Source: Flavobacteriaceae bacterium (GTDB lineage Bacteria; Bacteroidota; Bacteroidia; Flavobacteriales; Flavobacteriaceae). From it: a DNA stretch of 49,205 nucleotides. Position 1 is the stretch's first letter. Each line of letters opens with the position of its first letter. Both the position numbers and the translations under genes were made by a program. Positions 1-49,205 of this stretch are shown here, piece after piece. Below the pieces are notes generated by a model. That model did not search any database and was not told the DNA's origin. It worked only from the letters and a program-made list of their open reading frames with translations. The stretch spans positions 1 through 49,205 of the forward strand of contig JALSLI010000119.1 of NCBI GenBank assembly GCA_026988395.1. The letters are read 5' to 3'.

Positions 1-218
1 AAAATAAAGGAACATACACGCCACAATTTTTAACTCAAGAAAGATTTGATAAAATTTTAAAAGGTTCTCACGAGCAATGTGGTAAAAAATCAAAAGGTCA
101 AGGAAAAGGACACGGAAAAGGTAAAGGTAAAGGAATGGGAAAAGGTCAGGGACACGGAAATGGTCAAGGAAGAGGTCAAGGAAGAGGTCAAGGAAGAGGC
201 AGAAACAGGTCTTGGTAA
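1..218 (+). CDS. DUF2202 family protein, C-terminal part (cut by window edge)
   Basis: This ORF is open from the left edge (codons in frame from base 3) to TAA at 216-218 and is missing from the ORF track. The visible start, GTYTPQFLTQERFDKILKGSHEQCG, aligns with the end of the next gene (FTYTSQYITATQLEEIIASTNERCG), so the two are tandem paralogs of the DUF2202 family. Unlike its neighbour it carries a tail of about 45 residues rich in Gly, Lys, Arg, Gln and His (KGQGKGHGKGKG then GQGRGQGRGRNRSW). The tail is strongly basic and low in complexity. It could bind a polyanion or metal, but its role is unknown. The gene lies 53 bp upstream of the paralog and is probably co-transcribed with it. Confidence 0.75.
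   Translation, partial: NKGTYTPQFLTQERFDKILKGSHEQCGKKSKGQGKGHGKGKGKGMGKGQGHGNGQGRGQGRGQGRGRNRSW
162..197 (+). repeat. Three tandem 12-bp repeats coding GQGR
   Basis: Three exact consecutive copies of GGTCAAGGAAGA lie inside the coding region of the partial DUF2202 gene and encode GQGR units. The exact identity suggests recent slippage expansion of the basic tail, whose length may vary between strains. Confidence 0.85.
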
Positions 219-271
219 AAATAAATAATTACGAGTACATATAAATTAGTAACAATTAAATATAGTAAATT

Positions 272-862
272 ATGAGAAAATTAGTTTTAGTAACAATGGT
301 ATTATTCAGCTTACTGAGCTGTAACAAAGATGATGACTTTGCACCATTATCACAAACAGAAAAAGACGATTTATTATTCCTTAGAGAAGAGGAAAAATTA
401 GCTAGAGATGTCTATTTATACGCTTTTGATAAATATGTTTTAGATATATCAAATAATATTTCACAAAGCGAACAAAAACACATGGATAAAATTTTATCTT
501 TATTAAACAGATATGATTTAGCCGATCCTGCTTCTGCAACAAGAGGTGTGTTTAACAACGCAGAATTACAAACATTGTATAATGATTTGACTGCTCAAGT
601 AGATGTATCAGAATTAGAAGCTTTAAAAGTAGGTGCAACTATTGAGGATTTAGATATTAAAGATATTGTAGCGTTTGAAAATAGAACAGATCACAATGAC
701 ATCTTAGACGCATATAGCAAGTTAAAATGTGGTTCTAGAAATCATATGAGAGCTTATTACAACCGATTGTTAGATAATGGTTTTACTTATACTTCTCAAT
801 ATATAACAGCAACCCAATTAGAAGAAATAATAGCTTCTACAAATGAACGATGTGGAAGATAA
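272..862 (+). CDS. DUF2202 domain lipoprotein (ferritin-like)
   Basis: A 196-residue lipoprotein. Residues 1-17 form a signal peptide ending in lipobox LLSC (Cys17), followed by NKDDD. An acidic patch right after the cysteine matches the export signal that sends Bacteroidota lipoproteins to the cell surface, so surface exposure is plausible. The domain (about 27-195) begins with REEEKLARDVY, the hallmark of DUF2202, and has an ExxH (EQKH) near residue 67, consistent with a ferritin-like helical bundle that could hold metal. No enzymatic activity is known to me for the family. It is the second of two tandem paralogs and lacks the basic tail of the first. Confidence 0.8.
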   Translation: MRKLVLVTMVLFSLLSCNKDDDFAPLSQTEKDDLLFLREEEKLARDVYLYAFDKYVLDISNNISQSEQKHMDKILSLLNRYDLADPASATRGVFNNAELQTLYNDLTAQVDVSELEALKVGATIEDLDIKDIVAFENRTDHNDILDAYSKLKCGSRNHMRAYYNRLLDNGFTYTSQYITATQLEEIIASTNERCGR

Positions 863-892
863 TTAAATCTAAAAATAATTTTTAAAGTAATT

Positions 893-929
893 AAAAAAGT
901 TCCTTTTCTATGAGAAAAAGGAATTTTTT
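893..929 (+). terminator. Rho-independent terminator after DUF2202 gene
   Basis: TTCCTTTTCT and AGAAAAAGGAA pair around a 3-nt loop with one bulge, followed by six T. It lies about 30 nt after the stop of the DUF2202 lipoprotein gene. Confidence 0.7.
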
Positions 930-1025
930 GTATTATATAATAATTGCAATTGAATTAAAGAAAGAAAACACAAAATTATATTTATAAAACTTAGTATATC
1001 AAACTTTTATCATCAAAAAAATCCT

Positions 1026-2687
1026 TTACAAACCTAAAACCTCCACACCTTGTTCAAAAATAATATCAACCGGAATATTTTTTTCTAATAATCGATCTAA
1101 ATCTTTTTGTAATTGTTTTGGCACAATTCCTTTTTGTTTTACTAATTTTTGAACAGATTGGTAATCACCGGTCCCTTGTAAAGTTAAGATTAAACCGGAC
1201 AAATCATTCATAGCTTGCATAATCTTATCATAATGCAACGTGTATGTGCCATCATCATTTCTGGTAAAAGCTCCTTTTTCTTCAAAATAATTAAAACGAA
1301 TCATATTGGCTATTCCATGTGCATCGGCAGCTCCAAAACGAACCGATCTAAAAATACTTGCCATAAAAGTTGTCATATAATCTTTTGGATCACCTTGCAA
1401 CTCGCCTTTTTTAAGCAACTGCATTACCATGTATAATCCTAAAACATCGGCCTTTCCTTCTTCTAATGCAGAAGACAAATCTTTTAAACTGGTACGTACG
1501 GTTCCTTTGCCGTTTATGGTGTTTTTAATTCCTAATCCGTGTGCAACCTCGTGGAACATCGTATTTGCAAAAAAGGCATCAAAAGTGATGTGTTTTCGCT
1601 GTTTGTGTGTAATCAACTCATTTGCAATTGGCACCAATATTTTGTCAAATTTGGCTTGCATCACATTTTTTAATTGCAATCTTCGTGTTCCTTTTTTAAG
1701 TTGTACACGCTCATCATTTGGTAGATTAATCGCAATAGTTTTTCCGCCTGTATTTGCTTCACCACTGTAATAAATGGCATCATATGCATTTAAATCAGAT
1801 TTTGTGCCTGGCTTTTCTTGTTTGTATTTACTCTCTACCGGTAAATTTTTCTGTAATTCGGGTAAAAAAGTAACAAAATGAGCCAATTTTTTACTCCATT
1901 CCATATCTTTTACTAATACATAACCTTCATGTGCCGCTTTATAACCGAAAAGTTGGTCTTCATAAGTTTCGATTGGACCTATCACCACATCTAAATGATT
2001 GGATTTCATGTCCATCCACAGTGAATCACTATTATAATAATCATCGTTTAACAAGGCTTTTGCTCTGGCTAAAAGATAATTTTTTAATCCTCTATCTTCC
2101 ACAAAAGCAGCTGCTTCCATTAAATATTGTGAGGCTTTTAATAATTGCGGTTTAAATTTTTGGTTATATCCAACAATACTTAATTCGCCTTTATCATTTC
2201 TTTCCACAAAAGTGTAAAGAGAATCTTTTCCTTTTAAATCGGCTTTTTCAAACTCTTCAACAGTCATGTCTTTAGGATAAAAATTTGCTCCCAAAGGTTT
2301 TTTGCCAATTCCTTTTACAAAAGGTTTATTATCATCTAAACGATCCCAGGGACCGTAATTAATTTCGGCGAAAGTCTTTGTATCTGCATCGCTTATTTTT
2401 TGAAACAACTCTTTTTTATCACCATAAGTTTCATACCAAAATAAATCGTCCATTATTTTAACTGCTTTGATTAATAATGGAATCATTTTCTTTTCCTTAT
2501 CGGAAAGTTTGGAAACATCGGTTGTTAATTTAACTTTGGCATATTGCTTTATCTTTTGTTGTATTTCTTTCTTTTTCGTTTTTTGAGAAACTTTATTGTT
2601 TGTCGATGGCTTTGTTTCCTGTTTTACTTGTTGTTTACAAGATAAAAAACTCCAAAAAAGGAAACTGTATAAAATAACTTTTTTCAT
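1026..2687 (-). CDS. Dipeptidyl-peptidase III-like (M49) zinc metallopeptidase lipoprotein
   Basis: A 553-residue protein when started at MKKVILYSF (2687), 14 codons inside the track ORF. This start gives a proper lipoprotein signal (FLSC), and a TAATTTTG promoter element at 2717-2724 fits it. The zinc site is HEVAHGLG at His379, with a second motif EEGKAD about 30 residues later, resembling the HEXXGH and EECRAE pair of family M49. Classical M49 enzymes have a six-residue HEXXGH; here it is the five-residue HEXXH. The basic, Lys/Gln-rich linker after the lipobox (about residues 16-50) is probably a spacer to the membrane. It likely acts as an exopeptidase or hydrolase on peptides outside the inner membrane. 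The isoaspartyl peptidase gene lies just upstream on the same strand. Confidence 0.75.
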   Translation of the reverse strand: MKKVILYSFLFWSFLSCKQQVKQETKPSTNNKVSQKTKKKEIQQKIKQYAKVKLTTDVSKLSDKEKKMIPLLIKAVKIMDDLFWYETYGDKKELFQKISDADTKTFAEINYGPWDRLDDNKPFVKGIGKKPLGANFYPKDMTVEEFEKADLKGKDSLYTFVERNDKGELSIVGYNQKFKPQLLKASQYLMEAAAFVEDRGLKNYLLARAKALLNDDYYNSDSLWMDMKSNHLDVVIGPIETYEDQLFGYKAAHEGYVLVKDMEWSKKLAHFVTFLPELQKNLPVESKYKQEKPGTKSDLNAYDAIYYSGEANTGGKTIAINLPNDERVQLKKGTRRLQLKNVMQAKFDKILVPIANELITHKQRKHITFDAFFANTMFHEVAHGLGIKNTINGKGTVRTSLKDLSSALEEGKADVLGLYMVMQLLKKGELQGDPKDYMTTFMASIFRSVRFGAADAHGIANMIRFNYFEEKGAFTRNDDGTYTLHYDKIMQAMNDLSGLILTLQGTGDYQSVQKLVKQKGIVPKQLQKDLDRLLEKNIPVDIIFEQGVEVLGL

Positions 2688-2716
2688 AAATTGTTTAGTT
2701 TTAAAATAAATGCGTT

Positions 2717-2724
2717 CAAAATTA
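2717..2724 (-). promoter_or_regulatory. -7 promoter element TAATTTTG
   Basis: Matches the Bacteroidota -7 consensus TAnnTTTG on the minus strand, 29 nt before the chosen start of the M49-like gene and inside the 49-bp gap after the isoaspartyl peptidase gene. No convincing -33 TTG was found. Confidence 0.45.
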
Positions 2725-2736
2725 CTCAATTCTTTT

Positions 2737-3792
2737 TTATTGCTTGTAAATTTTTATAACAACCTCTCCTTTGTCATTTACCGACGCTCTGTACATTCCG
2801 GCTGTATTAAATTCAAAAACCATATTTCCTTTTTTATCCAAACCAATAACACCTCCCGTTCCGCCTAGGTTTGTAAGCTTATTTTGAATAACATCTTTTG
2901 CTGCATCTTTTAACGAAATTCCTTTATATTCTATTTGAGCAGAAATATCATGAGCCACAACACCTCTAATAAAATATTCTCCCCAACCTGTAGATGAAAT
3001 ACCACAAGTAGCATTATTTGCATACGTTCCGGCTCCAATTATTGGCGAATCACCAATTCTATGCCAACGTTTATTGGTCATTCCTCCTGTGGAAGTGCCG
3101 GCAGTTATATTTCCGTTTTTATCTAATGCTACACAACCAACCGTACCATATTTGCTATTTTTAATATCCGGATCATAAAAAGCTGATTTTTCATCATGAT
3201 CTAAAACAGATTTCTCTTTTTCTTTTATTTTTTGAAGTGATTTAAAACGTTTATCGGTATAAAAATAACTTGGATCAACAATGGTAAGTCCTTGTTCTTT
3301 AGCAAATTCACTTGCACCACTACCGTATAGCAATACATGATTAGAATTTGTCATCACTTTTCTTGCTAAAGAAATCGGATTTTTAACATTCGTAACTCCT
3401 GCTACTGCTCCGGCATTTAAATCGTTTCCGGTCATTATTGAGGCATCCATTTCATTGGTTTCGTCATGAGTAAAAACCGCACCTTTTCCGGCATTAAATA
3501 AGGGTGAATCCTCCATTACATTAATAGTTTTTTCAACAGCATCTAAACTTGTTCCGCCATTTTTAAGAATATTATAGCCAACTAAAATGGCTTCTTTTAA
3601 TTTTGCCTTATATTTTTGCTCTTTTTCTACCGACATATTTTTTTTAAGAATTGTTCCGGCTCCTCCATGAATAACGATGGCGAATTTGTTGGTTTGTTTT
3701 TGTTTGTTTTTTACCTTATCGGAAGTATTTTCCGTATGAGAACACGAAATAAAAACAAGAAAAAAAATACTAAGAAGAAATCGATTTTTCAT
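2737..3792 (-). CDS. Isoaspartyl peptidase / L-asparaginase, lipoprotein
   Basis: A 351-residue Ntn-hydrolase of the plant-type asparaginase family, which cleaves beta-aspartyl peptide bonds and often asparagine. Near the N terminus of the mature chain is HGGAGT; GKGAVF and MDASIM follow; the autocatalytic cleavage site is KYGTVG with Thr217 as expected nucleophile, then GTSTGG and IGDSPIIGAG. The start is moved to MKNRFLLSIF (3792), which yields a lipoprotein signal (FISC) and sits behind a TAAGTTTG promoter; the longer track ORF begins upstream of that promoter. The enzyme is therefore lipid-anchored outside the inner membrane, unlike cytoplasmic relatives. A paralog lies at 41709-42731. 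Confidence 0.9.
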   Translation of the reverse strand: MKNRFLLSIFFLVFISCSHTENTSDKVKNKQKQTNKFAIVIHGGAGTILKKNMSVEKEQKYKAKLKEAILVGYNILKNGGTSLDAVEKTINVMEDSPLFNAGKGAVFTHDETNEMDASIMTGNDLNAGAVAGVTNVKNPISLARKVMTNSNHVLLYGSGASEFAKEQGLTIVDPSYFYTDKRFKSLQKIKEKEKSVLDHDEKSAFYDPDIKNSKYGTVGCVALDKNGNITAGTSTGGMTNKRWHRIGDSPIIGAGTYANNATCGISSTGWGEYFIRGVVAHDISAQIEYKGISLKDAAKDVIQNKLTNLGGTGGVIGLDKKGNMVFEFNTAGMYRASVNDKGEVVIKIYKQ

Positions 3793-3818
3793 AAATATAT
3801 ATTTAATTACATTAGACA

Positions 3819-3826
3819 CAAACTTA
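3819..3826 (-). promoter_or_regulatory. -7 promoter element TAAGTTTG for isoaspartyl peptidase gene
   Basis: A TAnnTTTG match on the minus strand 26 nt before the lipoprotein start at 3792. It faces a second element 12 bp away on the other strand, giving a compact divergent promoter. Confidence 0.5.
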
Positions 3827-3838
3827 CACAAAAAAGTG

Positions 3839-3846
3839 TACATTTG
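3839..3846 (+). promoter_or_regulatory. -7 promoter element TACATTTG for serine hydrolase gene
   Basis: A TAnnTTTG match on the plus strand 25 nt before the ATG at 3872. Same intergenic gap as the minus-strand element at 3819-3826. Confidence 0.5.
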
Positions 3847-3871
3847 TTGCTGAATAATTTACCCTTTTATT

Positions 3872-5218
3872 ATGAAAAAACTTCTTAAAGTTCTTTTACT
3901 CTTAATCACCATTGGAGCTGTTTATTTTTATCTTACAATTTATCCTAAATTAGATATTGTTAGCGGATTTTCAGCCAAAAGTGTTGCCTCACACTTGTTT
4001 ATTGCCGGAAGGTCTCAAAAACAAACCGAAGCTGAAGATAATGATGTAAAATCAATACGATTAGCAAAAAACAAAGTAAATTTAAAAGAAAAATCCGTTA
4101 CCTCTTCTGCTTTTGGTTTAAAAAAACGAAAAGCAGTTTACAAAGAAGGTTTAGGTGCTATTTTATTGCCTCACGGAAAAGAAAATGAAGCGATAACCAT
4201 TCCTACTCCTAACCGGAATTCTAAATTGAATGAAAAACCATTTCCTTACGGAGATGCCAAACAAAAAGACACTGTTTTTGCAAATATTGATTACAAAAAA
4301 TTAGAAAAAACGGTGCTTAATGCTTTTGATAAAAAAGGAGAAAGCAAAAAAAGAACCAGAGCCGTATTGGTAATTTATAAAGACCAAATTATTGCCGAAC
4401 ATTACAAAAATGGTTTTGATAAAAACTCTATTTTACTTGGTTGGTCTATGACCAAAAGTATTACGAGTGCCGTTATAGGACTTTTGGAAAAACAAGGCAA
4501 AGTGCATTTAAATCAAACACATTTATTTAAAGAATGGGAAAAAGATAACCGAAAAAACATCAGTCTTAAAAATCTATTGAATATGAATTCCGGTTTGGCT
4601 TGGGATGAAAGTTATGATAAAATAAGCGATGTTACTAAAATGTTGTTTTTAGCCGAGGATATGCCTTCGGTACAACTACATAAAAAATTAGTAGGTAAAC
4701 CAAATGAAAGTTGGAACTATTCCAGCGGAACGACTAATTTATTAAGTGCTTTTATTAAAAAGCAATTTAAAACCGAACAAGAATATTTAGATTTTTGGTA
4801 TCGCGAATTAATCGATAAAATAGGCATGCACTCCATGATTATAGAACCGGATTTTAAAGGAAATCTTGTTGGTAGCTCTTACGGTTGGGCAACAGTTCGT
4901 GATTGGGCGAAATTTGGTTTGTTGTATTTACACAACGGTAATTGGAAAGGCGAACAAATTTTAAATAAATCTTGGGTAGATTTCACCAAAAAACCTACAA
5001 ATACTTCAAACGGACGATATGGCGGTCATTTTTGGCTTAACGCCGGAGGTATTTATCCGGATGTACCACGTGATTTATTTTCATGTAACGGCTACCAAGG
5101 ACAACGTGTTTTTATCATTCCGTCTAAAAATTTAGTAGTTGTAAAATTTGGCTTGGTAGAAGGTAAAAACTTTGCTGTAAATAGTTTTTTACGAGAGATT
5201 GTTGAAAGTATAAAATAA
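3872..5218 (+). CDS. Beta-lactamase-family serine hydrolase, membrane-anchored
   Basis: A 448-residue protein. Residues 1-22 form one hydrophobic segment (LLKVLLLLITIGAVYFYL) that is probably an uncleaved anchor or signal. The hydrolase domain covers about 140-448 and has the serine-lysine pair SMTK (in GWSMTKSITS), followed by YSS in NYSSGTTNLL as the tyrosine motif. This is the arrangement of class C beta-lactamase-like esterases and 6-aminohexanoate-oligomer hydrolases; true beta-lactamase activity should not be assumed. Residues 50-140 are a charged region special to this subgroup. It is divergent from the isoaspartyl peptidase gene. The substrate is unknown. Confidence 0.85.
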   Translation: MKKLLKVLLLLITIGAVYFYLTIYPKLDIVSGFSAKSVASHLFIAGRSQKQTEAEDNDVKSIRLAKNKVNLKEKSVTSSAFGLKKRKAVYKEGLGAILLPHGKENEAITIPTPNRNSKLNEKPFPYGDAKQKDTVFANIDYKKLEKTVLNAFDKKGESKKRTRAVLVIYKDQIIAEHYKNGFDKNSILLGWSMTKSITSAVIGLLEKQGKVHLNQTHLFKEWEKDNRKNISLKNLLNMNSGLAWDESYDKISDVTKMLFLAEDMPSVQLHKKLVGKPNESWNYSSGTTNLLSAFIKKQFKTEQEYLDFWYRELIDKIGMHSMIIEPDFKGNLVGSSYGWATVRDWAKFGLLYLHNGNWKGEQILNKSWVDFTKKPTNTSNGRYGGHFWLNAGGIYPDVPRDLFSCNGYQGQRVFIIPSKNLVVVKFGLVEGKNFAVNSFLREIVESIK

Positions 5219-5220
5219 AT

Positions 5221-5250
5221 AACCTAATGAATTTAAACAATCATTAGGTT
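5221..5250. terminator. Bidirectional hairpin between convergent genes
   Basis: AACCTAATGA and TCATTAGGTT form a perfect 10-bp stem with a 10-nt loop. It lies directly after the serine hydrolase stop and 22 bp from the stop of the convergent BNR gene. T-runs are short on the plus strand and better on the minus strand. Confidence 0.6.
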
Positions 5251-5272
5251 AAAAATCAGCTTCATAAAACTA

Positions 5273-6553
5273 CTATTTAGTATGATATAATCTATAAATA
5301 ATTTTTGGAATTCGGGTGTTTTTATTTACCCATGCAATCAGTAACAAATCTTCATTTATTTTAGTAATTACAGGATGATCGTTTTCTGTAAATTTCTCAG
5401 TTATTTCTAATTTGTTTTTTTTAGAGTTTTTTATAATTTCTAATTGAATCAAATTATACCCTTTTCCTTCATTTTCATAATACTCTTCATAAACTGTATA
5501 AAATCCATTATTATCTGCAACCATTTGTGGATGATACCCTGTTTTTGTTAATAATGTTTTATTATTAAACGTATCTCCTTCCTTTTTAATATAGAAAATC
5601 CCATCATTTTCTGGAGCTCCTGTGTACCATATTGCCCCTAAAACACCATTACTTTCTGCTAAAGATGGACCGGTATGTGGACAACCATAAAAATGCCAGT
5701 TATCTTTACTTAACGGAATCGGTTTTGTAAAATCAACACCATTGTTAATTGAAGATAAATAATACATATCACGTATTTCTGTTTTATCATCACCTGTAAA
5801 TCCGGGTTCTTTACTATCTATAATGTTTCTATATGCAATATGAATTACTCCTTTACTATCGGTAAAAATATCTGTTCTACAACATTCACAAGTAGAACCT
5901 GCTATCGGTTTTTCATTTTCAACTACTTTTAGATTAGAATTTGTCTTTGCAAAGTACAAAGTTTTGCCTTTATGATCTTTATCTATAGGTTTTCTGCTAT
6001 CTAACCAAATAATTCCTATTTCACCATCAGACAACAAAGCAATATCAAAAAAAGATTGACTTGTAGAGGTTTTATCTGTCACTAATTTTTTTTCCTCTGA
6101 CCATGTTTTACCATTATCATTTGAAAAAGAATAAAACATTGCTCCTCCAAACCTTGAGGCCGGATTTTTAGATCTTCTTCGGTAAAAAGCAAATAAAGTA
6201 CCGTTTCTTGTCTTTCCCACTTTTGCCATACTTTCTGCATGTAATTGTAATCCCTTAGATGTTGGTATGGTAATTTCGTTATTAAATCTATTAGTTTTGG
6301 TATTAAAAAATGCCATTTTTAACAAATTAGAATTAGGCTCTTTATGTGTTTCCGTCCAATTTACAATAATTTCGTTATTTCCGTTAAAAAAATAAGCTCC
6401 CTCTGATTTTAATTTAGGATTAGTTAGCTTATTAAATATCTTTGTCGCTTCTTTACTTTTATTATTTTTTTTGGATGTAGTTTGTAATGTTTCTTTATTG
6501 CAGGAATACAACACCATCACGAATAAAATTAATACTAATTTAATTGATTTCAT
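5273..6553 (-). CDS. BNR/Asp-box repeat lipoprotein with CECC motif (sialidase-like fold)
   Basis: A 426-residue lipoprotein (signal to lipobox LYSC, Cys18). The body reads as a beta-propeller: one clear Asp-box, SNDNGKTW near residue 148, plus weaker repeats. Database labels would probably say sialidase, but the expected catalytic arginine triad and acid were not identified, so glycosidase activity is unproven. Distinct features are CECCRTDIF near residue 223 and GCPHTGP near residue 290, a cysteine/histidine set that could bind a metal such as copper or a heme. It lies downstream of a TonB receptor with a hairpin between them, which suggests a surface partner of that receptor. Confidence 0.7.
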   Translation of the reverse strand: MKSIKLVLILFVMVLYSCNKETLQTTSKKNNKSKEATKIFNKLTNPKLKSEGAYFFNGNNEIIVNWTETHKEPNSNLLKMAFFNTKTNRFNNEITIPTSKGLQLHAESMAKVGKTRNGTLFAFYRRRSKNPASRFGGAMFYSFSNDNGKTWSEEKKLVTDKTSTSQSFFDIALLSDGEIGIIWLDSRKPIDKDHKGKTLYFAKTNSNLKVVENEKPIAGSTCECCRTDIFTDSKGVIHIAYRNIIDSKEPGFTGDDKTEIRDMYYLSSINNGVDFTKPIPLSKDNWHFYGCPHTGPSLAESNGVLGAIWYTGAPENDGIFYIKKEGDTFNNKTLLTKTGYHPQMVADNNGFYTVYEEYYENEGKGYNLIQLEIIKNSKKNKLEITEKFTENDHPVITKINEDLLLIAWVNKNTRIPKIIYRLYHTK

Positions 6554-6592
6554 TTACTGCTCTTTTTATATAAAAGAAATTATTAAAATATT

Positions 6593-6624
6593 CCTTCTTC
6601 TTTTAAATAATTAAAAGAAGAAGG
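6593..6624 (-). terminator. Hairpin between TonB receptor and BNR gene
   Basis: CCTTCTTCTTTTAA and TTAAAAGAAGAAGG form a perfect 14-bp stem with an ATAA loop, 35 nt after the receptor stop. The T-run after it on the minus strand is interrupted, so it may terminate partially and set the ratio of receptor to downstream lipoprotein. Confidence 0.6.
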
Positions 6625-6658
6625 AGCAATTATATTTTAAAACAATCTTTTTTTTAAT

Positions 6659-8965
6659 TTATAATTTATAATATACACCTAACAAAAGGGTTCTAGGAGT
6701 TCCCGGAGTATATGTTGTTCTCCCCCATGCTGTATTGGCTCTTGTACTGTAAATATCATCTGTTATATTCATAATATTTACATAAAAATTAAACTTTTTA
6801 TACTTATAACCAAATCTGGCATTTAATAAATCGTAACCTTCATAAGTGGTATCGTTAGTCATATCTGTATAATATTCACCTACATGTTGCCATTCTAAAT
6901 TTAACCTAAATCCTTTTAAATATCTAGGTTTATAACTCAAACCTGTATTATAAATCAATTTAGGTGCTCCTTGCATAAAATTACCACTAAAATCTTTAAC
7001 CGGTTCACCATCTACTATTTTAGTTACAAAATCTTCGTATTTATGTTCGGCAAAAGAACCGGAATATCTAAATCTAAATTCACTCGATATTTTATATTTT
7101 AATCCAAATTCAATTCCTTTATGAGAAGTTTGTCCTACGTTTTTATTCTCTCTAATAGTCACGCCATTAAGTTTTGTTGTAACCGAAACAACCTCATCAT
7201 TACCTAACATGTAATATCCGGCAAGATCTAAATATAGTTTATTTTGTAATAAACTAAACCAACCTCCAACTTCATAGCTATCAAAAGTGGTAGGATCTAG
7301 CAACGGTACATCGTCTTTTCTAAATAAATCACTAATAGAAGGAGGTATAAAACCAACGCTATAATTTGTATAGGCTCCAACATTTTTAGTGAAATTATAC
7401 GCAAAGCCTATTCTTGGTGTAAATGAATTGAAAGATTCTTTAGCGTCTTGTGCCGAGTAATCACTTGCAGCCGGTAATCTATTTACAAAATCATAACTGT
7501 AAATATCATATCGTAGTGCTGCATTTATTTTAAAATTTTTAATTGGCTCTATATCTCCTGCAATAAAAAATCCGTTATTAACTATATCTACAGCGTAATC
7601 TGATGAATATACACCTGTATCTGTATAGCTTGTAAACATTCCGCTAGCATCACGATAAACATCCAAAATTTTTGCATAATATGTTTTAGGGCTAAAATCT
7701 AAATTAGTTCCAAAAATTAAATTAGAATGATATGTCTCAAACTTAATATTGTGTTGTAAATAAACTGCATAACTATTAAAACTATTGTCATTTAATTGCC
7801 CGGTTGTATTGCTATCAAAAGGTGTATCATTTGCTATTCTATAACTAGGATTTTGACGCATTGTATTATCGCGATAAATTAAACTCATTGTTGAGCTATT
7901 TTTTGTATTCCATTTTTTGTTTAACGTAGAATTAAAACGTAAAGCTTTTGCATCTCGAAAAGTAAAGGTATGATATGATGAATAATCTTCATTTAAAAAT
8001 TTGGTTTCATCTAAACTACCACTCATTTCACTAAAATAATCTACATAAGTTAATGTATTTGACCAGTATAAATTTTTATCAAAATCATATGTTACTTTTG
8101 CTGTTATAGCTGTTTTATCATAATCTCCATAATCACGAATACCATCTTTTATTTGTGAGTAGTATCCTCCAACATAAACGCCTAATTTTCCGAAACTTTC
8201 TGAAGCTTTTGCATCAACTCTAAAATAACCGTCACTATGACCTCGTACTCCTAATTTTCCGGATAATTCTTTCGAAGGGTTTTGAGTAATAAAATTAATA
8301 GCACCTCCAATTGCCTCACTACCATATAAAGAAGAATAAGGTCCTCTAATTACCTCAATATTCTGAACAGCCTCCATATTCATTTCTAAAAGAGCATTAT
8401 GATTAAAAACTCCAGTTGGTCTAATTGGAATTCCATCTTCTAAATACAAGAATAAACTTTTAGTAGAAATTGGCTGTCTAATAGCCATCATATGCTGTTC
8501 GTTGCCTAAATCTACCATTAAAACACCAGGTACTTGGTTAATAACTTGATCTACCGATGTTGGTTGAATTTCTTCTATTGTTGCTCTAGAAATCGAACTA
8601 ATGGCTACTGGAAGTTCTTTTCTTTTTTGAACCGTTCTTGACGCAGAAACCACTACTAAATCTAAATCTGATATGGTTTCTTTTAAAATTACTTCCATTT
8701 TTTCTTTTACATGAAGAACCTTTGTTTCAAATCCAATAAAAGAAAATTGCAAATTATCTTTTACATTAACATCTTGTAATACAAAATTACCTTTTTGATT
8801 TGTTGTTGTTCCTTTTTTAGTGTTAACATCAATAATTTGAACATTTGCTAATGGATTATTATAAATATCTTTTACAGTACCATTTACTGTGATTTTTTTA
8901 TTTTGAGCGAATAACGCTACACTTAAAAGTATGAATACCATACTTAAAATATTATTTAACTTCAT
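6659..8965 (-). CDS. TonB-dependent outer-membrane receptor with carboxypeptidase-regulatory-like domain
   Basis: A 768-residue outer-membrane transporter. Signal peptide 1-20 (ending FAQ), then a carboxypeptidase-regulatory-like domain (about 24-95; VNGTVKDIYNNPLANVQI, FSFIGFET), a plug (about 105-230; VVVSASRTVQKRKELPVAIS and VIRGPYSSLYGSEAIGGAINFIT) and a 22-strand-type barrel ending in LLLGVYYKL with the terminal hydrophobic residue expected for BAM targeting. It has no SusC-type features and no SusD partner nearby, so a siderophore, metal or cofactor substrate fits better than a glycan. It is likely powered by TonB proteins such as those at 15.7-17.4 kb. Neighbours are the CECC lipoprotein and the small cysteine protein. 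Confidence 0.9.
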   Translation of the reverse strand: MKLNNILSMVFILLSVALFAQNKKITVNGTVKDIYNNPLANVQIIDVNTKKGTTTNQKGNFVLQDVNVKDNLQFSFIGFETKVLHVKEKMEVILKETISDLDLVVVSASRTVQKRKELPVAISSISRATIEEIQPTSVDQVINQVPGVLMVDLGNEQHMMAIRQPISTKSLFLYLEDGIPIRPTGVFNHNALLEMNMEAVQNIEVIRGPYSSLYGSEAIGGAINFITQNPSKELSGKLGVRGHSDGYFRVDAKASESFGKLGVYVGGYYSQIKDGIRDYGDYDKTAITAKVTYDFDKNLYWSNTLTYVDYFSEMSGSLDETKFLNEDYSSYHTFTFRDAKALRFNSTLNKKWNTKNSSTMSLIYRDNTMRQNPSYRIANDTPFDSNTTGQLNDNSFNSYAVYLQHNIKFETYHSNLIFGTNLDFSPKTYYAKILDVYRDASGMFTSYTDTGVYSSDYAVDIVNNGFFIAGDIEPIKNFKINAALRYDIYSYDFVNRLPAASDYSAQDAKESFNSFTPRIGFAYNFTKNVGAYTNYSVGFIPPSISDLFRKDDVPLLDPTTFDSYEVGGWFSLLQNKLYLDLAGYYMLGNDEVVSVTTKLNGVTIRENKNVGQTSHKGIEFGLKYKISSEFRFRYSGSFAEHKYEDFVTKIVDGEPVKDFSGNFMQGAPKLIYNTGLSYKPRYLKGFRLNLEWQHVGEYYTDMTNDTTYEGYDLLNARFGYKYKKFNFYVNIMNITDDIYSTRANTAWGRTTYTPGTPRTLLLGVYYKL

Positions 8966-9074
8966 TTTTTAATACTTTTTTTTAGATGTGCATATCTCAT
9001 CACACCAATTATTATAATTGTTGATAAACTGATTATTTAGATATCATTGTTAAAGCAACGATATAATAGAAGTA

Positions 9075-9464
9075 TTAAAATTTAGGTGGTTTAAAATCAG
9101 CTTTTATATAGCAAATCGATTTTAAAAATTTGAAAAAATAAGGTTCCTTTATTTGCAATTTATAAAAATACTGAAATGTAAATAATGTTGCTTTTTCTAA
9201 AACAAATACAGGAGAAAATATCTCAATTTTAGAATTTTCAGGTTTACTTTTATGGTTATTTAAATCTAAATAATTCTCGGATGCTAATTTTTCAGAAACA
9301 TAACAACTACCATAACACAATAAAAGTGGTTTATCTTTATTTATACATAAATTTTCTACTACATAATCAAAATGCAACAAATAATCAACTATCGGAATCA
9401 ACGGTCTGATCATCGCACTTAAATAAAGGGAAATAAATAATATGCTTAAAAATTTATTTTTCAA
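9075..9464 (-). CDS. Small membrane-linked protein with conserved-looking cysteine pattern
   Basis: A 129-residue protein, family unnamed here. Residues 5-26 are hydrophobic (FLSILFISLYLSAMIRPLIPI) and act as a signal or membrane anchor. The middle holds ENLCINKDKPLLLCYGSCYVSEKL, a C-x9-C-x3-C pattern. I recall similar small proteins with CxNKxKPxxxCxGxCYL next to TonB receptors in Flavobacteriia, but cannot verify this here. The pattern suggests binding of a soft metal such as copper. The rest (60-129) is hydrophobic and aromatic without clear motifs. It is probably first in a unit with the TonB receptor 109 bp downstream. Confidence 0.6.
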   Translation of the reverse strand: MKNKFLSILFISLYLSAMIRPLIPIVDYLLHFDYVVENLCINKDKPLLLCYGSCYVSEKLASENYLDLNNHKSKPENSKIEIFSPVFVLEKATLFTFQYFYKLQIKEPYFFKFLKSICYIKADFKPPKF

Positions 9465-9488
9465 TAGTTTTTGATATAAATTATTTTA

Positions 9489-9496
9489 CAAAAATA
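9489..9496 (-). promoter_or_regulatory. -7 promoter element TATTTTTG
   Basis: A TAnnTTTG match on the minus strand, 24 nt before the ATG of the small cysteine protein, probably driving the receptor locus. No -33 TTG was found at the expected distance, and the site is AT-rich, so chance is possible. Confidence 0.4.
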
Positions 9497-9535
9497 GGAT
9501 TTTTAAAACCGAAAATATTGATAAAAATCATTTTC

Positions 9536-10009
9536 TTAAAGTTTAATATCACTCTTCCCTCCGGTTTTTTTTAGCAATCTTGTAGATTCAACAACCATTT
9601 TTTGCGAGATACTTTTACACATATCATAAACCGTTAAAGCCGTAATGCTCGCTCCGGTTAGTGCTTCCATCTCTACGCCGGTTTTTCCGGTAATCGTTAC
9701 CGTACAAAGAATTTCAATATACTCAGAATCTAAAATATTAATTTCAATATCCACACCATTTATCAGTAAAGGATGGCACATTGGTATTAAATCGGCTGTT
9801 TTTTTTACCGCTTGAATTCCTGCTACAATTGCCGTTTGAAAAACAGGCCCTTTTTTGGTAATTAATTCGTTTTTATTAAAATGCGAAATCACTTCAACAC
9901 CTAAAAACATTACCGTTTTTGCTGTTGCGGTACGTTTGGTAATTTCCTTATCGGAAACATTTACCATTTTAGGATGGTTATCTTTATTAATGTGCGAAAA
10001 ATCTGCCAT
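9536..10009 (-). CDS. moaC: Cyclic pyranopterin monophosphate synthase MoaC
   Basis: A 157-residue cytoplasmic enzyme of molybdenum cofactor synthesis that converts the 3',8-cyclo-GTP made by MoaA into cyclic pyranopterin monophosphate. Family signatures are MVNVSDKEITKRTATA at the start, KKTADLIPMCHPL near residue 70 (with the conserved His of MCHPL), TGKTGVEMEALTGAS near 110 and the Lys-rich end KTGGKSD. Length and ends fit the family. It follows moeA by 11 bp on the same strand. No moaA, moaE or mobA is visible in this window, so the rest of the pathway must be elsewhere. Confidence 0.95.
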   Translation of the reverse strand: MADFSHINKDNHPKMVNVSDKEITKRTATAKTVMFLGVEVISHFNKNELITKKGPVFQTAIVAGIQAVKKTADLIPMCHPLLINGVDIEINILDSEYIEILCTVTITGKTGVEMEALTGASITALTVYDMCKSISQKMVVESTRLLKKTGGKSDIKL

Positions 10010-10020
10010 AATATGTTAAT

Positions 10021-11238
10021 TTAACGAAATTTGATGTATTTATAAATGCTTCCTTTTGGATACAAATTTTGCCCTTTTGGAAGCTCTAAAAAAGCATCTA
10101 CATCTACTAAATTAGCCAAATCTCCGGAGCCGTGACCGGTAATTGGTGTTGCGTAAATTGTGCCGTTTTTATTTGTTAATTTCACTTGTAAAAAATAGGT
10201 TAAATCCGATTTAAATACATAATCGCTATCTAAAACTGCAAAGTGTTTATTTTCATATTCCAATCCAACAGATTTATAAAACCAAGGATAAAAATAACGC
10301 AAACAACTCACAAAAGTAGAAACCGGATTTCCCGGAAATGCAAAAATAGTTTTACGTTCTTTTTTACCAAACCAAAATGGTTTTCCCGGACGCTGACTTA
10401 CACGATGAAATAATTTTTGAACGCCTAAATCTGCTAAAACATCCGGAATAAAATCAAACTTTCCTTTGCTTACTGCTCCGCTGAAAAGCAGCACATCATA
10501 ATCTTGTAACAGATTTTTAATGGTTTTTCTTAAATTCTCTTTGTCATCGTTTATATGAATTGTTTTGGTTTCTATTTTAAGCTTTTCCAATAACGAGACC
10601 AAAGTATACACATTAGAACGTCGTATTTGATGAGATAACGGATTTTGATTTACTTCTACCAACTCATCTCCTGTGGAAACAATTAGCACTCTTGGATTTT
10701 TAGCAACTTTAACTTTTGCTTTACCAACAGTTGCTAATACGCCAATTTCCGCCGGACTAATACGCGTATTTTCTCTTAAAATAATTTCGTTTTGTTTGCG
10801 ATCTTTTCCCTTTTTGTGTACGTTTTGAAAGAATTTTATTGCTTCGGTTTGTAGTGTTGCTATTCCGTTATCTATATTTATTAATTCATACGGAATAACT
10901 ATATCTACACCTTTTGGCAAGATTGCACCTGTCATCACTTCGACACAATTCTCAGGATTTCTAACAGTAATTTGTGGTGTTCCGGCAGGTTGTATCCCTT
11001 CAATTTTAAATTGTTTTCTGCCTTTTTCAAATTCGGTAAAAGCAATGGCTATTCCATCCATACTTACACGATTAAAAGGTGGAAAATCTCTATCTGCCAA
11101 AATGTTTTCCTTTAAAACACGATGAACAGATTGGATAAACGGAATTTCTTCCACACCAAAATCTTCAATATTATTTAATATAATTTCCGTTGCTTGCGGC
11201 ACGGAAATTAATCCATCAGATACATCGCAAATACTCAT
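10021..11238 (-). CDS. moeA: Molybdopterin molybdenumtransferase MoeA
   Basis: A 405-residue enzyme that inserts molybdate into adenylylated molybdopterin. Visible are FPPFNRVSMDGIA near residue 55 (family motif PPFxxSxMDGxA), AGTPQ and GAILPKGVDIVIPYE near 110, VLIVSTGDELVEV near 190 and the catalytic-domain signatures FSGAVSKGKFDFIP and FAFPGNPVSTFVSCLRYF. The start codon overlaps the previous gene's stop by 4 bp (11235-11238), so translation is probably coupled. It forms a Moco unit with moaC. Confidence 0.95.
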   Translation of the reverse strand: MSICDVSDGLISVPQATEIILNNIEDFGVEEIPFIQSVHRVLKENILADRDFPPFNRVSMDGIAIAFTEFEKGRKQFKIEGIQPAGTPQITVRNPENCVEVMTGAILPKGVDIVIPYELINIDNGIATLQTEAIKFFQNVHKKGKDRKQNEIILRENTRISPAEIGVLATVGKAKVKVAKNPRVLIVSTGDELVEVNQNPLSHQIRRSNVYTLVSLLEKLKIETKTIHINDDKENLRKTIKNLLQDYDVLLFSGAVSKGKFDFIPDVLADLGVQKLFHRVSQRPGKPFWFGKKERKTIFAFPGNPVSTFVSCLRYFYPWFYKSVGLEYENKHFAVLDSDYVFKSDLTYFLQVKLTNKNGTIYATPITGHGSGDLANLVDVDAFLELPKGQNLYPKGSIYKYIKFR

Positions 11239-11609
11239 TCTTCTTCTTTAGTGTTGGTTAAATTTTGCTGCTCATCAAAATAATTTATAATTGCTTGCTT
11301 TAATAAAACTGTCTGTTCACCTGCTTTTAAAGGTGGTAATTCTTCTAATAAAGTATAATGAGGCCAGCCATCTTTGTCAAAAAAATCAAATTTGTAATAC
11401 CCATAAGGCTCTAATAATTTGCAAATCGCAATATGCATTAAATTGATTTTTTCGTCTTTTTTAAATTTTCTAAAACCTTGACCGAGTTCTTGTACACCAA
11501 TTAGATAAACAATTGCATCAACATCTAATGTTTCACCACCTCCAAATCTATCGGAAACTTTTTTTTGTACTTCAAGCCATTTTTCTTTTATATTTTCTTC
11601 TTTGCTCAT
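11235..11609 (-). CDS. Conserved-looking hypothetical protein upstream of moeA
   Basis: A 124-residue soluble protein that I do not recognise. It has no signal peptide or membrane segment. It is charged, with GGGETLDVDAIVYLIGVQELG in the first third and FFDKDGWPHYTLLEELPPL in the second. Its 3' end overlaps moeA by 4 bp and it is first in the unit hypothetical-moeA-moaC, so a role in or beside molybdenum cofactor biology is possible but unproven. A promoter with both -33 and -7 elements precedes it. Confidence 0.7.
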   Translation of the reverse strand: MSKEENIKEKWLEVQKKVSDRFGGGETLDVDAIVYLIGVQELGQGFRKFKKDEKINLMHIAICKLLEPYGYYKFDFFDKDGWPHYTLLEELPPLKAGEQTVLLKQAIINYFDEQQNLTNTKEEE

Positions 11610-11626
11610 TTAATTTTATTGTAATA

Positions 11627-11659
11627 CAAATATACCAATTCTTAACGCATAACTCACAA
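11627..11659 (-). promoter_or_regulatory. Promoter (TTG / TATATTTG) of the moeA-moaC unit
   Basis: On the minus strand TTG (11657-11659), then a 22-nt spacer, then TATATTTG (11627-11634), 17 nt before the ATG at 11609. Both Bacteroidota elements are present; the -33 lies inside the end of truA. Confidence 0.5.
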
Positions 11660-12445
11660 CTCATATTCCACTTTATTTAAAATTAATCCGGAAGCCGGAG
11701 CTACAAAAGGTAAAGGACGATCAATATTGTGTTCTATTAAGGATTTTTTAATGAATTCCAATGTAATTTCTCCTTTACCTAAACGGAATAATGTTCCCAT
11801 TATTAATCGTACTTGATTGCGTAAAAATCCGCTACTTTTTATACGATAAACATACGATTTATCCGGAAAAAAATTAGCCGAGTAAATATCGTTTTCCACA
11901 ATTTCGCTTACCAATATTTCACGATTGTAATTTGCAAATTCGGTTGGTTTGGTACAGTAGTGTTTAAACCAATGTTTACCTTGAAATAATTTTGCCCCTT
12001 TTTTCATTAATTCTAAATCCAAATCTTCATAAAAACAAGTCATTACAGGTGCTGCAAACGGGTGAAATTTTTCTCCATAAGAAAAAAAATACAAATATTC
12101 TTTTACTTTTGAATCGGTTATTACATTAAATTTTTCATCTACTTCCTTTATGGAAAGAGCTTTAATATCGTTTGGTAAATTATGATTAAACAAGCTTAAA
12201 AAATCGGTTAAATCGGTTATTTCTTCGTATAAAAACAATTCCATCGGAAAATTGGTTGCCGAAACGCGTGCATCGGTTCTGCCCGAACCCAATACTTTGG
12301 TTTTTTCTTTTCCTAAAACGTGTTTTAAGGTTTTTTCAATTAATCCTTGCACGGTTTTTACATCAGGTTGTTTTTGAAATCCGTGTAAACGGAAACCTAA
12401 AAATTGCATATTAAGCAAATAGTAATATCGTTTTTTTTGTGACAT
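11654..12445 (-). CDS. truA: tRNA pseudouridine synthase A (TruA)
   Basis: This enzyme converts uridines 38-40 of tRNA anticodon arms to pseudouridine. The catalytic motif GSGRTDARVSA contains the nucleophilic Asp near residue 58, and RNQVRLIMGTLFRLGKG near 215 is a C-terminal signature. From MSQKKRYYY (12445) it has 263 residues; the track start at 12454 lies inside a TACATTTG promoter element, so it is unlikely. The 12445 start would leave almost no leader, and a later Met at 12409 would remove the first beta strand, so the exact start stays open. Confidence 0.88.
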   Translation of the reverse strand: MSQKKRYYYLLNMQFLGFRLHGFQKQPDVKTVQGLIEKTLKHVLGKEKTKVLGSGRTDARVSATNFPMELFLYEEITDLTDFLSLFNHNLPNDIKALSIKEVDEKFNVITDSKVKEYLYFFSYGEKFHPFAAPVMTCFYEDLDLELMKKGAKLFQGKHWFKHYCTKPTEFANYNREILVSEIVENDIYSANFFPDKSYVYRIKSSGFLRNQVRLIMGTLFRLGKGEITLEFIKKSLIEHNIDRPLPFVAPASGLILNKVEYEL

Positions 12446-12451
12446 ATCTTG

Positions 12452-12459
12452 CAAATGTA
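12452..12459 (-). promoter_or_regulatory. -7 promoter element TACATTTG for truA
   Basis: Exact TAnnTTTG on the minus strand overlapping the track's truA start. It faces an identical TACATTTG on the plus strand at 12485-12492, a compact divergent promoter. Confidence 0.45.
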
Positions 12460-12484
12460 AAAATAAAATAACTAAAATTTAATG

Positions 12485-12492
12485 TACATTTG
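12485..12492 (+). promoter_or_regulatory. -7 promoter element TACATTTG for the glycan unit
   Basis: Exact TAnnTTTG match that overlaps the first codons of the track ORF beginning at 12482, implying the gene starts further downstream. Confidence 0.45.
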
Positions 12493-12511
12493 CTTTACTA
12501 AAAGAAAACGA

Positions 12512-13795
12512 TTGAAAAATATTAAAAACTTATTAAATGGCTTTTTAAGCAGAGCCGGAAGTTATATTTTTTTAGCGACTATCATCGCCAGAGTTAGCAA
12601 TTTTTTGGTGCATTTAATTGTTTTGTATTTTATTCCAAAAGATCGTTTGGGCATTGTAATTTACGCATATAGTTTTATTGCCTTTTTGTTGCCTATCTCC
12701 GGCTTAGGCATTCAGCAAAGTTTGGTGCGATACGGTGCAAGATTATCTTCCGACAAAGAAAAAAAAGAATTGTTTAAATATGTTTTAAAAAAAGGTTTAC
12801 AGCTTAATCTTTTATTTGTATTTCTTTTAATTCCGTTTGCTTACCTGTATCCTTTTAAATTTGAAACAGCGAGATTTTATTTTTTAATACTTACATTAAG
12901 TTTAATTCCGCATTTTTTATTACTGCTTATTGAAATTTATTTCAGATTGTTCTATAAGAATAAAATTTATGCCAAATTAGAGATTTCGTATAGCATTGTA
13001 TTTCTTGTTTTAACTGTAATAAGTACGTATTTTTTTAGAGAAAAAGGTTATGTTTTTGCTATAATCATCTCACCTTTACTCATTTTTAGTTATTATTTTT
13101 TCCGTTTTGTTAAATTAGAACAAACAAAAATTATAAAACCAAGTTTTGTAAATTGGTCTTTTTGGAAATACGGTTTTTTTGCCGGTTTATCTTATGTTGC
13201 AACTGTTTTTCTCTTTGAAATTGATAAAATTTTAATAGGTAATCTCTTACAAAATCCAACAAAAGTAACCATTTATGGTTATGTTGCTCTAATACCAATG
13301 TCTTTGTTATTTCTCCCAAGAATTTTAATGACGGCAGATTTTGTTTATGTAACCGAAAATATAACCGATAAAAAATACATCTTAAACTACATTAAAACCT
13401 ATATTTCCATTTTTAGTTTTATCAGTTTAGGTATTCTTTTGGTTAACGGAATTTTCTCAAAATATATTTTATTTTTCCTTTTCGGAGAGGCATTTACCAA
13501 TTATACAAGCACTTTTATAGTTTTAACATTTGGCGTTACGGGAATATTAATTTTAAGAGGATTATTTGGCAATTTATTATCAGCTATCGGTAAAGCGGAA
13601 CTCAATTTTGTTATTGCATTAATTGCCATTGTTATTAATATTTTTTCCAATTATTATTTTATTCCTAAATTCGGCATTTTAGGAGCTGCAATAACTTCGG
13701 CAATTCTTATGTGGTTTACCGGAATTTTATCTTGCTTGCTTTTTTTTATCTATTACCGCAAAATGCTAAAAGAAAAAAGTACTTTTACCTCATAA
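12512..13795 (+). CDS. Polysaccharide flippase-like membrane protein (MOP/Wzx type)
   Basis: An integral membrane protein of about 427 residues with some 12 hydrophobic segments, typical of Wzx-like lipid-linked glycan flippases of the MOP superfamily. The early segment FLARAGSYIF-like stretch (FLSRAGSYIFLATIIARVSNFLVHLIVLYF) and the LPISGLGIQQSLVRYG loop fit this family. The track places the start at ATG 12482, but TACATTTG at 12485-12492 sits on it; the next possible start is TTG at 12512, giving KNIKNLLNGF. No other Met exists in the first 200 codons. It leads a unit with a glycosyltransferase (9 bp gap) and a methyltransferase, indicating export of a surface glycan. Confidence 0.8.
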   Translation: MKNIKNLLNGFLSRAGSYIFLATIIARVSNFLVHLIVLYFIPKDRLGIVIYAYSFIAFLLPISGLGIQQSLVRYGARLSSDKEKKELFKYVLKKGLQLNLLFVFLLIPFAYLYPFKFETARFYFLILTLSLIPHFLLLLIEIYFRLFYKNKIYAKLEISYSIVFLVLTVISTYFFREKGYVFAIIISPLLIFSYYFFRFVKLEQTKIIKPSFVNWSFWKYGFFAGLSYVATVFLFEIDKILIGNLLQNPTKVTIYGYVALIPMSLLFLPRILMTADFVYVTENITDKKYILNYIKTYISIFSFISLGILLVNGIFSKYILFFLFGEAFTNYTSTFIVLTFGVTGILILRGLFGNLLSAIGKAELNFVIALIAIVINIFSNYYFIPKFGILGAAITSAILMWFTGILSCLLFFIYYRKMLKEKSTFTS

Positions 13796-13804
13796 ATAAA
13801 AATA

Positions 13805-14920
13805 ATGCACATTCTATTTTTAAATAGCTGGTATCCAAATCGGATTTTAAAACAAAACGGCGATTTTATCCAAAGACATGCCCAAGCGGTTGCTTTACAA
13901 CATAAAGTTACTGCTCTTCATGTGAAATCCGACCCAAATTTAAAGCAAAAAATAGAAATTACCCAAGACGAAAAAAATGGTGTTAAAGCCTATATCGCAT
14001 ATGTAAAAGCAAGTAAAAATCCGGTTTTAAAAGCAATTCGATTTATAAATGGTTATCGTGCTTTACTAAAAAAAACCAATAAAGTGGATGTTGTTCACGT
14101 AAACAAATTATTTCCTGTGGGAGTTGTGGCTCTTTGGCTAAAAAAGATGAAAAAAATTCCGTTTATCATTACCGAACATCATACAATTTACCATCAGCCG
14201 TATGCAAAAAAAATCGGATTTACAGAGCGTTTTCTATCGAAACTAATTACTAAAAATGCAGCTTTTGTTGCTCCCGTAAGTAAAGATTTAGGCTTTGCAA
14301 TGCAAACATTTGGATTAAAAGGAAATTACACCAACATACCAAACGTAGTGGACACGAAACGATTTAAAGCAAAAGAAAAAAAACAAGATATCTTTACTAT
14401 TTTACACGTTTCATCAATGAATAAAGTAAAAAATATAGATGGTATTTTAAAAACAATAAAGGCTCTTGAAAAACACATTCCGTCTTTTCAATTTCAAATG
14501 ATTGGTGGTAATGCCGAGGATTTTATGGTAAAGGCAAAAGATTTCGGTTTAACCGAAGAAAATTTACATTTTAAAAATCAGGTTTCTCATCAAGAAATTA
14601 CCAAATATTTTCAAAATGCAAGCGTCTTTCTTTTATTTAGCGATGTGGAAAATTTACCTTGTGTAATTTTAGAGGCTTTTTCTTGCGGAACACCGGTTAT
14701 TTCAACAAATGTTGGTGGAATAGCAGAGTATTTCCCTGAAGATTTTGGCATTTTAGTTCCGCCAAAAAACGAAGATGCATTGCTAAAAGCTATTCTAAAA
14801 ATTTATACGGATACTAATTCGGTTAAACCGAGAAAAATGCATCAATATGTTGAACAACATTTTAGCGAAAAGCAAATTTGTGAAGCATTTACTAAGTTGT
14901 ACAAAAAAGCAATACAATAA
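13805..14920 (+). CDS. Glycosyltransferase, GT4-type (GT-B fold)
   Basis: A 371-residue cytoplasmic glycosyltransferase. The N-terminal acceptor domain opens with MHILFLNSWYPN and includes VDVVHVNKLFPVGV and ITEHHTIY; the C-terminal donor domain (about 190-371) has LHVSSMNKVKNIDGIL and the GT4 signature ENLPCVILEAFSCGTPVISTNVGG, with the two glutamates that contact the sugar nucleotide. Donor and acceptor cannot be read from sequence. It lies 9 bp after the flippase and 2 bp before the methyltransferase, so the three are one operon. Confidence 0.9.
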   Translation: MHILFLNSWYPNRILKQNGDFIQRHAQAVALQHKVTALHVKSDPNLKQKIEITQDEKNGVKAYIAYVKASKNPVLKAIRFINGYRALLKKTNKVDVVHVNKLFPVGVVALWLKKMKKIPFIITEHHTIYHQPYAKKIGFTERFLSKLITKNAAFVAPVSKDLGFAMQTFGLKGNYTNIPNVVDTKRFKAKEKKQDIFTILHVSSMNKVKNIDGILKTIKALEKHIPSFQFQMIGGNAEDFMVKAKDFGLTEENLHFKNQVSHQEITKYFQNASVFLLFSDVENLPCVILEAFSCGTPVISTNVGGIAEYFPEDFGILVPPKNEDALLKAILKIYTDTNSVKPRKMHQYVEQHFSEKQICEAFTKLYKKAIQ

Positions 14921-14922
14921 TT

Positions 14923-15723
14923 ATGCATAAACTTAAAAAACTATTTAACGGATTACTACTATTAATTAAAAAACCAAGTCTGATTAATGAAGTTTTAGAA
15001 TCGGATTTGGTTTGGCAAAAAAAAGTAAATTACCAAACGTTTCCAGTAGTTGAAATGGAAAATTTAGTTCCCAATTTTAATGAAACTCTTTCGGTATTTT
15101 CTTTTTTAGGTGGAGGTTCTCTACCAACCGATATTATGTTGTTAAAAGCATTGGCAAGACAAATAAAAGATTGCAGTTATTTTGAAATTGGCACTTGGCG
15201 TGGAGAAAGTGTTGTTAATGTATCGGAAACGGCAAAAGAATGCTACACCTTAAACCTATCTAAAAAGGAAATGTTAGACTTAAAAATGCCAAAAGAATAT
15301 GCTGAGTTGCACGGTTTTTTCTCTAAAAACAAAAAAAACATCCAACATCTTTACGGCAATTCGTTAACTTATGATTTTAAAGGATTAAATAAAAAGTTCG
15401 ATTTAATTTTTATCGATGGTAACCATAAATATGATTTTGTAAAAAATGATACCAAACAGGTTTTTAAACATTTAGCACATAAAAACACAATAGTTGTTTG
15501 GCACGATTACGCGTACAATCCCGAGAAAATAAGAAGTGAAGTTTTAAAAGGTATCTTAGACGGTTTGCCTAAGGAAATGCATCAAAATTTATATCATGTT
15601 TCCAATACAATGTGTGCTATTTACTACCCTGAAAATTTACAATCTACAAGGTTTACAAGTATAAAAAAACCGGATAAATATTTTAAAGTAAGTGCTAAAA
15701 TGGTAAAAATAAAAAGTCTCTAA
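14923..15723 (+). CDS. Class I SAM-dependent methyltransferase (Methyltransf_24-like)
   Basis: A 266-residue protein. The Rossmann core starts with YFEIGTWRGESVVNV near residue 87 (motif I variant), and FDLIFIDGNHKYDFVKNDT near 160 is typical of methyltransferases of the Methyltransf_24 group, followed by IVVWHDYAYNP. These often act on sugars or small molecules. Position as the last gene of the flippase-glycosyltransferase operon suggests it modifies a surface glycan. The stop codon lies inside a terminator hairpin. Confidence 0.8.
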   Translation: MHKLKKLFNGLLLLIKKPSLINEVLESDLVWQKKVNYQTFPVVEMENLVPNFNETLSVFSFLGGGSLPTDIMLLKALARQIKDCSYFEIGTWRGESVVNVSETAKECYTLNLSKKEMLDLKMPKEYAELHGFFSKNKKNIQHLYGNSLTYDFKGLNKKFDLIFIDGNHKYDFVKNDTKQVFKHLAHKNTIVVWHDYAYNPEKIRSEVLKGILDGLPKEMHQNLYHVSNTMCAIYYPENLQSTRFTSIKKPDKYFKVSAKMVKIKSL

Positions 15724-15740
15724 ATATTTAGAGACTTTTT
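15711..15740. terminator. Bidirectional terminator overlapping the methyltransferase stop
   Basis: AAAAAGTCTCTAAA and TTTAGAGACTTTTT form a perfect 14-bp inverted repeat; the TAA stop at 15721-15723 is in the stem. T-rich tracts flank both sides, so it serves the plus-strand glycan unit and the minus-strand tonB gene. Confidence 0.85.
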
Positions 15741-15746
15741 ATTTTT

Positions 15747-16538
15747 TTAGTTTTCCACGTTAAAATTAATAGGCAAATTAAATTGCACATTTACAAAATG
15801 CGTACGTTGTTTTCCGGGCACCATTTTAGGGAGTTTTTTAACCACTCTTTCGGCTTCTTTTTTTAATCTAGGATGAGTCGCATTAGAATGCACATTAGTA
15901 ATATCGCCATTTTTATCGATTACAAACTGTACATAAATACGATGTTGTCCTTCACTTAATCCTAAATTTTGAGCCAAATCCACATCAAAATATTTATTAA
16001 TATGTTTTTGCAATATTTTGTTAAAACATTTTTTCTTTGCTTCTCCTTTTTTGTCCTTACATTTATAAAAAGTTGGTTTGATTTCTACTTTTACAAAAGG
16101 TACATCTTCTTTGTTTTCGGTATCAGGTTCTTCAACAGAAGGAATGTCATTAATATTAAGTTGTGGTGTGTTTTGATTATCTTCGGTAGATAAGAGCTCT
16201 TTTGGTAATGCATTCACTATTTTTTTACTGTTATCTATTACATTTACTTTATCAACTACAGGTTTTGGTGTTTTTATTTTCTTTATGGCAACCGGTTTTT
16301 GTAGCTGTTTTTTCTTTGGTTCAATTACATTAATCGCATCCGGAACATATACATCAACCATAGCTACCGATTTAGGTTCTTTAAAAATATAGTGCTTTTT
16401 AATTGTTTTGTACTCTAAAGCAAGATAAACTGCAAAAAGTGCTAAAATTAAACCTAATTGCATAAAAATTACCGTGCTTTTTTGTAATTTTGAATTTGGT
16501 GTTTCTGCCTTGGCAGAAAAATGTTTGTTTGTGTTCAT
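15747..16538 (-). CDS. TonB-family energy transducer (second of two paralogs)
   Basis: A 263-residue protein with one membrane segment (about 27-45, VIFMQLGLILALFAVYLAL), a Lys/Pro-containing periplasmic linker (QKPVAIKKIKTPKPV) and a C-terminal TonB domain (about 170-263; RIYVQFVIDKNGDITNVHSNATHPRLKKEAERVVKKLPKMVPGKQR, ending LPINFNVEN). It transmits proton-motive force to outer-membrane receptors. Its C-terminal half closely matches the paralog upstream, but the linker differs: no polyproline run and much less acid. This points to duplication followed by linker divergence, perhaps with different receptor partners. Confidence 0.88.
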   Translation of the reverse strand: MNTNKHFSAKAETPNSKLQKSTVIFMQLGLILALFAVYLALEYKTIKKHYIFKEPKSVAMVDVYVPDAINVIEPKKKQLQKPVAIKKIKTPKPVVDKVNVIDNSKKIVNALPKELLSTEDNQNTPQLNINDIPSVEEPDTENKEDVPFVKVEIKPTFYKCKDKKGEAKKKCFNKILQKHINKYFDVDLAQNLGLSEGQHRIYVQFVIDKNGDITNVHSNATHPRLKKEAERVVKKLPKMVPGKQRTHFVNVQFNLPINFNVEN

Positions 16539-16591
16539 AATATTTTATTTAAGAGTTAATATATTGTAATACAACACAAAAAACATACCAA

Positions 16592-16619
16592 AATCCCGGT
16601 TACTTTTGTAATCGGGATT
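16592..16619 (+). terminator. Hairpin between the two tonB genes, plus-oriented T-run
   Basis: AATCCCGGTTAC and GTAATCGGGATT pair (one G-U) around TTTT, followed on the plus strand by CTTTTT. Both flanking genes are on the minus strand and it lies 54 bp before the downstream start, so it could block antisense transcription or be a leader structure of the second tonB gene. Confidence 0.5.
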
Positions 16620-16661
16620 CTTTTTAATTTTTAAAATATTTTGCGGAGTTAAGGTAAAACA

Positions 16662-16689
16662 AAAAATCCTGCAAAATTGCAGGATTTTT
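16662..16689 (-). terminator. Terminator after the first tonB gene
   Basis: AAAAATCCTGCAA and TTGCAGGATTTTT form a perfect 13-bp inverted repeat 23 nt past the gene's stop, with a run of T on the minus strand. Confidence 0.85.
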
Positions 16690-16711
16690 AGATTTTATTT
16701 TAAAGTGATGA

Positions 16712-17446
16712 TTATTCTTCCACATTAAAGATAATCGGTAAATTGTAACGCACTTTTACCGGTTTGTTACGTTGCCTTCCGGGAACCATTCTTGGTAATT
16801 TTTTAATTACACGCTCAGCTTCTTTCTTTAATCTAGGGTGAGGTGCTCTGGATTTAATATCAATGATATTACCATTTTTATCAATTACAAATTGTACTGC
16901 AATTTTCTTTCTTCCGGCAGATAAACCTAAATCTTGTGCTAAATCTGCATTAAAGTTTTTAGCAATAAATTTTTGCATTTTTTTACTAAAACAAGCTTTC
17001 TTTTTGGCATTGCTTCCTTTACAACCCGGAAAAGTAGGTACCGATTCAATAACTGCAAATGGCACTTCTTCCTCAACTTGTTCTTCTTCTACTACCTCTT
17101 CAATATCATCTTCTTCCGGAGCTTCAACTACTTCTTCCTCGTCAGTTTCGGTAGATTCTAAAACAGTTTCTTCAATATCTTTATCGTCTTCTACCACTTC
17201 AATTACTTCCGGTGCAGGTGGCGGAGGCGGTGGCGGCGGTTTTACTTCTTCTATTTGTTGTTGGGTAATCGGAATTTCTTCTTCCAGTTCATCTTGAGCT
17301 GTTCCGTCACCTAAATCTTCTACAACATATTTTGTTTTATACTCAATTCCTTCATACACTACAAATAGTGCAAAAAGTAAACCAAGCAACATAAACACTT
17401 TTGTGTAGTTCTCTAAGTTTGCTTTTGGACTTTTTTTAACTTCCAT
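16712..17446 (-). CDS. TonB-family energy transducer with polyproline and acidic linker
   Basis: A 244-residue inner-membrane protein: cytoplasmic start, one membrane segment (about 17-33, VFMLLGLLFALFVVYEG), a run of eight prolines near residue 70 (KPPPPPPPPAPEV), then about 55 residues dominated by Glu and Asp (EETVLESTETDEEEVVEAPEEDD), and a C-terminal TonB domain (about 150-244; QFVIDKNGNIIDIKSRAPHPRLKKEAERVIKKLPRMVPGRQR). The acidic spacer is more extreme than the Lys-Pro linkers common in TonB. It lies 44 bp after the vanZ-like gene and ends at a strong terminator. Confidence 0.9.
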   Translation of the reverse strand: MEVKKSPKANLENYTKVFMLLGLLFALFVVYEGIEYKTKYVVEDLGDGTAQDELEEEIPITQQQIEEVKPPPPPPPPAPEVIEVVEDDKDIEETVLESTETDEEEVVEAPEEDDIEEVVEEEQVEEEVPFAVIESVPTFPGCKGSNAKKKACFSKKMQKFIAKNFNADLAQDLGLSAGRKKIAVQFVIDKNGNIIDIKSRAPHPRLKKEAERVIKKLPRMVPGRQRNKPVKVRYNLPIIFNVEE

Positions 17447-17490
17447 TTTTATACATTTTTATAAGTTGCTAATTTAGTAAAATTATTTAT

Positions 17491-17868
17491 TCAACCAAAT
17501 TTTTTTTTAAAGTTCTTGAAAAGATATTCGAAAACAAATACCGCAACAATTATACCAATCGTGTTTGCCAGAGCATCAAACATATCTTTTGTTCTGTCTT
17601 GTGTAAACCAATCTTGTGCAAATTCGAGTAAAATTCCGTATAAAATTAACAAAATGACTATTTTAAAAACAGCTTGTTTTTCTTTTAAGGCGTATAACCA
17701 AGAAAGTGTGAGTGTAAAGTATGCAGAAAAATGAAAAAGTTTATCTACATTTTTTATTGGGATTTTTACATCTACACCTCCTGATTTTAAACTCAAATAT
17801 GCAATTAAAATAGTTAAAAGAACCGCTAAAATTTTAGCATTACGCTCCAATAACTTCTTTATACGCAT
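17491..17868 (-). CDS. VanZ-like small membrane protein
   Basis: A 125-residue protein with about four membrane segments and the VanZ-family features [16 protein letters not shown] near residue 42 and [26 protein letters not shown] near 80. VanZ relatives occur far outside glycopeptide resistance, and no resistance role is implied. The start at 17868 lies 29 bp inside gcvH and is the only Met available, so translation is probably coupled. It is part of the ruvA-sprA-gcvH unit. Confidence 0.85.
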
Positions 17869-18217
17869 TTACGTCTAGTAGTTTTGCATCATTTGTGTCT
17901 GCTATTTTTACTTTTATAATCCATCCTTCGCCGTAAGGATCTGAATTTACTAATTCGGGTTGATCTTCTAATGTTTCATTAAACTCGATTACTTCTCCTG
18001 CAACAGGCATAAATAAATCGGAAACTGTTTTAACAGCTTCAATACTACCAAAAACCTCTTCGGTATCTAGTTCTTCATCTAAAGTATCTACATCTACATA
18101 GACAATATCTCCTAATTCTTTTTGAGCAAAATCAGTAATTCCTATGGTTGCAATTCCATCTTCAATTTTTACCCATTCGTGATCTTTTGTGTACTTTAAT
18201 TCTTCCGGTATGTTCAT
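17840..18217 (-). CDS. gcvH: Glycine cleavage system H protein
   Basis: A 125-residue lipoyl carrier that shuttles the aminomethyl group between the P, T and L proteins of glycine cleavage. It begins [21 protein letters not shown] and has the lipoylation site [20 protein letters not shown] with the modified Lys near 63. Length is typical. It lies 20 bp after sprA and overlaps the vanZ-like gene by 29 bp. P and T proteins are not in the window; sprA-gcvH adjacency is a conserved flavobacterial arrangement as far as I recall. Confidence 0.96.
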
Positions 18218-18237
18218 TTTATTCTAATTTAATTTTG

Positions 18238-21200
18238 TTAATTTCCTAAGTTATATCGTAAACTAATCCCTGTACTTATAGAGTTTCTAGGAAAAGTTGT
18301 AGAGATTTTAAATCTAGAACTATTTTGGTCGTAGAAAAACGAAGCCATCATGTTCTTATTTAGATTGTAATCTGCTTTAAATTTTATAGTTAAAATTCGT
18401 TGACCGCCGGTAATTTGGTTTGTTCCTGTTTGTATCGAACGGATAACAGTAATATTATCACGCAACCCTATATCTGCCCTAAGATTTATATCGCCTTTAA
18501 ATCTATTTTTTACGGCTCCCGTCTTAATAGTCCATTTTACATTTTTAATTTTATATCCTAAACCAAAGACGTATTCTTTACCACTTACTTCGGTAATAGA
18601 ACCATTTGCGAAATTAAGGTCTAAGGCTCTATCTTTTTTAATCTCTCCTTTAAAAGAGAAGGAATTTTTCATCTTCACTTCTAATTTTATCAATGGTGAG
18701 AATCGTTCGACTAAACTTACTCCTTGATAAAGGGTTTCATTAACATAGTTTCCGGCGATATCTAGTTGATTAATATTATTAGCATCATATTGCAGATTAC
18801 TGTTAAATCCTAAAATAGCATAAGTAGATTGGTAATTATGTTCTAAGGTAATAGATCTGAATTTCTTTTTAAAAATCTTTAATTTTGAAAGTCCGCGATA
18901 CGAAACACGCCAATTAGGTAGCGGAATACTTCTAAAAGCACTAAGTTTTACTTTATTAACATCTCTGCCGGAATAAGCCGCAAAAAATGCCGGTAACACT
19001 ACACTCTGACTGGTAAATACGCCTTGTGTAAAATCACCGTTACTAAATCCGTTAATGTTTTGTCCGGTTCTATTGGCCAATCGCTGTGCTATTGTTGCTC
19101 TGTAATCTAAGAAATTTTGAAATAATTTATCACCATCAATAAAAGCAGTACCAAGCATCATATTACTTATTGCAAAATTTCCGGTTTCGGTAATTGGCAC
19201 ATCAAAAGGGTTGTAATTAGGATCCGGATTATCGGTCACAATATCTATTTGTTGCGAGATATTACGCGTTTTGGTTTTATTTCCAAGAACACTTATTCGT
19301 AAATTTTTAAATGGTTTTACATCCATATCAATTTTTAAATCTTCAAAATGCGTGTTGCTGTATACTTTGTTATAAAAAGGATCATTTGTTAATCTGGTAA
19401 CCAACCAATTGTTTAAATAAGCGGTTTCCAATATGTTTTGTTGACTACCAAAAACAAATCCTAAATTTGGAGCATAACCGCCGTTGTAATTATCTCTACC
19501 CAAGAACCCGATTTCCGGTTTATATCCCGGAAGCATCGTTCCGTTATTTTCGGTATAACTAATCTTGAATTTTTTTACCGAAGTCGCCACATCTACCAAT
19601 CCTAAAATCACTTTTTTATAGAAAGGCAATTTTTTTTGATTAAAACGATTTCCTCCTCTTGCGAGTTTAGGTTTACCGTTTATTTTTGAATTCTTTTTTT
19701 TGCCTTTTCCTTTATCTTTTTCGATTTCTTTAGAATTTTTTACAGCTTTTTTACCTCCTTTTTTTAATTTTTTACGCTTGGTTTTTTTTCTGAACAATTT
19801 AGTTACACCCAAAGTTTTATACAGCTTGTTCATATTAAAATCGGCATTCAGATTGTGTGTATTTGCATTTTGAATAGTATTTCCGATTAAATCGACATAA
19901 GCATCCGAATTTCCCTTCCAATCAAAATCTGCCGTATAATTATAATTAGCCGTTACAAAATCTAAAAATGGAATTTTATTTATAGGAATTTTATACGATG
20001 CATCTAATTTTTGATGGTAATGTTGTGGTCTTCCGATATTAAAAAATTTATCAAAAATTTGAGCATCGATAATATCGCCATTTACATCTCTATCAAAATT
20101 ATCATAGATGTATGAATTTGCCGCCCTAAAATTAAATTTTAATGATTTTGTTAAATCATAAGCAATGCTATAATCCCAATCAAAAGCATAATTTCTTCGT
20201 TCTAATGTTGGCAATTGTGGAAAAGACGGATCGTCTACCAACGGTCGAATTAACTGTTCGTTATATGCTCGTAACACATTAGAATTTACCGAAATACTCT
20301 TTGGTAACAAACTAATATTAAAATCCTTAATAAGTTTTAAATATTTCTTTTTACTTAAAAATTTCGTGTTTTTAAAAGGTTCAATTGCTTTAGCATCAAA
20401 AGTATAATTATAACCTGCAGATGCTCGCACATTTTTATCTAGGTATCTTTCTACATTATAATCTCGGTGAAACATATCACTATACGCAAATGAAACCGAA
20501 ACATTTTCAATATCCCAAAGATGTGGTTTCTTCTTTAAGTTAGTACGTTCTTTACGCACATTCATTAAACTTATACTACGTCGTTTGGTGTAATCATTGG
20601 CTTTATCGCGATTAGGACTATTTACATCATTAGTATCTTCGTAAAGAACATCTTGATATTGCGGATCGTATTTTGGTGTTTTAACCGTTTCGGCGATACT
20701 CACATTTAAAGGCAATTTAAGTCCGATTTTTTTAGGTAATAATTGACCAATATTAACATTTGAAACCACATCGTATTGTTTGGTATCATCTTGACTTCTT
20801 TCGTTAACACGTTGATCTAAAGAACCAAAACCCTTTGTAGAAATACTTCCGTTTGCTGCAATATCGGCAAAATCGGCTAAATTAAGGTTGGTGTTTACCA
20901 AGGCAGACCAGCCTCCTTCATTATCAAAATCTACTGCTCGCATTTCGTTAAACCATAATTCACCACTTTTAGGGACATCACTTATATTTTTAATACCAAG
21001 CATCATTGTTTCTACTTTGGCAAGCGAAGGATTTCCTTTAACATAAAGCTTGTAACCATCATATTGTTTTCCGTTTACCGGAAACAACACATTTGGTTGC
21101 ACACCATTTTCAAATCGTTCTAATCGTAATTGACCAAATTTTTCGAGTGCTGCATCGATATCGTTTTTCCAGATATCTTCGGCTGAACGAGCCGAAAAAT

Positions 21201-24200
21201 CCGATACTTTTAAAGGCACTTCGATTTGATAATAATTATCGGTTAAATCGCTACCTAATCTTATGATTGCGGCAATATCATCATCTTGAATCGCTTCCGG
21301 TCCGTTTTGTGTTAAACCTTCTAAGTGAATAAACATTCTAAAACGCTTAAACATTCGTAAATCAAAACTGGTATTTTTAAATACAGCTCTAATTTGCTCC
21401 GGTTCCAAACTTTTTACCTTTACACTTAACGACTGTTCATTTTGCAGTTGAATACTGGTACTACCTTGTAATCTTTCACGACGTAATCCCGGAGGTAACA
21501 CATATGGTATCGGCACTCTTCGTTCATTTGCTTGAATACTTACCGTTCCTACTTCAAAACTTTGATTTTCGGCAGGTGTTAAGTCTAATGGCGGATTTGG
21601 TATTGGTTCTTCCAAATGTTTGGTATATCGTCTCCAAGTACCTCTTACCAATTCTAATTTTCCTAAACGTAAAACGATTGGTTTTTTAAATTTAGTGAGG
21701 TACATACGCATAAATCGTATGGAATTAAAATCAGATATTCCGCCTATTCTTTGATCGTCGGTTACGGTTTGCACCGGAATTCTAAATTGATACCAAGTAG
21801 TAGTTTGTTCGCTACCATTTGGAAGCGTTACCGTTGTGATTTTACTATCTACAATATTATTTTGACCAACCACAAAATCACTTTGCTTTACCGAAATTTT
21901 ATATTCAAAATAACTTTCTGCAGTACTTAATGTTTGATCTCGGTTTAAATCTTCAATATCCGGATAAGGTGTTGCCGCTGTTGGATAACTTTCTGTTGAG
22001 TTATTAATTGTAGGTGAATTTCCTTCGGTATTATTAAAATCTTTATACCTTCTAATTATTGAGGCGTTTTGTGCATCATACACATCTGAATTTTTAAAAT
22101 AACGATAATCATCTGATGACGGATCTTGTTGAGCCAAAGTTTGAGCATTTCCGCTTAAAGCGTTAATAAAATCTTGATAATCACTTAATTCGTGTGCTAA
22201 ATCTTTTCCATCTAAACCAACATCTTGATTTTTTCTTGCATTATCATCTTCCGGAAAGGCATTTATTAAAGTTTGTGTAATCGGCACATATGAATAATCT
22301 GTTGCAATAACATTTTGAGTTGGTCCCGGAGTTGTATCAATATTACCATCTTCGGGTAAACCATTTTCAAACATTTTTAAATCATCGTGCAAAACATCTT
22401 CCGAAATATTTCCTAAATTAAAATACAATTCACCTTCTAAATCACTTGGATTAATTGGTTGTGTAGCACCTTCGGCTTCGGTTAAGGAGTAGTTTTCAAA
22501 AGGATCCATCATCCAAAACTGAATATATTCTACATTGGCTTGTTGGAAATCGGTTGTGGTTAAAGCTCGTGTAATACCTGCCCAGCGATCTTGAGCATCG
22601 GTAAATTTTCCGGTGTTTGCATCGACATTATCAACATCGTAATTATAAGGACCTCTTTCTTCAGGGAAATATGCCAAATCAAAAGTTCTAATCAAATTGG
22701 TTTGCGTAATATCTAAATCTTGATTTGGGAAAAGTTCATCATAAGTAACACTTCTGGTTTCTGCCCTGGATAATTCTTCTTCATCAATATTATCAGGTCT
22801 TAAAGTAGTTCCGTAAAAAATTCTGTCGATACTGTACCAGGCTAATTTAGAGCGTTTATTACCGTAGCGAAGATTAGTTGGCTCATTATTATCGATAAAC
22901 GGATTTGGATCTCCAGCATTTCGCAATGGCACACTTGCCATTTTCCATTGTGTTGGCGAATCAATATTAAGCGGAATTTGAGTTCCTTCAAAATCATCTA
23001 AATACGATGCCGCTTCTCCGTTAAGTTCAATAGATTTAGGTGAATTTGGTAATAAATATGCTGCTTCGGCTCTAACAGAAAGGTTCGACGGAGCATCGGT
23101 ATCTATATTTGGTAAATGATTTACTAATTTGGTTAAAAACGGAATTTCGGAATTATAATTTAAATTAATTCCGATAATGGAATTGTTTACAGGTTCGTTG
23201 CCAAATTGTGCTTTTTGGGTAAAAGGTCTTTCGCGTAAGTTTAAAAATGTTCCACCTACGGCAAGTTTTTCCGAAAATTTATGCTGTACATCTAATCCCA
23301 TAAATCGTCGGTTTTGAGTAGAAAATGAATTATTGGTCTCAACGGAAACTTGTATTGGTGCATTTGATGCAATTAATGCAGGATTGATAATTTGCACATT
23401 TCCTATTTGATAATCCACAATATAATCAATACCTTCCGCCAAGGTTCTTCCGCCGGTAGTAACTACAACAGAACCTCTTGGCACGTTAAATGCTCCTAAC
23501 GGAATACCGTTTGTACCTTCGGATTTGTAATATCCTTTTAAAACATACCTGTCTTTATTTTGGTAGTTATTTTGAGCAGCAGATTGCGTGTTTGTATATA
23601 ATTCACTAAAAATATAATTGTCATCTGCCGGATCGGTTAGTGTTGTACTAAGGTGATTTCCAAAAGGTTGCGCTATCGGAAAAATAATTAATCCGTTTTG
23701 CGAATCTACCGTAATTCCTTCGACATAATCGAAATAACCATCACCATTTGGATCCGGATTTTGTGAAGAATCCAAGCGATCTACACGTAATAAATTGAGC
23801 AAACTTTTATTGGCAATATTTGGTGTTTGTGCATTTTGTAAGGTATTGATAGGCACACCTGTTGAAGGGTCATTATACATTACTTCAAGGCGAAAACCAT
23901 CCGGATTTAACTGTCTGGAACGCAAATCGTAAATATTTTTCATCATCAATTTCCATAGTGGAATGTTCGTATTTACAATTTCAGGTCTTAATAATTTTAC
24001 TACTAAATTATTTGGAGCTTCAATTCCGTTGGATGTTAATTCACCTACTTGAAAAGTAGTTATTTCATTAGTTGTTGGGTCTAATTCGGTATATTCGTAA
24101 GCAACGGAAAGCACTTCACTTTCGGCAAGCGGACGATTTAATGTAACATATCCTAAGGAAGGATGTAAGGTAAAATCTCTTCCTTGAATTAACTTTTTGG

Positions 24201-25461
24201 CATTTACCACGACCGAAAAATCAGTTCCTTGTAAAAATCCGGGTAATGCAGATGATACCGTTGCAATATTACGAATTGGATCATTTTGCGTTAAATGTGT
24301 TACCAAACTATTTGCCTCATTTGATGGATCATGAGCTCCTAGTGGTGTAACAGTTGTATTGGTAAAGTTTGTGGTATTTCCTTCTGCTAAATCGGCTAAG
24401 GCAACAATCGTTCTTACATTTTCTGTTTCATTATTTCGGTTGGTTATCCAAACTTCAATTCTGGTAATATTTATAGAGCTGTTTACCAATGGGAAATTCT
24501 GCAAAGCACTGTTAAACTTTTCACGAAATTTATGTGCCAAGAAAAAATGGCGATCTTTATCGTATTCACTTCCTTTAATTTCAAATTCGTGTACGGTTGC
24601 TCCTCCTTGTGCTGCTACACTACGTGTTTGCGATTGTTGTTTGGCAAAAACAGCGGTAATATCGGTTGCCCCAAATTGTAATTTTGTTTTAAATCCGAAT
24701 AAATTCTGAGCTCCTTTTATAAGAGAACTTTGCAAAGGCATGCTTACATTACCAACTTCAATTTTTTGGATAATATCATCTTCGGTCGGCGTGTATTCTA
24801 ACTTAATTAAATTCTGAAAATCAAAAGTCGATTGAGTATCGTAATTGATATTTACATTTACTCTGGTTCCTACTTTTGCATTTACACTGGCACTTATCTG
24901 TTGGTCAAAATCAAAAGTGGTACTTTTTCGGTTTCTTTCGGAAAGTAACGGATTTTCGGTTTTTTGATATAAAACACCCATTTTAACGAGAACATTTCCT
25001 TGTAAATTTACTTCAATTTGATTGCCTCCAAAGATAGATTCAAAAAATTTAGAATTTACATAATATTTAGGTAAAAGATCTTTTTTAGCTTCTTCGCTGC
25101 CTTTCTTTTTACCATCTACGGCACTTATTTTGGTTTTAAAATAATCGAGCATATCTCGCTTTAAGCGATATTGTTTATACTCATCGGCAGTCATATAAAT
25201 AGGACTTTTAATATAATAATCACCTATTTTTTCTACAAAGATGTATTTTCCGGTTTCGGGATCATAGATTACTTCAGTGTTTGCTCCATTTAAGAATAAA
25301 TCACCGTATTGTGTTGGCGAAAAATCGTAAGGCAATGGCGATATGGTATCATTTTGAACAGAATTAGAAGGGACTGTTGGCGTATTTTGTGCTTTTGCAA
25401 AAAGAAATCCTGCAAAAACAAATAAAACGACTATTTTAAATATATAATTTTTCTTATTCAA
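18238..25461 (-). CDS. sprA: SprA, type IX secretion outer-membrane translocon
   Basis: A 2407-residue outer-membrane protein that forms the giant barrel through which type IX substrates leave the cell, and is needed for gliding in motile relatives. Signal peptide 1-25 (FLFAKAQ). Length matches the SprA/Sov family, and NQIEVNLQGNVLVKMG, GVPINTLQNAQTPN and DDFEGTQIPLNIDSPTQWKMASVPLRN are features I associate with it. A very Lys-rich stretch (about 1885-1935; KKTKRKKLKKGGKKAVKN and further runs) sits in the barrel half, probably a loop. The protein ends in ISLRYNLGN. It lies 5 bp after ruvA and 20 bp before gcvH. A likely client protein is encoded at 43-45 kb. Confidence 0.96.
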   Translation of the reverse strand: MNKKNYIFKIVVLFVFAGFLFAKAQNTPTVPSNSVQNDTISPLPYDFSPTQYGDLFLNGANTEVIYDPETGKYIFVEKIGDYYIKSPIYMTADEYKQYRLKRDMLDYFKTKISAVDGKKKGSEEAKKDLLPKYYVNSKFFESIFGGNQIEVNLQGNVLVKMGVLYQKTENPLLSERNRKSTTFDFDQQISASVNAKVGTRVNVNINYDTQSTFDFQNLIKLEYTPTEDDIIQKIEVGNVSMPLQSSLIKGAQNLFGFKTKLQFGATDITAVFAKQQSQTRSVAAQGGATVHEFEIKGSEYDKDRHFFLAHKFREKFNSALQNFPLVNSSINITRIEVWITNRNNETENVRTIVALADLAEGNTTNFTNTTVTPLGAHDPSNEANSLVTHLTQNDPIRNIATVSSALPGFLQGTDFSVVVNAKKLIQGRDFTLHPSLGYVTLNRPLAESEVLSVAYEYTELDPTTNEITTFQVGELTSNGIEAPNNLVVKLLRPEIVNTNIPLWKLMMKNIYDLRSRQLNPDGFRLEVMYNDPSTGVPINTLQNAQTPNIANKSLLNLLRVDRLDSSQNPDPNGDGYFDYVEGITVDSQNGLIIFPIAQPFGNHLSTTLTDPADDNYIFSELYTNTQSAAQNNYQNKDRYVLKGYYKSEGTNGIPLGAFNVPRGSVVVTTGGRTLAEGIDYIVDYQIGNVQIINPALIASNAPIQVSVETNNSFSTQNRRFMGLDVQHKFSEKLAVGGTFLNLRERPFTQKAQFGNEPVNNSIIGINLNYNSEIPFLTKLVNHLPNIDTDAPSNLSVRAEAAYLLPNSPKSIELNGEAASYLDDFEGTQIPLNIDSPTQWKMASVPLRNAGDPNPFIDNNEPTNLRYGNKRSKLAWYSIDRIFYGTTLRPDNIDEEELSRAETRSVTYDELFPNQDLDITQTNLIRTFDLAYFPEERGPYNYDVDNVDANTGKFTDAQDRWAGITRALTTTDFQQANVEYIQFWMMDPFENYSLTEAEGATQPINPSDLEGELYFNLGNISEDVLHDDLKMFENGLPEDGNIDTTPGPTQNVIATDYSYVPITQTLINAFPEDDNARKNQDVGLDGKDLAHELSDYQDFINALSGNAQTLAQQDPSSDDYRYFKNSDVYDAQNASIIRRYKDFNNTEGNSPTINNSTESYPTAATPYPDIEDLNRDQTLSTAESYFEYKISVKQSDFVVGQNNIVDSKITTVTLPNGSEQTTTWYQFRIPVQTVTDDQRIGGISDFNSIRFMRMYLTKFKKPIVLRLGKLELVRGTWRRYTKHLEEPIPNPPLDLTPAENQSFEVGTVSIQANERRVPIPYVLPPGLRRERLQGSTSIQLQNEQSLSVKVKSLEPEQIRAVFKNTSFDLRMFKRFRMFIHLEGLTQNGPEAIQDDDIAAIIRLGSDLTDNYYQIEVPLKVSDFSARSAEDIWKNDIDAALEKFGQLRLERFENGVQPNVLFPVNGKQYDGYKLYVKGNPSLAKVETMMLGIKNISDVPKSGELWFNEMRAVDFDNEGGWSALVNTNLNLADFADIAANGSISTKGFGSLDQRVNERSQDDTKQYDVVSNVNIGQLLPKKIGLKLPLNVSIAETVKTPKYDPQYQDVLYEDTNDVNSPNRDKANDYTKRRSISLMNVRKERTNLKKKPHLWDIENVSVSFAYSDMFHRDYNVERYLDKNVRASAGYNYTFDAKAIEPFKNTKFLSKKKYLKLIKDFNISLLPKSISVNSNVLRAYNEQLIRPLVDDPSFPQLPTLERRNYAFDWDYSIAYDLTKSLKFNFRAANSYIYDNFDRDVNGDIIDAQIFDKFFNIGRPQHYHQKLDASYKIPINKIPFLDFVTANYNYTADFDWKGNSDAYVDLIGNTIQNANTHNLNADFNMNKLYKTLGVTKLFRKKTKRKKLKKGGKKAVKNSKEIEKDKGKGKKKNSKINGKPKLARGGNRFNQKKLPFYKKVILGLVDVATSVKKFKISYTENNGTMLPGYKPEIGFLGRDNYNGGYAPNLGFVFGSQQNILETAYLNNWLVTRLTNDPFYNKVYSNTHFEDLKIDMDVKPFKNLRISVLGNKTKTRNISQQIDIVTDNPDPNYNPFDVPITETGNFAISNMMLGTAFIDGDKLFQNFLDYRATIAQRLANRTGQNINGFSNGDFTQGVFTSQSVVLPAFFAAYSGRDVNKVKLSAFRSIPLPNWRVSYRGLSKLKIFKKKFRSITLEHNYQSTYAILGFNSNLQYDANNINQLDIAGNYVNETLYQGVSLVERFSPLIKLEVKMKNSFSFKGEIKKDRALDLNFANGSITEVSGKEYVFGLGYKIKNVKWTIKTGAVKNRFKGDINLRADIGLRDNITVIRSIQTGTNQITGGQRILTIKFKADYNLNKNMMASFFYDQNSSRFKISTTFPRNSISTGISLRYNLGN

Positions 25462-25466
25462 GGCTA

Positions 25467-26051
25467 CTACAAGTTTTTTAACGCTTTTTTTATTAATTCT
25501 TCAAGCGATATATTAGGGGATTCTTGTATTATTTTTTGTACTAACTTATCTACTTGACGTTTGGTGTAACCCAAAACTTCTAAAGCAGATAACGCTTCAT
25601 CTTTAATTGTATTGTGATTAGTAGCTAAAGATTCTTCGGATAAATTGTATGTTTTAATAATTTTATCTTTTAAATCAATGATTACTCTTTGTGCCGTTTT
25701 GGCTCCAATCCCTTTAACAGACTGAATTGCAGCAGTATCAGACGATGCTATTGCTTGTTGTATTTGCTCCGTTGTCATAGATGAGAGCATTACTCTTGCG
25801 GTGCTTGGCCCAACTCCGGAAACGGAAATTAAAAGTCTAAAAATTTCACGTTCTAATTTATTTGCAAAACCATAAAGTGTTTGGGTATCTTCTCTAACGA
25901 TAAAATGCGTGTATAACATTAAATTCTCTACATCCGGAATTGCAGCAAATGTATTTAAAGAAATATTTAAAAAATAACCTACACCATTGCAATCGATGAT
26001 TGCATAAGTGGGATTTTTTTCTATTAATTTTCCTTTGATATGTGTAATCAT
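25467..26051 (-). CDS. ruvA: Holliday junction branch-migration protein RuvA
   Basis: A 194-residue DNA-binding subunit of the RuvAB complex that grips Holliday junctions. It starts MITHIKGKLIEKNPTYAIIDCNGVGYFLNI (OB-fold), has two helix-hairpin-helix signatures, SVSGVGPSTARVMLSS near residue 75 and VKGIGAKTAQRVIIDLKDKI near 110, and a C-terminal RuvB-contact domain (ALSALEVLGYTKRQVDKLV). It is first in the unit ruvA-sprA-gcvH-vanZ and sits behind a TACATTTG promoter. Confidence 0.97.
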   Translation of the reverse strand: MITHIKGKLIEKNPTYAIIDCNGVGYFLNISLNTFAAIPDVENLMLYTHFIVREDTQTLYGFANKLEREIFRLLISVSGVGPSTARVMLSSMTTEQIQQAIASSDTAAIQSVKGIGAKTAQRVIIDLKDKIIKTYNLSEESLATNHNTIKDEALSALEVLGYTKRQVDKLVQKIIQESPNISLEELIKKALKNL

Positions 26052-26076
26052 AAAGAGGTCACCGGTTTTATCGTGT

Positions 26077-26084
26077 CAAATGTA
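26077..26084 (-). promoter_or_regulatory. -7 promoter element TACATTTG of the ruvA-sprA unit
   Basis: Exact TAnnTTTG on the minus strand 25 nt before the ruvA ATG, in the gap after maeB. No clear -33 TTG. Confidence 0.45.
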
Positions 26085-26112
26085 TTAATAATTTAGAGAA
26101 CTTAAAATTTTT

Positions 26113-28392
26113 TTAATATTTATTCTTTTCTCTTTGTTGTGCATCAATAACTGCAATGGCTGCCATATTTACCATTTCATCTACACTGGTGCCTAATTGT
26201 AAGATATGAACAGGTTTTTTAAAACCTAACATAATTGGTCCGATAGATTCGGATGCGTACAATTCTTTCATCATTTTATAGGTAATGTTTGCGGCATCTA
26301 AATTGGGAAAAATAAGCACATTTGTTTTTTTTCCTACCAATTTGGAAAAAGGAAATTTTTCTTTAAGCATCTCTTGATTAAAAGCAAAATCTGCCTGAAT
26401 TGGTCCATCGATTACAGTATTTGGATGGTTTTTTTGAATATATGCAACTGCTTTATCTATTTTACGTGTTTCCGGTATTTTTGTAGAACCAAAATTAGAG
26501 AAAGACAACATGGCTATATTTGGTTTTAAACCGAATAACTTCACCAAATTACTGGTCATTTTACTGATTTCAATTAAATGTTCGGAAATTGGATTAATAT
26601 TAATGGTCGTATCTGCCAAAAACATAGGTCCTTTTTTGGTAAGCATGATGTTACAAGCGGCAATTCGGGATACATCATCGGATTTCCCAACAATTTCAAA
26701 CATCGGTTTAATCACGCTTGCATAACTACGCGAATAACCGGTTATCATACAATCTGCCTCTCCTTCATTAACCATCATTGCGGCAAAAAAGTTACGTTCA
26801 CGCATCATTTTTTTAGCTGCAAGTTGTGTAACTCCTTTTCGTTGACGGCTTTTCCAATAAATTTCACCAAAACGCTTTCTTCGTTCCTTTTCTTCTTTGG
26901 TTTTTGGATCGATAATTTCAACTTCTGTATCAAAACCTATTTCTTCTCTTAATTCATTTATAATTTCTTTATTTCCTAAAAGAATCGGGATTCCTATTTT
27001 TTCTTCATAAACAATATGTGCTGCTTTTAGTACGTCTAAATGATCAGCTTCGGCAAAAATAATTCGCTTAGGATTTGCTTTAGCTCTGCTGTGCATTAAA
27101 CGTATTAATTTGTTACCGGTACCTAAACGCTCCATTAATTCATCGCGATATTTTGTCCAATCTTTTATCGGGTTTTTTGCAATACCGCTTTCCATTGCTG
27201 CTTTTGCTACTGCCGGAGGAATAGTGTAAATTAATCTTGGATCAAAAGGTTTTGGAATAATATATTCTTTTCCAAAAGTTAAATTTACTTGATCGTACAC
27301 AATATTAACTTGCTCAGGAACATTTTTTTTTGCCAAATCGGCAAGTGCATGAACGGCGGCAAGCTTCATTTTTTCATTAATTCCGGTTGCTCTAACATCT
27401 AATGCTCCTCTAAAAATAAACGGAAATCCTAACACATTATTCACTTGATTTGGCGTATCCGATCTTCCGGTTGCCATAATAATATCTTTTCTGGCAGCAA
27501 TAGCCGTTTTATAATCAATTTCGGGATCCGGATTTGCCAAAGCAAAAACAATAGGATGTTCGGCCATTGTTTTTAACATTTTGGGTGTAACAATTCCTCC
27601 TTTAGATAAGCCGACAAAAACATCGGCATTTACCATAGCTTCTTCTAAGGTGAAAATATCTCTTTTAGTGGCAAATTCCTTTTTTTGTTCGGTTAAATCG
27701 TTTCGGTCTGCACGAATCACACCTTTGCTATCGCACATTACGATATTCTCGTTTTTTACACCTAATTTTTTATATAATTTAGTACAAGATATAGCTGCTG
27801 CTCCGGCACCACTAACCACAATTTTTACTTTTGAAATATCTTTTCCGGTAATTTCAATGGCATTTTTTAAGGCTGCTGCCGAAATAATTGCCGTTCCGTG
27901 TTGATCATCATGCATTACCGGAATATCTAATTCCTCTTTTAATCGCCGTTCAATTTCAAAAGCTTCGGGAGCTTTAATATCTTCTAAATTAATCCCACCA
28001 AATGTTGGTGCAATCGCTTTAACTGCCTCAATAAACTGATCAATAGTTGATGCATCTACCTCAATATCGAAAACATCTATATCGGCAAAAATTTTAAAAA
28101 GTAGTCCTTTTCCTTCCATTACCGGTTTTGAGGCTAGAGGACCAATATCGCCAAGACCTAAAACTGCAGTACCATTTGATATAACACCTACAAGATTTCC
28201 CTTTGCCGTATATTTATATACATCATCGGGTTTTTCTTTTATTTCTAAACAAGGAGCCGCTACTCCCGGAGAATATGCTAAAGATAAATCTCGTTGAGAT
28301 GTGTGTTTTTTTGTTGGAATAACCTCAATTTTCCCTGGTTTTGGTTTGGAATGATATATTAATGCTTCTCTATTTTTTCTCTTACTCTTCAT
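26113..28392 (-). CDS. maeB: NADP-dependent malic enzyme with phosphotransacetylase-like domain
   Basis: A 759-residue fusion, the usual MaeB length. The malic domain (about 1-430) decarboxylates malate to pyruvate and has [10 protein letters not shown] near residue 40, [22 protein letters not shown] near 75, [11 protein letters not shown] and the nucleotide-binding VVSGAGAAA. The C-terminal part (about 430-759) resembles phosphotransacetylase and is thought to be regulatory rather than catalytic in this family. The start is moved to [14 protein letters not shown] (28392) because the family begins there and because the longer ORF would start upstream of a TATCTTTG promoter at 28417-28424. Confidence 0.94.
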
Positions 28393-28416
28393 TTTAATTG
28401 CATTTAAAGCGAAGGA

Positions 28417-28424
28417 CAAAGATA
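28417..28424 (-). promoter_or_regulatory. -7 promoter element TATCTTTG for maeB
   Basis: Exact TAnnTTTG on the minus strand 24 nt before the chosen ATG, and downstream of the track ORF's start. No convincing -33 TTG. Confidence 0.5.
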
Positions 28425-28671
28425 CGAGATTTTTGAGTGATTTCATTTTCTTATAAAATAAAATTATTATATGTGTTTCTCACTCAAAATTTTATTCTCA
28501 ATTTGTGTATTAAGGTATTGCTTTTTTATTTTCATTCCTGTTTTAAGAATCCCTTTAAACACTCCTTGTAACAGAAAAATATTTACACAATTATTTGATT
28601 AACAATATATTACAAATTATTCGATTTCCATACAAAAATCAAAATTTTTATCAAATTGTTAAAAACTTCTC

Positions 28672-28697
28672 TTGACTTGTGAATAACTACATCTTTG
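28672..28697 (+). promoter_or_regulatory. Candidate nrdBA promoter (TTGAC / CATCTTTG)
   Basis: The 328-bp gap between maeB and nrdB holds no ORF of note. In it TTGAC at 28672 and CATCTTTG ending at 28697 (one mismatch to TAnnTTTG) could form a promoter with a 77-nt leader. No clear NrdR box was seen. Confidence 0.35.
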
Positions 28698-28774
28698 ATT
28701 TTAGCCTTTTTTTTTCGTTCTTTGTTTACACGAAAATTCAGCTATGAATATTCCCTTAATCCATTAAAAAAAAG

Positions 28775-29752
28775 ATGAAAATGAAAAGTGTTGAGCCAAT
28801 TTTACTTCCTAACAATAACCGATTTGTGATTTTCCCTATCCAACACCATGATATTTGGGATTGGTATAAAAAACAACAAGCTTCTTTTTGGACTGCCGAA
28901 GAAATCGACTTAGAACAAGATGTTAAAGATTGGGAGCAAAAATTAAATGACGATGAGCGTTATTTTATCAAACATATTTTGGCGTTTTTTGCTGCCAGTG
29001 ACGGTATTGTAAATGAAAATCTTGCCGAAAATTTTATTAGTGAAGTACAATATACCGAAGCGAAATTTTTCTATGGATTTCAGATTATGATGGAAAACAT
29101 TCACTCTGAGGTCTATTCTCTTTTAATTGACACCTATATTAAAAATGAAGAAGAAAAAGACGAACTTTTTAGAGCAATTGAAGTTTTCCCCGCCATTGCA
29201 AAAAAGGCAGATTGGGCACTTCGTTGGATTGAAAGTGATAGCTTTGCCGAAAGATTAATCGCATTTTCTGCTGTAGAAGGCATCTTCTTTTCCGGTGCAT
29301 TCTGCTCTATTTTTTGGATGAAAAAACGAGGATTACTTCCCGGTTTAACATTTTCTAACGAATTAATAAATCGCGATGAAGGTTTACACGCAGATTTTGC
29401 TGTACATCTTCACCAACATCATATTGTAAATAAAGTGCCTAAAAAACGTATTACCGAAATCTTGGTAGACGCCTTAAACATTGAACGTGAGTTTATTACA
29501 GAATCGCTTCCGGTAAGTTTAATTGGTATGAATGCTAAATTAATGACACAATATTTAGAGTTTGTAACCGATAGATTGTTAGTGGAATATGGTTGTGACA
29601 AAGTGTATAATACAACCAATCCTTTTGATTTTATGGAAATGATTTCCTTAGAAGGAAAAACAAATTTCTTTGAAAAACGCGTTTCCGAATATCAAAAAGC
29701 AGGTGTAAAATCAGGAGGAACAGGTACGATTTCATTTGATGATGATTTTTAA
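28775..29752 (+). CDS. nrdB: Class I ribonucleotide reductase beta subunit
   Basis: A 325-residue subunit that holds the di-iron centre and the tyrosyl radical. Ligands and radical site are visible: DGIVNEN near residue 84 (Asp), ENIHSEVY near 110 (Glu, His and the radical Tyr), AVEGIFFSG near 170 (Glu) and RDEGLHADF near 205 (Glu, His). The Tyr is present, so this is a canonical radical-bearing form. It may start two codons later, at MKSVEPILL. It precedes nrdA by 111 bp on the same strand. Confidence 0.96.
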
Positions 29753-29863
29753 AAAACCAACAACATAAGCATTAATTTGCTTAAAACAAATATATATCAC
29801 TTACCTAAAATCTCAATTGATTTTTGGTAGGAATCTTTAACCCTTAAAAAGAAAAAAGAAATT

Positions 29864-32236
29864 ATGGAAGTAGTAAAAAGAGATGGCCGTAGAGAACCGG
29901 TAATGTTTGACAAAATCACTTCAAGAATTCGTAAAATGTGTTACGGGTTAAACAAATTAGTAGATCCTGTAAAAATTGCCATGCGTGTTATTGAAGGTAT
30001 TTATGATGGTGTATCTACATCAGAATTAGATAATTTAGCAGCAGAAATTGCAGCTACAATGACTATTAATCATCCGGATTATGCCAAATTAGCTGCTCGT
30101 ATCTCGGTATCTAATCTTCATAAAAATACGAAAAAAAGTTTCTCGGAAGTCATGACCGATTTGTACGAATATGTAAACCCGAGAACCGGTAAAAAAGGAC
30201 CAATGATTGCCGATGATGTCTATAAAATTATTATGGATAATAAAGATAAATTAGACTCTACGATTATTTACAATCGTGATTTTGGGTATGATTATTTCGG
30301 ATTTAAAACCTTAGAACGTTCGTATTTGTTAAAAATAAACGGCAAAATTGTTGAAAGACCGCAGCATATGTTAATGCGTGTTTCGGTTGGTATTCATAAA
30401 GAAGATTTAGATGCAGCCATAGAAACCTATGAGCTAATGTCTAAACGTATGTTTACCCACGCTACACCTACACTTTTTAATGCCGGAACACCAAAACCTC
30501 AAATGTCTTCTTGTTTTTTATTACAAATGCAAGACGATAGTATCGACGGAATTTACGACACCTTAAAACAGACTGCTAAAATATCGCAATCTGCCGGCGG
30601 AATTGGAATTTCAATACATAATATTCGTGCAAGAGGTTCTTACATTAGAGGTACAAATGGTACTTCAAACGGTATTGTACCAATGTTACAAGTCTATAAC
30701 GACACGGCAAGATATGTTGATCAAGGTGGCGGAAAACGAAAAGGTTCTTTTGCTGTTTATATGGAGCCTTGGCATGCCGATGTTTTTGACTTTTTAGACC
30801 TGAAAAAAAATCACGGAAAAGAAGAAATGCGTGCCAGAGATTTATTCTATGCCATGTGGATTCCGGATTTATTTATGAAACGTGTAGAAGCTGATGAAAA
30901 TTGGACTTTAATGTGCCCAAATGAATGTCCGCATTTATTTGATACTTACGGTGATGAATTTGAAAAACTATACACAGGTTACGAAAAAATAGGAAAAGGA
31001 AGAAAAACTATTAAAGCACGTAAACTTTGGGAGAAAATTTTAGAAGCTCAAATTGAAACCGGAAATCCGTATATGTTGTATAAAGATTCGGTTAACCGAA
31101 AATCCAATCAAAAGAATTTAGGTGTTATCCGCTCTTCAAACCTTTGTACCGAAATTATGGAATACACTGCAAAAGACGAAGTTGCTGTTTGTAATTTAGC
31201 TTCAATTGCTTTGCCGATGTACATCTCAGAAGACAAAGATGGAAACAAGTTTTTTGACCATAAAAAACTCTTTAAAATAACAAAAAAAATCACGAGAAAC
31301 TTAGATACGGTAATCGAAAGAAATTTTTATCCTGTAAAAGAAGCCGAAAATTCTAATTTCCGCCATCGTCCGGTTGGTCTTGGCGTACAAGGTTTGGCAG
31401 ATACTTTTATAAAATTACGTATGCCATTTACAAGTGATGAAGCCAAAAAATTAAACCAAGAAATTTTTGAAACCATCTATTTTGCAGCGGTTACTTCCTC
31501 TATGGAAATGGCAAAAGAAAAAGGTGCTTATTCTACTTTTAAAGGCTCACCAATGAGCGAAGGACAATTCCAATTTAACTTATGGAACATTTCGGAAGAT
31601 GACCTTAGCGGAAGATGGGATTGGAAAAAATTACGCAAACAAGTGATGAAAAACGGCGTGCGGAATTCGCTTTTAGTTGCTCCGATGCCAACAGCTTCTA
31701 CTTCTCAAATATTAGGAAACAATGAAGCATTTGAGCCTTACACATCAAATATTTATACCAGAAGAGTACTATCAGGTGAATTTATCGTTGTAAACAAACA
31801 CCTATTGGAAGATTTGGTAGAATTAGGACTTTGGGATAACGATATGAAGGAAGAAATTATGCGTGCTAACGGCTCGATACAACACATTGAGGCAATTCCG
31901 CAAGAGTTAAAAGACTTGTACAAAACCGTTTGGGAGCTTAAAATGCGTGATATTATTGATATGGCAAGACAAAGAGGTTATTTTATCGACCAATCGCAAT
32001 CGTTAAACTTGTTTATGCAAGATCCTAATTTCGGAAAATTAACGTCTATGCATTTTTATGCTTGGAAAAGCGGTTTAAAAACCGGAATGTATTATCTACG
32101 AACCAAATCTGCTGTTAATGCTATCCAGTTTACGGTTTCTAAAAAGAAAGAAGAAAAATTGACTGCCGAAGAATTAAAACAAATGATTATAGACTCTCAA
32201 AACAATCCGGATGATTGCTTGATGTGTGGGTCTTAA
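29864..32236 (+). CDS. nrdA: Class I ribonucleotide reductase alpha subunit
   Basis: A 790-residue catalytic subunit that reduces ribonucleoside diphosphates. One N-terminal ATP-cone (about 1-95; [24 protein letters not shown]) provides allosteric control. Active-site elements include [20 protein letters not shown] near 205, [11 protein letters not shown] near 425 (catalytic Asn, Cys and Glu), [17 protein letters not shown] near 605 and the C-terminal shuttle pair CLMCGS. A purine-rich AAAAAGAAAAAAGAA precedes the ATG. It forms an operon with nrdB and ends at a strong terminator. Confidence 0.97.
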
Positions 32237-32254
32237 TTTTAAAGGAAATTTTAT

Positions 32255-32283
32255 AAAAATCCCGCCAAAAGGCGGGATTTTTT
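32255..32283 (+). terminator. Rho-independent terminator after nrdA
   Basis: AAAAATCCCGCC, loop AAAA, GGCGGGATTTTTT: a GC-rich stem followed by T-run, 19 nt past the nrdA stop. Confidence 0.92.
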
Positions 32284-32563
32284 AATAATATTGAAAATAT
32301 TTGAATTTCATTTAACTTTTGTGAACATAAAAATTTTTTACTTTTTCACTTTTATCTTGTCCGAACTTTTAAGGGGCTAATACAATGAATAATATGATTA
32401 CCAATTTTATTAATATCTTTATAGGTGTCTTCGTTTCTTGTAGTATTACAAGAAATAAAAATAATTAGTAAAATGTATTTATAAAATTTCAATTATAAAT
32501 CAACTAACAATAGTCTCAATAAACGAGGGTATTATAAATCACTAAAATCATTTTTGCAAACAA
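32284..32563. other. AT-rich gap between nrdA and pruA with no supported gene
   Basis: About 280 bp without a convincing gene. It contains one 27-codon ORF (32385-32468, MNNMITNFINIFIG...) preceded by AAGGGG, which looks like chance. No tRNA, repeat or clear promoter was seen. Confidence 0.5.
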
Positions 32564-32598
32564 AAAATTAGGTGAGATTTTAAATCTTACCTAATTTT
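32564..32598 (-). terminator. Terminator after pruA
   Basis: AAAATTAGGTGAGATTT and AAATCTTACCTAATTTT pair along 17 bp (one G-U) about 70 nt past the pruA stop, followed on the minus strand by TTG-interrupted T-run. Confidence 0.7.
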
Positions 32599-32666
32599 AA
32601 AATTCAATTTTTTCTAAAATACTCTTACTTCTGAAAGTGCCAAATTAATTTTATAAAGCAATGTTA

Positions 32667-34298
32667 CTATCCTAAAAACGGATATCTAAAATCGGTTGGT
32701 GGTACAAAATTTTCTTTAATTGTACGGTTTGAAACCCATCGTAATAAATTCCATATCGAACCTGCTTTGTCGTTTGTACCCGAACCTCTGGCTCCTCCAA
32801 ATGGTTGTTGCCCAACAACGGCTCCGGTTGGTTTATCGTTAATATAAAAATTACCTGCCGCATCTTCTAAGGCATCGGTTGCGTAATCTATTACATAACG
32901 ATCGTTACTAAAAATAGCTCCTGTTAAAGCATAAGGTGAAGTATTGTTTACCATTTCTAAGGTTTCTTTCCATTGCTCGTCATCGTAAACATAAACAGTC
33001 AAAATAGGTCCAAACAACTCGATTTGCATGGTTTTATACTGCGGATTGCTTGTTAAAATCACGGTTGGCTCAATAAAATATCCTTTTGAGTCATCGTAAT
33101 TTCCTCCCATTATTACCTCTGCTTCATCATCGCGTTTGGCATTTTCGATAAAATTAGTCAATTTTTCAAAGGCACGGTTGTCAATTACGGCGTTGATAAA
33201 ATTAGACGTATCATCCGGAGCTCCCATTTTCATTGCTTTTAAATCTTCTGCTAAAAAGTTTTTTACTTCGTTCCATTTTGATTTAGGAATGTAAGCTCTA
33301 GATGCAGCAGAACATTTCTGACCTTGGTATTCAAAAGCACCGCGGCTTAAAGCTGTTGCTACTTGTTTGGCATCTGCCGTATTGTGCATCCAAACAAAAT
33401 CTTTTCCGCCTGTTTCACCAACAATTCTTGGGTAAGAACGGTATTTTCCTTTTCGTACGTTTGTACCTATATTATCCCAAAAACTATTAAAAACACCTGT
33501 TGAACCTGTAAAGTGAATTCCGGCAAAATCTTTATGACCTAAAATAGTATCGGTAATCATTGCCGAATCTCCGGTAACCATATTAATCACACCGTCAGGC
33601 AAACCTGCGGCTTTAAATAATTCCATCAATACTTTGGCAGAATAAACTTGTGTTCTTGCCGGTTTCCAAACCACAACATTACCCATCATTGCGGGTGAAG
33701 CAGGTAAATTTCCGGCAATTGATGTAAAGTTAAATGGTGTAATGGCATACACAAAACCTTCTAACGGACGGTATTCCATTCTGTTCCAAATTCCGGGATC
33801 TGAAATTGGTTGATTTTCATAAATTTCAGTCATAAATTTTACGTTAAATCTAAAAAAGTCTATCAACTCGCAAGCTGCATCGATTTCGGCTTGCATTACG
33901 TTTTTAGATTGTGCAATCATCGTTGCAGCATTTATTTTTGCACGGAAAGGTCCGGCTAACAAATCGGCTGCTTTTAAAAAAATTGCCGCTCTGGATTGCC
34001 AAGGAGTTTTTGCCCATTTTTTACGAGCTTCCAAAGCTTTTTTTATTGCCAGATCAATGTGTTTTTTTTCTGCTTTATGGTATTTTCCTACCGTGTGTTT
34101 TATATCGTGCGGAGGATGAATAGAAACCGTATCTCCGGTTTTTATTTCTTCGCTACCAATGTAAAAAGGAATATCTACTTTTTCATTGTACATTTTATGG
34201 TATGTATCTAACAATTCCTTACGTTCTTTACTGTTTGGAGCGTAAGCCTTTACCGGTTCGTTTACCGGTGTTGGAACTTTATAAAATCCTGTTGCCAT
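32667..34298 (-). CDS. pruA: 1-pyrroline-5-carboxylate dehydrogenase
   Basis: A 543-residue aldehyde dehydrogenase that oxidises glutamate semialdehyde to glutamate in proline breakdown. Catalytic Cys lies in EYQGQKCSAASRAYIP near residue 330, the general base Glu in VGETGGKDFVWMH near 293, and the cofactor region includes FTGSTGVFNSFWDNIG. C-terminal FGGARGSGTNDKAG is typical of this subfamily. It stands alone (no proline dehydrogenase in the window) behind a good promoter. Confidence 0.95.
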   Translation of the reverse strand: MATGFYKVPTPVNEPVKAYAPNSKERKELLDTYHKMYNEKVDIPFYIGSEEIKTGDTVSIHPPHDIKHTVGKYHKAEKKHIDLAIKKALEARKKWAKTPWQSRAAIFLKAADLLAGPFRAKINAATMIAQSKNVMQAEIDAACELIDFFRFNVKFMTEIYENQPISDPGIWNRMEYRPLEGFVYAITPFNFTSIAGNLPASPAMMGNVVVWKPARTQVYSAKVLMELFKAAGLPDGVINMVTGDSAMITDTILGHKDFAGIHFTGSTGVFNSFWDNIGTNVRKGKYRSYPRIVGETGGKDFVWMHNTADAKQVATALSRGAFEYQGQKCSAASRAYIPKSKWNEVKNFLAEDLKAMKMGAPDDTSNFINAVIDNRAFEKLTNFIENAKRDDEAEVIMGGNYDDSKGYFIEPTVILTSNPQYKTMQIELFGPILTVYVYDDEQWKETLEMVNNTSPYALTGAIFSNDRYVIDYATDALEDAAGNFYINDKPTGAVVGQQPFGGARGSGTNDKAGSIWNLLRWVSNRTIKENFVPPTDFRYPFLG

Positions 34299-34339
34299 GG
34301 TTATTTATTTTTAAAAAAAATTAAACTAATTTTGCATTG

Positions 34340-34370
34340 CAAATTTACATCTTTTTAAACGGTTTAGCAA
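34340..34370 (-). promoter_or_regulatory. Promoter (TTG / TAAATTTG) of pruA
   Basis: On the minus strand TTG (34368-34370), a 20-nt spacer and TAAATTTG (34340-34347). This is the best match in the window to the full Bacteroidota promoter; leader about 40 nt. Confidence 0.65.
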
Positions 34371-34412
34371 CTCTAAATAAAAAGGATAAGATTTATTTAA
34401 CATTCAGATTTT

Positions 34413-35123
34413 ATGTGTACCGTAACTTATATTCCGATAAATAAAACAGACTTTATTTTAACTTCCAGTCGTGATGTGCCTTTTTCAAGGGAAGCTGCTA
34501 TGTTGCCGAAAGAATACACTGAAGATGGTGTAAAAATTACATATCCGAAAGATGGAAAAGCAGGTGGTACATGGATAGGCTACAGCAATAAAAATAGATT
34601 AATTTGCCTTTTAAACGGTGGTTTTACCAATCACGTGTCTAATGGAGAATACCGTAAAAGTAGAGGAATCGTTGTCAAAGAATTGTTGAAACAACGTGAT
34701 ATTTATTCCGCTTTAAGCGAAATAAACCTCCACAATATTGAACCTTTTACTTTGGTGATTGTAGATTGGAATGATTCGTTAAAATTAATTGAATTTGTTT
34801 GGAACGGCACCAAAAAATACCTTACCGATTTACCGCAAAAAATGCATATTTGGTCTTCGGCGACGCTGTATGACAAGCAAATGAAAAAGATGCGACAAGA
34901 ATGGTTTGCAGAATGGCAAAATTCGTTTTGTCCGAAGCATATTGAAAAGGATGAATTGTTTGATTTGTACAAAAAACGCATTTTTAATTTTCATAAAAAT
35001 GCCGGTATTGGCAATCCGGAAGTCGATGTTTTAATGCGACGAGAAAATGTTGGAACCGTTAGTATTACACAGGTAGCCAAAAAAAATAATTCGGCTGGTA
35101 TGGAGTATTTCATTCCGTCTTAG
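34413..35123 (+). CDS. TANGO2/NRDE family protein
   Basis: A 236-residue cytoplasmic protein of the NRDE (TANGO2-like) family, opening with MCTVTYIP and a Cys at position 2, as in Ntn-type proteins. The name-giving NRDE motif is here SSRD (TSSRDVPFSREAA near residue 18). GGTWIGYSNKNRLICLLNGG near 50 and EPFTLVIVDW near 110 are typical. Bacterial function is uncertain; the eukaryotic relative is linked to lipid and heme handling. Convergent with the DUF4837 gene, with 21 bp between stops. Confidence 0.88.
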   Translation: MCTVTYIPINKTDFILTSSRDVPFSREAAMLPKEYTEDGVKITYPKDGKAGGTWIGYSNKNRLICLLNGGFTNHVSNGEYRKSRGIVVKELLKQRDIYSALSEINLHNIEPFTLVIVDWNDSLKLIEFVWNGTKKYLTDLPQKMHIWSSATLYDKQMKKMRQEWFAEWQNSFCPKHIEKDELFDLYKKRIFNFHKNAGIGNPEVDVLMRRENVGTVSITQVAKKNNSAGMEYFIPS

Positions 35124-35144
35124 GTTTCTTTGTGGTTTTGGGTT

Positions 35145-36119
35145 TTACTTTTTTAATTTTAAAGTTTTAATAATAGATTCCAGCTCAAACATATAATTTC
35201 TTTTTTTAATATTTGGAGCATATACCAGGCCTTCGGCAACAATTAAACGGTTATTTTTTTTATCTACTAAAGTGTAGTTTACAAATGGTCCTGCCATAAA
35301 ATCATCGGTCATATACCAATTACCGCGTGTTTCATAGGTTTTTAAATTGGCTAATTTGGTTTCAATTTTTTCAGGAGTAAAATTCTTTTCAGTTAAAATA
35401 TGCATGCCTTCTTTGTCTCCGGGAATGTAATGTCCTTTTTCATCTCTTGCTTTAATGATATTTTCGCCATTTTCATCTTCGGGTGACGTTATTGGCAGTG
35501 TATAAACTAAAATATTAAGATAACCTTCGGGAATATCTCTAACAAACCAAACATATTCTTTATCATCGTGTGATTTTTGATATAAATACGGCACACGCAT
35601 TTCAACACCGTTTTCCTTAAAAAAGACTACGTTTTCGGGTTTGTAATAATTTTTACTTAAATGCATTTTCTGAAAAACCGCCATATCGCCTTTTTGAATT
35701 TCCTTAATGATTTCTTCGGCGTGTTTTTTAGTTATTTTTATGATGTCGTCTTTTGTTTTTCCTTTTATTTCGGCAACATACTGTGGTTTTGCATACACAT
35801 TTTTTCTACTAACAAAAGTATTTTTGTCACCTTGTTTTATAAAAATAATGTTACGATTTGCACGTAAAAAATCTGAGAAATTCCGTGGATCAATTTGGTT
35901 TAAATGTAAAACCGGTTCCGCTTGTGGTAACCCAACCATATCTCTTGCTAAAAATTTACGGATACTATCGCCTACTCGTCCTTGCCAATCATCATTATTA
36001 ATTACTACTAATGCGTGATTCATTCTTCCGGAAGAACTAATTAATAATTTTTTAGACTTTTTGTTGGAACAAGAAGTTAAAAGAACAACACTTAACAGAA
36101 TAAGAAATATTTTTTTCAT
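35145..36119 (-). CDS. DUF4837 family lipoprotein
   Basis: A 324-residue lipoprotein when started at MKKIFLILLSVVLLTSCSNKKSKK (36119); the track ORF adds 30 unlikely residues. The lipobox is LTSC. The body has SSGRMNHALVVINNDDWQGRVGDSIRKFLA near residue 30 and ends YETRGNWYMTDDFMAGPFVNYTLVDKKNNRLIVAEGLVYAP, matching DUF4837 as I recall it. Function unknown; it is common in Bacteroidota. It reads away from recJ, with a 127-bp inverted-repeat element between them. Confidence 0.8.
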   Translation of the reverse strand: MKKIFLILLSVVLLTSCSNKKSKKLLISSSGRMNHALVVINNDDWQGRVGDSIRKFLARDMVGLPQAEPVLHLNQIDPRNFSDFLRANRNIIFIKQGDKNTFVSRKNVYAKPQYVAEIKGKTKDDIIKITKKHAEEIIKEIQKGDMAVFQKMHLSKNYYKPENVVFFKENGVEMRVPYLYQKSHDDKEYVWFVRDIPEGYLNILVYTLPITSPEDENGENIIKARDEKGHYIPGDKEGMHILTEKNFTPEKIETKLANLKTYETRGNWYMTDDFMAGPFVNYTLVDKKNNRLIVAEGLVYAPNIKKRNYMFELESIIKTLKLKK

Positions 36120-36226
36120 AATAGAGATTTGAGTTGCTAAGATAACACAAAAAACATACCATTTACCTACAAAATTCACCATAATTCCTATTTTTACCAT
36201 ATACAACAAAATAAGTCAAGCAATTA

Positions 36227-36353
36227 AGCTGTAAATTTTATAATTTTATTGAGATTAAACTTGAGGGTGTTTGAATTTATCTTTATTCATCTGCTTCATT
36301 TCAGAACCTTCAAAATACTAAAGTATTCCTTCGGATTCTAAAATTTTACAGCT
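36227..36353. repeat. 127-bp element bounded by 14-bp inverted repeats
   Basis: AGCTGTAAATTTTA at the left end and TAAAATTTTACAGCT at the right end are near-perfect inverted repeats (one base insertion). Inside are a small palindrome AATACTAAAGTATT and CCTTCGGATTCT, with no ORF. It lies in the 344-bp gap between the divergent DUF4837 and recJ genes. It could be a miniature transposable element or a structured leader. Confidence 0.5.
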
Positions 36354-36408
36354 AAACAAAGCTAATTTCATGAATTTTTTCGATTAACCTAATGTTACCG
36401 AAAAAAAG

Positions 36409-36416
36409 TATCTTTG
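36409..36416 (+). promoter_or_regulatory. -7 promoter element TATCTTTG for recJ
   Basis: Exact TAnnTTTG, 47 nt before the recJ ATG and outside the inverted-repeat element. Confidence 0.5.
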
Positions 36417-36463
36417 CTAAAATTGCAAGAAATCAATAATACCATAAATAATATTTAGTTTAT

Positions 36464-38158
36464 ATGCGTTGGAATTTAACCGAAGAACCCAAATCTGAAA
36501 AAGTTGCACACTTATCAAAAGTTTTAAATGTTTCGCCTACAATTAGTAAACTTTTACTAAATAGAGGTATCGAAACCTACGAACAAGCACGTACTTTTTT
36601 TAGACCAAATTTGGCAGACTTACACGATCCTTTTTTAATGAAAGATATGGATTTGGCAGTACAACGTATTGAAAAAGCAATGAAATCAAACGAAAATATA
36701 ATGATTTATGGCGATTATGATGTTGATGGCACAACCTCGGTTTCATTGGTTTACAACTACTTAAGCAAACTTTATCCTAATTTAACCACATACATCCCTG
36801 ACCGTAATACCGAGGGTTATGGTATTTCTTATCAAGGAATTGATTTTGCTAACGATAACGATATTCGATTAATTATTGCTTTAGATTGTGGTATAAAAGC
36901 AATCGATAAGGTTAAATATGCAAAAGAAAAAGGAATTGATTTTATTATTTGCGACCACCACAGACCCGGAAATGAAGTTCCGGATGCAGTTGCTATTTTA
37001 AATCCAAAACAAAATACTTGTTCTTATCCTTACGATGAATTGTGCGGTTGTGGTATCGGATTTAAACTCGTTCAGGCAATACATCAAAAAAGAAAATTGG
37101 ATTTTAAGGAAATCATTCCGTATTTAGATTTGGTTGCTACAGCAATTGCCGCCGATATTGTGCCTATGAATGGCGAAAATCGTATTCTTGCTTATTTTGG
37201 ATTGCAAGTCATTAATAAAAATCCGCGTACCGGAATTAAAGCTTTGCTAAGCAGTATTAAAAAAGAAGAAATTACCATTACCGATGTTGTTTTTGTTGTT
37301 GCTCCAAGAATAAATGCCGCAGGAAGAATAAAATCCGGTAACGATGCTGTTGCATTATTAATTGAAGATAATTTAGAGGCTGCTGCCGAATTTGCTAAAG
37401 CGATTGAAAACCACAATATAGAACGTAAAGATTTAGATAAAAGAATTGCAAAAGAAGCCTTACAACAAATTAAAGAGAATAACGAAGAAGAACGTTTTAC
37501 CACAGTTGTTTATGATGAAAATTGGCATAAAGGCGTTATCGGAATTGTAGCATCCAGATTAATTGAAAAACATTACAGACCTACTTTGGTATTTACTAAA
37601 AGTGGAGATTTTTTAGCTGCTTCGGCCAGATCGGTTAAAGGTTTTGATGTGTATGAAGCTTTGGAAAAATCAAGTGAATTTATCGAGCAGTTTGGTGGAC
37701 ATAAATATGCGGCAGGTTTAACACTAAAACCGGAAAATTATGAAAAATTTAAAGCTAAATTTGAGCAGGTGGTAAAAGAAAGCATTCCCAAAGAATTGCT
37801 AATTCCTGAAATTAAAATTGATGCCGAAATAGATTTAACCGAAATCACTCCAAAATTAAACCGAATTATTAAACAATTTGCACCGTTTGGCCCACAAAAT
37901 ATGAAACCTGTTTTTGCAACAAGTAGTGTTCGTGATAATGGTTACGGCAAACCTGTTGGAGCAGATAAATCACATATAAAATTAAGTTTAATAGCAGGAT
38001 CTCATTTTAAAACATTTCCGGCAATTGGTTTTGGTCTAGCCGAAAAATTTGAACAACTTCCAAAAGGAAAAGGTTTTGATATTGCCTATACAATTGATGA
38101 AAACCACTGGAACAGAAACGTTACGTTACAATTGGTTTTAAAAGATTTGAAAGGGTAA
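36464..38158 (+). CDS. recJ: Single-stranded-DNA-specific exonuclease RecJ
   Basis: A 564-residue 5'-3' exonuclease acting in recombinational repair and mismatch excision. DHH-family motifs are in place: IYGDYDVDGTTSVSLVY near residue 80, IALDCGIKA near 140, ICDHHRPG near 160, and GCGIGFKLVQAIH. The DHHA1 part includes GVIGIVASRLIEKHYRPTLVF and SARSVKGFDVYEAL, with GGHKYAAGLTL near 410; an OB domain follows (KPVFATSSVRDNGYGKPVG). Length is typical. Confidence 0.96.
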   Translation: MRWNLTEEPKSEKVAHLSKVLNVSPTISKLLLNRGIETYEQARTFFRPNLADLHDPFLMKDMDLAVQRIEKAMKSNENIMIYGDYDVDGTTSVSLVYNYLSKLYPNLTTYIPDRNTEGYGISYQGIDFANDNDIRLIIALDCGIKAIDKVKYAKEKGIDFIICDHHRPGNEVPDAVAILNPKQNTCSYPYDELCGCGIGFKLVQAIHQKRKLDFKEIIPYLDLVATAIAADIVPMNGENRILAYFGLQVINKNPRTGIKALLSSIKKEEITITDVVFVVAPRINAAGRIKSGNDAVALLIEDNLEAAAEFAKAIENHNIERKDLDKRIAKEALQQIKENNEEERFTTVVYDENWHKGVIGIVASRLIEKHYRPTLVFTKSGDFLAASARSVKGFDVYEALEKSSEFIEQFGGHKYAAGLTLKPENYEKFKAKFEQVVKESIPKELLIPEIKIDAEIDLTEITPKLNRIIKQFAPFGPQNMKPVFATSSVRDNGYGKPVGADKSHIKLSLIAGSHFKTFPAIGFGLAEKFEQLPKGKGFDIAYTIDENHWNRNVTLQLVLKDLKG

Positions 38159-38258
38159 GTAAAATCTTTTTTTGTTTTGTTAAATATTAAGAGCTATATA
38201 TTTTTATTTAAAAAAATATAGGGTTTTTACTTTGTTAATCGTTCTATATTAAATAATA

Positions 38259-39038
38259 ATGATGAAAAAAATAGTTTTAACAATTTTAATAAGTTTAATA
38301 AGTTTAACTAATAATGCACAGATAACTGAAACAGATAATCAAATGTTTTGGGGAATTATCAGTCTAAGTAAAAAAGTTGATAAAAAAATAAGTGTAAGCT
38401 ATCTTCAATTAAACTCTATTGATATAAAAAGCGGGAAATTTAATTTTATTCAATCGGAATTTAGTCTTAATTATAAGTTAAAAAAACGCCTAATAACTTC
38501 TTTGGCATACTCGCCAACATTTTCTTTAGATGGTGTGCCTGGAAATCAACTTATTTATCACAGATTATCCGGAAAAATAAAATTAAAAACTAAAGTTTTA
38601 AAAAGACTTAATATGAATAATTCTATTGTTGGAGAATATCATTTTACACAAAGATCAAAATGGAAACAACGCTATTATTACAGATTAGATTTTGAATATA
38701 AAAATAACAGAAAGCTCCCTTGGAAAATGAAACCTTTTATATCTCAAAAAATTTATTGGTATCAAGGAGGTAGATTACTACAATACTATGACAATTTAGG
38801 AAATAAAACAGATTTAAAATCACCAAATGGTCTGCACGCTTACAGAGTTAAAACAGGTGTAAAATTATATCCATTAAAAAAATGGAATTTTACAATTTAC
38901 TATCAAAAACAAAAAGAATTTAATAGTTCCCTTTTTGGCTCTTCAGATATAAACAGTTTAAACCCTAATTCTAATAAAATAAGAAGATCATTTTACGATT
39001 TTTCTGTAATAGGATTTTCATGTAACTACAAACTATAA
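38259..39038 (+). CDS. DUF2490-like predicted outer-membrane beta protein
   Basis: A 259-residue protein with a signal peptide (1-21, ending NNAQ). The rest is alternating beta-type sequence rich in Lys and aromatic residues (SVSYLQLN, RYYYRLDFEYKNNRKLPWKMKPFISQ, WNFTIYYQKQ), ending FSCNYKL, consistent with a small outer-membrane barrel of the DUF2490 type. It is first in a compact four-gene plus-strand unit (13-bp gap to the P-loop gene). A role as the outer-membrane part of an export or uptake path is inferred from position only. A weak -7 (TTACTTTG) lies about 25 nt upstream. Confidence 0.65.
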   Translation: MMKKIVLTILISLISLTNNAQITETDNQMFWGIISLSKKVDKKISVSYLQLNSIDIKSGKFNFIQSEFSLNYKLKKRLITSLAYSPTFSLDGVPGNQLIYHRLSGKIKLKTKVLKRLNMNNSIVGEYHFTQRSKWKQRYYYRLDFEYKNNRKLPWKMKPFISQKIYWYQGGRLLQYYDNLGNKTDLKSPNGLHAYRVKTGVKLYPLKKWNFTIYYQKQKEFNSSLFGSSDINSLNPNSNKIRRSFYDFSVIGFSCNYKL

Positions 39039-39051
39039 AATACATCTTAAA

Positions 39052-40137
39052 ATGAGAAAAATTAAAAAAAGTATAATTACCAAAAGTATAAAAGATTTTA
39101 AAATAGATAGGTCTATTAAAAAAACCTACATCCCTAAACTAGGAGATGTTGCTGTTTTTCAAATATTATCTATTGGAAAACATAAAGCGGTACAAAGTGA
39201 AAAAGGGAATAATTCTTATATTTTTCCGGGGGATAAGATATTAGCAACATTTGGAACAAGGTATGCTTCTAACCAATTTGAAGGGTATTTACCAAAAAAG
39301 TATCATACTAAATACCAACTATTAGGTCAAGGAGGTGTTGTAGGTGTTTTAGAAAGTATGCATGCAAAATTTAAATATATTGGAGCTACCGAAGTAAGGC
39401 TTGTAGGATATGCAGTAGATGAAAAAGGAAATGTTTTAAACACTATTTATAACAATTACAAGCCCATTTCATTTAAACCTTTCAAAAAAAGAACCTATGA
39501 AATTTATCTTTCTGTTGGTGCTAGTATGGATAGTGGAAAAACTACAACAGCTGCATTTTTAAGTAGAGGATTAATGAAACAAAAGAAAAAAGTAGCTTTT
39601 ATTAAATTAACAGGGACAGTTTATGCAAAAGATTGTAGTTTTGTAAGAGATTGTGGTGCGAGAATGGCAATTGATTTTTCTTATTGTGGTTATCCTTCTA
39701 CTTTTTTATGTAAAACCAATGATATTTTAACAATTTTGGAAACTTTATTAAGTAGAGTAGAGCAAATAAATCCAGATGCCGTTGTAATTGAAATAGCTGA
39801 TGGTTTATTACAAAAAGAAACGAAAGCCTTAATAAATCACAAACCATTTATGGAAATTATTGACCATACAATATTATCGTGTGCAGATAGTTTATCCGTA
39901 AACAGTGGAGTAGAAATATTATCAAAAGTAGGCAATACTCCTACATTAATTACGGGTTTGTTTACTGCAAGTCCATTAATGATTAATGAAGTAAAGGAAA
40001 ATACTAGTATTCCTGTCTTCGATTTGGAAGATTTTATGAATAAAGAAATATTTAATAGTGTCTTTTCTCCAAAAGTTAAAAGCAATAGAATTAATGAAGT
40101 TAAACCAAAACAACAATTTAATAGTACAATTTCTTAA
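39052..40137 (+). CDS. P-loop NTPase with beta-rich N-terminal domain (DUF1611-like)
   Basis: A 361-residue cytoplasmic protein. The N-terminal part (about 25-145; GDVAVFQILSIGKHKAV, FPGDKILATFGTRYASNQFEGYLP) looks beta-rich and is not a Rossmann fold. The C-terminal part has a Walker A match ASMDSGKTT near residue 155, then VAFIKLTGTVYAKDCSFVRDCGARMAIDF, and VVIEIADGLLQKETKAL near 240 that may serve as Walker B. It resembles dethiobiotin-synthetase and DUF1611-type P-loop proteins. Function unknown. Its 3' end overlaps the ABC-like gene by 44 bp, so translation is coupled. Confidence 0.7.
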   Translation: MRKIKKSIITKSIKDFKIDRSIKKTYIPKLGDVAVFQILSIGKHKAVQSEKGNNSYIFPGDKILATFGTRYASNQFEGYLPKKYHTKYQLLGQGGVVGVLESMHAKFKYIGATEVRLVGYAVDEKGNVLNTIYNNYKPISFKPFKKRTYEIYLSVGASMDSGKTTTAAFLSRGLMKQKKKVAFIKLTGTVYAKDCSFVRDCGARMAIDFSYCGYPSTFLCKTNDILTILETLLSRVEQINPDAVVIEIADGLLQKETKALINHKPFMEIIDHTILSCADSLSVNSGVEILSKVGNTPTLITGLFTASPLMINEVKENTSIPVFDLEDFMNKEIFNSVFSPKVKSNRINEVKPKQQFNSTIS

Positions 40138-41707
40138 ACAAAGAAAATGGGAGACTGTTAGAATTATTATTTTTGGTATTATTTCTAATATTTTAAGTAT
40201 TTTAATTCCTGTTAGTATAGGTAAGTATTACGAATTAGTGTTTCATTTAAATACAAGAAGAGTAAAATCTCTGAGCATAATCCCTGATGAATTTTGGGAT
40301 ACACCTTCTAAGTTTTTAATATTTTTTTCTGTACTGATAATTATTAGATTTGCTTTTTTCTTTCTTTACGAATATTCCCTACGTAAAGAGGCTATAATAT
40401 TTATAAAAGAAATAAAAGACTTTCTTTTCGGTCATCAATTAAAAGTAAAATACACGATATATAAAGAAAAAGGAATAGGCAAATATCTTTTGAGATATTC
40501 AGGAGATATTAACAGCCTTAAAAATCTATACATAAAAGGAACAATACGCGTTTTTATTGATGTAATTATGATTGTAATTGCTCTTTATTGGTTGTGGATT
40601 CTAAATAGAAATGGAGCAATTGCAATCTTATTGCTTTCTTCTTTATTTTATTTAATACTTCGTCTAATAAATAAAAAATTAGAATTTTATTCCATCTTAA
40701 AAAGAAATAAAACTTCAGGTCAACTTTCTTTTGTTAGTAGAAGTTTAAACAGTATCTTAAACATCAAAATACTAAACAAACAGAATGTTGAATTAAAAAA
40801 ATATAAAAAAAAATCTAACAGCATAAAAAATGCTTCTATTGTTTACACAAAATGGTTCGTTATAAATAAAGGTTTTATTTCTTTTATTCAATACACGATT
40901 CTAAGTGTTATTTTATATATATTTTATAAGGACTCAATAGAAAATGGAGAAACAGGTAGTCATTTAATTAGTTTTATTCTACTGTATATTACAATATTAC
41001 CCGTTATTCGTAGACTTTTTTCTTTAGAATCAGTATATAAATTAGGTAACATTTCTCTTAAAAAATTAAATAACATCCTCCAACTCGATGTTGATGCTAT
41101 AAATAAAGGAGAAACTTTAACTATTTCGAATCCAACCATTGCTTTTGAAAATGTTGTCTTTCAAAATAATTTCAAAAATCCAATTAACTTTATTGCTAAA
41201 AAAAATAATCTTAATATTTTATTTTTACCCAAAGGAATAAGTTCTTTAGATATAATATATACTATTTTAAAAATTAACAGTATTTATTCCGGCGACATTA
41301 AAATAAACAAAATATCCATTAGAAAATATTCTCCTAAATCATTACGAAATCAAATTGCAATTGCATCACAATATGTACCAATTTATGGGAGGACTGTTTA
41401 TGAAGCTATAACTAAATACAGGTCTAAAAGAATTAAAAAAGAATTATTAAGTTTGTATGAATCTATAAGAGCCCCTTTTAGTGAACATATAAAACTAAAA
41501 CTAGATAATACTATTGGGGAAAATGGTTCAAAGTTATCTAAAATTGAAATAGAATTTTTAGCTTTGGTACGAGGTATAATACAAAAAAAACGAATTATAA
41601 TTGCTAGTGAATTTCCATTACTTAAATCTATAAATAAAATTGAATTATTTAACATCTTAAAAAAACAAAAGGCTACAGTTATTTTAATAAAACAGAAAAA
41701 AAATTAA
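40094..41707 (+). CDS. ABC-exporter-like protein with degenerate ATPase domain
   Basis: A 537-residue protein when started at ATG 40094 (MKLNQNNNLIV); the track uses GTG 40058, also possible. Residues 1-320 hold about six membrane segments typical of type I ABC exporters. The nucleotide domain (about 345-537) keeps the shape but not the chemistry: the Walker A place reads FLPKGISSLDIIYTI without the Gly-Lys-Ser/Thr; Walker B reads RIIIASEFP with Ser for Asp; the signature place reads GSKLSKIEIEFLALVRG; and the switch His place reads VILIKQK. The Q-loop Gln (IASQYVP) remains. A homodimer should not hydrolyse ATP. It overlaps the P-loop gene and abuts the peptidase gene. Confidence 0.8.
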   Translation: MKLNQNNNLIVQFLKQRKWETVRIIIFGIISNILSILIPVSIGKYYELVFHLNTRRVKSLSIIPDEFWDTPSKFLIFFSVLIIIRFAFFFLYEYSLRKEAIIFIKEIKDFLFGHQLKVKYTIYKEKGIGKYLLRYSGDINSLKNLYIKGTIRVFIDVIMIVIALYWLWILNRNGAIAILLLSSLFYLILRLINKKLEFYSILKRNKTSGQLSFVSRSLNSILNIKILNKQNVELKKYKKKSNSIKNASIVYTKWFVINKGFISFIQYTILSVILYIFYKDSIENGETGSHLISFILLYITILPVIRRLFSLESVYKLGNISLKKLNNILQLDVDAINKGETLTISNPTIAFENVVFQNNFKNPINFIAKKNNLNILFLPKGISSLDIIYTILKINSIYSGDIKINKISIRKYSPKSLRNQIAIASQYVPIYGRTVYEAITKYRSKRIKKELLSLYESIRAPFSEHIKLKLDNTIGENGSKLSKIEIEFLALVRGIIQKKRIIIASEFPLLKSINKIELFNILKKQKATVILIKQKKN

Positions 41708-41708
41708 T

Positions 41709-42731
41709 ATGATAAAATTTTCACCAATACTATTTTCTATTTTCATTTTTTTTAACAGTTTTTATACTTCTAAAAAAATAAAAAATAGAAAAACATATAT
41801 AATAGCAATTCATGGAGGAGCCGGAACAATTAAAAAAAAGAATATGACTCCTGAATTAGAAAAAAAATATCTTGAGACACTAAAAAAAGCACTAAAAAAA
41901 GGAGAAGACCATTTAAAAAAAGGAGGGACTGCAATTCAAACAGTGGAGTTAGTAATTAAAATTTTAGAAGATTCTCCTCTCTTTAATGCTGGGAAAGGTG
42001 CTGTATTTAATCATAATGGTTATCAAGAAATGGATGCTTCTATAATGGATGGTAAAAATCTAAATTGTGGTGCAATATCAGGTATTACAAACTTAAAAAA
42101 CCCAATTGAAGGTGCCCGGATTGTAATGGATTCTACCAAACATGTTTTTTTATATGGGAAAAGAGCTCAAGACTTTTGTATAAAAAAAGGTGCTGTTTAT
42201 GCAGATAGTAGCTATTTTTTTACAAAAAACAGATGGGAGCAATTTCAAAGAGCATTAAAAAAAAATACAATTGAATTAGATCATGATGGCAAAAATAAAA
42301 CTGAAAGTGATATTAAAAAATTTGGTACCGTAGGTTGTGTTGTTAAGGATATATATGGTAATCTAGCCGCAGGAACCTCAACAGGAGGTCTAACCAATAA
42401 GAAATATGGGAGAATTGGCGATTCTCCAATTATTGGAGCTGGAAATTATGCAGATAATAATTCTTGTGCAATATCCTGTACCGGAACTGGTGAATACTTT
42501 ATCAAAGGAACAATAGCAAGAGACGTAGCTGCACTTTACCAATTTAAAAATATTTCTTTAAAAAAAGCTGCAAAAAAAACAATGAAAAAATTAAATAAAC
42601 TTGGCGGTAGAGGCGGTTTTATTGCTGTAGATAAAAACGGAAAGTATATTTTAGTTTTTAACACTAGAGGGATGTTTAGAGGTGTCGCTAATTCCAATGG
42701 AATTTTTGATATAAAAATATATAAAAATTAA
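41709..42731 (+). CDS. Isoaspartyl peptidase / L-asparaginase, exported
   Basis: A 340-residue Ntn-hydrolase paralogous to 2737-3792. The N-terminal hydrophobic segment (ILFSIFIFFNSFY) lacks a lipobox Cys, so the enzyme is secreted or N-terminally anchored in the periplasm. HGGAGT, GKGAVF and MDASIM precede the cleavage site KKFGTVGC with Thr207 as nucleophile, then GTSTGG and IGDSPIIGAGNYADN. All key residues remain, so activity is expected. It starts one base after the ABC-like gene's stop and ends the four-gene unit, which suggests it processes or digests the transported substrate. Confidence 0.9.
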   Translation: MIKFSPILFSIFIFFNSFYTSKKIKNRKTYIIAIHGGAGTIKKKNMTPELEKKYLETLKKALKKGEDHLKKGGTAIQTVELVIKILEDSPLFNAGKGAVFNHNGYQEMDASIMDGKNLNCGAISGITNLKNPIEGARIVMDSTKHVFLYGKRAQDFCIKKGAVYADSSYFFTKNRWEQFQRALKKNTIELDHDGKNKTESDIKKFGTVGCVVKDIYGNLAAGTSTGGLTNKKYGRIGDSPIIGAGNYADNNSCAISCTGTGEYFIKGTIARDVAALYQFKNISLKKAAKKTMKKLNKLGGRGGFIAVDKNGKYILVFNTRGMFRGVANSNGIFDIKIYKN

Positions 42732-42984
42732 CTGATTTGGTCTAACTCCCTATTAATCGGACTAATTTTTTTTGAATATCATCTTAAATCCGCAAAAGTA
42801 TTTCTACTGTAAAGCCAAACGGCACGTCATTATGGCTTTTAGCCCTTTTTCGGGGTTTTATTTCTATAAAAATATAAAATAATCATTTGATTTACAAGTG
42901 ATTATTTACTTGCGAAAGTACCTAAATACAACGGCTAAATATTTTTTACGTTTTGATTTTATTTCTTTTACAGATGCCAATCTT
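42732..42984. other. Structured gap after the P-loop/ABC-like unit
   Basis: These 253 bp contain no gene. They hold three possible stems: AAAGCCA/TGGCTTT near 42816-42843, GCCCTTTTTCGGGG near 42841, and AATAATCA/TGATTATT near 42879-42907. On the minus strand TACTTTTG (in CCGCAAAAGTA, near 42792) matches the -7 consensus and TACTTTCG (near 42916) nearly so. It may contain the unit's terminator and remnants of a mobile element or small RNA. Confidence 0.35.
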
Positions 42985-44340
42985 TTATTCCTTAATCAAT
43001 TTTAATTTTAACTGTTTGTTATCTCTTATAATTCTTAAAAAATAAACACCTGTTTTTAAATATGAAATATCAATGCTTTCGGTTTCGAATTTAGCATTAT
43101 AAACGCGTTTTCCTTGCAAGTCGAAAATAGAAAGTAAACTTCCGGTAAGATCTTCTTTGGTTTGGATGTTTAATCTATTTTTAACCGGATTAGGATAAAT
43201 AGAAACTGTATTTAATAACGATTCATCTGTTTTAAGTGGTGCCATTCCTTCGGTTATTTGAACGGTGGAATTAATCTGTGGATTTTCAATTTGATCCACA
43301 TTTCCGGAAGGCCAATAAACCGTAACTCTGTCTATGGAAGTATTATCGGCAATACCAAAATGTGTGTTTAAAGAACCCATATGTCTAAACCCTACACCAC
43401 TTTTTACATCGCGAATCTGTACTCCTAATGCGGATTCTATTTCTACTCTTGCACCAATACCATTTCGGTTACTCTGTACTCCAATGGTATTGATTTTTAA
43501 CCAATTATTAGTATTTCCTTGATTAATGTGTAAATCAACGTTAAAATAATCTAAGAATCCATCGTTATTGATATCACCAACAGCTCCATCACCAAAACCA
43601 ACATTATAGGGCGAAAAAGTCATATCACCGTTATTAAACATAATTGTTTGTCCTGCTCCTAAAACATCTACATAGCCATCGTTGTTAAAGTCATAACAAA
43701 CATTTTCGATACTGGTTGGTGTAAAGGTATCAAAACCGGAACCTGCAGTAACATCGGTAAACGTTCCGTCACCATTATTTCTTGCTAATTTATGTGCACC
43801 GGAACTCGCACCTACAAACACATCTATATCGCCGTCATTATCGAAATCTGCCCAAGCAGAAGACCAAGTTTGCATTGGATCACGAAGGTTGGCATCTGCA
43901 CCAATTTCAGTAAAAGTACCATCGCCGTTATTGCGATATAGTTGATCGCTGCTTCGCTCTGCACTTCCTCCGCATTTAGCAATAAACATATCGATATCAT
44001 GATCGTTATCATAATCTATCCAAACCGAACCATAGTTTCCTCCGGAAAAATAATCTGCTAAGCCCAGACCACCGGATTCGTTGGATTTATGATATTCTAA
44101 ATTACCGTTACCATCGCCGTAATAATATACACTTGGCTCTACATCATGACAGACAAAAGCTTCCAAGTTTCCATCGTTATTTATATCTACAAAATTAGAT
44201 CTTTGTGAAAAAACATATACATTATTATGCCATTCGGTATAAGCCGTACCATTATTATTTGCAATCATAAAACTAACACCACTACCATTTCCATATAACA
44301 GATCATTATAGCCGTTACCATCTAAATCACCTGCTGCCAT
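42985..44340 (-). CDS. FG-GAP/ASPIC repeat protein, C-terminal fragment with type IX sorting domain
   Basis: This 451-residue ORF begins at an internal Met (MAAGDLDGNGYNDLLYGNG) and is the downstream part of a gene broken by an in-frame TAA at 44566-44568; the frame is open from there. It has FG-GAP/VCBS repeats (DFDNDGDIDVFVG, DFNNDGYVDVLG, DINNDGFLDYFN), an ASPIC/UnbV domain (NRNGIGARVEIES, VTVYWPSGNVDQIENPQ) and a C-terminal sorting domain (SIYPNPVKNRLNIQ ending LKLKLIKE) that marks type IX secretion substrates. Without the N-terminal signal peptide this fragment alone cannot be exported. Confidence 0.85.
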   Translation of the reverse strand: MAAGDLDGNGYNDLLYGNGSGVSFMIANNNGTAYTEWHNNVYVFSQRSNFVDINNDGNLEAFVCHDVEPSVYYYGDGNGNLEYHKSNESGGLGLADYFSGGNYGSVWIDYDNDHDIDMFIAKCGGSAERSSDQLYRNNGDGTFTEIGADANLRDPMQTWSSAWADFDNDGDIDVFVGASSGAHKLARNNGDGTFTDVTAGSGFDTFTPTSIENVCYDFNNDGYVDVLGAGQTIMFNNGDMTFSPYNVGFGDGAVGDINNDGFLDYFNVDLHINQGNTNNWLKINTIGVQSNRNGIGARVEIESALGVQIRDVKSGVGFRHMGSLNTHFGIADNTSIDRVTVYWPSGNVDQIENPQINSTVQITEGMAPLKTDESLLNTVSIYPNPVKNRLNIQTKEDLTGSLLSIFDLQGKRVYNAKFETESIDISYLKTGVYFLRIIRDNKQLKLKLIKE

Positions 44341-44565
44341 ACTCCAAGTTGCTTCGTAAGTTGCTGTAGGCGTTGTAATAGTTTGATGGTTTAAACTACC
44401 GTTTGTTGTTTGATAATGTACATCAATTTGCGTGGTAGAAGTCGTTACTAAATCATCTAAAAAATCACCGTTTAAGTCAAAAAAACCATAAGGTCGCCCT
44501 AAATCGGATACTGTTTGAGATGCAAAAGTTACTACACCTTCCGGTGGTGGTGGTGTAACGTGCTC

Positions 44566-44994
44566 TTACACTAAGAAATCAAAAGTGTTAATTTGCCAAC
44601 GGTTATCCCAAACAATATAATATGTTGTATTTGCGATAACATTAAACGTTTTTACACTTAAATAACCGATTCCGGAATCGTCGTCTCCCGAAAGACAAAC
44701 CAAATTGGCACAGCTACCTGTGTAAACGTAAAAATTAGTATCTATACCTTGACCTTGATTTTGCGTTAAATTGGATGTTACCATAATTTCCATATCCTGT
44801 GGTGCCGTAAAGACATACCATTCTGCCACATTCCCTAAATTTCCGGAAGTACAAGCGGTAGGAGCCGGATTTCCGTCAATAGTATTTACATGATATACTG
44901 TTTCTAAAGAAATGTTAATAGCATCTTGACAGGTATTTTGTGCATAAATAAAACTCGAAAATAAAAAGAGGGAAAAAAAGTAAAACTGTTTCAT
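44566..44994 (-). CDS. Same gene, N-terminal fragment (signal peptide and Ig-like domain), ends at TAA
   Basis: A 142-residue ORF starting at MKQFYFFSLFLFSSFIYAQ (44994; the track starts 5 codons earlier). The signal peptide ends FIYAQ; a domain with CQDAINISLE, ACTSGNLGNVAEWYVFTAP and YTGSCANLVCLSGDDDSG resembles the PPC-like domains found at the N terminus of many flavobacterial secreted proteins. It stops at FDFLV-TAA, exactly in phase with the downstream fragment (228 bp to the internal Met, and the linker reads EHVTPPPPEGVVTFASQ). One base change would restore a protein of about 668 residues. Confidence 0.8.
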   Translation of the reverse strand: MKQFYFFSLFLFSSFIYAQNTCQDAINISLETVYHVNTIDGNPAPTACTSGNLGNVAEWYVFTAPQDMEIMVTSNLTQNQGQGIDTNFYVYTGSCANLVCLSGDDDSGIGYLSVKTFNVIANTTYYIVWDNRWQINTFDFLV

Positions 44995-45047
44995 AATATT
45001 TAATTGCATTAAAGGAATTCAAATATAATCAAATTTTTGTAATTCAA

Positions 45048-46130
45048 CTAATTACAATTATTTTCTAATGAATTGATCCAATTTTCAATTAAAGTAATGG
45101 CTTCTGTATGGAGTAAATTTCTTCCTTTTAAAGGCATTCTTACGGTTTCATCTATTGTGTTTAAACGATAAAACAAAACCGAGCGATCAGGTCGTTGCGG
45201 ACTAACAATATGTGATAATCCCGGAGCATCACCAATAGGTTCTTGGTGCACGATGCAAATACCTAGATTATCCGGATTACTGGTTTTATTAAAAGCAAAT
45301 CGCATGGAACGATAATTGCAATAACCATTATCAGAATGGCAATGAGCACAATTAATATCTAAATAAGCTCGCACTCTATTGTTTAAAGATTGTGTTTGAT
45401 CGTGCCAATTTACAACAGTATTAATCGTGTTTGGATAATTTGGTTCTAAATACCCAAAATCTCGCCATTTATCCAATTGATTTTTAGTTTCGTTGGTATA
45501 ATTATAGTTCCAATTTATATTTTGTGGTTTTGGTCCTATTGGTTTTGGATTATCATTAGATTGATGGCAAGTAAGACAATCAGCTCCGGGAGGAATTCGG
45601 TATTCTACGTGTTTGGTTTCTCCGTTGTGCATAAAATCTACCGGAATATTCACTCCGGACATAATATAAGATGCATCGGTTTGTGAATCATTCCATTGGT
45701 ATGTAGCAAAAACCCAATAATCAGTTTTTTTAATCATTAGACGAGTTTCAATTATTTTGGTATTGTGATTTGGTAATATATCATTATAATAAAAATTTTT
45801 AATTAGAATAGTACCTGTAGGAAAATTAAAAGGCTCAAAATCGGTTATATATTTAGCTTTTACACCTTGTGGCATCCAAATAAATCTTTTTTTATCGGCA
45901 TAATCGGTAAATAATTTATTAATCAGATTATATGGTAAAACACCGTAAACAGGTTTTAAATCGGCAATATTTCCTTCAAAAAAGTTGTATTCGCTTAAAT
46001 TAGCGTAAGGCATTTCTGATAAATTATAATTTACAGGAGAAGTTTCTGTGTCTGGATTTTCATCATTTTCTTTACAAGAGGAAAAAGTCAAAATTATTAC
46101 CGTTATTAAAAAGAAAAATTTATACATCAA
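45048..46130 (-). CDS. Diheme c-type cytochrome lipoprotein (HNE_0200/SO_2930-like)
   Basis: A 360-residue lipoprotein (lipobox FSSC) with two CxxCH heme-binding motifs, CLTCH near residue 198 and CAHCH near residue 268. GADCLTCHQSNDNPKPIGPKPQNINWNY and RPDRSVLFYRLNTIDETVRMPL are characteristic of a family of diheme proteins that I recall as TIGR03806-like. A redox or electron-transfer role outside the inner membrane is expected; the partner is unknown. It is just upstream (38 bp or more) of the broken secreted repeat protein on the same strand. Confidence 0.85.
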   Translation of the reverse strand: MMYKFFFLITVIILTFSSCKENDENPDTETSPVNYNLSEMPYANLSEYNFFEGNIADLKPVYGVLPYNLINKLFTDYADKKRFIWMPQGVKAKYITDFEPFNFPTGTILIKNFYYNDILPNHNTKIIETRLMIKKTDYWVFATYQWNDSQTDASYIMSGVNIPVDFMHNGETKHVEYRIPPGADCLTCHQSNDNPKPIGPKPQNINWNYNYTNETKNQLDKWRDFGYLEPNYPNTINTVVNWHDQTQSLNNRVRAYLDINCAHCHSDNGYCNYRSMRFAFNKTSNPDNLGICIVHQEPIGDAPGLSHIVSPQRPDRSVLFYRLNTIDETVRMPLKGRNLLHTEAITLIENWINSLENNCN

Positions 46131-46202
46131 AAAAAATTATTCCCAAATTTAAGAAAAAAAATAGAAGTAATTTTCCATATTGCTGAAAATGAATCATAAA
46201 AG

Positions 46203-46229
46203 AACCACATCTATAAAATAAATGTGGTT
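46203..46229 (-). terminator. Hairpin after asnB
   Basis: AACCACAT and ATGTGGTT pair with an 11-nt loop, 36 nt past the asnB stop, then a short T-rich tract on the minus strand. Confidence 0.5.
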
Positions 46230-46264
46230 TAAAAAGAATTTTCTCCCCAAAAAATTCGATATTA

Positions 46265-47878
46265 TTAAGCTACTTTTTCTTTGGCAATGTGTACATCTGC
46301 TTTAATATGTTTTTTGTTTGCTCTACCACTTGGGTCGGTATTTTCTTGCCATTTAGGAATCCATTTTAACACTGTTTTTGCGGCATCATCTTGTGGGAAA
46401 TGTTTATGAAAAATTTCTCTAATATAATATGCTTCCTTAGTACTTGGTGTGTTGTGTGGATATTTTATATGTGCCTGACTCATTTGTTCGTCAGTTATTT
46501 GGTTGGCACAATATTCTATTAAGGTATCAATCCAACTATAACCAACACCATCTGAAAATTGCTCTTTTTGGCGCCAAAGTACTTCTTGCGGTAAAAAAGG
46601 ATCTTCTTTGGTATCGAAAGCTTTTCTTAAAATATATTTTTCAACACCATCATATGTTTCGTGCATTTTATATTTTGGTTGTGTTTTCATAATTACATCT
46701 AAAAATTCTTTATCTAAAAATGGAACTCTTGCTTCTAAGCCATGGGACATTGTTGATTTATCAGCACGTAAACAGTCACTGGTAGAGAGTAATTGTACTC
46801 TTCTAATGGTTTCTTTTTGAAATTCTTTATTTGATGGAGCATCTCCAAAATATAAATATCCTCCTAGCATTTCGTCTGCTCCTTCGCCACTTAACACTAC
46901 TTTTACACCTAAATTTGTTATGTATTTACTCATAATATACATTGGTGTAGATGCTCGTATGGAGGTTACATCATAGGTTTCTAAGTGCCAAATTAATTTA
47001 TCGATAACTTCTAAACCTTCTTCAATAGTAAAGGTAATTGCGTGATGCTTTGTACCTAAAAAATCGGCTACTTTTTGAGCTGCTTTCAAATCCGGAGAAT
47101 CACTATCTAATCCGATAGAAAAAGAATGTAGTTCTTTACCTTCTTCTTTTAATAAACGGCTTGCAATGGAAGATGTTAAAGAAGAATCCAAACCTCCGGA
47201 AAGTAAAACACCTAACGGTACATCTGTCATTAATCTTTTTTTGGTTGCTTTAATTAATGTATCACGTATTAGCTTTAAATCTAATTCTTCGGTTGCAACA
47301 GAGTCTTTAAACCAATCCGGTTTGTAATAACGCACTAATCCGGTTTTAGGCGTATAGTAATGTCCAGGAGGAAATGCCTCAAAAGAAACACATTGATCTG
47401 CAATTGCTTTCATTTCGGATGAAAAATACAATCTATCATCGGCATCTTTTCCATAATATAGCGGTTTTATACCAATTGGATCACGTCCTGCAATAAAATC
47501 ATCACCATCAATTACCACAAAGGCAAAGACACCATCTAATTTGTTTAAAAAATCATATCCGTACTTTTCATAAAGATGAACAATTACTTCGGAGTCGGAT
47601 TTTGTTCTGAATTTATGGTCTTTTAATTCGGTTTCACGCAATTCTTTATGGTTATAAATCTCTCCATTATGTACCATATATGCGGTACTACAACCTTGTA
47701 TTGGTTGCTTACCGGTATGTAAATCAATTATAGACAAACGCTCGTGAGCTAAAATATGCCCGTTTTCAGTAACCTGAATGTCGTGTTCATTTGGTCCGCG
47801 ATGATTCATTCTATTTGATAGTTGTTTCGCTTTTTGTAATTCTACCCCTTTTCCGATGATTGCTAAAATTCCGCACAT
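46265..47878 (-). CDS. asnB: Glutamine-hydrolysing asparagine synthetase
   Basis: A 537-residue enzyme that makes asparagine from aspartate, glutamine and ATP. The mature protein would begin with the catalytic Cys after Met removal (MCGILAIIGKG), and NHRGPNEH and MVHNGEIYNHKELR are glutaminase-domain motifs. The synthetase domain has the PP-loop LLSGGLDSSLTSS near 225, SIGLDSDSPD and LSGEGADEMLGGYLYFGDAP near 340. Length fits the family. The start at MCGI is certain because the Cys must be N-terminal. Confidence 0.97.
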   Translation of the reverse strand: MCGILAIIGKGVELQKAKQLSNRMNHRGPNEHDIQVTENGHILAHERLSIIDLHTGKQPIQGCSTAYMVHNGEIYNHKELRETELKDHKFRTKSDSEVIVHLYEKYGYDFLNKLDGVFAFVVIDGDDFIAGRDPIGIKPLYYGKDADDRLYFSSEMKAIADQCVSFEAFPPGHYYTPKTGLVRYYKPDWFKDSVATEELDLKLIRDTLIKATKKRLMTDVPLGVLLSGGLDSSLTSSIASRLLKEEGKELHSFSIGLDSDSPDLKAAQKVADFLGTKHHAITFTIEEGLEVIDKLIWHLETYDVTSIRASTPMYIMSKYITNLGVKVVLSGEGADEMLGGYLYFGDAPSNKEFQKETIRRVQLLSTSDCLRADKSTMSHGLEARVPFLDKEFLDVIMKTQPKYKMHETYDGVEKYILRKAFDTKEDPFLPQEVLWRQKEQFSDGVGYSWIDTLIEYCANQITDEQMSQAHIKYPHNTPSTKEAYYIREIFHKHFPQDDAAKTVLKWIPKWQENTDPSGRANKKHIKADVHIAKEKVA

Positions 47879-48065
47879 AATGTATTGTTTTAAATTCTAT
47901 GCAAATAACGACATAAGATTACATATCGAAAATACATTTGCATATATTAACTTCACATTATAACTAATAAATAGTTTTTTTAATGTTTATGCAAGTAAAT
48001 ATATAGAATAATTCTAAAAAAGTTTAAAAATGTAAATTTTGACAAAATTAGTTGCGAATATTAAC

Positions 48066-48073
48066 TAGTTTTG
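48066..48073 (+). promoter_or_regulatory. -7 promoter element TAGTTTTG for the ZIP gene
   Basis: Exact TAnnTTTG, 16 nt before the ATG. A TTGAC lies 24 nt upstream, slightly far for a -33 element. Confidence 0.45.
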
Positions 48074-48089
48074 TTTAAAATTCAATTTT

Positions 48090-48854
48090 ATGTTTCAACA
48101 CGATACAATTCAAGTTTTTCTTTATGCATTAATTACGGCTATTGCTACCGGTTTTGGAGCCATTCCTTTTGCCTTTATTAAAAAAATTACGCCAAAAGTT
48201 ATGGGAATATCTAATGCAATAGCAGCAGGACTAATGGTTGGTGCAACTTTTATGTTAATTATGGAAGGTGCAAATGAGAATTTTCTAAAAACAATTGTTG
48301 GGATGGCAATTGGATTGGTTTTTATATTAGGCATAGAAGTACTGTTAGACAAATTTGAACACAAACATGATGATTCGCCTTCTTTTTTAGTAAATAAACA
48401 CGGTTTTTTTAAAAATTTTAAAAAAGCTATTATTATCATTATCGTAATGACAGCACATTCTGCCGCTGAAGGTATTGGATTAGGAACTTCGTTTGGAGGA
48501 AATTTAAAATTTGGTTTAATGATGACCATCGCTATTGCCATTCATAATATCCCGGAAGGCTTAGCTATTAGTGCTAGTTTGGTTGCCAAGGGGGTTTCTT
48601 GGTGGAAAGCTGCTCTTTGGAGTATTTTTACCTCTTTACCACAACCTATTTTTGCAGTTCCTGCCTATTTGTTTATCTCCTATTTTAAACAATATTTACC
48701 AGTTGGATTAGGTTTTGCTGCCGGAGCAATGCTATGGGTTGTCTTTAGTGATATTGTGCCTGAATCACAAGAAAATTTAGATGAAAAAAAATCGGCTACA
48801 ATTATTAGTCTTGCAATTATAGTAATGTTGCTGTTTCAGTATTTATTGGATTAA
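48090..48854 (+). CDS. ZIP-family metal transporter
   Basis: A 254-residue inner-membrane protein with about eight membrane segments that moves zinc or other divalent metals into the cytoplasm. The two central metal-binding helices show HSAAEG near residue 128 and HNIPEG near residue 152, the ZIP-family signatures. A short His/Asp-rich stretch (EHKHDD) lies in the loop before them. It is a single gene; substrate selectivity cannot be read from sequence. Confidence 0.93.
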   Translation: MFQHDTIQVFLYALITAIATGFGAIPFAFIKKITPKVMGISNAIAAGLMVGATFMLIMEGANENFLKTIVGMAIGLVFILGIEVLLDKFEHKHDDSPSFLVNKHGFFKNFKKAIIIIIVMTAHSAAEGIGLGTSFGGNLKFGLMMTIAIAIHNIPEGLAISASLVAKGVSWWKAALWSIFTSLPQPIFAVPAYLFISYFKQYLPVGLGFAAGAMLWVVFSDIVPESQENLDEKKSATIISLAIIVMLLFQYLLD

Positions 48855-49000
48855 AAAATAAATAGTGTCTAATACATTATTTTGCAAAACACACTTTAAT
48901 AAAATGCTAATCAGAGTTTTAATAATCATACCTCAAACAGAAAAAAATTCAAATTAATTATGTAATTTTTTGGTTAGATTATAATAATTACAAAAATAAA

Positions 49001-49030
49001 AAAGGAGTATTTTAATTAAAATACTCCTTT
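49001..49030 (-). terminator. Terminator after the RND efflux gene
   Basis: AAAGGAGTATTTT, loop AATT, AAAATACTCCTTT: a perfect 13-bp stem followed on the minus strand by TTATTTTTG. It lies 10 bp after the stop at 49040. Confidence 0.88.
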
Positions 49031-49039
49031 CTATATTCA

Positions 49040-49205
49040 CTACTTTATCCCAAACCGTTCTTTTATACTATCTACAACAGCATAAACCACAGGAACTAAA
49101 TATACGGTTAAGATTAAAGATGATGTTAATCCACCAATAATCACCCAAGCCAAACCATTTTTCCATTCACTGGCAGATCCTGTGGCAAGTGCAATTGGTA
49201 ACATA
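49040..49205 (-). CDS. RND (AcrB-type) efflux transporter, C-terminal end (cut by window edge)
   Basis: The minus strand from 49204 reads MLPIALATGSASEWKNGLAWVIIGGLTSSLILTVYLVPVVYAVVDSIKERFGIK and stops at TAG (49040-49042); it is absent from the ORF track. This is the last membrane helix region of RND pumps, where MLPIALATG and LAWVIIGGLTSS are highly typical. The pump's drug-, metal- or hydrophobe-type cannot be told from this part. The rest lies to the right of the window. Confidence 0.88.
   Translation of the reverse strand, partial: MLPIALATGSASEWKNGLAWVIIGGLTSSLILTVYLVPVVYAVVDSIKERFGIK

Follow-up and report, generated by a model that had tools for sequence, protein, structure and literature searches.

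The window, as we call the 49,205-nucleotide stretch of Flavobacteriaceae DNA analysed here, encodes a 537-residue ABC-exporter homolog (positions 40094..41704, with the stop codon to 41707; this gene, its operon neighbours and the features within them all lie on the plus strand), recognized from its open frame, its Pfam matches, and its PDB relatives. Alignments and gene order show that this ABC protein belongs stably to a family of its own, linked by its operon: its gene lies directly 3' of one for a P-loop NTPase whose Walker A motif is intact. Members of the family have repeatedly lost catalytic motifs of the nucleotide-binding domain (NBD), and one of them lacks the domain altogether. Many bacteria have retained the pump intact next to this partner enzyme despite the loss of the parts that burn ATP. 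The reading we prefer, to which we give an even chance, is that of a membrane protein of ABC-exporter fold with a dead ATPase domain, selected for its transmembrane domain (TMD), that would move the product of its partner without an ATPase of its own.

Reading frame, motif state and selection

The ABC gene runs through 537 codons without a stop or frameshift. The N-terminal part of its product matches Pfam ABC_membrane (residues 24–299, E = 4e-23, 82.9 bits against a cut-off of 28) and contains six hydrophobic segments by hydropathy, starting at residues 24, 74, 153, 174, 260, and 291, so that both the intact frame and the well-kept six-helix region of the original prediction hold. These matches, together with sequence identities, define the TMD (residues 1–338; 40094..41107) as the better conserved half; the remainder (residues 339–537; 41108..41704) is a truncated and, by its motifs, catalytically dead NBD that scored 19.8 bits against ABC_tran, below the curated cut-off of 25. 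MsbA, Sav1866, and PCAT1 are the best PDB relatives by sequence, and a fold search with the AlphaFold model returned the same set. The models of the ABC protein and of the P-loop partner were built from three-sequence alignments; that of the ABC protein is good in the NBD (pLDDT ∼80) and poor in the TMD, which explains the low whole-chain fold scores.

We tabulated the NBD motifs of 20 family members and 13 canonical exporters. In alignment with the latter, the window protein has LPKGISSL at the Walker A position (41225..41248; canonical GATGAGKS), LSKIE at the signature (41534..41548; canonical LSSGQ), and IIIASE- at Walker B (41594..41611; canonical ILILDEA), where the Asp has become Ser. 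The D-loop reads PLLK (canonical SSID), and the H-switch position holds Gln rather than His and is followed by 3 residues, compared to 45–52 in canonical proteins, the C-terminus being short by about 40 residues. The set that marks a working ATPase (Walker A GxxGxGK(S/T), LSGGQ, Walker B Asp, D-loop, and switch His) is therefore not found in this protein. The motif loss is not a matter of chance, since Walker A and the H-switch are present in 29 of 29 canonical ABC exporters from related genomes. The claim that Walker A, the Walker B aspartate, the signature, and the switch histidine are all altered is borne out, with two small refinements: the window protein retains Glu at the position of the catalytic glutamate that follows Walker B, and the Q-loop position is Gln. 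Two orthologs retain “DE” at Walker B, and the Q-loop position is N, K, T, or L in close orthologs.

Five close orthologs were found in Flavobacteriaceae: in Aquaticitalea lipolytica (L032), in a Flavobacteriaceae metagenome-assembled genome (L033), and in genomes G002, G087, and G157, with G002 the only other sampled member of the genus to carry the operon. All five are uninterrupted, 531–539 residues long, as degenerate as the window protein and devoid of Walker A, and encoded in conserved gene order directly 3' of the same P-loop gene. TMD identity exceeds NBD identity in 15 of 15 close pairs (e.g., 62/45), and the six-helix core is 58–78% identical among close orthologs. This is the reverse of normal exporters, since in canonical exporters the NBD is the more conserved domain in 399 of 406 pairs, with a mean gap of 16.6 points. 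Between orthologs, dN/dS (NG86) was 0.07–0.16 for the TMD and 0.19–0.49 for the NBD, rough values because dS is near or past saturation and the orthologs are not strain-level relatives; saturation also made YN00 estimates unusable for nearly all pairs. On these estimates the gene is under purifying selection, with a constraint on the NBD that is weaker than that on the TMD but not neutral. A decaying pseudogene would account for the faster evolution of the NBD and for the loss of its motifs and C-terminus, but not for dN/dS well below 1 in both domains, for frames open in the window and in all five close orthologs, or for a conserved operon position. Of the two outcomes that the original prediction named as speaking for decay, dN/dS near 1 and disrupted orthologs, neither was observed in the related genomes, and we rejected decay on the dN/dS values and the intact orthologs, leaving it next to no probability.

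The operon and its P-loop enzyme

The ABC gene comes third in a conserved operon. The first gene (38259..39038) encodes a secreted protein that resembles DUF2490 (Pfam E = 3e-5, below the cut-off) and is predicted to be an outer-membrane barrel; in 13 other Bacteroidia loci, too, a DUF2490-like gene lies upstream of that for the P-loop protein. The second (39052..40137) encodes a P-loop NTPase distantly related to DUF1611, with sub-threshold matches to DUF1611, CbiA, and AAA_26, and overlaps the ABC gene by 44 bp. The last (41709..42731) encodes an isoaspartyl peptidase of the asparaginase_2 type (Pfam Asparaginase_2 E = 5.5e-106, 354.6 bits against a cut-off of 27) with an N-terminal signal sequence. 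A peptidase gene of this kind lies directly 3' of the ABC gene in L032, L071, L069, and L083, and is not adjacent to it in every locus. The signal sequence is present in loci with the ABC gene and absent in three loci without it (L070, L072, and L091), a pattern that fits a product crossing the membrane. The modules of these three loci (L070 7917–9907, L091 8200–10190, and L072 2150–4134) consist of the P-loop gene followed directly by the peptidase gene, have neither ABC nor DUF2490 genes, and look like a cytoplasmic version.

The partner's Walker A (GASMDSGKTT) is intact in the window, and the motif is conserved in 24 of 24 homologous loci. The partner scored 12.3 bits against Pfam DUF1611 (cut-off 25; best family member, E = 0.00036) and is 25–33% identical to DUF1611 proteins of Flavobacteriaceae and Rhodobacterales. 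It shares the P-loop region and the overall length with DUF1611/DgcN proteins but falls below the Pfam cut-off, forms a separate clade on the tree, and, unlike them, is paired with an ABC gene and with an isoaspartyl peptidase or an alpha/beta hydrolase. A gene for a dipeptide epimerase, the partner of DgcN in its pathway, was not seen in the P-loop/ABC loci. The low-confidence model of the partner resembles enzymes of the dethiobiotin synthetase, SRP, and MinD type. On a Microvirga ossetica plasmid (L094 4905–6668), one DUF1611-like match falls within a long gene that carries a transposase annotation.

Several further genes were seen around the pair. An alpha/beta hydrolase gene adjoins it where the isoaspartyl peptidase does not (L084 1616–2596, L093 4018–4860, L096 5063–5863, and L097 5005–5874) and perhaps supplies an alternative hydrolase of the same pathway. 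The window holds a second isoaspartyl peptidase gene (2737–3843, minus strand), 54% identical to that of the operon and adjoined by a gene for a secreted 567-residue protein, and, near the operon, a gene for an FG-GAP repeat protein (42985–44340, minus strand; ASPIC/UnbV by Pfam), of which a similar-looking counterpart lies near the pair in Tritonibacter (L097 3288–4835). Proteins with long stretches rich in Asp are encoded near the pair in L067 (3195–4565, an S8 subtilase by Pfam), L097 (9875–11350), L089 (6187–7461), and L068 (12197–13300), and S8 peptidases and ECF sigma factors also recur on the Paracoccus plasmids. HTTM and DCC1/DUF393 domains adjoin the pair as a fused gene in the Bacteroidia locus L067 (10022–11353) and as two genes in Paracoccus albus (L093 1248–3116). 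NCBIfam gave the ABC protein a weak match to a cyanophycin-associated ABC transporter, which, with the second isoaspartyl peptidase gene, raised the idea of a link to cyanophycin; no cyanophycin gene was found among the ORFs listed at window positions 1–12454 or 32667–48854, and we dropped this link.

A family in several NBD states

Our searches, most of which used the P-loop protein as query, covered a total of about 1,700 genomes and found its homologs patchily distributed in Bacteroidia. An ABC gene lies 3' of the P-loop gene in 16 other Bacteroidia loci, directly so in 15, where the two genes mostly overlap or lie within 30 bp of each other. Counting that of the window, 16 ABC proteins were of sufficient length for comparison, and they form one clade against generic exporters on a TMD-only tree (support 100/100). 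A tblastn search of plasmids placed the pair, with adjacent genes, in the Alphaproteobacteria Sulfitobacter, Paracoccus, and Tritonibacter as well.

Walker A is kept in L082, L083, L065, L067, L084, and L085, survives as a near-Walker A GKN in L066, and is lost in the window clade, L087, and L089. Because these seven Bacteroidia members and the Sulfitobacter homolog keep Walker A or a near-Walker A, part of the family may still use ATP. Among Bacteroidia members, the Q-loop column holds Gln in the window protein and L087 only, and a switch His in recognizable context occurs only in L067, the His aligned there in L032 being part of an unconserved tail. All Bacteroidia members are shortened at the C-terminus; L088, of 349 residues, ends just after the TMD, and we found no NBD remnant downstream of it in three forward frames. 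The NBD of the Sulfitobacter homolog is essentially intact but lacks the Q-loop Gln, and the NBDs of the Paracoccus albus, P. liaowanqingii, and Tritonibacter mobilis homologs are dead. The family can be arranged as a series that starts with the intact NBD of Sulfitobacter, continues with NBDs in which the Q- and H-loops are broken and then with NBDs that have no Walker A, and ends with L088, in which the whole domain is absent.

The minimum number of Walker A state changes was three on the Bacteroidota TMD tree and four on both the P-loop tree and the TMD tree that includes Alphaproteobacteria. By this reckoning Walker A was lost at least four times, a minimum count on uncertain trees whose deep forks are unresolved and on which L087, L088, and L089 form long branches of unsure placement; L085, which keeps Walker A, and L087, which has lost it, are joined on the P-loop tree at 96/93. 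Separate lineages have lost catalytic motifs and yet retained the gene pair. The sequences support the original prediction of selection for a non-ATPase role rather than decay, the nature of that role being our interpretation.

The most conserved stretch of the family is GKYLLRYSGD at the first coupling helix (residues 129–138; 40478..40507), which is preserved even in the NBD-less L088 and whose core LR(Y/F)xGD recurs in the Alphaproteobacteria members. The P-loop partner could be an ATPase acting in trans, docked on the coupling helices and driving transport so that the native NBD was free to decay. The conservation of this stretch where no NBD remains would suit such docking, as would two genes that are always adjacent and often overlap and a Walker A kept in all 24 partner loci and lost repeatedly in the ABC proteins. 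We nevertheless consider it unlikely, because the partner is also present where the NBD is intact (Sulfitobacter), occurs beside the isoaspartyl peptidase in loci with no ABC gene and so has a function of its own, and resembles in its low-confidence model the enzymes named above rather than a transport ATPase.

Proposed role and comparison with known systems

The family has repeatedly lost the ATPase but kept the TMD, the gene order, and the partner. This, with the conserved coupling-helix stretch and the pattern of the peptidase signal sequence, leads us to propose a transporter or handler of the P-loop enzyme's product that works without ATP of its own. A homodimer of the TMD would pass a small product of the P-loop enzyme, probably acidic or of aspartyl type, across the inner membrane. 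There, the isoaspartyl peptidase with its signal sequence and the DUF2490 barrel would act on it or pass it on. The movement would not be powered by the protein's own NBD, which, where present, may be a remnant with a structural or docking function. The coupling-helix region, conserved as it is, may now serve the TMD gates or contact the P-loop partner. As energy sources we considered both an ion gradient and the partner. No acidic transmembrane residue comparable to the glutamate ladder of SbmA was seen to be conserved across the whole family in the sequence comparison, and proton drive consequently lacks direct sequence support.

The failure to find conserved proton-relay residues, the lost motor, and the tight linkage to the gene of a soluble enzyme would also suit a protein that no longer transports and serves the P-loop enzyme as a membrane anchor, scaffold, or regulator. 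This is an improbable alternative in our estimate, as the whole six-helix core is kept at the identities given above and an operon with a secreted hydrolase and an outer-membrane barrel suggests that something crosses the membrane.

In a bolder reading, which we hold to be less likely than not, the family would be a living series of an ABC exporter in the course of switching its energy source, with Sulfitobacter still using the NBD and L088 having none. Transport would have been taken over by an ion gradient or else by the P-loop NTPase of the operon, working in trans through the conserved coupling helices, and the NBD would, whichever the source, have become dispensable several times independently. 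How an ABC transporter is retained when its motor is lost is an open question for which this family offers cases. For SbmA, a tree served to infer the intermediates of motor loss (PMC13316013). In the present family, one syntenic gene pair includes versions that are intact, half-broken, dead, or NBD-less, so that a change of energy source or function can be compared side by side. In the literature searched we found no description of a P-loop/ABC pair with a secreted isoaspartyl peptidase, only unrelated mentions of DUF1611 and DUF2490.

The window protein shares with the type IV ABC exporters (MsbA, Sav1866, and PCAT1) a six-helix TMD followed by an ABC-fold domain, but differs from them in lacking Walker A, the signature, the switch His, and the C-terminal part of the NBD, and in having an NBD less conserved than its TMD. 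With the degenerate-site heterodimers (TM287/288, TAP, and MsRv1273c/72c) it shares a catalytically impaired NBD. To our knowledge, the known degenerate halves of heterodimeric exporters retain ATP binding; in the family described here, not just single catalytic residues but Walker A itself and, in L088, the whole domain have disappeared. That the window protein is one half of a heterodimer of the TM287/288 or TAP type, in which a canonical half gives the working ATP site, would agree with the degenerate NBDs known from such transporters (PMC12038006) and with the one canonical exporter encoded elsewhere in the genome. The extent of the loss makes it very unlikely, however, and the operons examined contain no second half-transporter gene, which removes an adjacent partner half from consideration.

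The SbmA/BacA (SLiPT) peptide transporters, proposed to originate from an ABC transporter minus its NBD (PMC13316013), have an ABC-exporter-type TMD that works, as that of the window protein would, without an ATPase of its own. Sequence features nevertheless place the window protein outside the SbmA/BacA family: it has an NBD remnant where those proteins have no NBD and an extra TM0, it gave no Pfam SbmA_BacA match, and, unlike SbmA/BacA, it keeps the coupling-helix region and is coupled to a P-loop gene. No glutamate ladder was seen in the sequence comparison. The window protein is also probably an exporter, whereas SbmA/BacA is an importer. Among ABC-exporter TMDs that lack a motor, SbmA/BacA is nonetheless the closest precedent, and the window protein may resemble it in working without one.
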